A DNA stretch of 64,000 nucleotides from Sinorhizobium alkalisoli (lineage in GTDB: Bacteria; Pseudomonadota; Alphaproteobacteria; Rhizobiales; Rhizobiaceae), in contig NZ_CP034910.1 of NCBI RefSeq assembly GCF_008932245.1, positions 1,364,001 to 1,428,000 of the forward strand. The letters run 5' to 3'. The notes under the pieces are model-generated. The model was not told the DNA's origin and made no database searches. It saw only the letters and a program-made list of their open reading frames with translations. Both the position numbers and the translations under genes were made by a program. Positions 1 to 64,000 of the stretch are shown in pieces (the first letter of the stretch is position 1; each line of letters opens with the position of its first letter).

Positions 1-101
1 AGGCTATCCAGGATGCAATCCAGGCGGCGCTGACGGGCCAGATGAGCTCGAAGGACGCGCTGGACCAGGCGGCCGAGAAGATCAAGGGCGTTCTCGGCTG
101 A
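1..101 (+). CDS. C-terminal tail of an ABC transporter substrate-binding protein (partial)
   Basis: Only the last 32 codons are present; the frame opens at base 3 and stops with TGA at 99-101. The tail (..[24 protein letters not shown]) is typical of sugar ABC solute-binding proteins, where a conserved helix with K-D-A-L-D-x-A lies near the C-terminus. Two permease genes and an ATPase gene follow on the same strand, which is the usual order of a CUT1 sugar importer, so this should be its periplasmic binding protein. The substrate cannot be told from this fragment. Confidence 0.75.
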
Positions 102-187
102 GGCGAACTGCCGCTCTTCGAGCGACAGCAGGCAGTCACAGGCGGATCGTCGTCAGTCGCTCCGCCCGAATTTCCTCCCGAGGCGGC

Positions 188-211
188 GATCCCCGGCTTA
201 GGCCGGGGGTC
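188..211 (+). terminator. Intercistronic hairpin between binding-protein and permease genes
   Basis: Arms 188-197 (gatccccggc) and 202-211 (gccgggggtc) pair over 10 positions with one mismatch around a 4-base loop. There is no T tract. It lies 86 bases after the binding-protein stop and 22 before the permease start. Hairpins here commonly protect the abundant binding-protein mRNA or attenuate transcription into the permease genes; the role is inferred. Confidence 0.5.
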
Positions 212-233
212 GTCCTGCGGGCGAGGGGTGAAT

Positions 234-1136
234 ATGAAGAAGATCCTATCCAGCGTGAAGGACGGCACAGGCTTCGACATCGGGCTTGTCCTGTTGCCAC
301 TTGTCTTTCTGTTCGTGATGTCCGGGCTGCCGCTCGTCTACAATGTGGTGATGAGCTTCCAGGAAGTGGACATGTTCAGCCTCGGCAGCTTCGCCCGGCC
401 CTTCGTCGGCTTCAAGAACTATGTGGATCTGTTCGCGCAGCCGGAGACCCGGCCCATCCTTTTCAATACAGCGCTTTTCGTCAGTGCCTCGATCGCCGGC
501 CAATTCGTCATCGGCTTCGGGCTTGCCCTGTTCTTCTGGATGAATTTTCCGGGTGCGTCGTGGCTGCGCGGGCTTTTTCTCGTCTCCTGGGTAATGCCTG
601 GGCTCGTCGTCGGCGCCATCTGGAACTGGATACTCTCGGGCGATTTCGGTGTCCTGAACTTCTTTTTGCGGGAGTTGGGCATCATCGATGGCAACATCTT
701 CTGGCGCTCCGATCCGCACTATTCGCTCTGGGCGGTGGTCATCGCCAATATCTGGCTCGGCACCTCGTTCAACATGATCCTGCTTTCAGTCGGGCTATCG
801 GGTATCCCGAAAGACCTCTACGAGGCGGCCGAACTGGACGGAGCCACCATGCTTCAGCGTTTCTTCACGATCACGCTGCCGATGATGCGCTCGACGATCG
901 GCGCGATCGTAGCGCTCGGCCTGATCTTCACCCTTCAGCAATTCGATCTCTTCGCCGGCATCACCTCGGGGGGGCCGAACAATTCGTCCAACGTCACCCA
1001 GTACTGGGCCTGGGATCTTTCGTTCCGGCAGTACGACTTTGCCAAGGGCGCGACGATATCCGTGCTCATGATCATCTTCGTGATGATCGCTTCCGTCGTC
1101 TACGTGCGCTCCACACGCCATGAGGTGCGAGGATGA
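234..1136 (+). CDS. Sugar ABC transporter permease, MalF/UgpA type
   Basis: Inner-membrane permease of a binding-protein-dependent sugar importer, about 300 residues with six predicted hydrophobic segments. The cytoplasmic EAA loop is visible as EAAELDGATMLQRFF followed by ITLPMM, the site that docks the ATPase. GAGGGG at 223-228 lies 5 bases before ATG 234, so that start is preferred over the in-frame GTG at 228. The gene overlaps the next permease by 4 bases (ATGA), which implies translational coupling. Family membership is secure; the sugar is unknown. Confidence 0.88.
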   Translation: MKKILSSVKDGTGFDIGLVLLPLVFLFVMSGLPLVYNVVMSFQEVDMFSLGSFARPFVGFKNYVDLFAQPETRPILFNTALFVSASIAGQFVIGFGLALFFWMNFPGASWLRGLFLVSWVMPGLVVGAIWNWILSGDFGVLNFFLRELGIIDGNIFWRSDPHYSLWAVVIANIWLGTSFNMILLSVGLSGIPKDLYEAAELDGATMLQRFFTITLPMMRSTIGAIVALGLIFTLQQFDLFAGITSGGPNNSSNVTQYWAWDLSFRQYDFAKGATISVLMIIFVMIASVVYVRSTRHEVRG

Positions 1137-1960
1137 GTGAGCAAATCCGCAACCGGCTGCTGCTGGGGGTCGCGCTCGTGCTCGCGGCGATCTACCTCTT
1201 CCCGCTCTATTGGATGTACGTCACGGCGCTGAAGACCGGCTCCGCGATGTTCGCGACGCCGCCGAAATTCCTGCCGAGCGATCCGCAATGGAGCATCTAC
1301 GCCTATGTCTGGGAAAGCCGCAATATGGGGCGCTACCTCTGGAACTCGCTGGTGATTGCCGTGGGCGCTGTGTCGCTGATCGCGGTGCTCGGAGTCGGCT
1401 GCGCCTATGTGCTCGCACGCTATCGCAATGTCTGGATCGACGTCGGCCTGTTCCTGATCCTGATGTTGCAGGTTCTACCCGCCTCCTTGATGATCACGCC
1501 GATCTTCGTCGGCTTTTCGCAGGTCGGGCTCCTGGAAACGCCGCGGCTCGCGGTCGTCCTGGCGATCGCGGCAAAGAGCATGCCCTTCTTCGTGGTCCTC
1601 GTGCGGGCCGCCTTCATGAGTGTGCCGATGGAGCTCGAGGAGGCGGCACTCGTCGACGGCAATTCGCGTATCGGCGCCTTCTTCAACATCGTCCTGCCGC
1701 TCGCCCGAAACGGCATTCTCGTCAGCGCCATTTTGATCTTTATGCAGTCGTTCGGCGAATTCGTCTATTCGAAGTCGCTGATACAGGCGGTGGAACTCCA
1801 GCCCGCAAGTGTTGGTCTGAACACCTTCATGGGGCCGAACACCAACGAGTGGAACAACATCATGGCTTACGCCACGATCTATGTGACGCCGGTTCTCGCC
1901 GCCTTCGTTCTCTTGCAGCGCCGCATCGTCGCCGGCCTCACTTCGGGAGCCCTCAAATGA
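1133..1960 (+). CDS. Sugar ABC transporter permease, MalG/UgpE type
   Basis: Second membrane subunit of the same importer, 275 residues, hydrophobic throughout, with the EAA loop EEAALVDGNSRIGAFFNIVLP. It overlaps the upstream permease by 4 bases (ATGA) and the downstream ATPase gene by 4 bases (ATGA at 1957-1960). MalG-type permeases pair with a MalF-type partner and a homodimeric ATPase, and all three are present here. Nothing in the sequence fixes the substrate. Confidence 0.88.
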   Translation: MSEQIRNRLLLGVALVLAAIYLFPLYWMYVTALKTGSAMFATPPKFLPSDPQWSIYAYVWESRNMGRYLWNSLVIAVGAVSLIAVLGVGCAYVLARYRNVWIDVGLFLILMLQVLPASLMITPIFVGFSQVGLLETPRLAVVLAIAAKSMPFFVVLVRAAFMSVPMELEEAALVDGNSRIGAFFNIVLPLARNGILVSAILIFMQSFGEFVYSKSLIQAVELQPASVGLNTFMGPNTNEWNNIMAYATIYVTPVLAAFVLLQRRIVAGLTSGALK

Positions 1961-3090
1961 CCTTTCAGATCGAACTCAACGGCGTCAACAAGTTCTATGG
2001 AGCCTACCATGCGCTCAAGAACATCGATCTTGCGATCGAGAAGGGGAGCTTCGTTGCACTCGTCGGGCCGTCAGGATGTGGAAAGTCCACGCTGCTGCGC
2101 TCTCTTGCCGGGCTGGAAAAGATCACGACCGGAGAGATGAAGATTGCCGGCGAGCGCATGAACGATGTACCACCACGCAAACGAGATGTCGCAATGGTCT
2201 TCCAGTCCTATGCGCTGTATCCGCACATGACGGTGGAAGAGAACCTGACCTATAGCCTGCGCATCCGCGGCGTAAAGAAGGCGGAAGCACGCAAGGCCGC
2301 GGAAGAGGTAGCGGCGATCACCGGCCTCACCGGCTTGATGCGGCGTTACCCGCGCGAACTCTCCGGCGGTCAGCGGCAACGGGTCGCGATGAGCCGAGCC
2401 ATCATCCGCCATCCGAAGGCATTCCTCTTCGATGAGCCGCTTTCAAACCTCGACGCCGCGCTGCGGGTGCATATGCGGAAGGAAATTCGCGCGCTGCACG
2501 ACCGGCTGCACGCCACTTCGGTCTATGTTACGCACGACCAGATCGAGGCTATGACCATGGCCGACCACGTCGTCGTGATGCGCGACGGGGTCATCGAGCA
2601 GCAGGGCCGACCGCTCGATCTTTATGACCGGCCGGCAAATCGGTTCGTCGCGGGCTTTATCGGCTCGCCGGCGATGAATTTCGTCCCGGCGACGGTCGGC
2701 GAAGACGGGAGACATGCGGTCCTCGATTTCGGCCGGCTCACGCTCGGCGAGGGGCTCGCGCCGGGTACGGCGGTGACCGTCGGGATCCGCCCGGAACACA
2801 TCAGGATGGTTCCAGCCGGTGAGGGCGACTTCAACATTCCCGTCGACACCGTCGAGTCCACCGGCTCGACGACCTATGTCACTTCGGCCACGCAACCGGA
2901 ACTGACGGTCGTCGAAAACGGTCGCGGCGCGCTGCGCAGCGGTGACGTTATCGGACTGGCGATAGACCCGGCGCAATTGCATTTGTTCGACGGCGATGGG
3001 AAGCGGATCGAAAAGACCCACGGCAGTGTCGGTGGACCTCGGCGGCTCCAGCCTTTGGAAACCGCACGGCCGCAGCGGATCGGTGTCTGA
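1957..3090 (+). CDS. Sugar ABC transporter ATP-binding protein, MalK/UgpC type
   Basis: 377-residue ATPase that powers the importer from the cytoplasmic face. Walker A is GPSGCGKST at residues 37-45, the signature LSGGQRQR is near residue 135, and Walker B ends in FDEPLSN. A C-terminal extension of about 140 residues fits the MalK-type TOBE/OB regulatory domain. The frame stays open far upstream, but ATG 1957 overlaps the preceding stop and begins the family's standard N-terminus (MTFQIELNGVNKFYG). No terminator is obvious after the stop. Confidence 0.9.
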   Translation: MTFQIELNGVNKFYGAYHALKNIDLAIEKGSFVALVGPSGCGKSTLLRSLAGLEKITTGEMKIAGERMNDVPPRKRDVAMVFQSYALYPHMTVEENLTYSLRIRGVKKAEARKAAEEVAAITGLTGLMRRYPRELSGGQRQRVAMSRAIIRHPKAFLFDEPLSNLDAALRVHMRKEIRALHDRLHATSVYVTHDQIEAMTMADHVVVMRDGVIEQQGRPLDLYDRPANRFVAGFIGSPAMNFVPATVGEDGRHAVLDFGRLTLGEGLAPGTAVTVGIRPEHIRMVPAGEGDFNIPVDTVESTGSTTYVTSATQPELTVVENGRGALRSGDVIGLAIDPAQLHLFDGDGKRIEKTHGSVGGPRRLQPLETARPQRIGV

Positions 3091-3306
3091 CAGTCCGTCC
3101 CTGCCCAGTGCTCTTGTCGCCCGACTGACCATTTCAGCGTGTGTTCCACGGCCCACGGCGAGAACGTAGTTCAGTGGCTACCGGCTCGGCAAAAACCCAA
3201 GTCCGGCAGGACGGCTTTCGCCGGGAACAGCCAACATCCCGCCGCACCCGAGACATCGCAGTAGCGCAGAGTTTGCGCAAGTCTCGCCGACTCGCTTCGA
3301 GCCCGG

Positions 3307-3335
3307 TTGTCCTCGACGAGAATTATAGATAATCA
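3307..3335 (+). promoter_or_regulatory. Candidate promoter of the bio operon
   Basis: TTGTCC at 3307-3312 and TAATCA at 3330-3335 are separated by 17 bases and could be the -35 and -10 boxes. The BioR-type box overlaps the -10, which would suit repression. The match to consensus is modest. Confidence 0.35.
3323..3332 (+). promoter_or_regulatory. BioR operator (TTATAGATAA)
   Basis: The 10-base palindrome TTATAGATAA fits TTATMKATAA, the published consensus for BioR, the GntR-family biotin regulator of alphaproteobacteria. It lies 40 bases upstream of the bioB start. The BioR gene itself is not in the window. Confidence 0.8.
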
Positions 3336-3342
3336 AGAATCA

Positions 3343-3352
3343 GTATCTATGA
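3343..3352 (+). promoter_or_regulatory. Possible second, weaker BioR box
   Basis: GTATCTATGA matches TTATCTATAA at 8 of 10 positions. It starts exactly 20 bases after the first box, about two helical turns, so two BioR dimers could sit on the same DNA face. Inference from spacing and similarity only. Confidence 0.4.
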
Positions 3353-3372
3353 TGCGTGAGGGGGATGGCAGG

Positions 3373-4386
3373 ATGACGAAGATTCGGGTTGCGAATACGG
3401 GGGAAGTGGCGTCACGCGACGCCGACGTGGAGCGGTGGACGCTCGTCGACGCGAAAAAAATCTATAATTCTCCATTTAGCGACCTATTGTTTCAGGCCCA
3501 ATCCGTCCATCGCGCGCATTTCGATCCGAACGCCGTGCAAATGAGCCGGCTGCTCTCCATCAAGACCGGGGGATGTGCCGAGGATTGCGGCTATTGCAGC
3601 CAGTCGGCGCATTACCCGACCGGGCTGAAGGCCTCGAAACTGATGGAGGTCGAACGCGTCATCTCCGAGGCGCGCAAGGCCAAGCAAGGCGGCGCGACGC
3701 GCTACTGCATGGGCGCCGCCTGGCGTAGCCCGAAAGAGCGCGATATGGAGTCGATCACCGCCATGGTGCGCGGGGTGAAGGCGCTCGGCATGGAGACTTG
3801 CATGACGCTTGGCATGCTGTCGCCGGCGCAATCGGAACGGCTCGCCGACGCAGGCCTCGACTATTACAACCACAATGTCGACACGTCGGAGCGCTTCTAC
3901 GGCGAGATCATCACCACGCGGACCTTCGCCGACCGCCTGGAGACGCTCGCCAACGTGCGTGAGGCCGGGATCAAGGTTTGCGCCGGCGGCATCCTCGGAA
4001 TGGGGGAGACCACCGACGACCGCATCTCGATGCTGGTCACGCTTGCCAATCTGCCCAGCCCGCCCGAAAGCGTCCCGATCAACATGCTGATTCCGATCCC
4101 CGGCTCGAAGCTTGCGGACGCGCCGCCGGTCGACCCGATCGAGTTCGTGCGCACGATTGCGCTTGCCCGGATCCTGATGCCGGAAAGCCATGTCCGCCTG
4201 TCTGCAGGACGGACCGGGATGAGCGACGAGATGCAGGCGCTCTGTTTCCTTGCCGGCGCCAATTCGATCTTTGTCGGTGAGACGCTGCTGACCGCCGACA
4301 ATCCCGGGGAGGATCACGATGCCGCCCTGTTTCGCCGCCTGGGGCTGAGGCCCATGGCGCCCGCGGAACAGGAACCGGCCGAATGA
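3373..4386 (+). CDS. bioB: Biotin synthase
   Basis: Radical-SAM enzyme that inserts sulfur into dethiobiotin in the last step of biotin synthesis. The radical-SAM cluster motif CxxxCxxC is at C68, C72 and C75 ([16 protein letters not shown]), and the full protein is 337 residues, usual for BioB. The frame is open from 3307, but ATG 3373 follows a GGCAGG ribosome site and gives the expected N-terminus. First gene of a five-gene operon: the stop overlaps the bioF start (ATGA). Likely controlled by BioR through the boxes just upstream. Confidence 0.97.
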
Positions 4387-5528
4387 GCGTGGATTTGCTC
4401 GATCGCTACGAAAAGACCCTGGCAGGGCTCGTGCGCAGGGGACGGCGCCGCATACTTGCTGCCCCGAGTGGCATCGACTTCACGTCGAATGATTACCTGG
4501 CGCTCGCCGATTCCCCACGCCTCAAGGCCGTGATTACCGCGGCGATCGAGCGGGGCGTGCCGGTCGGTGCTGGCGGATCGCGGCTGCTGCGCGGCAACCA
4601 TGCCGAACACGAGGCGCTGGAGGCGGAGGCGGCGGCATTCTTCCGCGCCGAGCGTGTGCTGTTCTTCGGCAGCGGCTATGCGGCCAATGCGGCACTCTTC
4701 TCCGTGCTGCCGCAGCGGGGCGATCTTATCGTTCACGATGCGCTGATCCATGCAAGCGCCCATGAGGGGATTGCCGCCAGCAAGGCAGACGCGCTTGCGG
4801 CACGGCACAACGACGTCGACGCCTTTGCGGACGCCATCGGGAGATGGCGCCGCGCAGGGGGGCGGGGCCACCCGTGGATCGCCGTCGAGAGCCTCTATTC
4901 CATGGATGGCGATCGTGCCCCGCTCGCAGCGCTGGCCGCACTTGCGGACCGGCACGACGGCTTTCTGGTGATAGACGAGGCGCATGCGACCGGTGTCCAC
5001 GGCGCAGGCGGCCGCGGCCTTTCGGAGGCGCTCGAAGGCCGAGAAAACATTGTGGCGCTGCATACCTGCGGCAAGGCGCTTGGAGCCTCCGGCGCCTTGC
5101 TTGGCGCGAGCCGGGCGCTTTGCGACTACATCGTCAATCGCGCCCGCGGCTTCATCTATTCGACTGCGCCGTCGCCATTGACGGCGTCCGCCGTTCGCGA
5201 GGCATTGAAGATCGTCGCCGACGAGCCCGAGCGACGCGCAACCCTCGACGGTCTCAGCCGCTTCTCGAACGAGGCGCTTGCCACCATCCTCGGCATGGAA
5301 GGCAGCGGATCGCAGATCCTGCCGGTGATGATCGGAGACAATGTGCGCGCCTTGCGGATCGCGGCGCGCATGCAGGCGGAAGGCTTCGACGTCCGCGCGA
5401 TCCGTCCGCCGACCATTCCGGAGGGCACGGCGCGCCTCAGGATCGCGATCACCCTGAATGTCGGGAGAACGGAGATCGCCGGCATGCTGGACAGGCTGAA
5501 GGCCGTGATGGCGGAGGAGCTGCCATGA
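4383..5528 (+). CDS. bioF: 8-amino-7-oxononanoate synthase
   Basis: PLP-dependent alpha-oxoamine synthase that condenses pimeloyl-ACP/CoA with L-alanine. 381 residues, the family's usual length. The PLP lysine is K231 in [12 protein letters not shown], and the cofactor Asp-Glu-Ala-His motif DEAHATG precedes it. It overlaps bioB and bioD by 4 bases on each side, so expression is coupled. Its substrate is presumably supplied through BioZ, encoded at the end of the operon. Confidence 0.95.
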
Positions 5529-6163
5529 CGCTGCGCCTCGTCGTCACCGGGACCGATACGGGCATCGGCAAGACAGTCTTCGCGGCCGCGCTGACGGACG
5601 CCATTGCGGGCTATTACTGGAAGCCGGTGCAATCCGGTCTCGACGGCGAAACCGACAGCGAGAGCGTCCGCCGACTGGGCCGGATTGCCGCAGAGCGCAT
5701 TCTGCCGGAAACCTACAGGCTCGCCACGCCGGCCTCTCCGCATCTTGCGGCGCGGCTCGATGGCGTCACGATCCGGCCCGAGAACCTCTCTCCGCCTGCG
5801 GTCGACGCTCCGCTGGTGGTCGAGGGGGCAGGCGGGCTCATGGTACCGCTTACCGAATGCCTGCTCCTCGCCGATCTGTTCGAGCGCTGGCAACTGCCCA
5901 TCATCCTCTGCGCCCGCACCGGCCTGGGTACGATCAACCACACCTTGCTGTCGCTCGAGGCCCTGCGCCGCCGCTTAATCCCTGTGCTCGGCGTTGCTTT
6001 CATCGGCGACCGGCAGGCAGAAACCGAGGCCATCATTGCCAAACTCGGTCAGGTCCGCGTGCTCGGACGGCTGCCGCGGCTCGAACCGTTAACGCCCGAC
6101 GCATTGCGGCGAGCCTTCCGCGACAACTTCGATATCAACCAGTTCCAGGAGATGCCGGCATGA
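5525..6163 (+). CDS. bioD: Dethiobiotin synthetase
   Basis: ATP-dependent carboxylase that closes the ureido ring of dethiobiotin. 212 residues with the P-loop GTDTGIGKT at residues 9-17 directly after the start. An open frame extends upstream inside bioF, but ATG 5525 overlaps the bioF stop and places the P-loop where the family has it. Overlaps bioA by 4 bases. Confidence 0.95.
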
Positions 6164-7428
6164 GCAATTCTCCCGTCTGGCACCCCTTCACCCAGCACGC
6201 GCTCGAGCCGGCGATGAAGCGCATCGTCGGCACCGAAGGCGCCTATCTCGTGGATGAAGACGGTGCGCGGATACTGGACGCCATCTCCTCCTGGTGGGTC
6301 ATCACCCATGGCCACCGCCACCCGGCGATCATGGAAGCGATCCGGCGCGCGTCGGAAGCTTACGATCAGATCATCTTTGCCGAATATACGCACGAACCGG
6401 CGGAGGAACTCGCAAAGGGCCTGATCGAGATCGCGCCCGCCGGGCTCAAGCACGTATTCTATTCCGACAGCGGCTCGACGGCGGTGGAAGTCGCGCTGAA
6501 GATGGCGCTCGGTTACTTCCACAACACCGGCAGGCTCCGCGGCCGCATCTGCGTGCTGGAGCACGGCTATCATGGTGATACGATCGGGACGATGTCGGCG
6601 GGCGAACGCGGCGTCTTCAATGCTGCCTACGAGCCGTTCCTCTTCGCCGTCGACAGGCTGCCGTTTCCGGATTCCGGCCGCGAACAACACACGCTGGACG
6701 CCTTCGAGACCCATTGCGCCTCGGGCGAGATCGCGGCATTGCTCGTCGAGCCACTGGTGCTTGGTGCCGGCGGCATGAAGGTCTATCCCGCCGCCACACT
6801 TGCCGAATTGAAGCGCATAGCCGAGCGGCACGGCACCCTGCTGATCGCCGACGAGGTGATGACCGGCTGGGGCCGGACCGGCACGCGTTTCGCTTGCGAA
6901 CAGGCGGACATCGTGCCGGATATTCTCTGCACGTCGAAAGGCCTCACGGGAGGTGCGCTGCCGCTGGCGGCTACTCTGTGCACCGCGCCAATCTTCGACG
7001 CGCATCTTTCGCGTGATCGCAGCCGGACTTTCTTTCACTCGAGTTCCTATACCGCCAATCCAATCGCCTGCGCGGCAGCTCTCGCCAATCTCGGGATATG
7101 GAAGACCGAGCCGGTCGCAGAACGCATCGCGGCACTGGCCGGCGGCCAACGCCGGCGTTTGCAGCGCTTCGAAGCCGATCCACGCTTTCGCGACGTCCGC
7201 CAGGCCGGCACGATCGCCGTCCTCGAACTCGATGTGCCGACGGGTGGATATCTGTCCGATGTCGGCCCTCGTCTGCGGGCATTCTTTCGCAAGCGTCAGT
7301 TGCTCATCCGCCCCCTTGGCAACGTCATTTACCTGATGCCGCCCTATTGCATCACGGAAGCCGATCTGGACCGGGCCTATGACGCGATAGACGAAGCGGC
7401 CTCGGCCCTCGCAAAGGGGCAGTTGTGA
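6160..7428 (+). CDS. bioA: Adenosylmethionine-8-amino-7-oxononanoate aminotransferase
   Basis: Class III PLP aminotransferase, 422 residues, that converts KAPA to DAPA with S-adenosylmethionine as amino donor. The N-terminal WHPFTQ motif and SSWWV are diagnostic of BioA. The PLP lysine is K260 in [12 protein letters not shown] 6160 overlaps the bioD stop. The gene ends TTG-TGA and shares bases with the GTG start of bioZ. Confidence 0.95.
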
Positions 7429-8414
7429 GGAACGTCCGGTCATCGCGCCTCGCCGGCTTCGGCCATGCCCTGCCGGCACGACGTGTCGACAATGGCGAAA
7501 TCGAAACAAAGCTCGGTCTCGAGCCGGGCTGGATCGAACGGCGGACCGGCATCCGGACCCGCTATTGGGTCGGGGAGGCGGACACCCTCACGGGTCTCGC
7601 CGCCAAGGCCGGCGAAGCCGCGCTGGCCGACGCCGGCATCGGGCCGAGCGACATTGCTCTTACGCTCCTCGCGACGTCCACGCCCGACCATCTTCTGCCG
7701 CCCTCGGCGCCGCTGCTCGCGCATCGGCTCGGGCTCACCCGCTCCGGCGCCATCGACCTTGCCGGCGCCTGCTCGGGCTTCCTTTACGCGCTGACGCTTG
7801 CCGATGGTTTCGTGCGCGCGCAGGGCAGGCCCGTGCTCGTTGTCGCCGCGAACATATTGAGCCGCCGGATCAATCCGGCGGAAAGGGCGAGTGCGGTGCT
7901 CTTCGCCGACGCCGCCGGCGCCGTCGTGATTGCGCCTTCCGACGATCCGGAGACGGGCGTCATTGGCGTTGACCTCGCTTGCGATGGAAGCGGCTACGAC
8001 CTGATCTCGATCGCTGCGGGCGGCAGCAGCCGACCGTTTTCACCGGAGATCGCTGCCGAAGAGTTCCTAATGACCATGCGCGATGGCCGGGAGGTGTTTT
8101 CCCGGGCCGTGGAGATGATGACCCGCTCCTCGATCCGCGCGCTCGCCGCCGCAGGCCTGCGTCCGGCGGCAGTCAGCCGGTTCGTGCCGCATCAGGCGAA
8201 TGTCCGGATCTTCGACGCGGTCTGCAATCAGCTCGGCATAGACTTGTCGAGGACGGTACGGACGATCGAGGAGCACGGCAATTCGTCGGCCGCTACAATA
8301 CCGCTCTCGCTCTCCGTGGCTCACCGGGCGAGACCCTTCGCCCCCGGAGAGAAACTCCTGATGACGGCGGCCGGTGCGGGATTGGTCGGCGGAGCGGTGG
8401 TCTTTGGCGTCTAG
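7425..8414 (+). CDS. bioZ: BioZ, KAS III-like pimeloyl-thioester synthase
   Basis: FabH-fold condensing enzyme of 329 residues. The catalytic triad is intact: C116 (GACSGF), H256 (VPHQAN) and N286 (EHGNSS). In alphaproteobacteria a FabH paralogue at the end of bioBFDA is BioZ, reported to make a pimeloyl-ACP precursor from a glutaryl thioester and malonyl-ACP in place of BioC/BioH. The start is GTG 7425, overlapping the bioA stop. Function rests on the operon position; by sequence alone it is KAS III. Confidence 0.88.
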
Positions 8415-8488
8415 CGGCAAGCTAACGCCCTCCTCTCCGAATGCATTCCACCGTACCCATAAATTTGTAGGTATCCGCGCAAGGGAAT

Positions 8489-9304
8489 ATGCATAAGAGT
8501 GCGCTAGACCGGTCGACGTCAACGAATCGGGAGCATGGAATCGTGCAGCGGGAAATTCCGTTCAAAGCGCAGAAGGACTGGCGGGTGGTGCGCTATGCTC
8601 TAACCGGCATCGTGGGGTTTGTCGTGCTGGCCCAGTTGCTGACCTATCTGAGCCTGGTGGCGCTCGCCGATAGCCCCCACATCGCCGCAGTGGCGGCGGT
8701 GGGCCTCGTCTCATTGCTCTTGGGGGCCCCCCTGATCGTGCTTGCGGCAATTCAATCCCGCCGCGCCGAACGATTTCGCAACCAGGTGAACCATGTCGTC
8801 TCCCGCGACAGCACCACGGGTTGCATAACCGCGCGCGGCCTTGTTCAACACGTCAACGGCCTGGAACGCCGGCACAGGCGCTCCGGTGATCCGTTTCAAG
8901 GTGCCCTCATTCACGTGCGAGTCAACAATCTCGACGAGATGGCGACGGGCTTTGGGCCGCAATGGAGCGACGAACTTTTGCAGTTCGTGGCGTCGACCAT
9001 CAGCACCTCCATTCGTCGTGAGGATATCGTTGCGCGGACGGGGCCGGCGAGCTTCGACGTTCTGCTGTCGGGCGCCAGTGAGTCGGATGCCAACGAAGTC
9101 TGCGTCCGCCTGTCCAAAGCCCTGGCGGCCTCGCATTTCGCGGCGGACGGGAAAACCGTCGAACTGGCCCTGAGCGTAGGGGGCGTCCTGTTCGAGGGAA
9201 GCATCGACCTGGAGAGGCTGCACCGATTGGCCGCCTCGCAAACCGTCGTCATTGCAGAAGAATCCTCCTCGTCCCCGGAACTGGCGCGACTGCCCTCCGC
9301 CTGA
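8489..9304 (+). CDS. Membrane protein with degenerate GGDEF domain
   Basis: 271 residues: a short cytoplasmic N-terminus, two membrane segments at about 33-60 and 65-89 with a very short loop, then a cytoplasmic GGDEF-like domain from about 105. In the active-site position the canonical RYGGDEF reads RTGPASF (183-189), so catalytic glycines and acidic residues are lost and cyclase activity is unlikely. It might bind c-di-GMP or only partners. AAGGGA precedes ATG 8489. It stands at the head of a type I secretion/adhesin locus, a setting where degenerate GGDEF proteins such as LapD act, but it has no EAL domain and no periplasmic domain. Confidence 0.75.
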   Translation: MHKSALDRSTSTNREHGIVQREIPFKAQKDWRVVRYALTGIVGFVVLAQLLTYLSLVALADSPHIAAVAAVGLVSLLLGAPLIVLAAIQSRRAERFRNQVNHVVSRDSTTGCITARGLVQHVNGLERRHRRSGDPFQGALIHVRVNNLDEMATGFGPQWSDELLQFVASTISTSIRREDIVARTGPASFDVLLSGASESDANEVCVRLSKALAASHFAADGKTVELALSVGGVLFEGSIDLERLHRLAASQTVVIAEESSSSPELARLPSA

Positions 9305-9514
9305 GCCGCACTCTTGCAGGCAAGGTGAATTTGCGCCTGGTTGCATGGTACGGTTGTTCTATTTTTGCAACAAGCTGCGGCGAAAACCGCGGGAATGCGT
9401 CGTGAGTTCTGAAATCGATATCCCTCTTTTTGCCGCAATGTATTATCTGGCCAGTTTTAGATTTTAATGCTCGACGATTTGGATTTGCAGCGTTCTCGCT
9501 GGCAGGGGGATTGA

Positions 9515-10960
9515 TTGAAGCCGGGTAATATTCTCAAGGGCAGCCTGTTTTCCATTCTGCTCTCGTCGACTTTTTTTGCCGGCGGTTCTACGCAGGCCAT
9601 GACATTGCGTGAAGCCTTGCAGGTCGCAATGGAATCGAACCCCGAGATCGGCCAATCCATTGAAAATCGTGAGGCGATCGAGTTCGAACTGCGGCAGGCG
9701 CGCGGACTTTACTTGCCGAGCGTAGATCTGGAGGCTTCGACCGGCGCCCGTCACCTCGAAGATAGTAGCCGGCGGGCCGCTTCCATCGAAAATGATCCGC
9801 TTTATCCTTCGGACGTCGGCATCACCATCACGCAGAAACTGTTCGATGGCGGCGGTCGCCGTGCCGAGCTGGAGCGGCAGGCGGCGCGTGTCGACAGCGC
9901 TTCATTTCGAGTCCTGGAACGATCCGAAACGATCGGCCTGCAGATCGTTCGCGAATATTTCGAATACATTCTTCAGCAGCAGATCGTCGAGGAGGCGCGC
10001 CGCAACGTCGCTGCGCATCAGTCGATCCGCTCCGACATCGATTCGCTGATTTCGGGCGGAAGACTGACCCAAGCCGATCTTCAACAAGTCGACGAACGGC
10101 TGCTCTCGGCGAAGGCGCGGCTGATAGAGGCGCAAGAAGCGCTGGATACGGCGCAGATCAGCTTCAATCGCCTCGTCGGTCAGCCGCTGACAAGCCCGTC
10201 CATGCCGAAATCGGTCGCGGCCGCCTTGCCGAGAACGCTGGAGACGGCGATCGGCATCGCACGCTCGAACAATCCGCGCATCAAGGCGGCGGACGCCGAT
10301 ATCAATGTCGCGGATTCGCAGGTCAAGGCGGCGAAATCGGACATGCTACCTGAGATCGTCGCCGAGGGGCGGGTTCGCACCGGCAACGACATCGATGGCT
10401 CGACAGGCAACACCTGGGACGCTCAGGCGCGGATCGTTGCCAGGTGGAACCTCTATCGCGGTGGTATCGACATCGCCAACGAGCAGGAGCAGATGCGCCG
10501 CGCGAGCGAACAGCGGCTGGTCTTTCACCAGGCGCATCGCGAAGTCGAAGAGGCCGTACGCATTTCCTGGGAACGGCGCGCAACTCAATCCGACCTCTCC
10601 CGCACGCTGAGAGCGCAGGCACAGGTGAATGACCGACTGGTCTCCTCCTATCGCGAGCAGCTTGCGGTTGGCCAGCGTTCGCTGCTGGACGTGCTCGGGG
10701 CGCAGAACGCACGCTTTAATTCGAATATCCTGGCGAAGACGGCGCAATATGCCGCATTGTTCTCGGAATACCGCCTGCTTGCGGCCACCGGTCAGCTTCT
10801 TGCGACGATGAACATCAAGGCGCCGGCCCAGGTCGATGCCTATGCGCGCAACGAGTTCAATGTCCCTGCGCCCCCCGCGACCGAGACTTACCGGCGCGTG
10901 CCCTCCCGGCAAACGAACGATCTGCCTTTGGATCTGCTTGCGCCAATCCGGCAGAAATAA
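9515..10960 (+). CDS. TolC-family outer-membrane channel of the type I secretion system
   Basis: 481 residues with an N-terminal signal peptide ending near GGSTQA, then the repeated alpha-helical barrel/beta-barrel pattern of outer-membrane efflux proteins (T-L-R-E-A-L near the start, a second half from about residue 240). It should form the outer-membrane exit for the adhesin, equivalent to LapE. The start appears to be TTG 9515 after GCAGGGGGA; the first in-frame ATG, at 9599, would remove the signal peptide. The ATPase gene follows after 34 bases, so the two are probably co-transcribed. Confidence 0.88.
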   Translation: MKPGNILKGSLFSILLSSTFFAGGSTQAMTLREALQVAMESNPEIGQSIENREAIEFELRQARGLYLPSVDLEASTGARHLEDSSRRAASIENDPLYPSDVGITITQKLFDGGGRRAELERQAARVDSASFRVLERSETIGLQIVREYFEYILQQQIVEEARRNVAAHQSIRSDIDSLISGGRLTQADLQQVDERLLSAKARLIEAQEALDTAQISFNRLVGQPLTSPSMPKSVAAALPRTLETAIGIARSNNPRIKAADADINVADSQVKAAKSDMLPEIVAEGRVRTGNDIDGSTGNTWDAQARIVARWNLYRGGIDIANEQEQMRRASEQRLVFHQAHREVEEAVRISWERRATQSDLSRTLRAQAQVNDRLVSSYREQLAVGQRSLLDVLGAQNARFNSNILAKTAQYAALFSEYRLLAATGQLLATMNIKAPAQVDAYARNEFNVPAPPATETYRRVPSRQTNDLPLDLLAPIRQK

Positions 10961-10994
10961 TGCCCTTTGCCAAGGCACATGATCGGTCATACTT

Positions 10995-13169
10995 ATGCAA
11001 AGCGTTGACACGCGAGCAAAAACCGGACCGGTACTGACCGGCTTCACGACCGCGTTCAAGGAGATCTGCATCTTCTTGAATCGGCCGTCGTCGGAAACTG
11101 TGCTTTTTTCGGACGTGCCGTTCGACGCCCGCTCGCCGAGTTTCGAGGACGTGTCGCGTCTTGCGGAACGCGCCGGCCTCGAGGCGGAACTCGTCACCCG
11201 ACGCGCTTGCGCCGGCCGCAATTTCCACCTCCCGCTTCTCCTCGTCTTCCGCGACGGCCGCTCGGTTGCGATCCTGGAGGAGAGCCCCGGTGGAGCGCTG
11301 AGCTTTTCGAATGCGTCGTCTCCCGATAGCGAGCTCCTCCGTTTCGCGGACTTGCGTCTGGATGATGTCGCCTATGCCGTTTCGTTTTCGGCGACCTATC
11401 TGAATACGACAGGCGGTCCGGGGGTGGGAGAGGCACGGGACATCGACCGGCGGCATTGGCTGACCGCGACCGTCAAACCATTCTGGCAGGCCTATGCGCA
11501 AGTCGCGCTTGCGGCGTTCTTCATCAACGTGCTCGCCTTGGCGACGCCCCTGTTCACGATGAATGTCTATGACCGCATCCTCCCCAACAAGGCGATCTCG
11601 ACCCTTTGGGTCCTGGCGCTCGGCATCAGCGTCGCCATTCTTTTCGATTTTCTGTTGAAGACGGTGCGTGCTGCGCTGATCGACTTTGCGGGACGCAAGG
11701 CGGACCTGAAGCTTTCCTACCTGCTTTTCGAGAAGATCCTGCATGCAACGCTCGCCTCACGTCCGCAATCGACGGGCGAATACGCCAACCGCGTCATGCA
11801 ATTCGAGTTCGTGCGAGAATTCTTTACCTCGAATACCGTCAGCACCCTCATCGATAGTCTTTTCGCCTTCGTCTTCATAGCCGCCGTCTATGCTATCGCC
11901 GGATGGCTGGCAGTCATCCCGGCGATCGCCTTCGTCTGCAGCGTGCTCATCGGTTATGTGGCGCAACGCAAGATCGGAAACCGCGTTGCCGCGGCCTCGA
12001 ACGAATCCGCCCAGCGCCAGGCCATGCTCGTGGAAACGATCGGCGCGATCGAGACCGTCAAGACGCTGCATTCGGAGAAGTTGCTGCTTCGCCGGTGGAA
12101 CGAGCTCGGGAAGCACTCTTCGAACACGTCCGAGCAGATCAAGCACATTTCCTCCTGGGCCTCGCATGCCACGCAATTCGTGCAGCAACTCGTCACCGTC
12201 TGCATCGTGGTGGCGGGGGCCTATGAATTCACCGTGGGCAACATCTCCACCGGTGCGATCATCGGCGCCAGCATGTTGGCTGGACGGGCGGTCGCGCCGC
12301 TCGGCCAGATCGCTTTGACGCTTGCGCGGCTTCGCCAGGCGCTTCTGTCGTTGAGAATATTGAATTCCGTCATGGAGCAGCCCGAAGACCGGCCGAACAC
12401 GGTCGGCTTCGTCAATCGCGACATTCGCGACGGAAGCATCACTCTTGCCAATGTGGATTTCGCCTATCCCGGCAGTGACCACAAGGTGATCCATGGCATG
12501 AACGCGAGCATCAAGGCGGGCGAGCGGGTCGGCATCATTGGCCGCATCGGCTCCGGCAAGACGACGATCGGCCGGCTGCTGGCCGGGCTCTATGCCCCAA
12601 GTGCAGGCCGTATATTGCTCGACGGCGTCGACATCCGGCAATTCCACCCGTCGGTGGTGCGCTCGGCCGTGTCTTTCGTCTCGCAAAGCTCGGATCTGTT
12701 TTCCGGCACCGTCAAGGACAATCTGCTGATGGCCAATCCGACCGCGAGTGATGAGGACATGGTCAAGGCGGCAAAGCTTGCGGGCGTGGACGATTTCGTA
12801 TCGCATCACCCGCGCGGTTATGACATGCCGGTCGGCGAACGTGGTTCGCAGCTTTCCGGCGGGCAGCGCCAGGCGGTCGCCATTGCGCGCCTGCTCCTTC
12901 GCAAACCGAAGATCGTTTTTCTGGACGAGCCATCCGGCGCCATGGATCTGGCCAGCGAGCGGGACCTGATCAACCGGCTCTCTACCGTCTTCGGCGGGGA
13001 TGTGACCGTCTTGATCTCCACCCATCGGCATAGCATGCTCCATCTCGTCGATCGGCTGCTGGTCCTTGATCACGGACGCATCGTTGCCGATGGACCCAAG
13101 TCGCAGGTGATCGACCAGTTGCAGAAGCGAGGCGGGACGAGCGGTGCTGCCTCAGGGGCGAGCGCATGA
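10995..13169 (+). CDS. Type I secretion ABC transporter, LapB/HlyB type
   Basis: 724-residue inner-membrane exporter. Residues 1-140 resemble a peptidase-C39-like domain without a catalytic cysteine, as in LapB/HlyB. A six-helix membrane domain spans about 155-450, and the ATPase domain has Walker A GRIGSGKTT near residue 516, signature LSGGQRQ and Walker B IVFLDEPSGAMD. It would energise export of the RTX adhesin encoded downstream. Its stop overlaps the HlyD-type gene start by 4 bases. Confidence 0.92.
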   Translation: MQSVDTRAKTGPVLTGFTTAFKEICIFLNRPSSETVLFSDVPFDARSPSFEDVSRLAERAGLEAELVTRRACAGRNFHLPLLLVFRDGRSVAILEESPGGALSFSNASSPDSELLRFADLRLDDVAYAVSFSATYLNTTGGPGVGEARDIDRRHWLTATVKPFWQAYAQVALAAFFINVLALATPLFTMNVYDRILPNKAISTLWVLALGISVAILFDFLLKTVRAALIDFAGRKADLKLSYLLFEKILHATLASRPQSTGEYANRVMQFEFVREFFTSNTVSTLIDSLFAFVFIAAVYAIAGWLAVIPAIAFVCSVLIGYVAQRKIGNRVAAASNESAQRQAMLVETIGAIETVKTLHSEKLLLRRWNELGKHSSNTSEQIKHISSWASHATQFVQQLVTVCIVVAGAYEFTVGNISTGAIIGASMLAGRAVAPLGQIALTLARLRQALLSLRILNSVMEQPEDRPNTVGFVNRDIRDGSITLANVDFAYPGSDHKVIHGMNASIKAGERVGIIGRIGSGKTTIGRLLAGLYAPSAGRILLDGVDIRQFHPSVVRSAVSFVSQSSDLFSGTVKDNLLMANPTASDEDMVKAAKLAGVDDFVSHHPRGYDMPVGERGSQLSGGQRQAVAIARLLLRKPKIVFLDEPSGAMDLASERDLINRLSTVFGGDVTVLISTHRHSMLHLVDRLLVLDHGRIVADGPKSQVIDQLQKRGGTSGAASGASA

Positions 13170-14458
13170 ACGCCGGATTGACCGAAAAGCCGCCTCTGGC
13201 CGCGCGTGCGGGACTGCTCGTGATCGCTCTGCTCATGACCTCTTTCGTGGCCTGGGCAGCAATCGCCGAAGTGGATGAGATCGCCCGCGGTGAGGGAAAG
13301 GTCATCCCTGTATCGAAGACGCGGATCATTCAGTCGAGCGAGCCGGGCATCGTCCAGGAAATCGCGGTCCAGGTCGGCCAGGTCGTTCGGCGCGGCGATC
13401 TTATTCTGAGATTGGACGACACGGTCACCGGATCGTCGCTGGGGGAATTGGAAGCCAAGGCGCGCTCGCTACGCGCGCAGATAGCGCGCCTGGAACTCGA
13501 GGAGTCGGGTGCCTACGACGCCGACTACAAGTGCCCGGACGACATCGCTAAAGCAGCGCCGGGCGTATGTGCGAATGAGGAGCAGTTGCTGCGCGCCAAG
13601 GCCGGCAATTTCAACAACAAGCTTTCGGTCATGCAGGCTCGTCGTGGTCAGCGGCAGAAGGAGCTTGCCGAAGCGCAGGCAAATATCGCGCGGCTCACCG
13701 AAAACCTTCAGGTGACGGAGCGCGAACAGGACCTGCTGGCCCCGATGGTGAAGCGCAAGCTGGTTGCGCAGACGGAATTATTGAGGGTCGAAAAGGAATT
13801 GACGGACACGCGCGGCCAACTCGCCCTGGCCAAGGAGTCGATCGGGCGACTGGAGGCGGCGGTCCGGGAAGCCGAACTGCAGGTGATGGAACTATCACTG
13901 CAGCTCAGGCAGGAGGCTCTGGCCGATAAGACCGATGCGCTCTCCCAACTCTCCGTGATAGATGAGACGATCCGAGGCGCGAGCAGCCGGGTTGCAAACA
14001 CCGACATCCGGTCGCCGGTCGACGGGATCATCAACACTCTGGACGTGAACACGGTCGGCGCCTATGTGACCCCCGGCGCGGTGATCGGCGGCGTCGTGCC
14101 GACGTCCGAAACGCTGCTCGTGGAAGCGCGGCTCTCACCGCGCGACGTCGCCTTCGTCCGCCCCGGCCAGCCGGCCCTGATCAAGATCTCGGCCTACGAC
14201 TTCTCGATCTATGGCGGTCTTGGCGGCGAAGTCGAGACCATCGGCGCGGACAGCCTGGTCGATCCGAATACAGGCGAAACCTATTATCTGGTGCGCGTGA
14301 AGACCGACGAGGCGGCGCTCGAGAAGGATGGCCGCAAGTATGCGATCATGCCGGGCATGATCGCCTCGGTCGACATCATGACAGGAAAGAAGACGATCCT
14401 TACCTATCTGATGAAACCCATCAACAAGGCGCGTGAGGAAGCGCTGCGGGAGCGCTAG
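13166..14458 (+). CDS. Type I secretion membrane-fusion protein, LapC/HlyD type
   Basis: 430 residues: one N-terminal membrane segment (about 13-33), a biotinyl-lipoyl-like beta segment (SSEPGIVQEIAVQVGQVVRRGD), a long periplasmic coiled coil from about 95 to 275, then the second half of the lipoyl fold and the HlyD C-terminal barrel. It links the ABC exporter to the TolC-like channel. ATG 13166 overlaps the ABC gene stop, so the subunits are translationally coupled. Family call is secure; the adhesin as substrate follows from the neighbourhood. Confidence 0.92.
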   Translation: MNAGLTEKPPLAARAGLLVIALLMTSFVAWAAIAEVDEIARGEGKVIPVSKTRIIQSSEPGIVQEIAVQVGQVVRRGDLILRLDDTVTGSSLGELEAKARSLRAQIARLELEESGAYDADYKCPDDIAKAAPGVCANEEQLLRAKAGNFNNKLSVMQARRGQRQKELAEAQANIARLTENLQVTEREQDLLAPMVKRKLVAQTELLRVEKELTDTRGQLALAKESIGRLEAAVREAELQVMELSLQLRQEALADKTDALSQLSVIDETIRGASSRVANTDIRSPVDGIINTLDVNTVGAYVTPGAVIGGVVPTSETLLVEARLSPRDVAFVRPGQPALIKISAYDFSIYGGLGGEVETIGADSLVDPNTGETYYLVRVKTDEAALEKDGRKYAIMPGMIASVDIMTGKKTILTYLMKPINKAREEALRER

Positions 14459-14461
14459 CGC

Positions 14462-15070
14462 ATGGGGGATGTTCAGGCGACTAACTCTGCAGAGGACATG
14501 AGCGCGCTGCGCTTTCGCGTCGTCACGGTCGGCGGGCAGCGGCGCGGCATCAAGCTCGAGGCGATTTTCTGGTCGGTTCTTTCGGACTTGGCCGCCGTGA
14601 GGCGGGTGAAGCTTGCCGACATCGTTGCCGAATGCGAGCAGACGTTGGATGAAGGGGGAAATCTGACGGCGAGGCTGCGCTATGTGGCGGCGAGATACCT
14701 GCGCGAGCAACTGGCTGACGCCCGGGAGCGCAGTAGCCTTTCAGTCGTCACCGGCCAGGTGCACGCCTGTCCGTCGCCAGCATTCGCGCTCGCGGCGAAC
14801 AGGCGCATCGTCGCTTACAACCCGGCCTTCCTCACCTTTGTGCAGTCGCGCTTTCTCGGGCTCCAGGCCTCTCCGCCGGCGCAAGGCCTGCGACTGGCCT
14901 TCGACGTGCAGTTCGCCGAACTGGTCGGACGGCTCAAAGCCTCCCCTGGCGAACCGCAATCGGCCGGCTTCACGATCGGAATCAACGAGCATGTCGCCCG
15001 TGGCCGCCTGAATGCCGCGCTTGCATCCTTGCTCGGCCAGGATGTCATTCTCGGCTTCATCCTGGCGTGA
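14462..15070 (+). CDS. Ribbon-helix-helix domain protein of unknown role
   Basis: 202 residues. Residues about 15-85 (FRVVTVGGQRRGIKLEAIFWSVLSD...) match the pattern of the RHH_4-type ribbon-helix-helix domain found in alphaproteobacterial proteins: a short beta strand, then two helices with F-W and the A-D-I-V element. The remainder (ANRRIVAYNPAFLTFVQ) has a PAS-like look. It starts 3 bases after the HlyD-type stop, so it belongs to the secretion operon. A regulator of the adhesin locus is the natural guess, but a non-DNA-binding role cannot be excluded. Confidence 0.6.
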   Translation: MGDVQATNSAEDMSALRFRVVTVGGQRRGIKLEAIFWSVLSDLAAVRRVKLADIVAECEQTLDEGGNLTARLRYVAARYLREQLADARERSSLSVVTGQVHACPSPAFALAANRRIVAYNPAFLTFVQSRFLGLQASPPAQGLRLAFDVQFAELVGRLKASPGEPQSAGFTIGINEHVARGRLNAALASLLGQDVILGFILA

Positions 15071-15086
15071 TCGGCGTGTCCGCCGT

Positions 15087-15995
15087 TTACCGCTGCGTTC
15101 CTTCGCCCGGCATCACGTCGGGCAAAAGCGGGGCCGCCGAGGCGATCTTGTCGCTACCGGTCCTGATGCCATGGATCCAGGTCCGGTCCGCGCTCACCGA
15201 GAAAAGCGGCTGGTATTCGGGAAGCGTGCTGTCGAGCCTTACCTCGTTGCTCAGGTTGTCCAGGATGAAATAGCCTTGGCTTGTCATGACGGAGAGCACG
15301 GCGTGATATAGATTCCGCCGCGTGTCGCGAAGGACGACGATCGACATTGACCGTGGCGGCAGACCGAGCCCCTTAAGGGCAGCCATTTTGAGGATGGCAT
15401 AGTCCTCGCAGTCGCCCTTGCCGCGCGCGAGAATCTCGGCGGGAGACGCCCAGTAATCTCTTGAGCCGTAGTTCTGCGCATCCGGTTCGTAGCGCACAAG
15501 CCAGTTCACTGTGCGGTTGATGCCGTTCAGCTTCTGATGAAAGCCCGATCCGGCGGCGTTGGCCATCGCCTTGCGGAGGATCGCACTTGCCTCGCATTGC
15601 CGCGGCGTGTCGCACGACTCGAAATCGGCTTCCGTAATGCGGGGATAGACCGCGCGCCATTTCTCCGCCGCCGGTATCGAGGACACGCGGAAGGCCACCG
15701 ATTGGAAGACGGCGCCGCCGTCCTGACGCGTCGCCGGCTTGCGGGAAGGCGGGGCCGAGGCGAGGGCTGCAATATCGTGCCGTCCGGCCGTCGCGAGCGC
15801 GGCGGAGGCTTTCGCGCGCCAGTATTCGACGGCAGTGACGGCGGCGGCAATCGGGGCCCCGAGGCTGTATTGCAACGGACCCAGATAGGCGGAACCGGGC
15901 TGCCCGGCCGAGGCTGTGCAAGGACTCATCAGGCCGGCCGCCAAAACAAGCGCTTTCGTATAGGCCTTGATGCCTGTCCAGTTCTTCCCGCCCAT
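15087..15995 (-). CDS. LapG-like periplasmic transglutaminase-fold cysteine protease
   Basis: 302-residue protein with an N-terminal signal peptide (about 1-30). It has the bacterial transglutaminase-like cysteine proteinase (BTLCP, PF06035) triad C196 (KGDCEDYA), H231 (NLYHAVL) and D246 (YFILDNL). LapG proteases clip the N-terminus of LapA-type adhesins at a di-alanine site and release them from the cell. GAGGT lies 6 bases before ATG 15995, so this start is preferred over GTG 16001. The gene is convergent with the RHH gene and divergent from the giant adhesin gene, its likely substrate. Confidence 0.9.
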   Translation of the reverse strand: MGGKNWTGIKAYTKALVLAAGLMSPCTASAGQPGSAYLGPLQYSLGAPIAAAVTAVEYWRAKASAALATAGRHDIAALASAPPSRKPATRQDGGAVFQSVAFRVSSIPAAEKWRAVYPRITEADFESCDTPRQCEASAILRKAMANAAGSGFHQKLNGINRTVNWLVRYEPDAQNYGSRDYWASPAEILARGKGDCEDYAILKMAALKGLGLPPRSMSIVVLRDTRRNLYHAVLSVMTSQGYFILDNLSNEVRLDSTLPEYQPLFSVSADRTWIHGIRTGSDKIASAAPLLPDVMPGEGTQR

Positions 15996-16421
15996 CGCCA
16001 CACCTCATGGTTGATTGGCAATACCATAGGGACAAAAAGAAAAACTCACGTAAAGCAACAAGGAATACAGACGATAATACTCAAAATTGCAATTTGAGTA
16101 AAATTTTAGGCAATATTTATATTGTTATCGCAGATCTTGCATCCGTAAAAATCTACTGGTTGACCAGGAAAAATCCAGGAGCGTTATGCGATTACTATTA
16201 ATCTGAAGTGCTGCGGGGATGCGATCACCAATCTGTGTTGCTCTTATCGGCGTCACGCGCGGCTAAAAAGATATATGTGAATATGCATCGGTGTCATTCC
16301 AGAACGAAATCATTGAAAACAGCATATTATGATATATGAATCGCCGGTCGGACGGTTTCCTAAGAATTGCTTTCAAAAGGACCTTGTGGTTACGTTCTTT
16401 TAATTCTTGGGGGATGTATCC
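15996..16421. promoter_or_regulatory. AT-rich divergent promoter region between lapG-like and adhesin genes
   Basis: 426 bases with no convincing gene. Most of it, notably 16020-16340, is strikingly AT-rich against the surrounding high-GC DNA, with A/T runs such as aaaattttaggcaatattta. It must hold the promoters of both divergent genes. I could not assign a clear -35/-10 pair. The composition would suit binding of nucleoid-type regulators, which is inference. Confidence 0.55.
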
Positions 16422-19400
16422 ATGGCAACCGAAGGTTTCTCTCTTTCAGCCAGCGCAGACGCTCTGACAGCAGGCAATGAAGCAGTGCATGACGATCTCG
16501 TCGGGAAAGGCGGGCGCCTCGTCGCGCAAGCGGCAGATCCGTCAGAGCCGCAACTCCTGGATCCGGCGACCGGCGGGCCGGCCGACAACAGCGGAGCCGC
16601 ACCCGTTGCTCGGATGCCGGAGAGCGTCAAGGCAGATGCGAACAATGTCGTGCGGCTTCCTGCCGGCATCTCCCTTGAAAACATTAAGGTCGTCGGTAAC
16701 GACATCGTGCTGGAACAGCCCGGCGGGGCAGAAATCAGAATTGAAAACGCCGCGCTGAATATCCCCACTTTCGTGATCGGCGATGTCGAGATCCCGCGGG
16801 AAACGTTGGTGGCTGTCCTCGAAGGCAATGGCATCAACGTCGCGGCTGGACCGGACGGAACCATCAGCGTGGTTTCCGGCCAGAGCAGCGGCGGTAATTT
16901 CTCCGATGCTTCCGCCGGCATTGGCGATGCGGGGCCGGCAATCGATCTCTTGCCGCCGACCGCCTTGCAGTTTCCCGAGCTTGAACAGCAGGAGCTCCGG
17001 CTATTTGCTGAGCTTCAAAACGAGACGCCTTCCATCTCGCCCGATCCTGATGGCGGCAGTGCCGGCGGCATCGGCGTGAGCGACAGACAGGTCGATGAAG
17101 CCGGCCTTACGGATGGATCGCGTGCGGGCGACGGCAGCGCTACAGTTACGGGGGTCTTTGTCCTCTCCGATCCCGATGGCCTCGACGACATTGCCAGCCT
17201 GACCATCAATGGACAGACTTTCGCTATCGGCGATCTCGTCGGACAGACGATCGCTGGCCAGTATGGCACATTGACCATTACCTCCTATGATTCCTCCACC
17301 GGAGTGGTGGAATACCTCTATGAATTGACGAAGCCGGTCACTGGCTCCGAAGCAGACAACGGCGCAAATACTGAGCAGGACCGCGATGTCTTCGATCTCG
17401 CGGTCACCGACAGCAGTGGAGCGAGCGGCTCGGCCACGCTTCGTATTGATGTGAACGACGACGTGCCGGCGGCCTCGAGCGAGGCGGTGCAGGTGGTTGC
17501 GGAAGGGACGACGGTCACCGGCACGTTCGACTTCGCGGCGGGCGCGGACGGGGCGACGCTGACGCATGTCAACGGCACCGCCGTCGGCGCCTTCGATGCG
17601 ACGACCGGCTGGTCCGGCTGGATTGACCTTGGCGAGGGTGCGATCCGCGTCAAGGCGGACGGCAGCTACGAGTTCAAGGCCGACGACGCCACGACCGGAG
17701 CATCGCTGCCCGTCAGCGGCAACTATACGGTGGCCGACGGCGACGGCGACACCGCGACGGCGGACTTCGGCTTCACCGTCACCGATGCCAACACACCGAC
17801 CGGCGGCACGGCGGCCGCGACCGTCGACGATGACGGCCTGGCCGGCGCCAACCCGGCGCAGGATGCCGGCCTGGCAAGCTTCTCGGGCACGCTCGGCGGC
17901 AGCGTCGGCGGCGACGGGGCCGGTGCCAACGGCTTCTCCTTCGCCGGCCTCAACGGCACGACCGGCACGGTCGGGCAGGAGACGGTGAGCTACAGCTGGA
18001 ACGGCGCGACCAACACGCTGACGGCAACGGGCCCGCGCGGCGTGCTGTTCACGGTCACCGTGACCGACCCGGCCACCGGCGCCTACACCGTGGCGCTCGT
18101 GGACAACGTGCTGCAGACCGCCGGCCCGAACGGCGAGGACAATGTCACGGTCGATCTCGGCTACACCGTCACCGACGCCGACAATTCCACCGCCAGCGGC
18201 ACGCTCACCGTCACCTTCAACGACGACGTGCCGGCGGCCTCGAGCGAGGCGGTGCAGGCGGCTGCGGAAGGGACGACGGTCACCGGCACGTTCGACTTCG
18301 CGGCGGGCGCGGACGGGGCGACGCTGACCCACGTCAACGGCACCGCGGTCGGCGCCTTCGATGCGACGACCGGCTGGTCCGGCTGGATCGACCTTGGCGA
18401 GGGCGCGATCCGCGTCAAGGCGGACGGCAGCTACGAGTTCAAGGCCGACGACGCCACGACCGGTGCATCGCTGCCCGTCAGCGGCAGCTATACGGTGACG
18501 GACGGCGACGGCGACACCGCGACGGCGGACTTCGGCTTCACCGTCACCGACGCCAACACACCGACCGGCGGCACGGCGGCCGCGACCGTCGACGACGACG
18601 GCCTGGCCGGCGCCAACCCGGCGCAGGATGCCGGCCTGGCAAGCTTCTCGGGCACGCTCGGCGGCAGCGTCGGCGGCGACGGGGCCGGCGCCAACGGCTT
18701 CTCCTTTGCCGGCCTCAACGGCACGACCGGCACGGTCGGCCAGGAGACGGTGAGCTACAGCTGGAACGGCGCGACCAACACGCTGACGGCCACGGGCCCG
18801 CGCGGCGTGCTGTTCACGGTCACCGTGACCAACCCGGTCACCGGCGCCTACACCGTGGCGCTCGTGGACAACGTGCTGCAGACCGCCGGCCCGAACGGCG
18901 AGGACAATGTCACGGTCGATCTCGGCTACACCGTCACCGACGCCGACAACTCCAGCGCCAACGGCACGCTCACCGTCACCTTCAACGACGACGTGCCGGC
19001 GGCCTCGAACGAGGCGGTCCAGGTGGTTGCGGAAGGGGCGACGGTCACCGGCACGTTCGACTTCGCGGCGGGCGCGGACGGGGCGACGCTGACCCACGTC
19101 AACGGCACCGCGGTCGGCGCCTTCGACGCGACGACCGGCTGGTCCGGCTGGATCGACCTTGGCGAGGGCGCGATCCGCGTCAAGGCGGACGGCAGCTACG
19201 AGTTCAAGGCCGACGACGCCACGACGGGAGCATCGCTGCCCGTCAGCGGCAGCTATACGGTGACGGACGGCGACGGCGACACCGCGACGGCGGACTTCGG
19301 CTTCACCGTCACCGACGCCAACACGCCGACCGGCGGCACGGCGGCCGCGACCGTCGACGACGACGGCCTGGCCGGCGCCAACCCGGCGCAAGATGCCGGC

Positions 19401-22400
19401 CTGGCAAGCTTCTCGGGCACGCTCGGCGGCAGCGTCGGCGGCGACGGGGCCGGCGCCAACGGCTTCTCCTTTGCCGGCCTCAACGGCACGACCGGCACGG
19501 TCGGCCAGGAGACGGTGAGCTACAGCTGGAACGGCGCGACCAACACGCTGACGGCCACGGGCCCGCGCGGCGTGCTGTTCACGGTCACCGTGACCAACCC
19601 GGTCACCGGCGCCTACACCGTGGCGCTCGTGGACAACGTGCTGCAGACCGCCGGCCCGAACGGCGAGGACAATGTCACGGTCGATCTCGGCTACACCGTC
19701 ACCGACGCCGACAACTCCAGCGCCAACGGCACGCTCACCGTCACCTTCAACGACGACGTGCCGGCGGCCTCGAACGAGGCGGTCCAGGTGGTTGCGGAAG
19801 GGGCGACGGTCACCGGCACGTTCGACTTCGCGGCGGGCGCGGACGGGGCGACGCTGACCCACGTCAACGGCACCGCGGTCGGCGCCTTCGACGCGACGAC
19901 CGGCTGGTCCGGCTGGATCGACCTTGGCGAGGGCGCGATCCGCGTCAAGGCGGACGGCAGCTACGAGTTCAAGGCCGACGACGCCACGACGGGAGCATCG
20001 CTGCCCGTCAGCGGCAGCTATACGGTGACGGACGGCGACGGCGACACCGCGACGGCGGACTTCGGCTTCACCGTCACCGACGCCAACACACCGACCGGCG
20101 GCACGGCGGCCGCGACCGTCGACGATGACGGCCTGGCCGGCGCCAACCCGGCGCAGGATGCCGGCCTGGCAAGCTTCTCGGGCACGCTCGGCGGCAGCGT
20201 CGGCGGCGACGGGGCCGGCGCCAACGGCTTCTCCTTCGCCGGCCTCAACGGCACGACCGGCACGGTCGGGCAGGAGACGGTGAGCTACAGCTGGAACGGC
20301 GCGACCAACACGCTGACGGCCACGGGCCCGCGCGGCGTGCTGTTCACGGTCACCGTGACCGACCCGGTCACCGGCGCCTACACCGTGGCGCTCGTGGACA
20401 ACGTGCTGCAGACCGCCGGCCCGAACGGCGAGGACAATGTCACGGTCGATCTCGGCTACACCGTCACCGACGCCGACAATTCCACCGCCAGCGGCACGCT
20501 CACCGTCACCTTCAACGACGACGTGCCGGCGGCCTCGAGCGAGGCGGTGCAGGCGGCTGCGGAAGGGACGACGGTCACCGGCACGTTCGACTTCGCGGCG
20601 GGCGCGGACGGGGCGACGCTGACCCACGTCAACGGCACCGCGGTCGGCGCCTTCGATGCGACGACCGGCTGGTCCGGCTGGATCGACCTTGGCGAGGGCG
20701 CGATCCGCGTCAAGGCGGACGGCAGCTACGAGTTCAAGGCCGACGACGCCACGACCGGTGCATCGCTGCCCGTCAGCGGCAGCTATACGGTGACCGACGG
20801 CGACGGCGACACCGCGACGGCGGACTTCGGCTTCACCGTCACCGACGCCAACACACCGACCGGCGGCACGGCGGCCGCGACCGTCGACGACGACGGCCTG
20901 GCCGGCGCCAACCCGGCGCAGGATGCCGGCCTGGCAAGCTTCTCGGGCACGCTCGGCGGCAGCGTCGGCGGCGACGGGGCCGGCGCCAACGGCTTCTCCT
21001 TTGCCGGCCTCAACGGCACGACCGGCACGGTCGGCCAGGAGACGGTGAGCTACAGCTGGAACGGCGCGACCAACACGCTGACGGCCACGGGCCCGCGCGG
21101 CGTGCTGTTCACGGTCACCGTGACCAACCCGGTCACCGGCGCCTACACCGTGGCGCTCGTGGACAACGTGCTGCAGACCGCCGGTCCGAACGGCGAGGAC
21201 AATGTCACGGTCGATCTCGGCTACACCGTCACCGACGCCGACAATTCCACCGCCAGCGGCACGCTCACCGTCACCTTCAACGACGACGTGCCGGCGGCCT
21301 CGAACGAGGCGGTGCAGGCGGTTGCGGAAGGGACGACGGTCACCGGCACGTTCGACTTCGTGGCGGGCGCGGACGGGGCGACGCTGACCCACGTCAACGG
21401 CACCGCGGTCGGCGCCTTCGATGCGACGACCGGCTGGTCCGGCTGGATTGACCTTGGCGAGGGTGCGATCCGCGTCAAGGCGGACGGCAGCTACGAGTTC
21501 AAGGCCGACGACGCCACGACCGGAGCATCGCTGCCCGTCAGCGGCAGCTATACGGTGACCGACGGCGACGGCGACACCGCGACGGCGGACTTCGGCTTCA
21601 CCGTCACCGACGCCAACACGCCGACCGGCGGCACGGCGGCCGCGACCGTCGACGACGACGGCCTGGCCGGCGCCAACCCGGCGCAAGATGCCGGCCTGGC
21701 AAGCTTCTCGGGCACGCTCGGCGGCAGCGTCGGCGGCGACGGGGCCGGCGCCAACGGCTTCTCCTTCGCCGGCCTCAACGGCACGACCGGCACGGTCGGG
21801 CAGGAGACGGTGAGCTACAGCTGGAACGGCGCGACCAACACGCTGACGGCAACGGGTCCCCGCGGCGTGCTGTTCACCGTCACCGTGACCGACCCGGTCA
21901 CCGGCGCCTACACCGTGGCGCTCGTGGACAACGTGCTGCAAACCGCCGGCCCGAACGGCGAGGACAATGTCACGGTCGATCTCGGCTACACCGTCACCGA
22001 CGCCGACAATTCCACCGCCAGCGGCACGCTCACCGTCACCTTCAACGACGACGTGCCGGCGGCCTCGAGCGAGGCGGTGCAGGCGGCTGCGGAAGGGACG
22101 ACGGTCACCGGCACGTTCGACTTCGCGGCGGGCGCGGACGGGGCGACGCTGACCCACGTCAACGGCACCGCGGTCGGCGCCTTCGATGCGACGACCGGCT
22201 GGTCCGGCTGGATTGACCTTGGCGAGGGCGCGATCCGCGTCAAGGCGGACGGCAGCTACGAGTTCAAGGCCGACGACGCCACGACCGGTGCATCGCTGCC
22301 CGTCAGCGGCAGCTATACGGTGACCGACGGCGACGGCGACACCGCGACGGCGGACTTCGGCTTCACCGTCACCGACGCCAACACACCGACCGGCGGCACG

Positions 22401-24908
22401 GCGGCCGCGACCGTCGACGATGACGGCCTGGCCGGCGCCAACCCGGCGCAGGATGCCGGCCTGGCAAGCTTCTCGGGCACGCTCGGCGGCAGCGTCGGCG
22501 GCGACGGGGCCGGCGCCAACGGCTTCTCCTTCGCCGGCCTCAACGGCACGACCGGCACGGTCGGCCAGGAGACGGTGAGCTACAGCTGGAACGGCGCCAC
22601 CAACACGCTGACGGCAACGGGTCCCCGCGGCGTGCTGTTCACGGTCACCGTGACCAACCCGGTCACCGGCGCCTACACCGTGGCGCTCGTGGACAACGTG
22701 CTGCAGACCGCCGGCCCGAACGGCGAGGACAATGTCACGGTCGATCTCGGCTACACCGTCACCGACGCCGACAACTCCACCGCCAACGGCACGCTCACCG
22801 TCACCTTCAACGACGACGTGCCGGCGGCCTCGAGCGAGGCGGTCCAGGTGGTTGCGGAAGGGGCGACGGTCACCGGCACGTTCGACTTCGCGGCGGGCGC
22901 GGACGGGGCGACGCTGACGCATGTCAACGGCACCGCGGTCGGCGCCTTCGACGCGACGACCGGCTGGTCCGGCTGGATTGACCTTGGCGAGGGCGCGATC
23001 CGCGTCAAGGCGGACGGCAGCTACGAGTTCAAGGCCGACGACGCCACGACCGGAGCATCGCTGCCCGTCAGCGGCAACTATACGGTGGCCGACGGCGACG
23101 GCGACACCGCGACGGCGGACTTCGGCTTCACCGTCACCGATGCCAACACACCGACCGGCGGCACGGCGGCCGCGACCGTCGACGATGACGGCCTGGCCGG
23201 CGCCAACCCGGCGCAGGATGCCGGCCTGGCAAGCTTCTCGGGCACGCTCGGCGGCAGCGTCGGCGGCGACGGGGCCGGTGCCAACGGCTTCTCCTTCGCC
23301 GGCCTCAACGGCACGACCGGCACGGTCGGGCAGGAGACGGTGAGCTACAGCTGGAACGGCGCGACCAACACGCTGACGGCAACGGGCCCGCGCGGCGTGC
23401 TGTTCACGGTCACCGTGACCGACCCGGCCACCGGCGCCTACACCGTGGCGCTCGTGGACAACGTGCTGCAGACCGCCGGCCCGAACGGCGAGGACAATGT
23501 CACGGTCGATCTCGGCTACACCGTCACCGACGCCGACAATTCCACCGCCAGCGGCACGCTCACCGTCACCTTCAACGACGACGTGCCGACCTTCACCAGC
23601 GTAACGGACGCGATCGTCGCCAACCAAAGCAACAGCACGGTGACCGGCCTGCACGATCTCAATCTCGGGGCGGACGGCGGCACGATCAACATCTCGGCCC
23701 TGTCCAGCATCTCCGGTGTTACCTACCAGAACCCCGTCCACAACGCGGACGGTTCGGTAACGCTTCTCGCAGTGGCCGGCGGATCGGATTTCTTCTCCGT
23801 GACGATTAAGCCCGACGGCACCTACGATTTCACTCTCATCAACGCCCGGCCGACAATTAGCCAAACCTTCGGTTTCGGGGGCGTCAACGGCTCTGCGAGC
23901 ACGACCCAATTCACGCTCGGAGATGCCACCTTCTATGCGGTCGACACAAACAACAATGGAAGCATCGGGAGCAATGAGGAACTGAAGCCGACGAGTAACG
24001 GTTTCGGTGTAAGTAATGGCAATCTCGATCCGGACGAGCAATTCAAGATTGGCTTCCCGTCGCTCGTCGATGCGATCAAATTCAATGTGAACCTGTCGGG
24101 GAATGACGCTTTCGTCATGGCATGGAAGACCAATACCGGAGAGACGGGTACGGTATCCGCAGGGTCGACAGGGTGGCTTACGATCAATCCGCTGACGGAC
24201 TTCAGTTCGATCACGTTTACGGTCATGTCAGGAAAGGCGAAACTCGATGGAGTCGAGTACTCAAAGCTCGTTCTACCCAGCGATCAGACGCTGCAGTTCG
24301 ATGTCTCGGGCACCGATGGGGATGGTGACACCTCTTCGCATCAGACGTTGGACGTCCGCCTGCTCGGCAGCAGCTCGTCGGCTGCGGTGATCCAGGGGAC
24401 CTCGCATGACGACGCCATCGCAGGCACGTCAGGCAATGACGTTATCCACGGGGGGGACGGCAATGACATTCTGTATGGCGGAGCCGGCCATGATATTCTC
24501 TATGGTGGTGCCGGAGACGATACCCTTTACGGCGGGCTTGGCGATGACACGATCTATGGGGGCGCGGGCTCGGACACGCTATCTGGTGGCGCCGGCGCCG
24601 ATACCTTTGTGATCGCCGATGACGAATTGCAACTCGGCATCGATGATGTCATCACGGACTATAATGCCGCCGAAGGCGACGTGGTCGACCTGTCGGCGCT
24701 GCTTGGTGAGTTAGCACCCGGCACGCTGGAGCAGCATGTGCAGATCGTGCAGGACGGCGAGAATGCCAACCTTCAGGTCGATACGGACGGCAGCGGGAAC
24801 TCCGCAAGCTGGCAGACTGTGGCCGTGCTGGAAAACTTCTCAGTGAGCGACGAAGTCGTGAAGATACTCTTCAACGAGAGCGGCACCAAGACGACAGGCG
24901 AGGTTTGA
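16422..24908 (+). CDS. Giant LapA-like RTX adhesin with T1SS-143-type repeats
   Basis: 2828 residues, predicted cell-surface adhesin exported by the adjacent type I system. Residues 1-180 form a LapA-like N-terminal region with a candidate LapG cleavage site VAAG (140-143). A single bacterial Ig-like/VCBS-type domain follows (about 215-345), then eight tandem 255-residue units (17463-23582), each combining a beta-sandwich with a T1SS-143-like domain ending TFNDDVP. A unique region follows, then six RTX nonapeptides of the GGxGxD type (24447-24608) and a type I secretion C-terminal domain. GGGGGA precedes ATG 16422; the in-frame TTG at 16407 is less likely. The call is by domain order; the ligand is unknown. 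Confidence 0.9.
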   Translation: MATEGFSLSASADALTAGNEAVHDDLVGKGGRLVAQAADPSEPQLLDPATGGPADNSGAAPVARMPESVKADANNVVRLPAGISLENIKVVGNDIVLEQPGGAEIRIENAALNIPTFVIGDVEIPRETLVAVLEGNGINVAAGPDGTISVVSGQSSGGNFSDASAGIGDAGPAIDLLPPTALQFPELEQQELRLFAELQNETPSISPDPDGGSAGGIGVSDRQVDEAGLTDGSRAGDGSATVTGVFVLSDPDGLDDIASLTINGQTFAIGDLVGQTIAGQYGTLTITSYDSSTGVVEYLYELTKPVTGSEADNGANTEQDRDVFDLAVTDSSGASGSATLRIDVNDDVPAASSEAVQVVAEGTTVTGTFDFAAGADGATLTHVNGTAVGAFDATTGWSGWIDLGEGAIRVKADGSYEFKADDATTGASLPVSGNYTVADGDGDTATADFGFTVTDANTPTGGTAAATVDDDGLAGANPAQDAGLASFSGTLGGSVGGDGAGANGFSFAGLNGTTGTVGQETVSYSWNGATNTLTATGPRGVLFTVTVTDPATGAYTVALVDNVLQTAGPNGEDNVTVDLGYTVTDADNSTASGTLTVTFNDDVPAASSEAVQAAAEGTTVTGTFDFAAGADGATLTHVNGTAVGAFDATTGWSGWIDLGEGAIRVKADGSYEFKADDATTGASLPVSGSYTVTDGDGDTATADFGFTVTDANTPTGGTAAATVDDDGLAGANPAQDAGLASFSGTLGGSVGGDGAGANGFSFAGLNGTTGTVGQETVSYSWNGATNTLTATGPRGVLFTVTVTNPVTGAYTVALVDNVLQTAGPNGEDNVTVDLGYTVTDADNSSANGTLTVTFNDDVPAASNEAVQVVAEGATVTGTFDFAAGADGATLTHVNGTAVGAFDATTGWSGWIDLGEGAIRVKADGSYEFKADDATTGASLPVSGSYTVTDGDGDTATADFGFTVTDANTPTGGTAAATVDDDGLAGANPAQDAGLASFSGTLGGSVGGDGAGANGFSFAGLNGTTGTVGQETVSYSWNGATNTLTATGPRGVLFTVTVTNPVTGAYTVALVDNVLQTAGPNGEDNVTVDLGYTVTDADNSSANGTLTVTFNDDVPAASNEAVQVVAEGATVTGTFDFAAGADGATLTHVNGTAVGAFDATTGWSGWIDLGEGAIRVKADGSYEFKADDATTGASLPVSGSYTVTDGDGDTATADFGFTVTDANTPTGGTAAATVDDDGLAGANPAQDAGLASFSGTLGGSVGGDGAGANGFSFAGLNGTTGTVGQETVSYSWNGATNTLTATGPRGVLFTVTVTDPVTGAYTVALVDNVLQTAGPNGEDNVTVDLGYTVTDADNSTASGTLTVTFNDDVPAASSEAVQAAAEGTTVTGTFDFAAGADGATLTHVNGTAVGAFDATTGWSGWIDLGEGAIRVKADGSYEFKADDATTGASLPVSGSYTVTDGDGDTATADFGFTVTDANTPTGGTAAATVDDDGLAGANPAQDAGLASFSGTLGGSVGGDGAGANGFSFAGLNGTTGTVGQETVSYSWNGATNTLTATGPRGVLFTVTVTNPVTGAYTVALVDNVLQTAGPNGEDNVTVDLGYTVTDADNSTASGTLTVTFNDDVPAASNEAVQAVAEGTTVTGTFDFVAGADGATLTHVNGTAVGAFDATTGWSGWIDLGEGAIRVKADGSYEFKADDATTGASLPVSGSYTVTDGDGDTATADFGFTVTDANTPTGGTAAATVDDDGLAGANPAQDAGLASFSGTLGGSVGGDGAGANGFSFAGLNGTTGTVGQETVSYSWNGATNTLTATGPRGVLFTVTVTDPVTGAYTVALVDNVLQTAGPNGEDNVTVDLGYTVTDADNSTASGTLTVTFNDDVPAASSEAVQAAAEGTTVTGTFDFAAGADGATLTHVNGTAVGAFDATTGWSGWIDLGEGAIRVKADGSYEFKADDATTGASLPVSGSYTVTDGDGDTATADFGFTVTDANTPTGGTAAATVDDDGLAGANPAQDAGLASFSGTLGGSVGGDGAGANGFSFAGLNGTTGTVGQETVSYSWNGATNTLTATGPRGVLFTVTVTNPVTGAYTVALVDNVLQTAGPNGEDNVTVDLGYTVTDADNSTANGTLTVTFNDDVPAASSEAVQVVAEGATVTGTFDFAAGADGATLTHVNGTAVGAFDATTGWSGWIDLGEGAIRVKADGSYEFKADDATTGASLPVSGNYTVADGDGDTATADFGFTVTDANTPTGGTAAATVDDDGLAGANPAQDAGLASFSGTLGGSVGGDGAGANGFSFAGLNGTTGTVGQETVSYSWNGATNTLTATGPRGVLFTVTVTDPATGAYTVALVDNVLQTAGPNGEDNVTVDLGYTVTDADNSTASGTLTVTFNDDVPTFTSVTDAIVANQSNSTVTGLHDLNLGADGGTINISALSSISGVTYQNPVHNADGSVTLLAVAGGSDFFSVTIKPDGTYDFTLINARPTISQTFGFGGVNGSASTTQFTLGDATFYAVDTNNNGSIGSNEELKPTSNGFGVSNGNLDPDEQFKIGFPSLVDAIKFNVNLSGNDAFVMAWKTNTGETGTVSAGSTGWLTINPLTDFSSITFTVMSGKAKLDGVEYSKLVLPSDQTLQFDVSGTDGDGDTSSHQTLDVRLLGSSSSAAVIQGTSHDDAIAGTSGNDVIHGGDGNDILYGGAGHDILYGGAGDDTLYGGLGDDTIYGGAGSDTLSGGAGADTFVIADDELQLGIDDVITDYNAAEGDVVDLSALLGELAPGTLEQHVQIVQDGENANLQVDTDGSGNSASWQTVAVLENFSVSDEVVKILFNESGTKTTGEV
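16839..16850 (+). other. Candidate LapG cleavage site (VAAG) in the adhesin
   Basis: Encodes V-A-A-G at residues 140-143 in GINVAAGPDGTI. LapG-type proteases cut between the alanines of T/P-A-A-G motifs in the N-terminal region of LapA-type adhesins. Position and motif fit, but Val replaces the usual first residue. Confidence 0.5.
17463..23582 (+). repeat. Eight tandem 765-bp coding repeats in the adhesin gene
   Basis: Units start at 17463, 18228, 18993, 19758, 20523, 21288, 22053 and 22818; the ninth position (23583) leaves the repeat after GTGCCG. All units have exactly 765 bases (255 codons). Differences are confined to a few codons: SSEAVQVV/SSEAVQAA/SNEAVQVV, SGNYTVADG/SGSYTVTDG, TDPAT/TDPVT/TNPVT, NSTASGT/NSSANGT. 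Such identity implies recent amplification or gene conversion. Confidence 0.97.
24447..24608 (+). repeat. Six RTX calcium-binding nonapeptide repeats
   Basis: Six consecutive 27-base units encode HGGDGNDIL, YGGAGHDIL, YGGAGDDTL, YGGLGDDTI, YGGAGSDTL and SGGAGADTF. This is the GGxGxDxUx parallel beta-roll that folds on binding calcium outside the cell and supports type I secretion. Confidence 0.95.
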
Positions 24909-24930
24909 CGGCTGCACGCTTTACATTCTT

Positions 24931-24959
24931 CCGGTTCGCGGCAAACATGCGCGAACCGG
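24931..24959 (+). terminator. Hairpin terminator after the adhesin gene
   Basis: Perfect 10-bp arms CCGGTTCGCG (24931-24940) and CGCGAACCGG (24950-24959) with a 9-base loop, followed by CTTTCCT. It lies 22 bases after the adhesin stop. The stem is strong but the T tract is short. Confidence 0.7.
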
Positions 24960-24978
24960 CTTTCCTGAGGGGGATTCC

Positions 24979-25344
24979 ATGATCAAGAGAATTTGCGTCG
25001 GGGCAATGATCGCCTTTTCAGCTTCGGCCGGCCATGCCGCCGATCTCATCGGCGATTACGCGCCGGTCGCCGCGCAGTGCGACACGCTGGCCGCATCATC
25101 GCTGACGGTCGGGCAGGACATTGCTTTCCTGAGGAGCGAAGTCGTGTCGCGCATGGACCACGCGATTGCCGTTGCCGAGGATCCGCGGTGGATCGCTTCG
25201 ACACGGCCGACATTCGTCTGGGCGTCCGAAACCAAGGTCGCCTGCGGCAAGGCCTATGGCTACTTGCAGTCCGGCTGGGCCGACGGGGACTATCTCGCCA
25301 AGTGCGATTGCTTCCACGCCAAAATGATTCGCTTCATGAATTGA
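24979..25344 (+). CDS. Small secreted cysteine-containing protein, unknown
   Basis: 121 residues with a clear signal peptide (MIKRICVGAMIAFSASAGHA) cleaved before ADLIGDYAP. The mature part has four cysteines (QCDTL, VACGK, KCDCF), so one or two disulfides in the periplasm are likely. GAGGGGGATTCC precedes ATG 24979. It lies between the adhesin terminator and a lipoprotein gene. I do not recognise the family; an accessory role in adhesin display is only a guess from position. Confidence 0.65.
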   Translation: MIKRICVGAMIAFSASAGHAADLIGDYAPVAAQCDTLAASSLTVGQDIAFLRSEVVSRMDHAIAVAEDPRWIASTRPTFVWASETKVACGKAYGYLQSGWADGDYLAKCDCFHAKMIRFMN

Positions 25345-25364
25345 AGAGAGCCCGCTTGTCCTGC

Positions 25365-26555
25365 ATGAACAGCATTCATTCTGTCCCGAGGGCGGGCGTA
25401 CGCCAACATGCGGGCAGGGCACTTGGCGTCCTGTTGCTCGGCCTCTTGGCCGGTTGCCAGGGCGCGAGCCAGGACGCCATCAGCGTCGGGCCACCGCAGG
25501 CGGCGCAGGCGAGCCGATCGGCCTCGAGCAAGCCGAAGCCTCAGGAGTTGTTCGGTTCCGGCCCGGTTCGGGTCGGTCTGATCACAGCCCTTCTCGCCTC
25601 CGTTGGCGAAAGCAAGCGCGAACGCGACATCCGGGACGGTGCGGTGCTTGCCGTGGACGAACTCGGCGGCGGGCAACTGTCCCTGCAGATAGAGAACACC
25701 GATGGCTCGGCCGAGCAGGTGCGGGAGGCGGCAAAGAGGCTTGCGGACCAGGGGGCCAAGCTTGTCGCCGTCTCGTCAGAGGTTCGGACGACCGGGATGC
25801 GTGAAGGAATGCGTGCGGAGGATGTCCCGATCCTAGTGCTGAGTGGTGCGCCGACGGAGGCTGGCAATGGAAGCTTCTCCTTCGTTTCGGACCATATCGA
25901 CAGCGCGATCGAGGGCGCATCCTACGCCGCAGCCGCGGGCCGCAAGCGCCTTGTTGTTCTCTTGCCCGCGGGTATCGCCGCTGCGGAACGGCAGCGGCTC
26001 GACCGCGGCCTCGCCGGGCACGGCATCAAGCCCGTGTTGACGGCAGACGCGGCCTCAGTATCTGGAGATGCAAGCGCCAGAGCCAAGCTCAAGGATATCG
26101 ATGCGGTCGTAATCATCGGCGCCGGGGAAGCCGAGGTCGGATCCCTTTCGGCGCTTCGGGCGAATGGTCATCTGGCGGCGGACGCCATGGTCGTTGGAAG
26201 TTCACAATGGACGACCGCTTCCTACGGGCGGTCGGAACTCGCGCGGAGTCACCTCTGCCTTTTCGGGCCGGAAAGCGGATCGCGGATGACCGCAAGCTTC
26301 CGCCAGCGCTACGAGCGGACGGCCGATCTGGATGCGGCTTACGGATTCGACATCGTCGCGCTCGCGGCCGGCCTCGTGCGAACGCAAGGGGAGAGCGGCA
26401 TCAACCGACAGGCGCTCATGTCGCCGAACGGCTTCCTTGGCGCCGCGGCGGCATTCCGCTTCGAGAAGGATGGATCGGTTCTCCGGACCTGTGCCGTCTA
26501 TCAGATTGTCGACGGAAAGCTGAGCCTGGTGGATCCGGCACCGCGTTCCTTCTGA
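25365..26555 (+). CDS. Lipoprotein with periplasmic-binding-protein fold
   Basis: 396 residues. The lipobox LLAGC places the lipid anchor on C31. Residues about 60-380 look like a type I periplasmic binding fold, with VRVGLITALLASVGESKRERDIRDGAVLAVDELGG as in branched-chain amino-acid binding proteins and LpoA-like lipoproteins. No ABC permease is adjacent, so a sensor or scaffold role is as likely as transport. GAAGAGAG at 25343-25350 would also suit an in-frame TTG start at 25356 (5-base spacing). It follows the small secreted protein after 20 bases. Confidence 0.7.
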   Translation: MNSIHSVPRAGVRQHAGRALGVLLLGLLAGCQGASQDAISVGPPQAAQASRSASSKPKPQELFGSGPVRVGLITALLASVGESKRERDIRDGAVLAVDELGGGQLSLQIENTDGSAEQVREAAKRLADQGAKLVAVSSEVRTTGMREGMRAEDVPILVLSGAPTEAGNGSFSFVSDHIDSAIEGASYAAAAGRKRLVVLLPAGIAAAERQRLDRGLAGHGIKPVLTADAASVSGDASARAKLKDIDAVVIIGAGEAEVGSLSALRANGHLAADAMVVGSSQWTTASYGRSELARSHLCLFGPESGSRMTASFRQRYERTADLDAAYGFDIVALAAGLVRTQGESGINRQALMSPNGFLGAAAAFRFEKDGSVLRTCAVYQIVDGKLSLVDPAPRSF

Positions 26556-26665
26556 CCGCTCCTCAGTTTCTGACAGAAGACGCGCCAAGCTGTGGCGCAG
26601 CCGGGCAGCCACGTGCGGGGGGATGAGCCAGGCCGGAAAGGTCACAGCGAGTGTTCAGAACGCCC

Positions 26666-26697
26666 GCGTTCTCCCTCGTGGACTGAAGGGAGAACGC
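26666..26697. terminator. Perfect hairpin between convergent genes
   Basis: Arms 26666-26676 (GCGTTCTCCCT) and 26687-26697 (AGGGAGAACGC) pair perfectly over 11 bases around a 10-base loop. It lies between the stop of the lipoprotein gene (+) and the stop of the ABC permease gene (-), so it may end transcription from both sides. There is no long T run on either side. Confidence 0.65.
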
Positions 26698-26732
26698 TCG
26701 TGAATAGGCTTCTCGATTGCCGCTAATGTTCG

Positions 26733-27506
26733 TCAAGCAGGCCGCTCGGAAGCGCTCGGTCTCCACTTGATGAGATGCTTCTCGGCGACGTCGAGGATGC
26801 TGTCGATGATCAGGACAAAGATCGCGAGGATCAGGATGCCTGCGAAGACGCCGACCGCATCAAAATTGCCTTCCGCCTGAGCGATCAGATAGCCAAGCCC
26901 GGCGGAGGAGCCGAGATACTCGCCGATGATCGCACCGACGACGGCAAAGCCGACCGAAGTGCGCAGCGAAGACAGGATCCAGCTTGCCGCTGCCGGGAAA
27001 TAGACGTGGCGCAGCAGGTCCGACCGTTTGGCTCCCAGAATGCGGGCGTTCGACAGCACCACCGGGTTCACTTCACGGACACCCTGCATGGCGTTGAAGA
27101 AGGTGACGAAGAACACCAGCGTCACGGCGAGCGCCACCTTCGACCAGAGACCGAGGCCGAGCCAGAGCACGAAGATCGGCGCAAGCACGACTCGCGGGAT
27201 CGCGTTCAAGCCCTTGATGAAAGGGTCCAGAATGCGCGCGGCCGAACGGCTGAGGCCGAGCCAGACGCCTGCTGCCACGCCGAGTGCCGTCCCGACCAGA
27301 TAGCCGAGCACGGTTTCCGTGAGGGTGATGGCCACATGGTTATAGAAGCTGGCGTCCAGTACCCAGGATACCACCTGGTTCAGGATGTCGAGCGGCGCCG
27401 GGAAAAAGAAGACATCGATGGCGCCGGCCGCGACACCGAGCTGCCAGCCGCCGACAATTGCCACCAGCAGCGCGATTTGGATGAGGCGTTCAGTCATGGC
27501 GTTCAT
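26733..27506 (-). CDS. ABC transporter permease, NitT/TauT (SsuC) type
   Basis: About 257 residues with six hydrophobic segments and the BPD-transport EAA-like loop (RILGAKRSDLLRHVYFPAAASWI). It is the membrane channel of the importer whose ATPase and binding protein are encoded just upstream on the same strand. ATG 27506, 7 bases after GGAG, is preferred; it overlaps the ATPase gene end by 17 bases. The family transports nitrate, taurine, sulfonates, pyrimidines and aromatic acids, so the substrate is open. Confidence 0.85.
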   Translation of the reverse strand: MNAMTERLIQIALLVAIVGGWQLGVAAGAIDVFFFPAPLDILNQVVSWVLDASFYNHVAITLTETVLGYLVGTALGVAAGVWLGLSRSAARILDPFIKGLNAIPRVVLAPIFVLWLGLGLWSKVALAVTLVFFVTFFNAMQGVREVNPVVLSNARILGAKRSDLLRHVYFPAAASWILSSLRTSVGFAVVGAIIGEYLGSSAGLGYLIAQAEGNFDAVGVFAGILILAIFVLIIDSILDVAEKHLIKWRPSASERPA

Positions 27507-28320
27507 AGCTTTTCTCCACTTCGCCGCGCAGCGATGACCAGATGTTGCGATAAAGATCCATGAAGCGTGGATCGAGCTTGATTTCCGCGACATCGCGCGG
27601 GCGTTCGAGATCGACGGGGAAGCTGTCGATCACGCGCGAGCGCGGTCCGGCGGCAAGCACCACGACCCGATCTCCGAGGGCAATTGCCTCCTCGAGATCG
27701 TGCGTAATCATCACCACGGCGCGCCGTTCCTCCTGCCAAAGCCGCAACAGTTCATTCTGCATCAGGTGGCGGGTATGAATGTCGAGTGCCGAAAAGGGCT
27801 CGTCCATCAGGATGACCTTGGGGCCGGTGATCAGCGCCTGCGCCATCTGAACGCGCTTGCGCTGACCTCCGGAAAGCTGATGGGGATAGCGATGCTCGAA
27901 GCCCTTCAGGCCGACCTTCGCCAACCACTTCATCGACTGCTCGCGCCGTTCGGCAGCGCCCGTACCCTTGAACATCGGGCCGAGTTCCACGTTCTCGAGC
28001 GCGGTCTTCCAGGGAAGCAATGCATCCTGCTGGAAGAGATAGCCGATGTCGTTCTGCACCCCGCGCACCGGCTGGCCGTCGATCGCGACCGTGCCGCTTG
28101 CGGGCTTCAGCAGCCCGGCAATCGCATTGAGTATCGTGCTCTTGCCGCAGCCGGTCGGCCCTACGATCGCGAGAAACTCGCCATCGGCGACACTCAGGTT
28201 CACGTCCTTCACCGCCACATAGGCGCCGAAGGACATGGTGACCGAGTCGATGGAAACCATCGGCTTTGCCTGATGTGGACTGTCCATCGGGGTTGCGGTT
28301 TTCACTACGGCCAATGCCAT
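27490..28320 (-). CDS. ABC transporter ATP-binding protein, NitT/TauT (SsuB) type
   Basis: 276 residues with Walker A GPTGCGKST, signature LSGGQRKR and Walker B VILMDEPFSALD, and the Q-loop FQQDALLPWKT typical of the SsuB/TauB group. Its stop overlaps the permease start, and it begins 12 bases after the binding-protein stop, so the three form one transcription unit with the tautomerase gene upstream. Confidence 0.9.
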   Translation of the reverse strand: MALAVVKTATPMDSPHQAKPMVSIDSVTMSFGAYVAVKDVNLSVADGEFLAIVGPTGCGKSTILNAIAGLLKPASGTVAIDGQPVRGVQNDIGYLFQQDALLPWKTALENVELGPMFKGTGAAERREQSMKWLAKVGLKGFEHRYPHQLSGGQRKRVQMAQALITGPKVILMDEPFSALDIHTRHLMQNELLRLWQEERRAVVMITHDLEEAIALGDRVVVLAAGPRSRVIDSFPVDLERPRDVAEIKLDPRFMDLYRNIWSSLRGEVEKSYERHD

Positions 28321-28332
28321 GACCTCCTCCTG

Positions 28333-29334
28333 TCAGTTGGCGGCGACGTTCCGGACTTTGCCGACGAACTCGTTCGTGTAGGTTTTCGTAAGATCGATTT
28401 CAGCCGCCGCGACTTTTTCGTTGAAACTCTTCAAGACGGCGAGCGGAGTCTTGATATCTTCCTCGTCGATACGTCCGTCCTTTGAAAAGATCGCCTTCGC
28501 GTTCTCTACCGCCTTGATGTAGGTGTCGCGATCGCCGGAGATGAACTCCTTCGGGAGCGTGTCGACGATCTCTTCCGCGGAGTGGCTGTTCATCCACTCG
28601 AGCGCTTTGACCGTCGCATTCGTGACCTTCTGGATGGTCTCCGGGTTTTCCTCGATATAGCTCTGTGTGGCATAGAGGACGGAGGTTGGGTAAATCCCGC
28701 CATAGATCGCCTTGGCACCGTCGTCGCTGCGCCCGTCGATCAGGATGTTGCCGACGCCCTTGGCCTCGATGAAGGTCGCTGCCGGGTCGTAGTTGACGAG
28801 GAGGTCGACCTTGCCCTGTTCAAGGGCCGCGACGGCGGCAGACCCGGAGCCGACGCCGATCAGAGAGACGGCGTCCGCGGGCAAGCCGTTGCGCTGCAGG
28901 TAGTAGCGGACGAAGAAATCGGAAGACGAGCCTGGCGAGGTGATCCCGACTTTCGCGCCCTTGATCGTTTCTGGTTTTGCCGGGTCGAAAGTGCTCCCCG
29001 AACCGCCCGCCAGCACGAGCCCGGAATTGCGGGCGAGTTGCACGAACGCCACCACGGCCTTCTTCTGCGACTGCATTTGGATCGTATGATCGTAGAAACC
29101 GACGGCGATATCCGTCGAGCCGGCAACAAGCGCCTGAAGCGTCTTCGACCCGCCCGATGCGAAGTTTTCGACGGTTACCTCCAGGCCTTCCTTCTCATAA
29201 AGGCCGAGCCCCTGGGCGACCGGAAACGGGAGATTGTTGAGGTTGTAAGAGCCGACGCTGATGCGGACCGCATCCGCGTGAGCCGAACCGGCAAAGGCGA
29301 CGGTTGCCGCGAGGGCGAGCATGAGCTTGCGCAT
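28333..29334 (-). CDS. ABC transporter substrate-binding protein, NitT/TauT (SsuA) type
   Basis: 333 residues with a signal peptide (MRKLMLALAATVAFAGSAHA). The mature part has the SsuA/THI5-like pattern: VGSYNLNNLPFPVAQGLGLYEKEGLEV near the N-terminus and the ligand-loop region GSTDIAVGFYDH. GGAGG precedes ATG 29334; the frame is open further upstream but lacks a signal peptide there. It lies 46 bases downstream of a PrpF/GalD-family gene, which suggests an aromatic or tricarboxylate-like substrate, an inference. Confidence 0.85.
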   Translation of the reverse strand: MRKLMLALAATVAFAGSAHADAVRISVGSYNLNNLPFPVAQGLGLYEKEGLEVTVENFASGGSKTLQALVAGSTDIAVGFYDHTIQMQSQKKAVVAFVQLARNSGLVLAGGSGSTFDPAKPETIKGAKVGITSPGSSSDFFVRYYLQRNGLPADAVSLIGVGSGSAAVAALEQGKVDLLVNYDPAATFIEAKGVGNILIDGRSDDGAKAIYGGIYPTSVLYATQSYIEENPETIQKVTNATVKALEWMNSHSAEEIVDTLPKEFISGDRDTYIKAVENAKAIFSKDGRIDEEDIKTPLAVLKSFNEKVAAAEIDLTKTYTNEFVGKVRNVAAN

Positions 29335-29380
29335 GATATTTTCCTCCGTGTTGGTGGCGCCCTCCCGGCGGCCACGGTCA

Positions 29381-30463
29381 TTATGCCGCGCAACCCATTT
29401 GCGTGACAGGTTTTGCGAAAACATGTCCTTCGAACAGCCGGCGGGCGGTGCGAAGGATTCCGGCGACGACTGTGCCGTCTCTTTCGTAGAGCTTGACGTC
29501 CAGGTGGCCGCTCGGGTGCTCTATGGAAAGCACGACTGGAGGGGCACGCCGGCCGATCAGTAGCGAGGCGACTGTATCCTGGCTGATACAGGCCGTGGCG
29601 ATCCCTACAGCGCCCGTGGTTGCCAGCGACGGGTGACATTGATGCGGCATGAAATACCGCACGCTGATGTCGCCTTCCGACGTTGGCCGGGAAATGAGCA
29701 CCGGCTTCGGCGTTACCTGATCGCGCACGTCTCCAAGGCCCATCCGTTTGCCGGCCGCGATGCGCAGTTTTTCCAACCGTTCAAGCAATTCCCTATCAGC
29801 ATTGAGTTCAGCCGCTGACTCGAAGCCGCTTGCGCCGATCGAGTCCGCCTCGATCAACATCATCGGCATCGCACAGTCGATGCAGGTGACAGCCACACCG
29901 TCGATCACGTCGATTGGCTTGCCAGTGGGAAAGAGCTGTCCGGTGCGAGCCCCCGCTGCGTCCATGAAGGTCAGCGCGATCGGGGCTGCACCGCCGGGCA
30001 CGCCGTCAATTGCAGCTTCACCGAGATAGGAGACGCTGCCGTTCGGCGTGGGAACTTCGGCCTCGATCAGCTTGCCGGTGTTGACGTTATGGATCCGGAC
30101 GAGCGTCGTTTCTCCACGGACTGGAACAAGTCCGGCTTCGATGGCAAACGGGCCCACCGCAGCCAGCATATTGCCGCAGTTCGGGGAGGTGTCGACAATC
30201 TGTTGCTCGACCCGCACCTGGGCAAAGAGATAATCCACGTCGGCGCCAGGAAGGCTGGCAGGTCCGACGATGGCCACCTTGCTCGTGACCGGGTTGCCGC
30301 CGCCGATGCCATCGATCTGCAACGGGTGACCCGACCCCATGACGGAGAGCAGGATCTTGTCCCGCTCGCTGGCATTCGCAGGAAGATCGCTCGCCAGGAA
30401 GAACGGACCCTTTGAGGTGCCGCCTCTCATCAGAACGCAAGGGATCGCCAGCAGGTCGTTCAT
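29381..30463 (-). CDS. PrpF-family isomerase, 4-oxalomesaconate tautomerase-like
   Basis: 360 residues with the PrpF signature near the N-terminus (IPCVLMRGGTSKGPFF) and the conserved block DTSPNCGNMLAAVGPFAIE. The family includes PrpF (aconitate isomerase in the 2-methylcitrate route) and GalD (4-oxalomesaconate tautomerase in gallate breakdown). Length and RGGTSKG fit GalD, but no other gallate gene is in the window. GGAA lies 9 bases before ATG 30463; the GTG at 30478 has no ribosome site. Divergent from a LysR gene that may control this operon. Confidence 0.75.
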   Translation of the reverse strand: MNDLLAIPCVLMRGGTSKGPFFLASDLPANASERDKILLSVMGSGHPLQIDGIGGGNPVTSKVAIVGPASLPGADVDYLFAQVRVEQQIVDTSPNCGNMLAAVGPFAIEAGLVPVRGETTLVRIHNVNTGKLIEAEVPTPNGSVSYLGEAAIDGVPGGAAPIALTFMDAAGARTGQLFPTGKPIDVIDGVAVTCIDCAMPMMLIEADSIGASGFESAAELNADRELLERLEKLRIAAGKRMGLGDVRDQVTPKPVLISRPTSEGDISVRYFMPHQCHPSLATTGAVGIATACISQDTVASLLIGRRAPPVVLSIEHPSGHLDVKLYERDGTVVAGILRTARRLFEGHVFAKPVTQMGCAA

Positions 30464-30498
30464 CGCTTGTGCTTCCACCGGAATTATGTCATCGACGT

Positions 30499-30518
30499 AT
30501 CAATCGATGTTCGTTGAT
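30499..30518. promoter_or_regulatory. Candidate LysR-type operator
   Basis: ATCAA (30499-30503) and TTGAT (30514-30518) form a 5-bp dyad with a 10-base spacer in the 114-base divergent region between the tautomerase operon and the lysR gene. An overlapping ATCGA/TCGAT dyad begins at 30491. Such dyads are typical of LysR sites; no binding data can be seen. Confidence 0.35.
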
Positions 30519-30577
30519 CCACTTATCGGAAGAAGCGTTGATCTGTGAAATGCTTAGATTCGGGGAATTGATGCACG

Positions 30578-31477
30578 ATGAGCATTAATTGCGAGATCCT
30601 TGACCTTCGAGCCTTCCTGAGCGTCGTCGAATTGGAGAGCTTTCATCGCGCCGCCGATGCGCTGCATCTGTCACAGCCCGCGTTGAGCCGTCGCATTCAA
30701 AAACTGGAGCAGGTTATAGGAGCGCCCCTCTTGGAACGGACAACCCGGCATGTCTCCGCGACGGCTCTCGGAACAGAGCTCGTGCCGCTTGTCCGACGCA
30801 TGCTGGAGGAGTTCGATGGCTCCCTGTTTGCTGTCCGTGACGTTGGACCTAATCGCGGCGGATTGGTGACGATCGCATGCCTCCCTACCGCGGCGTTCTA
30901 CTTCCTGCCTACCGTCATCCGCCAGTTCAATGAGGAGTATCCGAACATCCGCTTTCGAATTCTCGACTTGCCGGCGACCGACGGTCTTCAAGCCGTGGCA
31001 CGCGGGGAGGTGGAGTTCGGCATAAATATCATGGGCACGTCGGATCCGGACCTGACCTTTGAGCGGCTCGCGGAAGACCCATTCGTGCTTGCAGCGCGCA
31101 AGGATCACCCTCTTGCAGCCAAACCCTCAGTCGACTGGGCAGACCTCGAGCCCTACCATCTGATTACGGTTCACCGGTCGAGCGGCAACAGAACCCTGCT
31201 CGACGCAGCGCTAGCAAAATCGAGTATCAAACTGCGTTGGTTCTACGAAGTGACCCATCTGTCCACCTCCCTCGGTCTGGTGGAGGCCGGCCTCGGGATT
31301 TCAGTGCTACCGCGCATGGCGACCCCGCAGGGCGCCCATCCGTTCTTGATCACACGCCCGATTGGCGATCCCGAGATATCGCGTACCATCGGCGTGGTTC
31401 GCCGTCGCGGCGGCACCTTGTCGCCGGCGGCAGAGCGATTTCTCAAGATGCTGATAGGTGTATGGGGAGGTGATTGA
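30578..31477 (+). CDS. LysR-family transcriptional regulator
   Basis: 299 residues. The N-terminal winged helix-turn-helix (LRAFLSVVELESFHRAADAL then LHLSQPALSRRIQKLE) and the C-terminal effector domain from about residue 90 are both clear. It is transcribed away from the PrpF-like/ABC operon with 114 bases between them, the classical arrangement for a LysR activator of a divergent catabolic operon. The inducer is unknown. The gene is the last host gene before the transposon. Confidence 0.9.
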   Translation: MSINCEILDLRAFLSVVELESFHRAADALHLSQPALSRRIQKLEQVIGAPLLERTTRHVSATALGTELVPLVRRMLEEFDGSLFAVRDVGPNRGGLVTIACLPTAAFYFLPTVIRQFNEEYPNIRFRILDLPATDGLQAVARGEVEFGINIMGTSDPDLTFERLAEDPFVLAARKDHPLAAKPSVDWADLEPYHLITVHRSSGNRTLLDAALAKSSIKLRWFYEVTHLSTSLGLVEAGLGISVLPRMATPQGAHPFLITRPIGDPEISRTIGVVRRRGGTLSPAAERFLKMLIGVWGGD

Positions 31478-31710
31478 GAGGCGCTAAGAAATCAACAGCC
31501 GCAAAGCCAGAAAGCCTCACGACCATAGCCGCCGCCACCCATCCGCGTGCCAGGGATTGCGGGAAAGCCGAGCCCGAGGGGGCTCTCGCCGGCACTTGGG
31601 AACTGGCTCAAATTAAGGTTCCTTTCCCGTTCAGCGGCGTCGTCTGGAACAGGGCCAAGACGTCTGTCTTGGATATGCAACCAAACTTGCCCCGGCGGGA
31701 GAGCTTCGTC
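31478..31710. other. Host spacer left of the transposon
   Basis: About 230 bases between the lysR stop and the transposon with no gene that I can support. Before insertion this DNA would have led directly into the promoter of the gntR/TRAP operon now found at 45305. Confidence 0.5.
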
Positions 31711-31715
31711 TCTTT
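31711..31715. repeat. Left target-site duplication TCTTT
   Basis: TCTTT directly abuts the outer end of the left inverted repeat and is repeated exactly at 45300-45304. A 5-bp duplication is the hallmark of Tn3-family transposition. Confidence 0.9.
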
Positions 31716-31753
31716 GGGGTCGTTTGTGGGAGGGGGCGAAATACTACCTTAAG
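31716..31753 (+). repeat. Left terminal inverted repeat of the transposon (38 bp)
   Basis: Begins GGGGTCGTTTGTGGG at 31716 and ends ACTACCTTAAG at 31753. It matches the reverse complement of 45262-45299 except at position 12 (T here, C in the other). The transposase stop codon TAG (complement of 31744-31746) lies inside it. Confidence 0.95.
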
Positions 31754-34370
31754 GGCGGCCATCGATATTCTCCAGTGAGCGTTATATGCTCCCATCCGAG
31801 CGGTGAGACGTGAGGCAGGAGCCCGAGGTCGATTTGTTGGCCGCTGGCGATTTGCTCGGCGACGATTTCGCCGAGCGTCCATGTGTTCCAATAAATGATG
31901 ATTGCGGTGAGGAGGTTGAGACCGGCAATTCGATGTTGCTGTCCCTCGGACGACCGGTCGCGGATTTCGCCACGCCTGTTGAAGTTGACCGCGCGCTTGA
32001 GGGCATGATGGGCCTCGCCCTTGTTCAATCCGATCTGTGCTCGACGCTGCAAATCAATGTCGCTCAACCAGTCGAGCATGAAGATCGAACGCTCCAGACG
32101 CCCGACCTCTCTAAGTGCCAGTGCCAGGCTGTTCTTACGTGGATAGGCGGCGAGTTTTCGAAGTATCTGACTTGGCACGACGGTCCCGGCGGCCATGCTG
32201 GCAGCGAGCCGCAGAATATCAGGCCAATTTTCACGGATCAGCCGAATGTTGATGCGGCCGCCGATCAGCGGCTGGAGCGCAGGAGGCACCTGGTCAAGAG
32301 CGGGAACGTAAAGCCGCTTGTCCGGCAGATCGCGGATTCTCGGCGCAAACCGGAAGCCGAGAACGGAGCAGATGGCAAAAACATGATCCGTGAAACCGCC
32401 GGTATCGGCATAATGCTCGCGGATTTGCCTTCCGGTGTCGTTCTGCAGCAGACCATCGAGAATGTAAGGTGCCTCGTGCGCGGTCGCGGGAATGATCTGA
32501 GTCGAATAGGGAGCATACCGATCAGAGACATGGCTGTACGCCGAAAGACCCGGCTCATTGCCATACCGGGCATTGACGATATTCAGTGCTTCCCCGGTCG
32601 AACCTGCCGGAAAGTGCTGGCCATCCGAGGACGAAGTCTTTCCGTCGCCCCAGAAGCGGGCCATCGGTAATTTCGACTGCGCCTCGACGATCATCGCAAG
32701 GGCGCGTGCCGTCGTCTCCTCTCTGACGTGCCATTTGCCGATCCGGAGCAACTCCCAGAAGGTGTGGGTGTCGCAGGCGTCGGCCATCTTCCTGAGACCG
32801 AGGTTGACGCCATCGGCGAGCAGAACGGTCATCACGCCGATCCGATCGCCGCAGCAATACCCGTGCGGAGATCAGTGAAGGCGTCCGTGAAGCGCAGCTT
32901 TTCGTCGACCTCGATGAGGATGTCCGTGATCCGAACGGACGGCATACTTTCATAGAGTTTCAGGACGAGCGCGGCAGCCTCCTCCGGCGCCGCCCTTTCG
33001 AGCCGGTCGATCTGAAGCTTGCCATCTGCGACGGCCCCACCTGCGAGAACGCCAGCCTCATTGGCACATGAGATCTGCGCCATGCCGCGTTTGAGAATGT
33101 GGCTTCGATGGCGAAGCCAGTCGTCCGCCTCCAGAGGAACGGCCAGCCGTGCAGTTTCGGATACCGTTTCGATTGGGACCAGCGCCGTGCTGATCTCGCG
33201 ATACCGCCTGCTGTCCGCCAGCCAGATGTCGCCCGAACGCAGAGCATTGCGAAGTTCGAACAACAGCCCGATTTCCCAAGCTAGCCGATCTGGCTTCCCA
33301 TCCTTCAGAATCCTTTTGCGCCATCTTGCTCGGGCAAAGTCGAGCGGTGCATTCACTGGCAAAGTGCGATGGCCGCGGCGATTGAGGCGGCGCAGAAATT
33401 CCAATGCTTCGAGCAGCGAATCTGCGCCGCGTCCACCGCGGAACGCCAGGACTTCCAGAAACCGAGGCGCATACCTCCGGAAACGGGCATATCCGTCGGT
33501 CACAAATTCCAACGGGTCCGCTGAGACCTTGCCTGTGAGCGCAGCCGCCTGTGCGACAGTCTGGCGGAGCAGCTCCCAGCCACCACCTTCCGCGATGGCC
33601 ATTCCTAATTCGTCCTGCACTTTATGCGCGGTGATCAGTACCTCGCCGAAGCGACAAAGCATTTTCAGAGTATCGCCGATCGAGGCGCGCTCGGCCTGCA
33701 GCAGATCATCCCGTTTGCGTTCACAGGTACGATAGAGTTTTCCGACAACGCGGTCATGCGTCTCGACGGCGACATCCGCCAGCATGGCCGACCATTCGAC
33801 GGCGCATGCCGCCAAGATCGCCAAATCGTCGATTTTCCGACAGATCCCGCATTCCATCGGCGGAATAGCGTTCGCCCTGGCGGCGCAGACCGGCCACGCG
33901 GTGAGGTGGGATGCCGTCGAGAATGCCAACATCGACGGCGAGCTTGCGCAGAAATTCCAGCCTGTCGAGCAGGCCATTCATATCGTTGGAGTTGGAGCCG
34001 ACTTCGAACTGACGCAACCACACAAAGCGCGTCATTCGGCCATCGGCAGTTTCGGAAAGCAGGGACAGAAGCCGAGCGCGGCTCTGCGCGTCCAGACGCC
34101 CTGCAATACGGGACGCGATCGCCCGTTCGGCGGCGACCAGGGCATCGGCACAGCATCGTTCGACGGTTGAGATCGCCGGGACAATCACATTGCGACTGCG
34201 CAGTTCCTCCAGAAACTCGGCCGCCAACAGGTCATTCGTTCTTGATCTCTCGGCGGCCTCCTCGAGCCATGTGAGCATATCCGTGGGCGCTTGGCCTTCG
34301 AACGGTCGATAGCCGTAGAGCTGCTGCAATGCCGCCGAATGCTGATATCGCGTTTCCGATCTCGCCCCAT
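31744..34370 (-). pseudogene. tnpA: Tn3-family transposase TnpA, broken by two frameshifts
   Basis: Three overlapping frames read as one Tn3 TnpA. The N-terminal part ends near 33830 (..MRDLSENRRF); the middle part continues (..AILAACAVEWS to TDLRTG) until about 32855; the C-terminal part runs from DRIGVMTVLLADG to the stop inside the terminal repeat. The DDE catalytic domain is complete in the last piece: D in WGDGKTSSSDGQ, D in YADTGGFTDH, E in FNRRGEIRDRSSEGQ. The second break looks like loss of about one base near 32857. The extreme N-terminus is not recognisable. The product is presumably inactive, so the element would need a transposase in trans. Confidence 0.88.
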
Positions 34371-34417
34371 ACTCGGCGCGGTCAGATGCAGATGGCTGTA
34401 GCGGATGGTGAGCGTCG

Positions 34418-34909
34418 TCGCGTGGTCCTGACTGAATGGCGGCTCTCGTCTGGCAATCCGCGCGTGCGAGAAGACGTCTCCCAATTTCGAGGGACAGCGT
34501 TGGTCTTCCCGCAAGATGACAAATCTCGGCGCAGCAACCCGAACCCACGACAGGCGTCCGGCCCGGTTGCGAAAGAAGGGGACGCCCAATGACCGTTGTG
34601 CGAGCCAGTAATGGCGTCAACAGTCCTTATCGTCGCCGCAACAGCCGCAATCCGTCAGCCGCATCGCCTCCTGGAGATCGCAAAGTTCGGGGTGACCGTG
34701 ACAGCAGTCGTTGACCAGAAAGCCGATGAGCATGCGGATGCTGTCGACGTCGGCGCGATACATGATCGAGCGGCCGGAGCGCGTCGCGCGCACGAGGCCG
34801 GCGCGGGCCAGAATGCCCAGATGAGAGGAGAGCGTGTTGTGCGGGCATCCGATCGCCTCGGCAATCGCACCTGCAGCCAAGCCATCGGGCTCCTCCTTCA
34901 TCAGGAGCC
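34418..34909. repeat. Direct repeat copy A (tnpA 5' flank plus 3' part of arsR)
   Basis: This segment recurs in the same orientation at 41734-42163. It covers the flank of tnpA (for example gttgcgaaagaaggggacgc at 34567-34586) and the 3' two thirds of the intact arsR gene. Copy B has lost about 53 bases and carries many point changes. The two copies bracket aioBA and the ars operon. Confidence 0.85.
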
Positions 34910-35036
34910 GGAAGATCTCCATCCGGGTCGGCTGGCCGAGGGCTGCGAGCGCGACAAGACCGTGCGTGCTTGACATCGTGCCGCCGCTTTCCTCTGGGCC
35001 TGCGTGGCCAATGACGGCAAGCGTGGTTTTCTCCAT
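34617..35036 (-). CDS. arsR: ArsR-family arsenic-responsive repressor (first copy)
   Basis: 139 residues, winged helix-turn-helix of the ArsR/SmtB family (QPTRMEIFRLLM, then CPHNTLSSHLGILARAGLV). The C-terminal NDCCHGHPELC supplies a vicinal cysteine pair plus a third cysteine, as in the arsenite site of Acidithiobacillus-type ArsR; a further CGCCGDDKDC tail adds thiols. GGAGG lies 5 bases before ATG 35036, so this start is preferred over ATG 34976. It is divergent from aioB, with an ArsR-type operator between them, and so probably represses itself and perhaps aioBA until arsenite binds. Confidence 0.9.
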   Translation of the reverse strand: MEKTTLAVIGHAGPEESGGTMSSTHGLVALAALGQPTRMEIFRLLMKEEPDGLAAGAIAEAIGCPHNTLSSHLGILARAGLVRATRSGRSIMYRADVDSIRMLIGFLVNDCCHGHPELCDLQEAMRLTDCGCCGDDKDC

Positions 35037-35144
35037 GAATCCTCCAGATCGTCGCTTTGGTCACCCGCCGAGGACGGATGACAAATCCATCTTTTTCTAT
35101 TATCGTTCGTGTCGGGAATTCTAGAAATAACAAAATATGAATCC

Positions 35145-35170
35145 GACGTTCATGGGTCTCTTTGAACGTC
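35145..35170. promoter_or_regulatory. ArsR-type operator in the arsR-aioB divergent region
   Basis: GACGTTCA (35145-35152) and TGAACGTC (35163-35170) form a perfect 8-bp inverted repeat with a 10-base spacer. Inside it, TCAT-N7-TTTG (35150-35164) exactly matches the operator consensus reported for E. coli-type ArsR. I saw no sigma-54 -24/-12 element nearby, although sigma-54 promoters drive aioBA in some other rhizobia. Confidence 0.7.
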
Positions 35171-35255
35171 TCCCTCTTGGGACGTCATCGAGCCTGTGGG
35201 TTCTGTCAAAACAGACCGCAGCCAGAATGGGCGTCAAATAGAGGGAGGAGAACCC

Positions 35256-35774
35256 ATGAAACGATGCCATGCCATGGTCGATATCGGGCGCCGTCAATTC
35301 CTGACCGGCGCCGGCGTCGTCGCCGCAGGCGCGGTCGCCTCGACCGTTGCGCCGTCTGAGGCGGTAGCCGCCGCGCCGGCGCGAATGCAATATCCATCGA
35401 ACCGCCTTGCTAATGTGGCCGATCTCAAGGTGAACGAACCGCTCGATGTGAGCTATCCCGATCAAGATGCGCCCGGCGTGCTCCTCAAGCTCGGCACGAA
35501 AGTGGAGGGCGGCGCCGGTTCCGACGGCGACATCGTCGGGTTTACCACCATCTGTCCCCACAAGGGATTCCCGCTCACCTACAAGGCCGACGACAGGACA
35601 TTCAATTGTTCGGGTCACTATTCGCGCTTCGACGCTGAGCGCGGAGGCCTGGAGATCTGGGGCCAAGCGACCCAAAACCTGCCGCAATACATGCTGCGCA
35701 TCGACGACAAGGGCGACATCTATGCCGAGGGGCTCGACGAGCTTCTCTATGGCCGCCTTTCCAACGTGCTTTGA
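35256..35774 (+). CDS. aioB: Arsenite oxidase small subunit, Rieske protein AioB
   Basis: 172 residues. A twin-arginine signal (GRRQFLTGAG) sends the folded complex to the periplasm. The Rieske 2Fe-2S ligands are C100 and H102 (CPHKG) and C118 and H121 (CSGHYS). The positions that carry a disulfide in many Rieske proteins are F105 and G120, so that bridge is absent, as reported for the rhizobial NT-26 enzyme. AGGGAGGAG precedes ATG 35256. AioA follows after 11 bases; the pair oxidises arsenite and passes electrons to a c-type cytochrome or azurin, neither of which is encoded nearby. Confidence 0.95.
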   Translation: MKRCHAMVDIGRRQFLTGAGVVAAGAVASTVAPSEAVAAAPARMQYPSNRLANVADLKVNEPLDVSYPDQDAPGVLLKLGTKVEGGAGSDGDIVGFTTICPHKGFPLTYKADDRTFNCSGHYSRFDAERGGLEIWGQATQNLPQYMLRIDDKGDIYAEGLDELLYGRLSNVL

Positions 35775-35785
35775 GGGAGGGTAAG

Positions 35786-38320
35786 ATGGCTTACAAACGT
35801 CAAATCGGGCAATTGCCCATCATCCCACCAAATGCGAGGGTCCAGACCGTCGTCTGCCATTACTGCATCGTCGGTTGTGGCTACCACGCCTATAGCTGGG
35901 ACGTGAACACAGAGGGCGGCCCGGCGCCATCAGACAATATCTTCGGTGTCGACCTTTCCAAGCAGCAGGAGGCGGAAGCCGACGCGTGGTACGCCCCGGC
36001 TATGTACAACATCGTCAAGCAGAACGGACGTGACGTCCATCTCGTCATCAAGCCGGACAAGGAGTGCGTGGTGAATTCAGGTCTCGCTTCCATCCGCGGG
36101 GCGCGCATCGCCGAGATGAGCTACAGCCGCGCCCGCAACACTCAGCTTCAGCGCCTCACCGATCCGATGGTTTGGCGTTACGGCGAGATGCAGCCGACGA
36201 GCTGGGACGACGCGCTCGACCTCGTCGCCCGCGTCACTGCCGCCATCATTGACGAACAGGGCGAAGACGGGCTCTTCGTCTCCGCCTTCGACCATGGCGG
36301 CGCCGGCGGCGGATATGAAAACACCTGGGGCACCGGCAAGCTCTATTTCGGTGCCATGAAGGTGAAGAACATCCGCATCCACAACCGTCCGGCCTATAAT
36401 TCCGAGGTGCACGGCACGCGCGATATGGGCGTCGGGGAGCTGAACAACTGCTATGAGGACGCGGAACTCGCCGATACGATCGTTGCGGTCGGTACCAACG
36501 CTCTCGAAACCCAGACCAACTATTTCCTCAACCACTGGGTCCCGAACCTGCGCGGCGCGTCGCTCGACAAGAAGAAGCAACTGATGCCGGACGAGCCGCA
36601 TGACGCCGCCCGCATCGTCATCGTCGATCCGCGCCGCACGGTCACCATCAACGCCTGCGAGGTGGAGGCGGGCAAGGAGAACGTGCTGCACCTGGCGATC
36701 AATTCGGGCACAGACCTTGCGCTCTTCAACGCCCTTTTCACCTACATCGCCGAGAAGGGCTGGGTCGACAGGGAACTGATCGAGAAGAGCACGCTGCGCG
36801 AGGCGCCCGCGCGGCCGCCGCTTTATCCGGCGCGTGGCGTTTCGGAAGCGAACCCCGGCCACCTCACCGGCTTTGAGGCCGCCGTCGAAGGCTGCCGCAT
36901 GTCGGTCGAGGACGCAGCCAAGATCACCGGCCTCAAACCGGAGGACATCGTCAAGGCGGCCGAGTGGATCGCCATGCCGAAGGAAGGCGGCAAGCGCCGG
37001 CGCACGATGTTCGGCTACGAGAAAGGTCTGATCTGGGGCAACGACAATTACCGCACCAATGGCGCGCTGGTGAATATCGCGCTCGCGACCGGCAATGTCG
37101 GCCGGATGGGTGGTGGCGTCGTCCGCCTCGGCGGTCACCAGGAGGGCTATGTCCGGCCGAGCGACGCGCATGTCGGGCGGCCCGCGGCCTATGTCGACGA
37201 GCTTCTGATCAGCGGCAAGGGCGGCGTCCACCACATCTGGGGCTGCGATCACTACAAGACCACGCTGAACGCCTTTGAGTTCAAGCGGGTCTACAAGGAG
37301 CGGACCGACAAGGTGAAGGACGCGATGTCGAGCGTCGCCTATGGCGACCGCAGTGCGATGGTCGACGCGATCGTTTCGGCGATCCGCCAGGGCGGCCTCT
37401 TCGCCGTCGATGTCGACATCATCCCGACCAAGATCGGGCAGGCCTGCCATGTGTGGCTCCCTGCGGCGACCTCGGGCGAGATGAACCTGACGTCCATGAA
37501 CGGCGAGCGGCGGATGCGGATCACCGAGCGCTATATGGACCCGCCCGGTCAGGCGATGCCCGACTGCCTGATCGCCGCGCGGCTTGCCAACAATCTGGAA
37601 CGGGTGTTCCGTGAGACGGGAAAGGGCGACGTGGCCGACATGTTCAAGGGCTTCGACTGGCAGACGGAAGAAGATGCCTTCATGGACGGTTACGCCAAGA
37701 ACGCCAAGGGGGGCGAGTTCGTCACTTACGAGCGGCTGCGCGCCATGGGCACCAACGGCTTCCAGGAGCCCGCAACCGCCTTTGCCGACGGCAAGATCGT
37801 GGGTACGCAACGACTTTATGAGGACGGCGTCTTCTCCACGGATGACGGCAAGGCGCGCTTCATGGATGCCCCTTGGCGCGGTCTTCAGGCGTCGGGCAAG
37901 GAAGAGGAGAAGGCCAAATGGCCGTTCCTCATCAACAACGGCCGCACCAACCATGTCTGGCAAAGCGCCTATCTCGACCAGCAGGAGGAACTGGTCGTTG
38001 ACCGCTGGCCCTATCCGTTCATCGAAATCAATCCGGAGGACATGGCGGAATTGAGCCTCAAGGAAGGCGATCTCGTCGAGGTCTATAACGACAACGGTTC
38101 GACCCAGGCGATGGTCTATCCGAAGGCGGCCATGAAGCGCAAAGAAGCGTTCATGCAGTTCGGCTATCCGAAGGGCGTTCAGGGCAATGTCGTGAGCCCT
38201 GGGACGAACGAGCTCATCATCCCGAACTACAAGCAGACTTGGGCGGCGATCCGCAAGATCTCCGATATTCCGGGGAATGCAAAACACCTGTCGTTCAAAT
38301 CGCAGGAATACGCAGTCTGA
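35786..38320 (+). CDS. aioA: Arsenite oxidase large molybdopterin subunit AioA
   Basis: 844 residues, the usual length of AioA in the DMSO-reductase family. The 3Fe-4S ligands are C24, C27 and C31 (VVCHYCIVGCGYHAY), the AioA-specific CxxCxxxC spacing. It has no signal peptide of its own and is exported together with AioB. GAGGGAGGG precedes ATG 35786. It oxidises arsenite to the less toxic arsenate in the periplasm. No molybdenum-cofactor genes and no aioX/aioS/aioR regulators are in the window. Confidence 0.96.
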   Translation: MAYKRQIGQLPIIPPNARVQTVVCHYCIVGCGYHAYSWDVNTEGGPAPSDNIFGVDLSKQQEAEADAWYAPAMYNIVKQNGRDVHLVIKPDKECVVNSGLASIRGARIAEMSYSRARNTQLQRLTDPMVWRYGEMQPTSWDDALDLVARVTAAIIDEQGEDGLFVSAFDHGGAGGGYENTWGTGKLYFGAMKVKNIRIHNRPAYNSEVHGTRDMGVGELNNCYEDAELADTIVAVGTNALETQTNYFLNHWVPNLRGASLDKKKQLMPDEPHDAARIVIVDPRRTVTINACEVEAGKENVLHLAINSGTDLALFNALFTYIAEKGWVDRELIEKSTLREAPARPPLYPARGVSEANPGHLTGFEAAVEGCRMSVEDAAKITGLKPEDIVKAAEWIAMPKEGGKRRRTMFGYEKGLIWGNDNYRTNGALVNIALATGNVGRMGGGVVRLGGHQEGYVRPSDAHVGRPAAYVDELLISGKGGVHHIWGCDHYKTTLNAFEFKRVYKERTDKVKDAMSSVAYGDRSAMVDAIVSAIRQGGLFAVDVDIIPTKIGQACHVWLPAATSGEMNLTSMNGERRMRITERYMDPPGQAMPDCLIAARLANNLERVFRETGKGDVADMFKGFDWQTEEDAFMDGYAKNAKGGEFVTYERLRAMGTNGFQEPATAFADGKIVGTQRLYEDGVFSTDDGKARFMDAPWRGLQASGKEEEKAKWPFLINNGRTNHVWQSAYLDQQEELVVDRWPYPFIEINPEDMAELSLKEGDLVEVYNDNGSTQAMVYPKAAMKRKEAFMQFGYPKGVQGNVVSPGTNELIIPNYKQTWAAIRKISDIPGNAKHLSFKSQEYAV

Positions 38321-38911
38321 TCGTGCTCGCCAGTAAGGGTCGCATCTTTCGGGGTGTCCGACGAGGGCACCCTGATTTTGTTGCGCACCGCCTCAGAGGA
38401 GGTGTGCCCCAAACGAGCCCAAGAAGGCAAGGCGGCGCGTTTTCATCATCATTCTCGTGGCTCAGGCGTCCCTGCGGATTGCAGGCGAGAAGATCGAGGG
38501 CATTTGGCTCATGGGCGAGGCGGTCTTTCTGGCCGGAGGCACCTGGGAAGATTCTCTCTCGGTTTGCAGTGGCCCCTGGCTTCCCTTCTGGTGATCCTGC
38601 TCGGGGTCGAGCCTGCTCTGGGAAGCGCTCTTCGGCAAGCCAAAGCCGGGCGCTTCGATTCGCAATTTTCACAGAAATCGACGTCGTCGGCGATATGTCT
38701 CCCCGCTGGCCTGTCGCCGCGTGCAAGTCATCAATGAACGAAATACAAAACAACGCTGCCTATCACCTGAACGAGTGCGAGCACAACGCAGACAACGAAC
38801 AGGATCGGCTTCCACCAGGGTTTTGTCCAATCGGCCTCGGGTCTCTGCATTCACAAATTGCCTCAGATCGAATTGTCGGCCGATGCCGCTCCTTCGCGGG
38901 CAGAAGTATGC
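38321..38911. other. Gene-free stretch after aioA, with possible terminator
   Basis: 591 bases with no frame I can support on either strand. A hairpin at 38352-38372 (gggtgtcc/gggcaccc, one mismatch) followed by tgattttgtt may end the aioBA transcript. The cytochrome c or moeA gene often found after aioA is absent. The stretch may be decayed DNA. Confidence 0.45.
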
Positions 38912-39637
38912 TCAGATCGACCTGAGCTTGACCCGCTGTTCAAGCTTCTCCTCGTCTTCCTTGCGCTCGCTGTATCGGTCGACGAGATAGGCCGACACGT
39001 CGCGAGTGAGCAGCGTGAACTTCACGAGCTCCTCGCAGACGTCGACGACGCGGTCGTAATAGGACGACGGCTTCATCCGACCGTTCGCATCGAACTCCTG
39101 GTACGCCTTGGCGACCGACGACTGGTTCGGGATCGTTATCATGCGCATCCAGCGGCCGAGCAGACGGAGCGTGTTCACCGCATTGAAGGATTGCGAGCCG
39201 CCCGAAACCTGCATGACGGCGAGGGTCTTACCCTGCGTCGGCCGGATGGATCCGATCGACAGCGGTATCCAGTCGATCTGTGCCTTCATCACCCCGGTGA
39301 TCGCCCCATGCCGTTCCGGACTCACCCAGACCTGGCCTTCCGACCATTCCGAGAGTTCCCGGAGTTCCTGCACCTTGGGGTGGCTGGCGGGCGCGTCGTC
39401 CGGCAACGGCAACCCGGAAGGATCGAAGAAGCGCACTTCCGCCCCGAAGCGTTCCAGCAACCGCCCAGCCTCCTGAGCAAGAAGCCGGGAATAGGACACC
39501 TGGCGCAGCGATCCGTAGAGGATCAGGATGCGCGGCGGGTGGGTCGAGAACGGCGGCCGCAGCGCATCGATATCGGGCTTGCGGAGATGACGCGGATCGG
39601 CGGCGGGAAGATCAGACAATGCGGCCGCCCTCTTCAT
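38912..39637 (-). CDS. arsH: ArsH, NADPH-dependent FMN oxidoreductase of arsenic resistance
   Basis: 241 residues, flavodoxin-like. The FMN phosphate loop [19 protein letters not shown] and the block [24 protein letters not shown] are characteristic of ArsH. The family reduces flavin-dependent substrates and is linked to oxidation of trivalent organoarsenicals. ATG 39637 overlaps the end of the upstream arsC. Last gene of the five-gene ars operon; the order aqpS-arsC-arsH is as in Sinorhizobium meliloti. Confidence 0.93.
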
Positions 39638-40043
39638 CAAGAACCTTCTCGCCGTCTTCCTTGACGAACGGTCCCTTGAAGGCATCGGCGGGTAGGATAT
39701 CGAGAACCGCCTCCGATGGCCGCGCCAGCCGGGTGCCGATCGGGGTGACGACGAACGGCCGGTTGATGAGGATCGGATGCTCGAGCATTGCCTTCAGCAA
39801 CTGGTCGTCGGAGAGTACCGGATCGTCGAGACCAAGCTCCGCAAAGGGCGTTCCCTTCTCCCGGATCGCCTCGCGGACGGAGAGACCGGAGTCGTGGATC
39901 ATTCGGGCAAGTTCGTCCCGGCTCGGCGGAGTCTTGAGATATTCGATCACCGTCGGCTCGATGCCGGCATGGCGGATCAGCGCCAAGGTGTTGCGAGACG
40001 TGCCGCATGCGGGGTTGTGGTAGATGGTGACGTCCATGGTCAT
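39612..40043 (-). CDS. arsC: Arsenate reductase, glutaredoxin-dependent ArsC
   Basis: 143 residues, thioredoxin-fold ArsC/Spx family. The catalytic cysteine is C13 in [13 protein letters not shown], and the arginine-bearing block [12 protein letters not shown] matches the E. coli-type enzyme. It reduces arsenate to arsenite in the cytoplasm using glutathione and glutaredoxin. ATG 40043 follows AAGGGAA and overlaps the aqpS stop (ATGA). It is the second arsenate reductase of this operon and belongs to a different fold family from the first. Confidence 0.94.
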
Positions 40044-40738
40044 TCGGTTCCCTTGACGGTTATCGGGAAAGTTGAGGTGTTTCGTTCGGTGTGCATCCAC
40101 CCTACGACGGCCGCGGCGACGAGCGCGCCGAAAAGCTCGGCGGCGATGAACGCCGGGACGTCCGCCGGACGGATGCCCGCAAAGGTGTTCGAGAAGGCGC
40201 GGGCGACGGCGACGGCAGGGTTCGCGAAGGACGTCGAGGCGGTAAACCAATAAGCGGCCGTGATGTAGAGGCCGACCAGCCACGGAATGGTGTCGGCGCG
40301 GAAGCGCAATCCCGCCAGAATCGTGAGAACGAGCCCGAAGGTCGCGACCGCCTCGGCGAGCCACTGGCCCGTTCCCGTGCGGACCGTTTCCGACACCTGC
40401 AACAGGGGCAGGTCGAACATCGCATGCGCAATCAGCGTCCCGGCAATGCCCCCGGCAATCTGCGCGAGGACATAGAGCGAGGCCGCGGTTGCGTCGATCT
40501 CTCGCTTTGCTGCGAACACCAGGGTAACCGCCGGGTTGAAGTGTGCGCCGGAGATCGGTCCGAGAATGCTGATCAGCACAACGAGGATCGCGCCCGTCGG
40601 TATGGTGTTGCCGAGCAACGAGACCGCCACGTCGTTGGAGAGACGGTCGGCCATGATACCGGAGCCGACGACGGTCGCGACCAGGATGGCCGTGCCCAGG
40701 GCTTCCGCAGCGAGGCGGCGGTTCAGGTCAAACGCCAT
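40040..40738 (-). CDS. aqpS: Aquaglyceroporin AqpS, arsenite channel
   Basis: 232 residues, six membrane helices and the two pore NPA motifs (GAHFNPAVT and SFANPAVAVARAF). In S. meliloti AqpS sits in the ars operon in place of an ArsB/Acr3 pump and lets cytoplasmic arsenite leave down its gradient after ArsC action. The position between two arsC genes fits this. No active arsenite pump is visible in the window. Its stop overlaps the arsC start and it begins 3 bases after the upstream arsC. Confidence 0.94.
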   Translation of the reverse strand: MAFDLNRRLAAEALGTAILVATVVGSGIMADRLSNDVAVSLLGNTIPTGAILVVLISILGPISGAHFNPAVTLVFAAKREIDATAASLYVLAQIAGGIAGTLIAHAMFDLPLLQVSETVRTGTGQWLAEAVATFGLVLTILAGLRFRADTIPWLVGLYITAAYWFTASTSFANPAVAVARAFSNTFAGIRPADVPAFIAAELFGALVAAAVVGWMHTERNTSTFPITVKGTE

Positions 40739-40741
40739 GCG

Positions 40742-41251
40742 TCAGCCCGCCTTCGGAATGTTGCGGCCGATCTCGTCGAGCCTTCTCTGCAGGGCGAGCT
40801 TGTCGAGGCTCGTCATCGGCAGGCTGATGAAGATCGAGATGCGGTTGTTGAGCATGCGGTAGGTTTCGGTGAAGGCAAAGTGCTGCTCGGTATCACTGCC
40901 CTCGGCCGCGGCCGGATCAGGTACGCCCCAGTGCGCCGTCATCGGCTGCCCCGGCCAGACGGGACAGACCTCGGCGGCGGCGTTGTCGCAGACGGTGAAG
41001 ACGAAATCCATTTGCGGCGCACCGGGAGCGGCGAACTCGTCCCAGGCCTTCGAGCGGGCGAAGGACGTGTCGTAGTTCAGCCCCTTGAGGAGCTGCAAGG
41101 CAAATGGATGCACTTCTCCCTTCGGCTGCGATCCCGCGGAATAGGCCTTGAACCTGCCCATGCCGAGCCTGTTGAGGATGGCTTCGGCTATGATCGAGCG
41201 GGCCGAGTTGCCCGTGCACAGAAACAGGACGTTGTAGACTTTGTCGCTCAT
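40742..41251 (-). CDS. arsC: Arsenate reductase, low-molecular-weight phosphatase type
   Basis: 169 residues, LMW-PTPase fold. The anion loop C-x5-R is C12 to R18 in LFLCTGNSARS, and the acidic residue of the DPA motif lies in WGVPDPAAAEG. VFTVCDNAAAEVCP supplies the further cysteines used by thioredoxin- or glutathione-coupled ArsC enzymes of this type. ATG 41251 lies 19 bases after the arsR stop. It is not homologous to the glutaredoxin-type arsC two genes downstream, so the operon has two independent reductases. Confidence 0.9.
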   Translation of the reverse strand: MSDKVYNVLFLCTGNSARSIIAEAILNRLGMGRFKAYSAGSQPKGEVHPFALQLLKGLNYDTSFARSKAWDEFAAPGAPQMDFVFTVCDNAAAEVCPVWPGQPMTAHWGVPDPAAAEGSDTEQHFAFTETYRMLNNRISIFISLPMTSLDKLALQRRLDEIGRNIPKAG

Positions 41252-41270
41252 GGGCGCTCTCCAGTTTCGT

Positions 41271-41630
41271 TCATAGAGTCTGCGCCTCCTCACTGGTAGC
41301 GCAGCAGGGGGTCAGATCGGAGATCAATGGCGCGCAGAGACTGGCATTGCCGCCGCAGCAGTCCTGCAGGAGGTAGAGCATCACCGCCCGGAACCGATCG
41401 AGATCGACGCGGTAGATGATCGAGCGGCTTTGCCGCTCGCCCCGAACCAATCCCGCCTGCGAGAGCGTCGCAAGATGCGCCGACATGGTGTTCTGCGGCA
41501 CGTCGACCAGTCTGGCCAGTTCGCCCGCCGGCACGCCTTCGGGTTCCCGTTCGACCAGCAGGCGGAACGTTCTCAGGCGTGTGGCTTGGGCAAGGGCGGC
41601 CAAGGCGGCAATCGTCTGTTTTTCATCCAT
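41271..41630 (-). CDS. arsR: ArsR-family repressor of the ars operon (second copy)
   Basis: 119 residues. Winged helix (ATRLRTFRLLVEREPEG, then VPQNTMSAHLATLSQAGLV) and a C-terminal QDCCGGNASLC that repeats the CC-x6-C thiol pattern of the other ArsR. The two repressors are clearly related but far from identical. First gene of arsR-arsC-aqpS-arsC-arsH. The frame also has TTG at 41633, but ATG 41630 gives the normal N-terminus. A promoter-like sequence ends only 6 bases before the ATG, so the mRNA may be leaderless. Confidence 0.9.
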   Translation of the reverse strand: MDEKQTIAALAALAQATRLRTFRLLVEREPEGVPAGELARLVDVPQNTMSAHLATLSQAGLVRGERQSRSIIYRVDLDRFRAVMLYLLQDCCGGNASLCAPLISDLTPCCATSEEAQTL

Positions 41631-41632
41631 CA

Positions 41633-41664
41633 ATCCAGAATAATGGATATATCTGACAAGTCAA
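41633..41664 (-). promoter_or_regulatory. Promoter and candidate operator of the ars operon
   Basis: Reading the minus strand, TTGACT (41664-41659) and TATTCT (41642-41637) are 16 bases apart. ATCCA-N6-TGGAT, a 5-bp dyad (41633-41648), overlaps the -10 and would place a bound ArsR on it. The predicted start of transcription falls at or next to ATG 41630. Confidence 0.55.
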
Positions 41665-41733
41665 TGGCTGGCCGCGCCCGGTGGATGGGACCTTCCGGTC
41701 GCTCTGGGTGGAAAAACCTTCAGGAGAGCGGTC

Positions 41734-42163
41734 CTCGCGTGGTCCTTGCTAAATGGCGGCTCTCGTCTGGCAATTCGCGCGTCCGAGAAGACATCTCCCA
41801 ATTAGAGGGACAGCGTTGGTTTCCCGCCGACAGATCTCAGCGCAGCAGCCCGGCCCACGACAAGCATTCGGCCCCGGTTGCGAAAGAAGGGGACGCCCTA
41901 TGACCGTTGTGCGAGCCAGTATGGCGTCAGCTTATCGTCGCCGGGAACAGCCACAATCCGTCAGCCGCACTGCCTCCTGAACATCGCAAAGTTCCGGGTG
42001 ACCGTGACAGCAGTCGTTGACCAGAAAAGCCGATGAGCATGCGGATGCAGGCCGGCGCAGGTCAGAATGCCCCGATGAGAGGAGAGCGTGTTGTGAGGGC
42101 ATCCGATCGCCTCGGCAATCGCGCCGGCAGCGAGGCCGTCTGGCTCCTCCTTCATCAGGAGCC
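41734..42163. repeat. Direct repeat copy B (decayed tnpA-flank/arsR copy)
   Basis: Degraded copy of 34418-34909 in the same orientation. Shared blocks include gttgcgaaagaaggggacgc, atgaccgttgtgcgagccag and gtgaccgtgacagcagtcgt. About 53 bases present in copy A between gatgc and aggccggcgc are missing at about 42047. Confidence 0.85.
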
Positions 42164-42170
42164 AGAGCCT
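41940..42170 (-). pseudogene. Relic of a third arsR gene
   Basis: The minus strand encodes LLMKEEPDGLAAGAIAEAIG, then CPHNTLSSHRGIL, near-identical to residues 44-76 of the intact arsR at 34617-35036. After an internal 53-base deletion and a base insertion it continues with a changed tail. The N-terminal third is gone, replaced by an IS5-type transposase fragment in the same open frame. It cannot make a functional repressor. Confidence 0.85.
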
Positions 42171-42560
42171 CTCGACGCAATTGGGCTCGTTGTACAGGTC
42201 GGGGCTAAAGCAGATGGGGTTCCTGCGGTTTCGCTTCGGTGGGATATTCGCCCATGCGCCCCGGAGTCTGACGAAGTCCCGAATGGCTTCGCTGTCGTAG
42301 GCGCGCTCCGCCAGGCAATCCTCTTTCAATCCGTCGATGAGGTTGGTCGCAAGGCCGTTGTAGTGGTCCTGTCCGGCGCTGAGCGCAAGGTGGAGCGGCA
42401 ATCCTTTGCCATCGATACGGATCGTCAGCCCACCGCGCGAGCGGCCGACATTGGTCGCTGCGGTTCTTCTTGCACAAGACCCACGCTGGTGGAGAGGGGG
42501 CGACTCGCTACACCAAACTCGGTTTCGACGACCGTTCGGAAACACGACCGCGCCGACCAC
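42164..42560 (-). pseudogene. IS5-family transposase fragment
   Basis: The minus strand encodes GRSRGGLTIRIDGKGLPLHL, LSAGQDHYNGLATNLIDGL, AERAYDSEAIRDFV and AWANIPPKRNRRNP, the characteristic DDE block order of IS5/IS427-type transposases. The N-terminal half and the region after NEPNCVERL are missing, and no IS ends were found. It is fused in frame to the arsR relic, so it probably entered that gene and was then partly deleted. Confidence 0.85.
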
Positions 42561-42591
42561 TTAACCCTTTTTGAGACAGCCTCCCTTTCTT

Positions 42592-42633
42592 TTGATCCGG
42601 ATCAAGCGAGACCTTCCTGAAGGCTGTTATAAA
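42592..42633 (+). promoter_or_regulatory. Class II FixK/FNR-dependent promoter
   Basis: TTGATCCGGATCAA (42592-42605) is a perfect FNR/FixK palindrome. TATAAA at 42628-42633 is a good -10. The predicted start near 42640 puts the box centre at -41.5, the standard class II position. The following gene has GGAGG (42653-42657) and starts at 42664. Expression should rise under low oxygen. Confidence 0.8.
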
Positions 42634-42663
42634 GTTAAGTTGGACTTGTTTTGGAGGTGTGAC

Positions 42664-43149
42664 ATGGCGATCACATTGAAAGAGAAGGAACTCGCTGCCC
42701 TTGGTATTTCCATCGCCGCCGGTTGTAAGCCGTGCACCGATTTTCATGTGAAGAAGGTGCGTGAGTCTGGCGCATCAGACGCGGAAATCAGGCAGGCGAT
42801 AAACGACGCTTTGTCTGTGCGACGCAGCGCCACTGACATCATGGAGGCCTACGGGCTGACTCATCTTGGTGAACGCAAGTCAGCGGCCGATCCAGAGGAC
42901 GCGCGGGGGACCGACCGCGTGCACGAACTCGTGTGCATAGGTGCAGCTTATGGCGTCAACTGCGTGTCGAGCCTCAAATTGCATCTGGATGCGGCCGAGA
43001 AAGCGGGGATATCGCACGAAGAAATAGAGACGATCGTAAAGCTTTCTGCGTTTATCAAGGGGAAAGCGGCCTCACATGTGGAGCACTTGGCCGAAAGCCT
43101 GAAGAAGCCCGAGGTGGTTTATGAGCAGCAGGTAAGCGCTTGCTGCTGA
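42664..43149 (+). CDS. Carboxymuconolactone decarboxylase (AhpD-like) family protein
   Basis: 161 residues with two CMD-like halves. The first has the AhpD-type redox motif C21-x2-C24-x3-H28 (GCKPCTDFHV); the second (GAAYGVNCVSSLKLHLD) keeps the helix pattern with a single cysteine. The protein ends in SACC. CxxCxxxH proteins of this family act as peroxide- or thiol-linked reductases, so a stress role is likely. GGAGG precedes ATG 42664, and a FixK/FNR promoter lies directly upstream. It lies inside the transposon and may head a short operon. Confidence 0.8.
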   Translation: MAITLKEKELAALGISIAAGCKPCTDFHVKKVRESGASDAEIRQAINDALSVRRSATDIMEAYGLTHLGERKSAADPEDARGTDRVHELVCIGAAYGVNCVSSLKLHLDAAEKAGISHEEIETIVKLSAFIKGKAASHVEHLAESLKKPEVVYEQQVSACC

Positions 43150-43249
43150 CCTTGGATCGCCTCCGGATAAACTCGCGGGATGCGGGTACCAGCCCGCTGT
43201 GTAAGCGGCGTTGCCCTGGGAGGACCGAAAAGATGAAGCGAGACCGCCA

Positions 43250-43615
43250 ATGCAAAAGGTTCTGATTGCGATTTGCACTGCGGCAATTGCGGCCCTGTTC
43301 CTCGCGCCGAGCGCGGTGTTGGCGCAGGCACCGTCAGACGCCGAAAGGTACGCTTATGGTCCGGGCATGATGGGGTGGGGTGGAGGCTGGATGATGATGA
43401 TTTTCGGCCCGCTCTTCATGATCCTCTTTCTGGCCGTGCTGATTGCAGCCGTGGTTTTTCTCTCCCGCTGGGCTGGTGGACCATGGCAGGGATCAGCTAC
43501 GCCACACGCCACGCCGTCCGGCCGCACGCCGCTTGATATTCTCAAGGAGCGCTTTGCGCGCGGCGAGATCGACAAGGAGGAGTTCGAGGAGCGCCGCCGC
43601 GTGCTCGGCGAATAA
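43250..43615 (+). CDS. Membrane protein with SHOCT domain
   Basis: 121 residues: a signal peptide or first helix (about 1-25), a glycine/methionine-rich segment (GPGMMGWGGGWMMM), a second membrane helix and a C-terminal SHOCT domain (PLDILKERFARGEIDKEEFEERRRVL). SHOCT is a short oligomerisation-type motif common in small membrane proteins. The likely start is ATG 43250; the frame is open from TTG 43211. It follows the CMD-family gene by 100 bases in the FixK/FNR-headed module. Function unknown. Confidence 0.75.
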   Translation: MQKVLIAICTAAIAALFLAPSAVLAQAPSDAERYAYGPGMMGWGGGWMMMIFGPLFMILFLAVLIAAVVFLSRWAGGPWQGSATPHATPSGRTPLDILKERFARGEIDKEEFEERRRVLGE

Positions 43616-43757
43616 GTCGTGTTTGCCGAACGGCTGATGGCACGAAAGTGTCCTTGCGGCGGAGGCGTGTTCGGAAAGTCGAAGAAGGGACGGCTGTGAA
43701 GCCTTGCTTTAGGCAGCATTGATGCGCAGATACGACGACAGACTGGAGGAGTGGAAA

Positions 43758-44018
43758 ATGGCACAATCAGCCCCCATGCCGAAGTGCCCGATGGCAGAAA
43801 CCTGTAAGGGCATGATGGAAAAACCGCTTTCCGGCCTGGTAATGGTGATGCCAGGGATTGCGTTCATAAGCCTCGGCGTATTGATCGCTGTTTGGCCATC
43901 TGTCTTACCATGGCTCGTGGCCGCCGCTTTCATCCTGGCGGGTGGCGCCATGCTGATGATGGCCAAATTCATGCGTGGGGTCGGCGCCCGGCTCAGACCC
44001 CCCCAAGCCAGCCCATAA
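43758..44018 (+). CDS. Small two-helix membrane protein, unknown
   Basis: 86 residues. An N-terminal cysteine-bearing segment (MPKCPMAETCKGMM) is followed by two hydrophobic helices (about 22-44 and 46-68) and a basic C-terminus. GGAGGAG sits just before ATG 43758, which supports translation from there and not from further upstream. The two spaced cysteines and several methionines could bind metal, which is speculation. No family recognised. Confidence 0.6.
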   Translation: MAQSAPMPKCPMAETCKGMMEKPLSGLVMVMPGIAFISLGVLIAVWPSVLPWLVAAAFILAGGAMLMMAKFMRGVGARLRPPQASP

Positions 44019-44067
44019 TAGTCGGACATGCGCCGTTTTTCCGAGCGGCTAGCGGTGGGAACCTGAC

Positions 44068-44859
44068 ATGCAGGCCTCAGCAGAGAAGCTACTGAAGACC
44101 TATCTCGGCCAACGGACTGGCGAGCGCGTTCTGGCGGGCCGGACGAAGCGGGGCGAAGGTGAAAAGATCCACGCGGTTATCTGGCTGTGCGACCTGCGGG
44201 ATTCGACCCGACTTTCCGAATCGATTCCTGTGGAAGACTTCTTTCGCACCCTGAACGAATTCTTCGACTGCACTGCCGGAGCCGTACTGGACCATGGCGG
44301 GGAGATCCTCAGCTATATCGGCGATGCAGTGCTCGCGATCTTTGCCATCGGCGGGACCGAGAGGCCGCTGCGCGAAGCGTGCTTCCCCGAAGAGGGCGCC
44401 TGCGCGGCCGCGTTAGCAGCGGCCCGGGCCGCGCGGTCGCGCGTCGATGCCCTCAACGACCGGCGAGAGACGAGGGGGGAGCCACGGCTGAACTTCGGTC
44501 TTGCCTTACACGTTGGCGACGTGATGTACGGGAACCTCGGGGTTCCCCAGCGCATGCAATTCACCGTTATCGGCGCGGCGGCCAATGAAGCCGCGCGCTT
44601 GGCTGGGATGTGCAAGGACCTACACCGCTGGGTTCTCGTTTCGTCGAGGTTTCGGCGTTGCTTCCCGGGCCAGTTGATATCACTCGGCCACCATCTTATG
44701 CGTGGTGTCGAAACGCCCCAGGAGATCTTCACGCTCATTGACGACGACAAGGCTTCGCTCAACCTGGAGCAGAAGCAGGCGCCGCGACCGGGTTCTTCAA
44801 CCGGGGTCGGCGAGATCGAGTGCAGTGCATCCGATATATGCAAGCGACCGCGCCCGTGA
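44068..44859 (+). CDS. Class III adenylate/guanylate cyclase, catalytic domain only
   Basis: 263 residues. The class III cyclase domain spans about 35-225, with both metal-binding aspartates in place (IWLCDLRDSTRLSE and LSYIGDAVLAIF) and the late motif NEAARLAGM. Rhizobial relatives usually have an N-terminal sensory region before LLKTYLGQRTGERVLAGR; here the protein starts at that linker, so the gene is either a stand-alone cyclase or 5'-truncated. The last 30 residues look unrelated to the domain. It lies near the right end of the transposon. Confidence 0.8.
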   Translation: MQASAEKLLKTYLGQRTGERVLAGRTKRGEGEKIHAVIWLCDLRDSTRLSESIPVEDFFRTLNEFFDCTAGAVLDHGGEILSYIGDAVLAIFAIGGTERPLREACFPEEGACAAALAAARAARSRVDALNDRRETRGEPRLNFGLALHVGDVMYGNLGVPQRMQFTVIGAAANEAARLAGMCKDLHRWVLVSSRFRRCFPGQLISLGHHLMRGVETPQEIFTLIDDDKASLNLEQKQAPRPGSSTGVGEIECSASDICKRPRP

Positions 44860-45054
44860 GGCAGTTCTGAACAACAGACTGGGCGCTCAGACCGCCGCGC
44901 TGGAAGCTGAGCTTGCACCGGTCCGAGAGCAGGTTGCTCGGCTGGAGCAGCGGGCATCGACCTTCGCCGCGGGCGACGATGAGGAATTTCTGACGGCAAT
45001 AGCCGCGCTCAGCACCTCGCTCGCGGGCGAAGAGATTGCCGCCCTGAGGCCGAG
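44826..45054 (+). pseudogene. Coding remnant of unknown family
   Basis: In one plus-strand frame the sequence reads YASDRAREAVLNNRLGAQ, then EAELAPVREQVARLEQRA and [18 protein letters not shown]. It looks like real protein, probably a coiled-coil tail, but it has no start of its own and runs into an IS630-type fragment. I do not recognise it. Confidence 0.4.
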
Positions 45055-45060
45055 GCGCTG

Positions 45061-45174
45061 GCCACCCCGGCCCACGCCATCGTGCTGTCGGCCGATGAGA
45101 AGAGCCAGATCCAGGCGCTCGATCGCACCCAGCCCGGCCTGCCCCTGAAGAGGGGCCGGCTCGGCACCATGACG
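45061..45174 (+). pseudogene. IS630-family transposase fragment
   Basis: 38 codons encode the IS630 DDE block: [20 protein letters not shown] followed by [25 protein letters not shown] is highly characteristic of this family. The rest of the gene is missing on both sides, and the frame ends within about 15 codons. It is a decayed insertion just inside the right end of the transposon. Confidence 0.85.
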
Positions 45175-45261
45175 CCTATTCAACGCCGTTGTGTGGCGAA
45201 ACCGGCCAAAATCCCTATCGTGTGAAAGATGTCATGGTCGCTTAGGTAACGCGCCCGATCG

Positions 45262-45299
45262 CTTAAGGTAGTATTTCGCCCCCTCCCGCAAACGACCCC
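45262..45299 (-). repeat. Right terminal inverted repeat of the transposon (38 bp)
   Basis: Reads CTTAAGGTAGTATTTCGCC inward to outward and ends AAACGACCCC at 45299. It pairs with 31716-31753 at 37 of 38 positions. Confidence 0.95.
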
Positions 45300-45304
45300 T
45301 CTTT
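45300..45304. repeat. Right target-site duplication TCTTT
   Basis: Exact copy of 31711-31715 directly outside the right terminal repeat. Confidence 0.9.
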
Positions 45305-45318
45305 TAACAATTGACTGA

Positions 45319-45346
45319 TTGACACAGACCCAGTGAACAGTATTCT
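45319..45346 (+). promoter_or_regulatory. Sigma-70-type promoter of the gntR-TRAP operon
   Basis: TTGACA (45319-45324) and TATTCT (45341-45346) with a 16-base spacer. The transposon's right target duplication ends 14 bases upstream of the -35. Confidence 0.65.
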
Positions 45347-45355
45347 TGCGTCGAT

Positions 45356-45366
45356 TGGTATGACCA
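45356..45366 (+). promoter_or_regulatory. GntR/FadR-type operator TGGT-N3-ACCA
   Basis: TGGTATGACCA is a perfect TGGT-N3-ACCA palindrome, the usual core for FadR-subfamily GntR regulators. It lies just downstream of the -10 and 46 bases before the gntR start, so binding should block transcription and imply autoregulation. Confidence 0.65.
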
Positions 45367-45412
45367 CCTGGCCACGTAGCCGCTTTGTGCCTAAGGCTGC
45401 CTCGGAGAAGCG

Positions 45413-46165
45413 ATGATGTTCTCTGCCGTGGAATCGCGCCGCCTCTATCGTCAGGTGGCGGATCAGATGCGAGGCCTGATCGAACGGGGCGAACTCGCGC
45501 CCGGTTCGCGGCTTCCGGCCGAACGTGATCTGGCGCAGAAATTCGGCGTTTCCCGCCCGACAATACGGGAAGCCTTGATCGTGCTCGAGGTCGAAGGCTT
45601 CATCGATATTCGCATGGGCTCGGGCATCTATGTCACAGGCCGGCAGGCGCCGGCTCCCGATGTGCCGCCGGAAGATTTCGAGGGCCCGTTCGAATTGCTC
45701 AGGGCGAGGGCGGTCGTCGAGTGTGCGATCGCCGAGGAGGCAGCCCGTCTGGCGCGGCCCGAGCATATCGCCATTCTCGACGACAATCTGACGCGAATGG
45801 CCGCGGCCCTGGAGGATCGTCGCCTGGCGCTGGCGATCGACCGGGAGTTCCACATTCTCATATCAGGCATCATCGCCAACCAAACGCTGAACCGTTTCGT
45901 CGGCAGCATCCATGACATGCGCATGACGCCCTATTTCGAGAAGCTCGCCAGCTATTTCGAGAACACGGAGACATGGCGGGCCGCAATGGAGGAACATCGC
46001 GTGATCCGCGACGCGATCGCCGCCGGTGATCCGACCGCAGCACGCGCCGCCATGCGCGCACATCTCGACCAATCTCAACTTCGCCTGTCGGCCAGTTTCG
46101 GAGAGGAAGCTGCCGACAGCAAGGTACCCGCCGCCTGGAGGCGTGCCGGGGGGAAACAGCACTGA
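45413..46165 (+). CDS. GntR-family regulator, FadR (FCD) subgroup
   Basis: 250 residues. The N-terminal winged helix (SRRLYRQVADQMRGLIERGE, GSRLPAERDLAQKFGVSRPT) precedes an FCD effector domain with the metal-ligand pattern D-x3-H (DREFHILI) and EEHRVIRDAI. FCD regulators usually sense small organic acids or sugar acids. GGAGAAG precedes the start. It heads the TRAP transporter and dehydrogenase genes and has a matching palindrome in its promoter. Confidence 0.9.
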   Translation: MMFSAVESRRLYRQVADQMRGLIERGELAPGSRLPAERDLAQKFGVSRPTIREALIVLEVEGFIDIRMGSGIYVTGRQAPAPDVPPEDFEGPFELLRARAVVECAIAEEAARLARPEHIAILDDNLTRMAAALEDRRLALAIDREFHILISGIIANQTLNRFVGSIHDMRMTPYFEKLASYFENTETWRAAMEEHRVIRDAIAAGDPTAARAAMRAHLDQSQLRLSASFGEEAADSKVPAAWRRAGGKQH

Positions 46166-46256
46166 CACTTTGAATTGCGGGATGCAGGCGGAAGACCGCG
46201 TACACTTTTCCTCATCCCGGTCTGCGCGAATGACTTCACTTTGGAGGAGAAGGAAG

Positions 46257-47225
46257 ATGAAGGTCAGACTGCTATTGGGTGCGACTGCGATTATTCTGGC
46301 TTCAGCCATCACCGCCCAGGCCCAGACGGCGCTTAAATGGGCGCATGTCTACGAGACCTCCGAGCCGTTCCACACCGAATCCGTCTGGGCGGCCGAGGAG
46401 ATCGGCAAGCGCACCGAGGGGCGCTATAAGATCGACGTCTTCCCGGCCTCGCAGCTCGGCAAGGAGGCCGATCTCAACCAGGGCCTGAAGCTCGGTACGG
46501 TCGATATCATCATTTCAGGCTCGAGCTTCGCCGCGCGCGAATATGCGCCAATCGGCGTCACCTATTTTCCCTACACCTTTCGCGATCCGGGGCATCTGCT
46601 CGCCTATACGAAGAGCGATGTCTTCAAGAATCTTGCCAAGGGCTATGAGGACGCCTCCGGCAACCACATCACCGCCGTCACCTATTATGGCACGCGCCAC
46701 ACCACGTCGAATAGGCCCATTTCCAAATGTTCCGACATGCAGGGCCTGAAGATGCGTGTTCCGGATGTTCCGGCCTACCTGGCCATGCCGCGTGCCTGCG
46801 GCGCCAATACAACACCGATCGCCTTTGCCGAGGTCTATCTTGCGCTGCAGAACGGCACCGTCGAGGCACAGGAGAATCCGTTGACGACGATCGAGGCAAA
46901 GAAGTTTTTCGAGGTGCAGAAGCATATCGTGCTGACGGGTCATATCGTCGATCACCTGAACACGGTCGTCTCCAAATCCGTCTGGTCGCAGCTCTCCAAT
47001 GCGGACAAGCAGATCTTCACCGAGGTCATGCAGGAAGCCGCCGAGCGCGCCACAAAGATCATCGGGGAGCGCGAAGACGGGCTCGTCGCGACGTTCAAGG
47101 AGCGCGGCCTTGAAGTGACCGAAGTCGACAAGGCCGATTTCGAGGCGAACGTCGTGGACAAGGTGGCGCTCGAGGACTTCGGCTACCGGAAGGAAGACTG
47201 GGAAGCGATCCGCGCCGTCAAGTGA
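46257..47225 (+). CDS. TRAP transporter substrate-binding protein, DctP type
   Basis: 322 residues with a signal peptide (ILASAITAQAQ). The DctP fold is evident: WAHVYETSEPFHTESVWAAEEI, KLGTVDIIISGSS and the carboxylate-binding arginine region LKMRVPDVPAY. It captures an organic or sugar acid in the periplasm for the DctQM permease. GGAGGAGAAGGAAG precedes ATG 46257. With an idonate-dehydrogenase-like gene downstream, a hexonic acid is a plausible ligand, an inference. Confidence 0.9.
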   Translation: MKVRLLLGATAIILASAITAQAQTALKWAHVYETSEPFHTESVWAAEEIGKRTEGRYKIDVFPASQLGKEADLNQGLKLGTVDIIISGSSFAAREYAPIGVTYFPYTFRDPGHLLAYTKSDVFKNLAKGYEDASGNHITAVTYYGTRHTTSNRPISKCSDMQGLKMRVPDVPAYLAMPRACGANTTPIAFAEVYLALQNGTVEAQENPLTTIEAKKFFEVQKHIVLTGHIVDHLNTVVSKSVWSQLSNADKQIFTEVMQEAAERATKIIGEREDGLVATFKERGLEVTEVDKADFEANVVDKVALEDFGYRKEDWEAIRAVK

Positions 47226-47231
47226 ACCGCT

Positions 47232-47259
47232 TGCCGGCGGTCCGTAGGCGCCGCCGGCA
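47232..47259 (+). terminator. Intercistronic hairpin after the TRAP binding-protein gene
   Basis: Perfect 9-bp arms TGCCGGCGG (47232-47240) and CCGCCGGCA (47251-47259) with a 10-base loop in the 63-base gap to dctQ. No T tract. Probably an mRNA stabiliser or attenuator that raises binding protein over permease. Confidence 0.55.
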
Positions 47260-47288
47260 TTCCGTCCACCCTCGCCGGATGATCGCCC

Positions 47289-47861
47289 ATGTCACAAGAA
47301 ATCCATTTGCAGACGACACCGGAGGAGATTGCCCATTCCTTCGACGAGGCGCCGCCAGCCGCCGACATTTCGAACTATGCCTTCGAGGATTGGATCACAT
47401 TCGTCATCTTCTGGGTTATGACGGCTTGCGTATTCCTGCAGTTTTTCACGCGCTACGTTTTGAACGACTCCTATGCCTGGACAGAGGAGATCGCCACCAA
47501 TTGCCTGATCAGCGTGGTCTTCCTGGGCTCGGTCATGTGCGTTCGCGTCTCGCGGCACATTCAGGTCGACGTGCTTTATCATTATCTGCCGCGCCCACTG
47601 GCGCGTGGCTTGGCGATCTTCGTCGATCTCGTTCGGATCGGCTTCTTCGCCTATGCCTGCTGGCTGATGTGGCGCTATGTCGAGATCGTCGCCCATGAAC
47701 GGATGGTGACCGTCGACCTGCCGCGCAACATCGTCTTTTTCAGCGTCATGGCCGGATTCGTGCTGATGCTGATCCGCTCCATCCAGGTTTTCATCGCCAA
47801 TCAACGCCGCGGCTATTCGGTTCTCGAGAAGCCGGAGGAATTTCAGAAAGTCGAGGGCTGA
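47289..47861 (+). CDS. TRAP transporter small permease, DctQ type
   Basis: 190 residues with four membrane helices, the standard DctQ topology (FEDWITFVIFWVMTACVFLQFF.., then SYAWTEEIATNCLISVVFLGS). It pairs with the large permease encoded 3 bases downstream. The start ATG 47289 follows CGGATGATCGCCC, a weak ribosome site. Confidence 0.88.
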   Translation: MSQEIHLQTTPEEIAHSFDEAPPAADISNYAFEDWITFVIFWVMTACVFLQFFTRYVLNDSYAWTEEIATNCLISVVFLGSVMCVRVSRHIQVDVLYHYLPRPLARGLAIFVDLVRIGFFAYACWLMWRYVEIVAHERMVTVDLPRNIVFFSVMAGFVLMLIRSIQVFIANQRRGYSVLEKPEEFQKVEG

Positions 47862-47864
47862 TCC

Positions 47865-49271
47865 ATGCTTCTGCTTGTCGGTTCCTTTGTGGTGCTGATG
47901 GTGATCGGTGTGCCCGTCGCCATCTCCATGGCCGTGGCATCCGTTCTCTATCTCGTTTTCTTCAACGTCGCGCCGGACATCATCGCCGCACAGCGGATGA
48001 TCGCGGGCGTCGAGAGCTTCCCGCTGCTCGCGGTGCCCTTCTTCATTCTCGCCGGAAACCTGATGAACTCCGCCGGCGTCACCGGACGCATCTATTCCTT
48101 CGCCGTGGCGCTCGTCGGCTGGATGAAGGGCGGGCTCGCGCAGGTCAACATCATCGGCTCGGTGATCTTTTCCGGCATGTCGGGCACGGCGCTGGCGGAT
48201 GCGGCCGGCATCGGCACGATCGAGATCAAGGCGATGAAGGATCACGGCTATCCGGTTGAGGCGGCGGTCGGCGTTACCGCCGCATCGGCGACCCTGGGCC
48301 CGATATTTCCGCCGTCCCTACCGTTTGTCATCTACGGCATGATGGCGAATGTCTCGATCGGGGCGCTGTTCATGGCCGGAATCGTGCCGGGCGTGGTGAT
48401 GACCGCTCTGATGATGCTGACGGTCGCCATCTTTGCCTATCGACGCGGCTGGGGGTCGGACACGCCGTTCGAGATCAAGCGATTGTTGTCGGCTTCTCTC
48501 GAGGTCATCGTCGTTCTTTCGGTGCCGCTTGCCATCTACCTCTTGATGTCAGCGGGCCTGTCGATGAATGTCGCGGTCGGCCTCGCTCTCGTGGTGCTTC
48601 TCGCGCTCGATTGGTATTTCGACTTTTCCGCCGTCATGGCGTTGATGACACCGGTGATCCTGATCGGCGGCATGACTATGGGCTGGTTCACGCCGACCGA
48701 AGCCGCTGTTGCCGCGGTCCTCTGGTCGCTGTTTCTCGGCCTGGTGCGATACCGGAGCATGACCATGTCGACGCTCGCCCGGGCAACGTTCGACACGATC
48801 GAGACAACCGCTTCGGTGCTGTTCATCGTCACGGCCGCCTCCATCTTTGCCTGGCTGCTGACGGTGAGCCAGGCAGCGCAGATGCTCTCCGGGGCGATCC
48901 TGACGATCACGGACAACAAATGGGTCTTCCTGATCCTGGTCAACCTGCTGATGCTGTTCGTCGGCTGTTTCCTGGATACGATCGCGGCGATCACCATTCT
49001 GGTGCCGATCCTCTTGCCGCTCGTGGCGCAGTTCGGCATCGACCCGGTCCATTTCGGGCTGATCATGACTTTAAACCTGATGATCGGGCTGCTTCACCCG
49101 CCGCTTGGCATGGTGCTCTTCGTGCTGTCGCGCGTGGCCAAACTCTCGGTCGAACGGACGACGATGGCGATCCTGCCCTGGCTCCTGCCGCTCTTCATCG
49201 CGCTATTGCTGATCACCTTCGTGCCGGCGGTGACCCTGTGGCTGCCGGGCATGGTGGGACTCGTGCGCTGA
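47865..49271 (+). CDS. TRAP transporter large permease, DctM type
   Basis: 468 residues, about twelve hydrophobic segments; it is somewhat longer than the common 425-residue DctM because of an inserted region around 195-280. Conserved blocks include SGMSGTALADAAGIG, TLGPIFPPSLPFVIYG and GWFTPTEAAVAA. Sodium-coupled symport of the DctP-bound acid is the family role. The stop TGA shares its last base with the ATG of the next gene. Confidence 0.9.
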   Translation: MLLLVGSFVVLMVIGVPVAISMAVASVLYLVFFNVAPDIIAAQRMIAGVESFPLLAVPFFILAGNLMNSAGVTGRIYSFAVALVGWMKGGLAQVNIIGSVIFSGMSGTALADAAGIGTIEIKAMKDHGYPVEAAVGVTAASATLGPIFPPSLPFVIYGMMANVSIGALFMAGIVPGVVMTALMMLTVAIFAYRRGWGSDTPFEIKRLLSASLEVIVVLSVPLAIYLLMSAGLSMNVAVGLALVVLLALDWYFDFSAVMALMTPVILIGGMTMGWFTPTEAAVAAVLWSLFLGLVRYRSMTMSTLARATFDTIETTASVLFIVTAASIFAWLLTVSQAAQMLSGAILTITDNKWVFLILVNLLMLFVGCFLDTIAAITILVPILLPLVAQFGIDPVHFGLIMTLNLMIGLLHPPLGMVLFVLSRVAKLSVERTTMAILPWLLPLFIALLLITFVPAVTLWLPGMVGLVR

Positions 49272-50329
49272 TGGGGAGAGCGACGATCCGCACGCGCTTC
49301 GCGCGGCTCTACGGCCAGCGCGATCTCCGGGTGGAGACCGCCGACCTCGCCGAACCAGGAGAAGGCGAGGTGCTGCTGAAGATGGCGGCTGGCGGCATCT
49401 GCGGTTCGGATCTGCACTATTATCAGGACGGCGGCTTTGGCCCCGTCCGGGTGTGCGAACCGATCATTCCGGGCCATGAGGCGTCGGGCTATGTCGAGGC
49501 GCTCGGGACAAACGTGTCCGGCCTTGCGATCGGCGCCCTCGTGGCGGTCAATCCGAGCCAGCCTTGCGGAAACTGCCGCTTCTGCCGGGAGGATACTCCC
49601 ATTCATTGCCTGAACATGCGGTTCATGGGGAGCGCCATGCGTCTGCCGCATGCGCAGGGGATGTTTCGCGATTGGCTGGTCGTTCCGGCCAGCCAGTGCT
49701 TTCCGGCTGGCACCCTGGCCGGCGCGGGCGAAGCCGCCTGTTCGGAGCCACTGGCCGTCTGCCTTCACGCGGTCGCGCAGGCCGGCGATCTCGTCGGCAA
49801 GCATGTGCTCGTCACCGGCGCAGGGCCGATCGGAGTGCTGGTGATTGCCGCCGCCCGCCATGCCGGGGCCGAGACGATCGTCGTCTGCGATCTCGCCGAT
49901 GGCGCGCTCGAACGAGCGATGGCAATGGGCGCGACGACCGTCCTCAACATCCGGCGTGATCCGTTGGCGCTTGCGCCCTTCGAGGCGGAAAAGGGCCAGT
50001 TCGATCTCGCCTTCGAGTGTTCCGCCGCGGAGCCGGCGCTTCGGAGCGCGATCGCCACGGTCAAGCCGCGCGGTCTGATCGTCCAGGTTGGCGTAACCGG
50101 CGAAATCGTGCTCCCGCTCAGCGCGTTGGTCGGCAAGGAATTGCGGCTTGTCGGTTCGCAGCGTTTCGATGTAGAATTCGCTCGCGCCGTCGACCTGATC
50201 GCGACGCGTCGCATCGACGTCAGACCGATCATTTCCCACGAGTTTCCGATAGAACAGGCGGCCAGCGCCTTCGAGCAGGCCGGCGATCGCTCGGTAGCCT
50301 GCAAGGTGCAACTGGTCTTTCCCGCTTGA
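49271..50329 (+). CDS. Zinc-dependent alcohol dehydrogenase, L-idonate 5-dehydrogenase-like
   Basis: 352 residues, medium-chain dehydrogenase. Catalytic zinc ligands are in GGICGSDLHYY and PGHEASG; the structural zinc cysteines are in CGNCRFCREDTPIHC; the NAD(P) fold glycine motif is VTGAGPIGV. The N-terminal CGSDLHYYQDGGFG resembles L-idonate 5-dehydrogenases. Position after GntR and TRAP genes suggests that it oxidises the imported sugar acid. An open frame extends upstream within dctM, but ATG 49271 gives the family N-terminus. Substrate not proven. Confidence 0.8.
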   Translation: MGRATIRTRFARLYGQRDLRVETADLAEPGEGEVLLKMAAGGICGSDLHYYQDGGFGPVRVCEPIIPGHEASGYVEALGTNVSGLAIGALVAVNPSQPCGNCRFCREDTPIHCLNMRFMGSAMRLPHAQGMFRDWLVVPASQCFPAGTLAGAGEAACSEPLAVCLHAVAQAGDLVGKHVLVTGAGPIGVLVIAAARHAGAETIVVCDLADGALERAMAMGATTVLNIRRDPLALAPFEAEKGQFDLAFECSAAEPALRSAIATVKPRGLIVQVGVTGEIVLPLSALVGKELRLVGSQRFDVEFARAVDLIATRRIDVRPIISHEFPIEQAASAFEQAGDRSVACKVQLVFPA

Positions 50330-50335
50330 TGGCTG

Positions 50336-51661
50336 TCAAAAGTCGGCGACCTTGCCCCAGGCGGATTTGCGGAAGCGGTCCGGGTGATAGGGGCGGGGAT
50401 CGACGATCGGCTCGCCGCCGGTGATCATGTCCGCGATCAGGTGGCCGGCGCCGGGTCCGATGCCGAAGCCGTGGCCGCTGAAGCCGGCCGCAAGAATGAA
50501 ACCCGGTATGCTGGAAATCTCCCCAATGCCGGGGACACCGTCTGGAGTGCTGTCGATATAACCGGCCCAGGCCGCGGTGACATGGGTGTTCTTCAAGGGG
50601 GGGAGCAGTTCGAGCGCGCGCGCATGGGTCAGGCGTATCGTGCGTTTGTCCACTGCCGGATCGAGTATGCGCATGCGCTCCATCGGCGTCGGCTGGTCGA
50701 GTTGCCAGCGGGCGGGGCCCTCGTGACCGGATCGGATACCCTCCAGGCCACCGGGTGCGAGACTGCGCCAACGACGCAGGAACATCGGCAGGAATTGCGG
50801 AGCGAAGCGCATTTGCTGCGGCGTGGGATCGACGCGGCCGCGGCCGCTAATGGCCAATGTGTAACCGCCATCGGCGCGACGTGTTACCGAGACGGCGGCC
50901 GTGTGCAGCGCGTCCGGCAGGTTCGCCGCGCCCGGGGAGACGGACAGGATCGACGAGCGGACGGAGGCCTGAGGGAAGCGAACGCCGAGCTGCCGGCAAA
51001 AGGAGGAGGCCCAGGCGCCGCCGGCGAGCACGGCCGTGTTTGTGCGGATGGTTCCGTGTTCGGTGACGACACCGGACAGGCGTCCGCCTTCGAGCTCGAT
51101 GCCGCGGGCCGCACAGGATTGATGTACCGTGCCGCCGAGCTTCAGGAGCGCTCGCGCGACCGCAGGTGCGGCGCTTGCCGGGTCGGCGGTGCCATCGGTC
51201 GGCGAAAAGACGCCGCCCTTCCAGGGCTTGCCGGTCGCGCGACCGCGTTCGCTTGCCTCGGCGCTATCCAGCATGTGCGTCGTGACGCCGACGGTGCGAG
51301 CAAAGTCGCGCCAGCGTGCCCAACCGGCCAGTTCCTCCTCGCTGTCGCTCAGATAGAAGAGGCCGCAGCGCCGAAAGCCGGTGTCCTCGCCGCTCTCTTC
51401 CGCGAAACGCTCCCACAGGTCCAGGCTTTTCGTCGACATCGGCAGTTCGCGGGCGTCGCGGTTCTGCTGTCTGCACCAGCCCCAATTCCGGCTGGATTGC
51501 TCGGCGCCGATCCGCCCCTTCTCGACGAGGGCCACCTTCAATCCCCGCCGGGCAAGATAGTAGGCCGTGAAAACACCGACAATTCCGCCACCGATCACCA
51601 CCGCATCGGCAACTGCAGGCAGGGTGGGCGTCGTGTCGACGAGTTTCAGCGGCGCGGGCAT
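50336..51661 (-). CDS. FAD-dependent oxidoreductase, DadA/DAO family
   Basis: 441 residues. The FAD-binding motif GGGIVGVFTAYYLARRG is at about residues 25-41, followed by the DAO-family block SSRNWGWCRQQ and the C-terminal FAD motif TPDGVPGIGEI, then GFSGHGFGIGPGAGHLIADM. Such enzymes oxidise D- or N-methyl amino acids or amines. GGAG lies 7 bases before ATG 51661. It is divergent from an Lrp/AsnC regulator. Its stop is only 6 bases from the convergent dehydrogenase gene. Confidence 0.85.
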   Translation of the reverse strand: MPAPLKLVDTTPTLPAVADAVVIGGGIVGVFTAYYLARRGLKVALVEKGRIGAEQSSRNWGWCRQQNRDARELPMSTKSLDLWERFAEESGEDTGFRRCGLFYLSDSEEELAGWARWRDFARTVGVTTHMLDSAEASERGRATGKPWKGGVFSPTDGTADPASAAPAVARALLKLGGTVHQSCAARGIELEGGRLSGVVTEHGTIRTNTAVLAGGAWASSFCRQLGVRFPQASVRSSILSVSPGAANLPDALHTAAVSVTRRADGGYTLAISGRGRVDPTPQQMRFAPQFLPMFLRRWRSLAPGGLEGIRSGHEGPARWQLDQPTPMERMRILDPAVDKRTIRLTHARALELLPPLKNTHVTAAWAGYIDSTPDGVPGIGEISSIPGFILAAGFSGHGFGIGPGAGHLIADMITGGEPIVDPRPYHPDRFRKSAWGKVADF

Positions 51662-51843
51662 TGCATTGTCTCCATTTGCGTTCAGCCTAGTCATTATGCG
51701 CCTAAGACGTTGCTGGAGAGCTGGACCTAGACAGCAGAAAATTCCGTCTTGCAGAGAGGCTGCAGTCCTTTCTGCTTCGGCACATTGCAAGAAACAAAAT
51801 CGACATGTGACACCAACGTGTTAAGGTCAGCGTGGGAAGTAGG

Positions 51844-51860
51844 GCAGCATAATGTGCTGC
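51844..51860. promoter_or_regulatory. Candidate Lrp-type palindrome in divergent region
   Basis: GCAGCA (51844-51849) and TGCTGC (51855-51860) are a perfect 6-bp dyad with a 5-base spacer, 36 bases upstream of the lrp-like start. Position suits autoregulation and control of the divergent oxidase; inference only. Confidence 0.35.
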
Positions 51861-51895
51861 GACGTTGACCCCTATTGCCAGGCGGAGGCACACGG

Positions 51896-52372
51896 ATGAA
51901 GCTCGACCGGATCGACATAAAAATTCTCTACGAATTGCAGAAGAATGGCCGCATCACCAATGTGGAGCTTGCCGAACTGGTCAACCTCTCGCCGAGCCCG
52001 TGCCTGATGAGGGTGAAGAAACTGCAGTCAGAGGGTTATATTGAGGGCTATTCCGCGCAGATCAATGTGGGCAAGCTTGGCCAGACGTTGACCGTCTTTA
52101 CCGAAATCACGCTGAAGAACCATCGGCAGATCGACTTCGCCCGTTTCCTGGCGGCAATCGAGAAGGTCGACCAGGTGATCGAGTGCCATTTGGTTTCGGG
52201 CGGCTATGACTATCTGGTGAAATTCGTCGCCGCCGGCATCGGCGAATACCAGACCATCATGGAGCGTCTGACCGATATGGATGTCGGCATCGACAAATAT
52301 TTCAGCTTCGTCGTGCTGAAGTCGCCCATCGTCAAGGCGCACATGCCGCTGACCAGCCTGTTCCGGCTTTAG
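51896..52372 (+). CDS. Lrp/AsnC-family transcriptional regulator
   Basis: 158 residues. The N-terminal helix-turn-helix (DRIDIKILYELQKNGRITNV, LSPSPCLMRVKKL) and the C-terminal RAM/AsnC ligand domain (VIECHLVSGGYDYLVKF) are both complete. Divergent pairing of an Lrp regulator with a DadA-like oxidase is common, and the amino-acid substrate is usually the effector. GGAGG precedes ATG 51896. Confidence 0.92.
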   Translation: MKLDRIDIKILYELQKNGRITNVELAELVNLSPSPCLMRVKKLQSEGYIEGYSAQINVGKLGQTLTVFTEITLKNHRQIDFARFLAAIEKVDQVIECHLVSGGYDYLVKFVAAGIGEYQTIMERLTDMDVGIDKYFSFVVLKSPIVKAHMPLTSLFRL

Positions 52373-52889
52373 ATTCTCAGCTATTCCCTCTCCTCGGCAC
52401 CAAGGGTTTAACCCGAGGACCGGCCTATCCTGTAAGCAGTGTGAGGGCCGCCACGAGTTCCGCTCCGCCGCCGGTGATGGGTAGGAACCAGGACGAAAGT
52501 GACCAACCGAACGTGGCGCCTGGCGATCCGACCAGAACGCGTTTGGCCGAACAGCGAATGCTCAGGCGGCCGCGGGCGAAGCCGCGAAAGGCTGGGCACC
52601 TTCGAAGGGCCAGCCCAGCCATTCAAGCCCACATTTCTGACACACCTTGTGCCCTGCGCCGGTTTAAAATGGCGACAGGGTAGGGGAATGGCGCGGCCCG
52701 ATGTGGCTCATCGGGCACGTCATTCGACGCACACTGTCGCCATTTTCTACCGGCCCGCAGGTTGGATTGTGGAGGCTGTCTCCAGCGAAAACCGCTCAAT
52801 CGTAGAACGGGCTACGCTTTTCGCGGCTCTCGCCCGTATCCTGCTCGCCACAATCCAATACAGGGCGCAAGGAGTGTGAGAAATGCGGG
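52373..52889. other. Intergenic stretch without a supported gene
   Basis: 517 bases. It contains a dyad CCTCGG/CCGAGG around 52391-52420 that may end the lrp transcript, and a GGCTGGG/CCCAGCC hairpin near 52591-52622 with an internal CCTTCGAAGG palindrome. Short frames exist on both strands, but none has a ribosome site and a recognisable product. It may be an old intergenic repeat. Confidence 0.4.
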
Positions 52890-53192
52890 CTAGGCAAGCG
52901 AATGTTGACCGCCAGCGCCGGTTTTCCTCTCGAGCAGTCCATCCGCAACCGTCGACATGCCGGCATCTCGGCACGCGTCAATGAAGGCTTCACGCGCGAT
53001 GGCGACTGGCGTCATTCGGTTTAGAGCGCGACGGCAAGTTTGAACCGCCCGATTGTGTTTACTGCCTCGATGGATTGCCCAATCGCCCTCCAGGAAATCG
53101 AGCACGTCGTTGACAGAAGCGAACATCTGAGGCGGACCGTCCTTCATGCGGACGGTGACGGGCGTCATCCAGACCAATTCCGGGTTGAGCAT
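52890..53192 (-). CDS. DUF982 protein
   Basis: 100 residues. TPVTVRMKDGPPQMFASVND, VLDFLEGDWA, then RRALNRMTPVAIAREAFIDA and CRDAG is the pattern of DUF982, a small family found almost only in rhizobia and relatives, often in many paralogues. GGAGG lies just before ATG 53192. It stands alone between gene-poor stretches. Function unknown. Confidence 0.85.
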   Translation of the reverse strand: MLNPELVWMTPVTVRMKDGPPQMFASVNDVLDFLEGDWAIHRGSKHNRAVQTCRRALNRMTPVAIAREAFIDACRDAGMSTVADGLLERKTGAGGQHSLA

Positions 53193-53581
53193 GATGTCCT
53201 CCTTTCGCATACACACCGGATGAAAAAGAAGTGAAAGAAATATCGGTGACCGCGGAGGGAATTTCAAGACTTCCACGATCCTCCGTATGCTTGAGGTCGA
53301 CCTACCATTCGAGCCATGAAGCTCGGATTAAGATTTGGACCCGATCCGCAGATCACCATACCGGCCAGCGGCTTCTGATAGGTCGCACACAAAGGCCTGA
53401 CAGAAGACCGCACTCGATCACACGTTCAAAAGGTCAGAAACTACTTGGATAAAGGGCGGCAACCTCAGAAGGATACATGCAGTAGAGCGGCATTCGCTCA
53501 CGTATGTTCGCGCTACCGCTCTGTCCGTTTTTTTGCCGCATCTGTGCGACGTCAGGTGATTCCACCTGCCTGCAAAACGCT
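53193..53581. other. Intergenic stretch upstream of DUF982
   Basis: 389 bases without a supported gene. It must contain the DUF982 promoter on the minus strand. A weak hairpin (AGAGCGG 53484-53490, CCGCTCT 53516-53522, 25-base loop) lies close to the end of the Dpp operon. Confidence 0.4.
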
Positions 53582-55234
53582 CTAACGCCGGCAATAGGCC
53601 CGTACAAGTTCCGGGTCCTGCTCGAGCCCGTCAAGCCAGGTCGGGTCGAGTTTCGGCACGGACGAGAAAAGCAATTGCGAATAGGGGTGCTGTGGCGCCT
53701 TCACCTTGGCGGGAGTGATTTCCTCGACCTTTTTTCCACCATACATGACGACAATCTCGTCGCAGATTGCCTCCACCACGGAAAGATCGTGGCTGATGAA
53801 GACGTAGGAAAGGCCGAGTTCGCGCTGTAGTTCCTTCAGCAACTCGATGACCGCGGCGGCAACCACGGTGTCGAGTGCCGAGGTGATCTCGTCGCAGAGG
53901 ATCAGCTTCGGATCGGCCGCGAGCGCCCTTGCGAAGTTCACGCGCTGCTTCTGGCCGCCGGACAGCTCGCGCGGTTGGCGATGGCGCAGGTTGCGTGGCA
54001 GGCGCACCATGTCGAGCAACTGGTCGATGCGGGCGCTTCGCGCCTTTGCGCCCATGCCATGGTAGAAGGTCAGCGGTCGCGCAAGTATTTCCTCGACGGA
54101 CTTTGCCGGGTTGAGCGCGGTGTCGGCGTATTGGAAAACGATCTGCATCTCGCGCAACTGTTCGCGCGAGCGCTGGCGGGCGCTTTGGTCGAGCGTAACC
54201 CCATCGAAGACGATGTTGCCCGCTGCCGCCGGCAGGATGCCGGCGATGGCGCGGGCAAGCGTGGACTTGCCACAACCGGACTCGCCGATAATGCCAAGAT
54301 TACGGCCCTTCTCGACCTTGAGGCTGACATTCTCGACCGCACGGACGAGCGGCAGGCCGTCAGCCTGTATCTGTCCATAGCCCGCAACGAGGCCGTCGAT
54401 CTCGAGGAGCGGTGCCGGAGCGGTAGCCGGTTGGGCGGCCTGGCGCGGTTTCGGCTCGAAGGCGGAGAGCAGTTCGCGCGTATAGGGATGTTTGGCGTTC
54501 GAGAGGATGTCTTCGGTGGTGCCGGCTTCCTGGACCTCGCCGCCCTTGAGGACAACGATACGGTCGGCGATCTGGGCAACGACAGCAAGATCGTGCGAGA
54601 CATAGACGCCGCCGATGCCTCCCTGCTTCATGACCGACTTGAAGGCCCGTAACACCTCGATCTGCGTCGTCACGTCAAGGGCAGTCGTCGGCTCGTCGAA
54701 GATGACAAGTTTGGGATTGCCGATGAGTGCCATGGCGGCGGAAAGGCGCTGCAATTGTCCACCGGACACCTGGTGCGGATAACGGCTGCCGATCGTCTCC
54801 GGCTCCGGCAAGGACAGGGCCCGGAAAAGATCCACCGCGCGGCTGCGCGCCTCCTCCGGCGGCATGAGCCCATGGATACGGGTGACCTCGATCACCTGGT
54901 CCATGATGGTGGCGGCCGGGTTGAAAGCAGCGGCGGCGGATTGCGGCACATAGGCAACCTCAGTGCCGCGGACCTTTGCACGCTGCTTTTCGGAGAGTGT
55001 GATCATGTCCCTGCCGGCGAGCGACACGCGGCCCCCGGCGATGCGGCAGCCCGGGCGGGCATAGCCCATCAGCGTTAGCGCGATCGTCGTCTTGCCCGAG
55101 CCGCTCTCACCGATCAGGGCAACAATCTCACCCTCGGCGATATCGATGCTGACGCCCTTGATGATCTCGACGCGGCGGCCGGAATCGGTGGTGGCTTCGA
55201 CTTTGAGGTCGCGGATTTCTACGAGCTTGGCCAT
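53582..55234 (-). CDS. Dipeptide/oligopeptide-type ABC transporter, fused double ATPase (DppD-DppF)
   Basis: 550 residues with two complete ATPase domains. The first has Walker A GESGSGKTT, signature VSGGQLQR and Walker B IFDEPTTALD; the second has GESGCGKST, LSGGQKQR and LCDEITSALD. In most Dpp/Opp systems these are two proteins; here one gene supplies both halves, as in GsiA/YejF-type transporters. The start ATG 55234 overlaps the stop of the upstream permease gene. It powers import through the two adjacent permeases. Confidence 0.92.
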   Translation of the reverse strand: MAKLVEIRDLKVEATTDSGRRVEIIKGVSIDIAEGEIVALIGESGSGKTTIALTLMGYARPGCRIAGGRVSLAGRDMITLSEKQRAKVRGTEVAYVPQSAAAAFNPAATIMDQVIEVTRIHGLMPPEEARSRAVDLFRALSLPEPETIGSRYPHQVSGGQLQRLSAAMALIGNPKLVIFDEPTTALDVTTQIEVLRAFKSVMKQGGIGGVYVSHDLAVVAQIADRIVVLKGGEVQEAGTTEDILSNAKHPYTRELLSAFEPKPRQAAQPATAPAPLLEIDGLVAGYGQIQADGLPLVRAVENVSLKVEKGRNLGIIGESGCGKSTLARAIAGILPAAAGNIVFDGVTLDQSARQRSREQLREMQIVFQYADTALNPAKSVEEILARPLTFYHGMGAKARSARIDQLLDMVRLPRNLRHRQPRELSGGQKQRVNFARALAADPKLILCDEITSALDTVVAAAVIELLKELQRELGLSYVFISHDLSVVEAICDEIVVMYGGKKVEEITPAKVKAPQHPYSQLLFSSVPKLDPTWLDGLEQDPELVRAYCRR

Positions 55235-56097
55235 CATTCGCTCCGATCGCGGATCTTCTTGGGCAGGTTGTCGATCAGCAGATTGACGCTGATCGTGAGG
55301 CTGGCGATTGCAAAGGAGGGTGCCATCACCGCCGGTGCGCCGAAGGGCAGGCCGCCGATGTTTTCGCGCACCAGCGCTCCCCAGTCGGCATAGGGCGGCT
55401 GCACGCCGAGGCCGAGGAAGGAGAGGCCGGAGAGCAGGAGCACGATGAACACGAAGCGGATGCCGAAATCCGCCAGTACCGGCCCGACGATGTTGGGCAG
55501 GATCTCCGAGCGGATGAGATACCAGGTGCTTTCACCGCGGATACGGGCGACCGTGACGAAATCCATGGCATTGATATTCACCGCAAGTGCCCGGGCGAAG
55601 CGATAGGAACCCGGAATGTAGATCACCGACAGGGTCAGGATCAGCACGGGGATGGAAGAGCCGACAGCGGCGACAACCACGAGGCCGAAGAGCTTGCTCG
55701 GTATGGAGTTGAGCGCGTCGAGGAAACGGCTCAGCACGGTGTCGAGCCAGCCACCGGCGACCGCCGCGATCATGCCGAGCACGACGCCGCTGAAGCAGGC
55801 GATCGTCACCGCGGCGAGCGAAATGCCAACGGTATAACGGGCGCCCATCAGGATCCGCGAAAACATGTCGCGCCCGAGATAGTCGGAGCCCAGCCAGAAG
55901 TCGGCGCTCATCGGACCGAAGTAGTCGAGGTCGACGATCTCGCCGACCGGGTAGGGGATGATCAGCGGTGCGAAGATCGCAACGATCGCCCAGAAGAGGA
56001 TGACCGAAAGACCGATCATGCCGACGATGTTGAAGCGGTATCCAAACCGGGATCCGGTCATCCGCTCGGAAGTGGTCTCGGAACTGGTCATGGTCAT
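55234..56097 (-). CDS. Dpp/Opp-type ABC transporter permease, DppC type
   Basis: 287 residues. The N-terminal first helix and the DppC-specific extension (SDYLGRDMFSRILMGARYTV) precede five more helices with the EAA-like loop ARIRGESTWYLIRSEILPNI. It overlaps both neighbours by 4 bases, so the transporter genes are translationally coupled. Confidence 0.9.
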   Translation of the reverse strand: MTMTSSETTSERMTGSRFGYRFNIVGMIGLSVILFWAIVAIFAPLIIPYPVGEIVDLDYFGPMSADFWLGSDYLGRDMFSRILMGARYTVGISLAAVTIACFSGVVLGMIAAVAGGWLDTVLSRFLDALNSIPSKLFGLVVVAAVGSSIPVLILTLSVIYIPGSYRFARALAVNINAMDFVTVARIRGESTWYLIRSEILPNIVGPVLADFGIRFVFIVLLLSGLSFLGLGVQPPYADWGALVRENIGGLPFGAPAVMAPSFAIASLTISVNLLIDNLPKKIRDRSE

Positions 56098-57044
56098 CGG
56101 AGCCTCGGATTGGAAAGGATGGCGATGATGTCGGCCGTCGTGATCAGGAGCAGGTAGCCGAGGCAGAAGATCATGGCGCAGCTCTGGATCAGCGGCAGGT
56201 CGCGGGTCGCCACGGCGTCGACCATCAGTTTGGCGATGCCCGGATAGTTGAAGATCGTCTCGACGATGATGACGCCGCCGAGGAGATAGGAAAGCGAAAG
56301 GGCAACCGCATTGACGATCGGCCCCAATGCGTTCGGAAGTGCATGGCGCAGCACCATTCGCGGGCGAGAGGCGCCCTTGAGCAGAGCCATCTCGACATAG
56401 GGCGTATTCAGCGTCTCGATCACCGCCGCCCGCGTCATCCGGATCATCTGAGCCGAGACACCGAAGGTCAGCGTGATCACCGGCATCGCATAGATGCGCA
56501 GCATATCGGAAAGGCTATGGATCTCGTTGGCGAAGGAGAGCGCCGGAAGCCATTTCAGATAGACTGCGAAGATCAGTACGGCGGAGGTCGCGATCATGAA
56601 TTCCGGCACGGAGATAACGCCGATCGTCATCACAGTGACAATGCGATCGTATAGCGAGCCGCGCAGCATCGCGGCGCTGACGCCGAGTGTCAACGCGATC
56701 GGCACCGAGAAGAGCGCGGTGACGCCCGCAAGCTTCAAGGTATTGATGAAGCGCCCGCCGATCAGATCGGCAACCGGCATCTCGTTGGCGTAGGAGGTGC
56801 CGAGATCGCCCTGCAGAAGACCGACGATCCAGCGCAGGAAGCGGAAGATCGCCGGATCGTCGAGATGCATGGCCTTGCGCAGGCCCTCGACGGCCTCCGG
56901 CGTGGCAGCTTGGCCGAGCAGGATGGTTGCCGTGTCGCCTGGCAGCAGCGTCGTCGCGAAGAAGACGGCGAACGAGACGATCACCAGCGTGATCAGGGCA
57001 ATGAGCAATCTGCTCAGGACAAGGGAAAGAACCCGGTTGTTCAC
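56094..57044 (-). CDS. Dpp/Opp-type ABC transporter permease, DppB type
   Basis: 316 residues with six helices. DppB features are LPGDTATILLGQAATPE near the N-terminus, DLGTSYANEMPV, and the EAA loop ALLKGASRPRMVLRHALPNA. The frame is open far upstream, but GTG 57044 follows AAGGGAA at good spacing and begins VNNRVLSLVLSRLL, the expected first helix; ATG 57062 lacks a ribosome site. It follows the binding-protein gene after about 80 bases. Confidence 0.88.
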   Translation of the reverse strand: MNNRVLSLVLSRLLIALITLVIVSFAVFFATTLLPGDTATILLGQAATPEAVEGLRKAMHLDDPAIFRFLRWIVGLLQGDLGTSYANEMPVADLIGGRFINTLKLAGVTALFSVPIALTLGVSAAMLRGSLYDRIVTVMTIGVISVPEFMIATSAVLIFAVYLKWLPALSFANEIHSLSDMLRIYAMPVITLTFGVSAQMIRMTRAAVIETLNTPYVEMALLKGASRPRMVLRHALPNALGPIVNAVALSLSYLLGGVIIVETIFNYPGIAKLMVDAVATRDLPLIQSCAMIFCLGYLLLITTADIIAILSNPRLR

Positions 57045-57124
57045 GCGTGTTCCCTTTCGCATAAGGCTAAAATCCGTGGGGTAGGCTGCAGCGGTGCAGC
57101 TGCAGCCCGACCCTTTTCCATTCT

Positions 57125-58735
57125 TCAGGCTTCGAGCCAGACATACTCCGCGAAGGCATAGCCCATCTGCCCACCAAGCGGGTTCGGTTCCAGGCCCTTG
57201 AGCTTGGCCGTGAGCGCATCGACGTTGGAGATGTAGGCCGGGATGATGGCCCCGGCTTCGTTGGAGACCATCACCTGCATCTCGTTGTAGATCTCCCTGC
57301 GCTTCTCCTGGTCGAGCAAGCCGCGCGCCTCGATCAGCATCTTGTCGAATTTCTCCGATTTGTATTGGCTCTCGTTCCAGGGAGCACTGGAGGCGTACAG
57401 CAGCGAGAACAGGATGTCCGGCGTCGGACGCGGGTTGATGTTGCCGAAATGAACCGGCGCCTTGAGCCAGTAATTGTCCCAATACCCGTCCGAAGGCACG
57501 CGCTGGACATCAAGCTTCAGGCCGATCTCGGCCGCGGAAGCCTGAATGATCATTGCCATATCGATGGAGGCGGTGGCCGCTTCGGAAGCAACCACTGGGA
57601 TTGATTGGCCGAACACGCCGGCCTTCTCGAAGTGGAATTTCGCCTTTTCCGGATCGAAGGCCCGCGGCTTCAGGTCGGCATTGTGATAGAAGTTGGCCGG
57701 CGAGACCGGCTGGTCATTGCCGAGCTCGCCGAGGCCGCGGAGCGCCGATTTGACGATCTGCTCGCGGTTGACGAGGGACTTCATGCCCTCGACGAAATCG
57801 CGCTTGCTGCCGGGCTCCATGTCCAGGCGCATGTTGAGATTCGTGTAGTTGCCTGAAGTCGACTTGGAGAGCACGAAGCCGTCACCCTGGCTCTCGACAA
57901 GGCGCATTGAACGCGGATTGATCGTGGCTGCCAGGTGGATGTCGCCGGACAAGAGCGCATTGACGCGCGAGCTGTCGTCGCTGATCGCGAAATACTCGAA
58001 GGAATCGACGTGCGGGCCGGACTTCCAGTAGTTTTTGTTCTTGACGCCGATCGAGCGCACACCCGGCTCGAAGAGCTCCCTGACGAAGGCGCCGGTGCCG
58101 TTCCCCTTTGAGAAGTCGGTGGTGCCATCGGCGACGATCATGAAGTGGTGCAGCGACAGGATCGTCGGCAGGTCGGCGTTCGGGTCGGCAAGGGTGATCT
58201 CGACGGTCTGCTTGTCGATCGCTTTGAAGCCGGTCATCTGCGCGGCGATCTTCGCAACCTTGGAACCGACCGACGGGTCGAGATGGCGCTTCAGCGAGAA
58301 GATCACGTCGTCAGCGGTGAGCGGCTTGCCGTCATGGAAGGTGATGTCGCTTTTCAGTTTGACGGTCCAGGTCTGGGCATCCTTGGTCTCGATTGCTTCG
58401 GCAAGCTCCATCTGCGGCGTGCCGGACTTATCGAGGAAGGTGAGGCGGTTGTAGAAGGAGCAGCAGCGGACGTAGTCGGTCGAGAGCGATGCCTTGGCCG
58501 GGTCGAGCGTGTCGGCGGTCGAGGACGACCATCCGGCAGCCTTCAGCGTGCCGCCGGCGACCGGCGTCGCGGCAACCGCCTGACCGGCGCGGCCGAGCAG
58601 GACGCCGCCGGCCGACATGGCGACGCCGCCCGCAAGCAGCATCTGCAACAGTTCGCGGCGTGTGGCGCCACGACGGATGGCGGTTTCGACCATGGCGTCG
58701 TCCGACCTGGTCCAGTTGGTGATCTTGTCTGTCAT
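57125..58735 (-). CDS. Dpp/Opp-type ABC transporter substrate-binding protein
   Basis: 536 residues, SBP family 5. A Tat-like signal (ATRRELLQMLLAGG followed by VAMSAGGVLLG) suggests folding before export. The body shows the family blocks DITFHDGKPLTADDVIFSLKR and NYTNLNMRLD. AAGGGGAA precedes ATG 58735. It is the specificity subunit of the following permeases and ATPase. With transaminase and FAD-oxidase genes around it, an amino compound or small peptide is more likely than a sugar; the true ligand is unknown. Confidence 0.88.
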   Translation of the reverse strand: MTDKITNWTRSDDAMVETAIRRGATRRELLQMLLAGGVAMSAGGVLLGRAGQAVAATPVAGGTLKAAGWSSSTADTLDPAKASLSTDYVRCCSFYNRLTFLDKSGTPQMELAEAIETKDAQTWTVKLKSDITFHDGKPLTADDVIFSLKRHLDPSVGSKVAKIAAQMTGFKAIDKQTVEITLADPNADLPTILSLHHFMIVADGTTDFSKGNGTGAFVRELFEPGVRSIGVKNKNYWKSGPHVDSFEYFAISDDSSRVNALLSGDIHLAATINPRSMRLVESQGDGFVLSKSTSGNYTNLNMRLDMEPGSKRDFVEGMKSLVNREQIVKSALRGLGELGNDQPVSPANFYHNADLKPRAFDPEKAKFHFEKAGVFGQSIPVVASEAATASIDMAMIIQASAAEIGLKLDVQRVPSDGYWDNYWLKAPVHFGNINPRPTPDILFSLLYASSAPWNESQYKSEKFDKMLIEARGLLDQEKRREIYNEMQVMVSNEAGAIIPAYISNVDALTAKLKGLEPNPLGGQMGYAFAEYVWLEA

Positions 58736-58802
58736 GACATTCCCCTTCTCAATTGGCGGGCTGCCCTTCTCTTGTGGGCTTCGACCCGATCCGTTGAATG
58801 GA

Positions 58803-59513
58803 TCACTTGCGTTCTTCAGCCACGGCGTCGGCGAGGGCTGCCATCGAGGTGAAGTGATAGTCCGGCTTCGTGAATTCGGCTGGCTCGATGGTGCCGCCGT
58901 AGCCCTTCTGGGCATGGCGGCGCTCGATCCAGCAATTGGTCATGCCGAGCTCCCGCGAGATGCCGATGTCGTGATACTGGCTCTGGGCGACATGCAGGAT
59001 GTCGTCCTTGGAATGGCCTTCGGACGCGACGAAGTCGAACACCTTTTCAAAGAAGGCGGGGTCCGGCTTTTCGGTGCCGGTGTCGTCCGCGGTGAAGGCG
59101 GCGTAAAAGGGGTTACCGAGCTCGCGCGCGAAACACTCGAAGGCCCAGCGGCGGGCGTTGGTCATGGCGATGAGCCGGTAATCCTTCGCAAGCCGCGCCA
59201 GGGCATCGGCGCTGTCCGCGAAGCCTTTCCAGTTCCTTGCCGAGTCCCGCAGGCGCTCGCCATAGCTTCGGTCTGCTGGCAGGCCAAGCTTCGGCGCGAT
59301 CTGGAGGTAGACCCGCACGAGATCGTCGGGAAAGAGGTCCGCGTCCTCGGAATAGCGGGCGGCGCGATAGAGCGTCAGCGCCTCTTCGCCGTCGATATCG
59401 ACGCCCGCCTCGGCCGCGATGCCGGCGAGGCAGTCCTTGAGGCCGCTCTCGAAGTCGATCAGCGTGCCGACTACGTCGAAGGTCATATATTTGAATTCCG
59501 GAAGGCTCTTCAA
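58803..59513 (-). CDS. Haloacid dehalogenase-like hydrolase, type II (first)
   Basis: About 236 residues. The nucleophile motif is FDVVGTLIDFE, followed by the motif II region IAMTNARRW, K of motif III in TGTEKPDPAFF and the C-terminal HVAQSQYHDIGISRELGM. The last pattern (H-V-A-Q-S-x-x-H-D) is typical of type II 2-haloacid-dehalogenase-like proteins. TTG 59513 has GGGGA 6 bases upstream and matches family N-termini; ATG 59486 lies inside the first strand and is less likely. It lies 67 bases upstream of the binding-protein gene. Confidence 0.8.
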   Translation of the reverse strand: MKSLPEFKYMTFDVVGTLIDFESGLKDCLAGIAAEAGVDIDGEEALTLYRAARYSEDADLFPDDLVRVYLQIAPKLGLPADRSYGERLRDSARNWKGFADSADALARLAKDYRLIAMTNARRWAFECFARELGNPFYAAFTADDTGTEKPDPAFFEKVFDFVASEGHSKDDILHVAQSQYHDIGISRELGMTNCWIERRHAQKGYGGTIEPAEFTKPDYHFTSMAALADAVAEERK

Positions 59514-59742
59514 CTTCAGTCCCCAGTTTTCGGGCTCACAAGGAGCGGCTTGATGGAAGAAGAATATTCTGTTCCCGTCGCGGGATCTCCGCCCCGCCGA
59601 TCGACGACCGCATTTACTGTAATGCCGCCATTTCGCGATTTCAGTTTGGCTGCTGTGCCGCGCGGAAGTTTCCGAAAAGATACGGTGACGCGGCACAAAA
59701 TTTCGAATATGTCCATTCCGCGAAATAAGCGGATGGTCGCTC

Positions 59743-61119
59743 TCAGGCCCTCACGGCCGCGCGTACGTCCGGGTCCGCCAAGGTCTCGTCCAGCACCTTC
59801 CGGGTGCGCTCGACGATGGCGTCGATGTCGGCGTCGGTGCAGCAGAGCGGCGGCGCATAGCCGAGGACGCCGTTGGCGAAGGCGCGGATGACGAGGCCGT
59901 TCTCCCAGGCGCGGTCGAAGATGCGCCGTGCCGGGTCGGCTGCGGCCGGCAACGGGGTCTTCTTCTCCTTGTCGGTTACGAGCTCAACGGCCGCCAGCAT
60001 GCCGCGGCCGCGGACATCGCCGACGAGCGGATGGTCCTTGAGGCCTTCAAGCCCCGCCATCAGCCGTGCGCCGGCTTTGCGGCCGTTGTCCAGCAACCCG
60101 TTCTCGTAGAGCTTCAGCACTTCAAGGCCGACCGCGGCGCTGACCGGATGGGCCGAATAGGTGTAGCCGTGGCCGACGGCTGCGGCACCGGCGCTGTCGG
60201 CGATCGTCTGGTAGATATGATCGCCCATGAAAACCGCGCCCATCGGCACGTAGCCGGAAGTCAAGCCCTTCGCCACGGTCATGAGGTCCGGAACGATCTC
60301 ATCTTCCTCGCAGGCAAAGAGCGGTCCGGTGCGGCCGAAGCCGGTGATCACCTCGTCGGCAACGAAGAGAATGCCGAGTTCATGGCAAAGATTGCGCATT
60401 GCCTTCATCCAGCCTTTGGGCGGTACCAGCACTCCGCCGGAGCCCTGGATCGGCTCGGCATAGAAGGCCGCGACCCGCTCGGAACCGATCTCCTCGACCT
60501 TGCGCCGCAGCGCTGCAAGCGACGCATCAATGATCGCCTGCGGATCGTCGCCGACCGGATTACGGTAAGCATAGTGCGATGGAATCTTGTGCTGCCAGTC
60601 AAAGGGTATGCCAAAGCCCGCATGGAACAAAGGCAAGGCCGTCAGGCCCGCACCAACCGTCGAGGAGCCGTGATAGCCCTGCTCGATGGAGATGAACTGG
60701 TCGCGCTGCGGTTCACCCCGGGCGATCCAGTAATAGCGGATAAACCGGATCGTGCTGTCGACCGCATCGGAGCCGCCGAGCGTGAAATAGACGTGGTCGA
60801 GATTGCCCGGCGCCCGTTCGGCGAGTTCCGAGGCAAGCCGGATCGCCGGCTCCGATCCGAGACCGAAATAGGCGGTCGCATAGGGCAGATCGCGCATCTG
60901 CCGCGTTGCCACCTCGACGATGCTCTCATGGCCGTAGCCGGCATTGACGCACCAGAGGCCGGCAAATCCGTCGATCAGCTGCTTGCCTGAAGCGTCGGTG
61001 ACTGTCGCACCTGAAGCCGAGGCGAGCACGCGCACGCCCAGCTTTTCATGGCCGCGATAGGAGGCGACCGGATGCACGAGATGAGCACGGTCCAGTTCGA
61101 TGAGGGAATTGCTGTACAT
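59743..61119 (-). CDS. Class III (omega) aminotransferase
   Basis: 458 residues. PLP lysine K284 (TVAKGLTSGY), cofactor aspartate in LFVADEVITGFGRTG, and the phosphate-binding GGSDAVDST loop are intact. Length and start (HPVASYRGHE) fit the aspartate-aminotransferase-family group that includes taurine, putrescine and beta-alanine:pyruvate transaminases. It begins 14 bases after the GNAT gene stop, so the two share a transcript. Exact amine unknown. Confidence 0.88.
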   Translation of the reverse strand: MYSNSLIELDRAHLVHPVASYRGHEKLGVRVLASASGATVTDASGKQLIDGFAGLWCVNAGYGHESIVEVATRQMRDLPYATAYFGLGSEPAIRLASELAERAPGNLDHVYFTLGGSDAVDSTIRFIRYYWIARGEPQRDQFISIEQGYHGSSTVGAGLTALPLFHAGFGIPFDWQHKIPSHYAYRNPVGDDPQAIIDASLAALRRKVEEIGSERVAAFYAEPIQGSGGVLVPPKGWMKAMRNLCHELGILFVADEVITGFGRTGPLFACEEDEIVPDLMTVAKGLTSGYVPMGAVFMGDHIYQTIADSAGAAAVGHGYTYSAHPVSAAVGLEVLKLYENGLLDNGRKAGARLMAGLEGLKDHPLVGDVRGRGMLAAVELVTDKEKKTPLPAAADPARRIFDRAWENGLVIRAFANGVLGYAPPLCCTDADIDAIVERTRKVLDETLADPDVRAAVRA

Positions 61120-61133
61120 GGGGACTCTCCGGG

Positions 61134-61970
61134 TCAGCCAAACGCCTGGTTGGCGAGGGCGAAGGTTGTCGCGGTGGCGTCGGCAGCGCGTTCACTGACC
61201 GACGTCCTCATAGCGATAGCGTCGCCGACATGGGCAAGACCCTGTTCGGCGAGCCATGGCCCGAGGCCGGTATCTGCGATTGTATCAATCCGCAAAAATC
61301 GCCCGGGCCGCCGGGCGATGAAATGTGCGATCAATGCCTTGGCGTCGTTGAGATCGGCGGCAACAACCGGCCCGATGACCTCGCCACGGCCAAAAGGCCT
61401 CAGGGCAGCGAAGCCGCAAACGCGTCCATCGCGGCGCATCACCGCGAATTCGCCGACCGCCTCGATAGAGGCGATGAGGTCGCCACGGTCCGCGCCGAAG
61501 GCGCCGCGGTCGAGATCGGCAATCGCTGCGACGTCGGATGCGTTTGCGGGCTCCACGCCTGCCGGAGCGGTCATTTCACCAACGACGCCCTGCTGCTGCA
61601 GCACGCGACCCGTCTCCCGGAAGCCAACCTTCTCGTAAAGCGGCAAACCTTCCGCGGTAGCCACCAGTCGCAAGGGGCGATTGCCGGCAATGCGCAAGGC
61701 GGCGTCCATCAGCCGGCGCCCCAGCCCGCGGCCGCGCATCGCTTCGTCGACGATAACCATGTTGATCGTCGCGCAGTCCTCTTTGTAAGAGGTCACGAGC
61801 ACGGTGCCGACGATACGATCGTCCTCGAGCGCGACGATGCCCTCACTTAAGGCGAGCACCATCTGCCAATCCTCGGGCCGGTGCGGCCAACCGGCCTGGC
61901 GTGACAGTCCGACCGCTGCATCCAGGTGTTCGGGGCTGAAGGTTATGAGATCGATCTGACGTGTCTGCAT
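61134..61970 (-). CDS. GNAT-family N-acetyltransferase with second C-terminal domain
   Basis: 278 residues. Residues 1-140 are a GNAT domain; the acetyl-CoA loop is MRGRGLGRRLMDAAL and the late motif is GLPLYEKVGFRETGR. The C-terminal half (about 145-278) resembles the DUF1965/YitI-type tail found in a GNAT subgroup. Acetyl acceptor unknown; linkage to an aminotransferase suggests an amine. First gene of the minus-strand series that runs through to the Dpp transporter. Confidence 0.82.
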   Translation of the reverse strand: MQTRQIDLITFSPEHLDAAVGLSRQAGWPHRPEDWQMVLALSEGIVALEDDRIVGTVLVTSYKEDCATINMVIVDEAMRGRGLGRRLMDAALRIAGNRPLRLVATAEGLPLYEKVGFRETGRVLQQQGVVGEMTAPAGVEPANASDVAAIADLDRGAFGADRGDLIASIEAVGEFAVMRRDGRVCGFAALRPFGRGEVIGPVVAADLNDAKALIAHFIARRPGRFLRIDTIADTGLGPWLAEQGLAHVGDAIAMRTSVSERAADATATTFALANQAFG

Positions 61971-62281
61971 TGCGAATCTTCCTCATTTCTGACCTCGAAG
62001 TCTGGAGGATTTGGATCCGGCAAATCGGCTGAAGGACAGCTTCCGCGCGGTATCTTATGGCTTTGCGCGCGCGCGCCGCCGCATCTTATGCTGGCATGCT
62101 GCGATGGGCTGCGGGAAATGGGGGCCTCGGTCGGCGCGGGCGGGCGAGGCTCGCAACCTTCTGCCAAAGGCGACTTTCGATACGGTAGATTCTGCTTCGG
62201 TGCTCGCGAAATCAGGTGAGCCGAGGCGTTGGCCAGGGCCTATGATTATGGCATCCGAACCCGTCTATGAAGGATATGCAC
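61971..62281. other. Divergent intergenic region
   Basis: 311 bases between the GNAT gene (-) and the second HAD gene (+). No supported gene. It must carry promoters in both directions; no clear box stood out. Confidence 0.45.
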
Positions 62282-62950
62282 ATGACGACCTTCCGCCCGA
62301 AATACATCACCTTCGACTGCTACGGCACGCTGACCAACTTCCAGATGGCGGAGGCCGCTCGTGACCTTTATAGCGAGCAACTGGACGAGCCGCGGATGGC
62401 GGAGTTCATCAAGAATTTTGCCGCCTATCGCCTCGATGAGATCCTGGGTGATTGGAAGCCGTATGCAGAGGTCGTGCACAATTCGCTCGAACGCACCTGC
62501 AAGCGCAACGGCATAAAATTCCGCGACGAGGCCGCGCGTATGGTCTATGAGCGCGTACCGACCTGGGGGCCGCATCCGGACGTTCCGGCTGGCCTTGCCA
62601 AAGTCGCCAAGGAGATTCCGCTGGTCATCCTGTCAAACGCAATGAACTCGCAGATCATGTCCAATGTCGAGAAGCTCGGCGCGCCGTTCCACAAGGTCTA
62701 TACCGCCGAACAGGCGCAGGCCTACAAGCCGCGGTTCAAAGCCTTCGAATACATGCTGGACATGCTGGGTTGCGGCCCGGAGGACATTCTGCACTGCTCT
62801 TCCTCCTTCCGCTACGACCTGATGTCGGCCCATGACCTCGGCATCAAGAACAAGGTGTGGGTGAACCGCGGTCACGAGCCGGCCAATCCCTATTACGGCT
62901 ATACCGAGATCGCCAACATCTCGGAACTGCCGGGCGTCGTCGGTCTCTGA
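62282..62950 (+). CDS. Haloacid dehalogenase-like hydrolase, type II (second)
   Basis: 222 residues. Nucleophile motif ITFDCYGTLTNF, motif II LVILSNAMNSQIM, motif III lysine in AQAYKPRFKAFEYML, and LHCSSSFRYDLMSAHDLGI near the end. It has the FDCYGTL form typical of type II L-2-haloacid dehalogenases, whereas the paralogue at 58803 has FDVVGTL. AGGAT precedes ATG 62282. The FAD oxidoreductase gene follows after 23 bases. Confidence 0.85.
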   Translation: MTTFRPKYITFDCYGTLTNFQMAEAARDLYSEQLDEPRMAEFIKNFAAYRLDEILGDWKPYAEVVHNSLERTCKRNGIKFRDEAARMVYERVPTWGPHPDVPAGLAKVAKEIPLVILSNAMNSQIMSNVEKLGAPFHKVYTAEQAQAYKPRFKAFEYMLDMLGCGPEDILHCSSSFRYDLMSAHDLGIKNKVWVNRGHEPANPYYGYTEIANISELPGVVGL

Positions 62951-62973
62951 ACAAGAAAAAGGGGCGGTACGCC

Positions 62974-64000
62974 ATGAAATACGTTTCCTATTGGCACGAC
63001 ACCGCCCCGGCCTTTGCCGGGGCCGTGCAGGGCCTGGTCGAAGGCCATTACGACGTCGCCATAATCGGCGGCGGCTTCACCGGCCTGGGCGCGGCCCGTC
63101 AACTCGCCAAGGCCGGCGCGAAGGTAGTCGTGCTGGAGGCGGAAAGGGTCGGTTGGGGCGCCTCCGGCCGCAATGGCGGGCATCTGAACAATGGCCTCGC
63201 ACACAGCTATCTGACGGCAAAGAAGGAGCTCGGAAAGGAGCGGGCGATCGCCCTCTACAAAGCGCTCGACGATTCGATCGACACGATCGAGGCGTTGATT
63301 GCCGAAGAGGGAATAGAGTGCAATTTCCGGCGGGCCGGCAAGCTGAAGCTCGCTTCGAAGCCCCAACACTTCGAGACGATTGCCCGTAATTTTGAAGCGG
63401 TGAACGCTGAGGTGGACGCCGATACTGCTCTGCTCAGAGCGCATGAACTCAAAGATGAGGTGGGCGCCCCCTTCTTCGGGGCGATGCTTTCGAAGAAGAG
63501 CGCGATGATGCATATGGGCCGCTATGTCGTCGGTCTCGCCGACGCGGCGAGCCGTCATGGCGCGACGATCTTCGAGCACGCGGCGGTTACCGATCATCGG
63601 CGCGCCGGCGGCCGCCATGAACTGAAGACCGCACGGGGGAGCGTGACCGCCGACCAGGTGCTGGTCGCCACCGGCGCCTATACGCCCTCGGCTTTCGGTT
63701 ATTTCCGGCGCCGCATCATCGCGATTGGCAGCTTCATCATCGCCACCCGGCCGCTGACGGCGGCGGAGGTCGAAGCGACGATGCCCGGTAACCGCACCTG
63801 CGTCACGTCGAAGAATATCGGAAATTATTTTCGGCTTTCCCCGGACAATCGACTGATCTTTGGCGGTCGCGCCAGGTTTTCTGCCACATCGGACCAGCGG
63901 TCAGATGCAAGGAGCGGTGCGATCCTGAAGGCGAGCCTTGCGGAGATCTTTCCGCAACTCGCCAATGTCGAGGTCGATTATTGCTGGGGCGGGCTTGTCG
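62974..64000 (+). CDS. FAD-dependent oxidoreductase, DAO/PuuB-like (partial, cut by window end)
   Basis: The first 342 codons are present. The protein starts MKYVSYWHDTAPAFAG, then has the FAD motif VAIIGGGFTGLGAARQLAKAG and GWGASGRNGGHLNNGL, the pattern of glycine/D-amino-acid oxidase-type enzymes such as gamma-glutamylputrescine oxidase. AAGGGG precedes ATG 62974. It appears co-transcribed with the upstream dehalogenase-like gene. The C-terminal FAD motif lies beyond the window. Confidence 0.85.
   Translation, partial: MKYVSYWHDTAPAFAGAVQGLVEGHYDVAIIGGGFTGLGAARQLAKAGAKVVVLEAERVGWGASGRNGGHLNNGLAHSYLTAKKELGKERAIALYKALDDSIDTIEALIAEEGIECNFRRAGKLKLASKPQHFETIARNFEAVNAEVDADTALLRAHELKDEVGAPFFGAMLSKKSAMMHMGRYVVGLADAASRHGATIFEHAAVTDHRRAGGRHELKTARGSVTADQVLVATGAYTPSAFGYFRRRIIAIGSFIIATRPLTAAEVEATMPGNRTCVTSKNIGNYFRLSPDNRLIFGGRARFSATSDQRSDARSGAILKASLAEIFPQLANVEVDYCWGGLV

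Follow-up and report, generated by a model that had tools for sequence, protein, structure and literature searches.

Gene content

The window, the whole 64-kb stretch of DNA that was analysed, contains a block of arsenic genes enclosed by two inverted repeats together with the remains of a transposase gene (Table 1). The enclosed unit sits on the chromid of E. alkalisoli, a soil bacterium that fixes nitrogen. Pfam and PDB searches support the cargo given in an earlier, preliminary description: aioBA, two arsR, two arsC, aqpS and arsH. AioA and AioB have the AroA and AroB chains of 4aay as their best PDB matches, and the molybdenum/3Fe-4S and Rieske subunits of AioBA are both present, with cluster motifs visible in the sequence; aioBA are predicted by this homology to encode arsenite oxidase. 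The aioBA and ars reading frames are intact, including two intact arsR genes. We saw no efflux-pump gene within the unit. The preliminary description did not mention a broken third arsR, the remnants of IS5 and IS630 type or the fact that tnpA is broken.

Table 1. Features of the unit and its borders, in window coordinates
Feature	Position	Strand	Basis
Left target-site duplication TCTTT	31711..31715	.	Sequence
Left 38-bp terminal inverted repeat	31716..31753	+	Inverted-repeat list, end comparison
tnpA pseudogene, codons 86-967, three pieces, two frame breaks	31744..34392	-	Pfam, comparison with intact relative
Direct repeat copy A, covering part of arsR1 plus DNA downstream	34407..34909	.	88-91% identity to copy B
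arsR1, divergent from aioB	34617..35036	-	Pfam
TTCTAGAAAT, candidate ArsR operator	35119..35128	.	Putative function
Perfect 8-bp dyad in the arsR1-aioB gap, weak candidate operator	35145..35170	.	
aioB, Rieske subunit with Tat signal	35256..35774	+	Pfam, PDB search
aioA, molybdopterin/3Fe-4S subunit, intact	35786..38320	+	Pfam, PDB search
arsH (ORF as listed)	38912..39685	-	FMN_red; name by homology
arsC, ArsC/glutaredoxin-like type	39612..40043	-	Pfam
aqpS-type MIP channel	40040..40738	-	Pfam
arsC, low-molecular-weight phosphatase type	40742..41251	-	Pfam
arsR2	41271..41630	-	Homology search
Direct repeat copy B with broken arsR fragment (third arsR copy)	41723..42173	.	Repeat comparison
IS5-type transposase fragment	42174..42560	-	42-51% identity among matches listed
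Carboxymuconolactone decarboxylase (AhpD)-like protein	42664..43149	+	Homology
SHOCT-domain protein, probably membrane-bound	43250..43615	+	Homology
Small hydrophobic protein, no family match	43758..44018	+	Profile search
Adenylate/guanylate cyclase-like protein	44068..44859	+	Below Pfam cut-off, E 0.004
IS630-family remnant	45067..45173	.	94-95% identity to copies in Sinorhizobium and Rhizobium
Right end block of Tn5393-like family	45176..45299	-	82-94% identity in Sinorhizobium, Ensifer, Aminobacter
Right 38-bp terminal inverted repeat	45262..45299	-	Inverted-repeat list, end comparison
Right target-site duplication TCTTT	45300..45304	.	Sequence

Boundaries

The two 38-bp ends form the top pair in the inverted-repeat list for the 64 kb (38 nt, 37/38, 97%); a rough formula with equal base frequencies gives a chance expectation of about 3e-12 per window. 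With a perfect TCTTT outside both, they enclose exactly 31716-45299, a single unit of 13,584 bp, and the coordinates reported earlier were exact. Assignment to the Tn3 family is likewise borne out by the TnpA DDE domain, the 38-bp ends of the form GGGG...TAAG, the 5-bp duplication and the existence of relatives with the same ends and duplications. Insertion boundaries around arsenite oxidase genes are here readable to the base.

Long matches to the right flank occur in 30/32 congeners and to the left flank in 19/32, the latter reaching up to about 31458-31502. Both flanks are on one contig in four genomes (G006, G009, G021, G032), 0.4-1.4 Mb apart, and on different contigs in the remaining congeners, some of which are drafts. 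This distance would fit ends that are chance or unrelated repeats from separate insertions, but that account is hardly credible given the 37/38 repeat, the equal 5-bp duplications, the match of both ends to family ends and the occurrence, as among the relatives, of the left end on the 3' side of a Tn3 tnpA. Sequences that precede the right flank differ in 7/7 relatives inspected, positions 31502-31715 have no counterpart in the 32 congeners save a 35-37-bp stretch in five, and no empty site was readable among the 32.

Transposition genes and relatives

The unit had been described as a complete transposon, which is wrong because tnpA is truncated and frame-broken and the resolvase gene is missing. 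The first 85-90 codons of tnpA are absent and two frame breaks follow; the breaks could be sequencing error, the missing start cannot. PF01526 (Tn3 DDE domain) matches one tnpA piece with E 6e-134, the gene as a whole being broken. The DNA match to the intact relative stops at 34378, the DNA that lies between tnpA and tnpR in relatives is absent from the unit, and tblastn found no TnpR match in the window. Both the intact tnpA and the resolvase gene of an autonomous Tn3 member are thus lacking. The unit looks non-autonomous, since its genome yielded no second TnpA relative besides the pseudogene and no third copy of the 38-bp end; only a single copy of the unit was found. A 97-aa TnpR fragment lies on the chromid at a distance of about 108 kb; it was rejected as part of the unit and is probably a separate relic, as no end or tnpA adjoins it within the 19 kb read.

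Relatives of the unit are rhizobial, Tn5393-like Tn3-family elements of 2.75-28 kb, and equal duplications flank four of the seven other two-ended elements found (L141, L007, L018, L013). The E. adhaerens pCTYH.Ch1_3 element (L141) has the same kind of ends and a 5-bp duplication, and its left-end/tnpA DNA is 93% identical to 31716-34378. It differs in being 28.1 kb long, with an intact 967-aa tnpA, an intact tnpR, ACTGA duplications and, as cargo, genes for sugar and amino-acid transport along with gluconate-related ones. L141, L007 and L008 carry genes on the right-hand side of tnpR. As to the Tn5393/Tn163 subgroup of the family, identities with the E. adhaerens TnpA as query, which are not a tree, are 58.6% for Tn5393-type, 52.9% for Tn5403 and 41.6% for TnAs3 transposases. 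The Klebsiella plasmid element among these (L221), which from its genes we take to be the strA-strB transposon Tn5393, has ends 34/38 alike to those of the unit, the 58.6% identical TnpA and a tnpR divergent from tnpA; the window unit differs from it in its arsenic cargo, broken tnpA and lost tnpR.

A published element with ars genes is TnARS1, a 13.8-kb Tn3-family transposon inside TnMARS1 of Bacillus sp. MB24, which shares the GGGG...TAAG ends and 5-bp duplication (PMC6920998). It differs in its 78-bp ends, a tnpA with DDE motif, a recombinase gene and ars operons, and the accessible part of that report mentions no aioBA.

Origin of the arsenic module

The same gene order (arsR< aioB> aioA> <arsH <arsC <aqpS <arsC <arsR) occurs in the arsenic island of Nitrobacter hamburgensis X14 plasmid 2 (L152; listed in PMC3834237), which differs in that no such end or TnpA relative was found there and its AioA falls in another clade. 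In a quick tree, the window AioA pairs (SH-aLRT 96) with its counterpart in L188, a genome from a different family of the same order, and lies outside the separate clade of other Ensifer/Sinorhizobium AioAs (L106, L154, L150, L098), which suggests that aio was acquired horizontally. Since L188 carries aioXSR, the ArsR arrangement was not inherited with AioA. The arsH-arsR2 DNA is 88% identical to a block in S. fredii GR64 around which no end was found, making the arsenic module a mosaic. No intermediate having the right-hand cargo without aio was seen: 8/297 family genomes match, including its own, and the other seven match only in or around the SHOCT gene.

Regulation of aioBA

AioXSR-regulated loci have aioXSR and a sigma-54 promoter upstream of aioB, and the window has neither. 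A sigma-54-like motif lies 5' of aioB in 4/4 AioXSR loci tested (with the same motif letters in L011 and L155); none was found in the window, and N. hamburgensis scores only weakly. AioX was not found in the unit's own genome (E<=1e-10) by a query that does match other aio loci. The candidate ArsR operator TTCTAGAAAT occurs once in the window, three times in the N. hamburgensis locus and in 0/4 other ars loci inspected. The dyad GACGTTCA-N10-TGAACGTC is weak as an operator, an 8/8 dyad arising in 56/2000 shuffles. Among kin of arsR1, the one plasmid neighbourhood opened was an ordinary ars operon.

ArsR1, divergent from aioB, and ArsR2 would release the two operons upon arsenite binding, and ArsR control would stand in for AioXSR and its sigma-54 promoter. 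Arsenate inside the cell would be reduced by the two ArsC proteins, arsenite would exit through the AqpS channel, and periplasmic AioBA would oxidise the exported arsenite to arsenate.

Arrival of the module

We favour, with a probability of about 0.55, a decayed non-autonomous Tn5393-like unit that held the arsenic module at the passenger position and was carried to TCTTT before tnpA decayed. A then-intact element would have brought the module to this site by copy-and-paste transposition, TnpA acting on the 38-bp ends; a later internal deletion reaching as far as arsR1 would have removed the tnpA start, res and tnpR, and the two frame breaks would have arisen. It is more likely than not that the cargo was already aboard at landing. 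The duplication records when the ends landed and does not date the cargo, and the left cargo junction, inside tnpA, also fits capture after landing.

In such a capture, an intact transposon without arsenic genes would have landed at TCTTT and the aio-ars module would have recombined in later, perhaps via flanking arsR direct repeats, destroying tnpR and the tnpA start; aioBA would never have been transposon cargo. Besides that junction, the aio-ars block does lie between arsR-region direct repeats (34407-34909 and 41723-42163), N. hamburgensis has the same gene order without transposon ends, and the genome yielded no second copy. However, the module sits where other family members hold genes right of tnpR, the tnpA junction is equally explained by later deletion, and repeats that are 88-91% alike generally recombine poorly. 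We consider capture in place rather unlikely.

Alternatively, the module may have been inside an already defective element that a related, now absent TnpA moved to TCTTT. L013, a 2,754-bp element between two copies of TCGTC that retains just the 3' end of tnpA and lacks tnpR, shows that tnpA-deleted units of the family can move in trans and land with a duplication. TIMEs, which are 262 bp long, and their derivatives offer a published precedent: they are non-autonomous elements with Tn3-family ends and are thought to be mobilised by TnpA in trans (PMC4133298). The window unit resembles them in its Tn3-family ends and non-autonomy but differs from these short elements without a transposase gene in its 13.6 kb and its tnpA pseudogene. 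Mobilisation of this kind is improbable, as a search of the genome turned up no related TnpA besides the pseudogene.

Under the favoured reading, carriage by a once-intact element, further movement would require a related TnpA in trans. Arsenite oxidase genes between intact ends with broken machinery hint at how the genes may have arrived and are not proof of present movement.

Spread and implications

Gene trees, islands and plasmids have been the main basis for arguments about how arsenite oxidase genes move. We found no description of aioBA within a bounded Tn3-family unit in the open-access papers searched. In Achromobacter BHW-15, a tn21 gene is reported beyond a mer operon that adjoins aio (PMC6421061).

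The preliminary description saw in the unit a direct mechanism for spread among rhizobia, a claim that the comparison does not support. In the stretches fetched for 90 other aio loci we detected neither a related TnpA nor an end of this type, and no pair of 38-bp repeats with a duplication, so the aio unit is an isolated case and a route of spread is not demonstrated. Nor is movement with cargo demonstrated, because the unit is known from a single copy. A general route for aio movement is not shown, the other aio loci examined being without such an element.

The compact aioBA-ArsR-AqpS module makes AioXSR-free regulation open to direct testing. A bolder and somewhat doubtful proposal is that this ArsR-controlled, AioXSR-free module is a Tn3-family unit from outside the Ensifer lineage, still mobile in trans by Tn5393-like transposases; if true, it would be a portable arsenite oxidiser.

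Structure and content of the unit

The 38-bp inverted repeats head the list of such pairs in the 64-kb window, and TCTTT adjoins both, bearing out the ends and the target-site duplication of the preliminary description. The window covers bases 1,364,001–1,428,000 of C2, a chromid of 1,981,775 bp in a genome of 6,128,433 bp on three contigs. The whole genome holds exactly two copies of the end (up to 3 mismatches), both the unit's. The main text of PMC6689892, on Ensifer alkalisoli YIC4027 and chromid pYIC4027b, has no word starting with 'arsen'.

The cargo also agrees with that description: aioBA, two arsR, two arsC, aqpS and arsH. Residues 6–847 of the 849 in AioA align with the AroA chain of PDB 4aay, and AioB corresponds to the AroB chain. 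A third, broken arsR belongs to a direct repeat with copies 88–91% alike and is fused to an IS5-type fragment; an IS630 remnant adjoins the unit's right end. Elsewhere in the window, a 2,833-codon open frame has eight tandem 765-bp (255-codon) repeats (96–98% identity over the 300 bp compared), with 2,346 codons also open on the opposite strand. Its product is perhaps, as a guess, a giant repeat surface protein.

Coordinates of features in the window and in compared elements
Feature	Sequence	Coordinates
Left end	window	31716-31753
Right end	window	45262-45299
DNA shared with relatives	window	31716-34378
Direct repeat, copies	window	34407-34909 / 41723-42163
Tandem-repeat frame	window	16407-24908
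Right flank (GntR/TRAP-transporter locus)	window	45305 rightwards
Tn5393-like element	L141 (E. adhaerens pCTYH.Ch1_3)	483-28591
tnpA-less element	L013 (Ensifer sp. LC163)	3702-6455
12-bp dyad	L152 (N. hamburgensis X14 plasmid 2)	11837-11860

Transposon family

At the left, the shared DNA has counterparts in E. adhaerens pCTYH.Ch1_3 (93% identity) and in two Rhizobium plasmids (87%). The E. adhaerens element spans 28.1 kb, is flanked by ACTGA at both ends, and has an intact tnpA (967 aa) with tnpR divergent. Between its ends lie sugar/amino-acid ABC transporters and gluconate-related genes, a catabolic cargo for a large member of the Tn3 family. Both ends were located in seven elements besides the window's, four with equal 5-bp duplications (ACTGA in L141, TATAT in L007, ATCTA in L018, TCGTC in L013) and three without (L008, L138, L139); six further stretches examined have a single end. 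Scanning the genome collection with a degenerate pattern, the own genome possibly left out, gave six stretches with the end. At up to 2 mismatches, the end is present in 6 of 394 sampled Rhizobiaceae genomes, own included.

The end is identical at 34 of 38 bases to that of a transposon beside strA-strB in a Klebsiella plasmid (L221), which from its genes we take to be Tn5393, and at 29 of 38 to that of Tn5403. With the intact E. adhaerens TnpA, the Klebsiella Tn5393-type protein shares 58.6% identity, that of Tn5403 52.9% and that of TnAs3 41.6%. The part available of PMC7157771 places Tn5393.1 in the Tn163 subgroup.

Decay and insertion history

The transposon had been called complete, which does not hold. 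Compared with the intact relative, tnpA is in three pieces spanning codons 86–967 with two frame breaks; its 5' end is missing, the DNA match stopping at about codon 90. No TnpR was found in the 64-kb window. The only three TnpA matches in the whole genome (E ≤ 1e-10) are these pieces, and a 97-aa TnpR fragment, some 108 kb distant on the chromid, has no end near it. With tnpA broken, no TnpR found in the window and no other TnpA match in the genome, the unit is very probably unable to move by itself in this strain.

The TCTTT duplication dates the arrival of the ends, not of the cargo. Ranked first of three histories, at roughly 55%, is that the cargo was aboard an intact element at landing and decay came afterwards. 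Capture of the cargo in place after the transposon had landed ranks second and is somewhat unlikely. The third, in which an already broken unit was mobilised in trans, is quite improbable. That tnpA-less members of the family can move is shown by Ensifer sp. LC163, where a 2,754-bp element with both ends and TCGTC on either side retains just the 3' end of tnpA, without tnpR. Trans-mobilised elements with Tn3 ends (TIMEs) are described in the part available of PMC4133298. A cyclase-TolB-TPR protein is encoded by the single large open frame of the LC163 element, and a cyclase-like gene likewise lies towards the right end of the window's unit.

The unit's two flanks lie apart in congeners, so none of the congener genomes compared retains the site as it was before insertion. 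In each of the seven congeners inspected (G006, G009, G011, G020, G021, G023, G025), different DNA directly precedes the GntR/TRAP-transporter locus, a pattern that would fit a site where junctions from gene gain or rearrangement often arise.

Survey of other aio loci

We examined 90 aioA loci. The 46 from Rhizobiaceae came from the 44 non-own genomes among 45 of 394 with a match (one with two loci) and congener G001, the sole other genome with an aioA match among 33 of the genus, own included. The order sample gave 34, from 33 of 34 non-own matching genomes out of 397 (one contributing two loci; G082 and two weaker secondary matches not included), and 10 were plasmid records taken from 36. 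Flanks covered about 9–12 kb each side where the contig allowed, some stretches being as short as 5.6 kb in total; given this span, a larger unit could escape detection. The loci are partly dependent: L151 and L201 are evidently one record, and the pSinA and pAtCFBP6624 aio regions are near-identical.

The preliminary description saw in the Tn3 unit a mechanism of spread among rhizobia. Searching around the other aioBA loci gave no support for this: within the stretches covered, 0 of 90 had a TnpA relative (E ≤ 1e-3) or the 38-bp end (up to 10 mismatches), and the window's aio unit is therefore a singular case within this sample. One locus (L214) had a repeat pair, generic and weak (29/38), with no duplication; the same test recovers the window's own unit. 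At three further betaproteobacterial plasmid aio loci, the stretch covered contains no gene annotated as a Tn3 transposase.

Cargo origin and regulation

The gene order arsR (leftward), aioB and aioA (rightward), then arsH, arsC, aqpS, arsC and arsR (leftward) is common to the window and N. hamburgensis X14 plasmid 2, at whose aio locus neither the unit's end nor TnpA was found. In a quick AioA tree (82 rows, SH-aLRT support only), the window's protein groups with that of L188, which comes from a different family within the order (SH-aLRT 96) and itself has aioXSR. It falls outside the clade of Ensifer/Sinorhizobium AioAs (L106, L154, L150, with L098), so aioBA was probably acquired horizontally. 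The N. hamburgensis AioA is in a third clade, and AioA kinship thus does not explain the common gene order. DNA from arsH to arsR2 is 88% identical to S. fredii GR64, where 5.7 kb away the right end recurs as a remnant truncated within the repeat; ArsH is 96% identical to that of L098. The arsenic module is a mosaic.

AioXSR does not adjoin the window's aioBA, and no AioX was found in the genome (E ≤ 1e-10). A minority of other aio loci also lack adjoining aioXSR, and the parts available of PMC3834237 and PMC4563254 report aioXSR missing in many aio organisms. A sigma-54-like motif lies 5' of aioB in 4 of 4 AioXSR loci scored (letters identical in L011 and L155). None scored upstream of aioB in the window, where a divergent ArsR gene occupies that place; N. 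hamburgensis gave weak scores only. The window has a single TTCTAGAAAT, located in the arsR1–aioB interval; N. hamburgensis has three, around its ars genes, and the compared loci L098, L010, L106 and L154 have none. The N. hamburgensis arsR–aioB interval holds a perfect dyad without spacer, a candidate operator for ArsR at an aio locus that lacks AioXSR.

Among the ORFs of the unit, no gene for an efflux pump was recognised. ArsC would generate arsenite, AqpS would let it out of the cell, and periplasmic AioBA would oxidise what is exported. A Tn21-like ars transposon is reportedly known from Acidithiobacillus caldus, going by the title of a cited work. TnARS1, an ars-carrying Tn3-family transposon, appears in the part available of PMC6920998. 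Our search of the PMC literature found no paper with aioBA within a bounded Tn3 unit; the unit places new cargo (aioBA) in an element of known type that is now defective.
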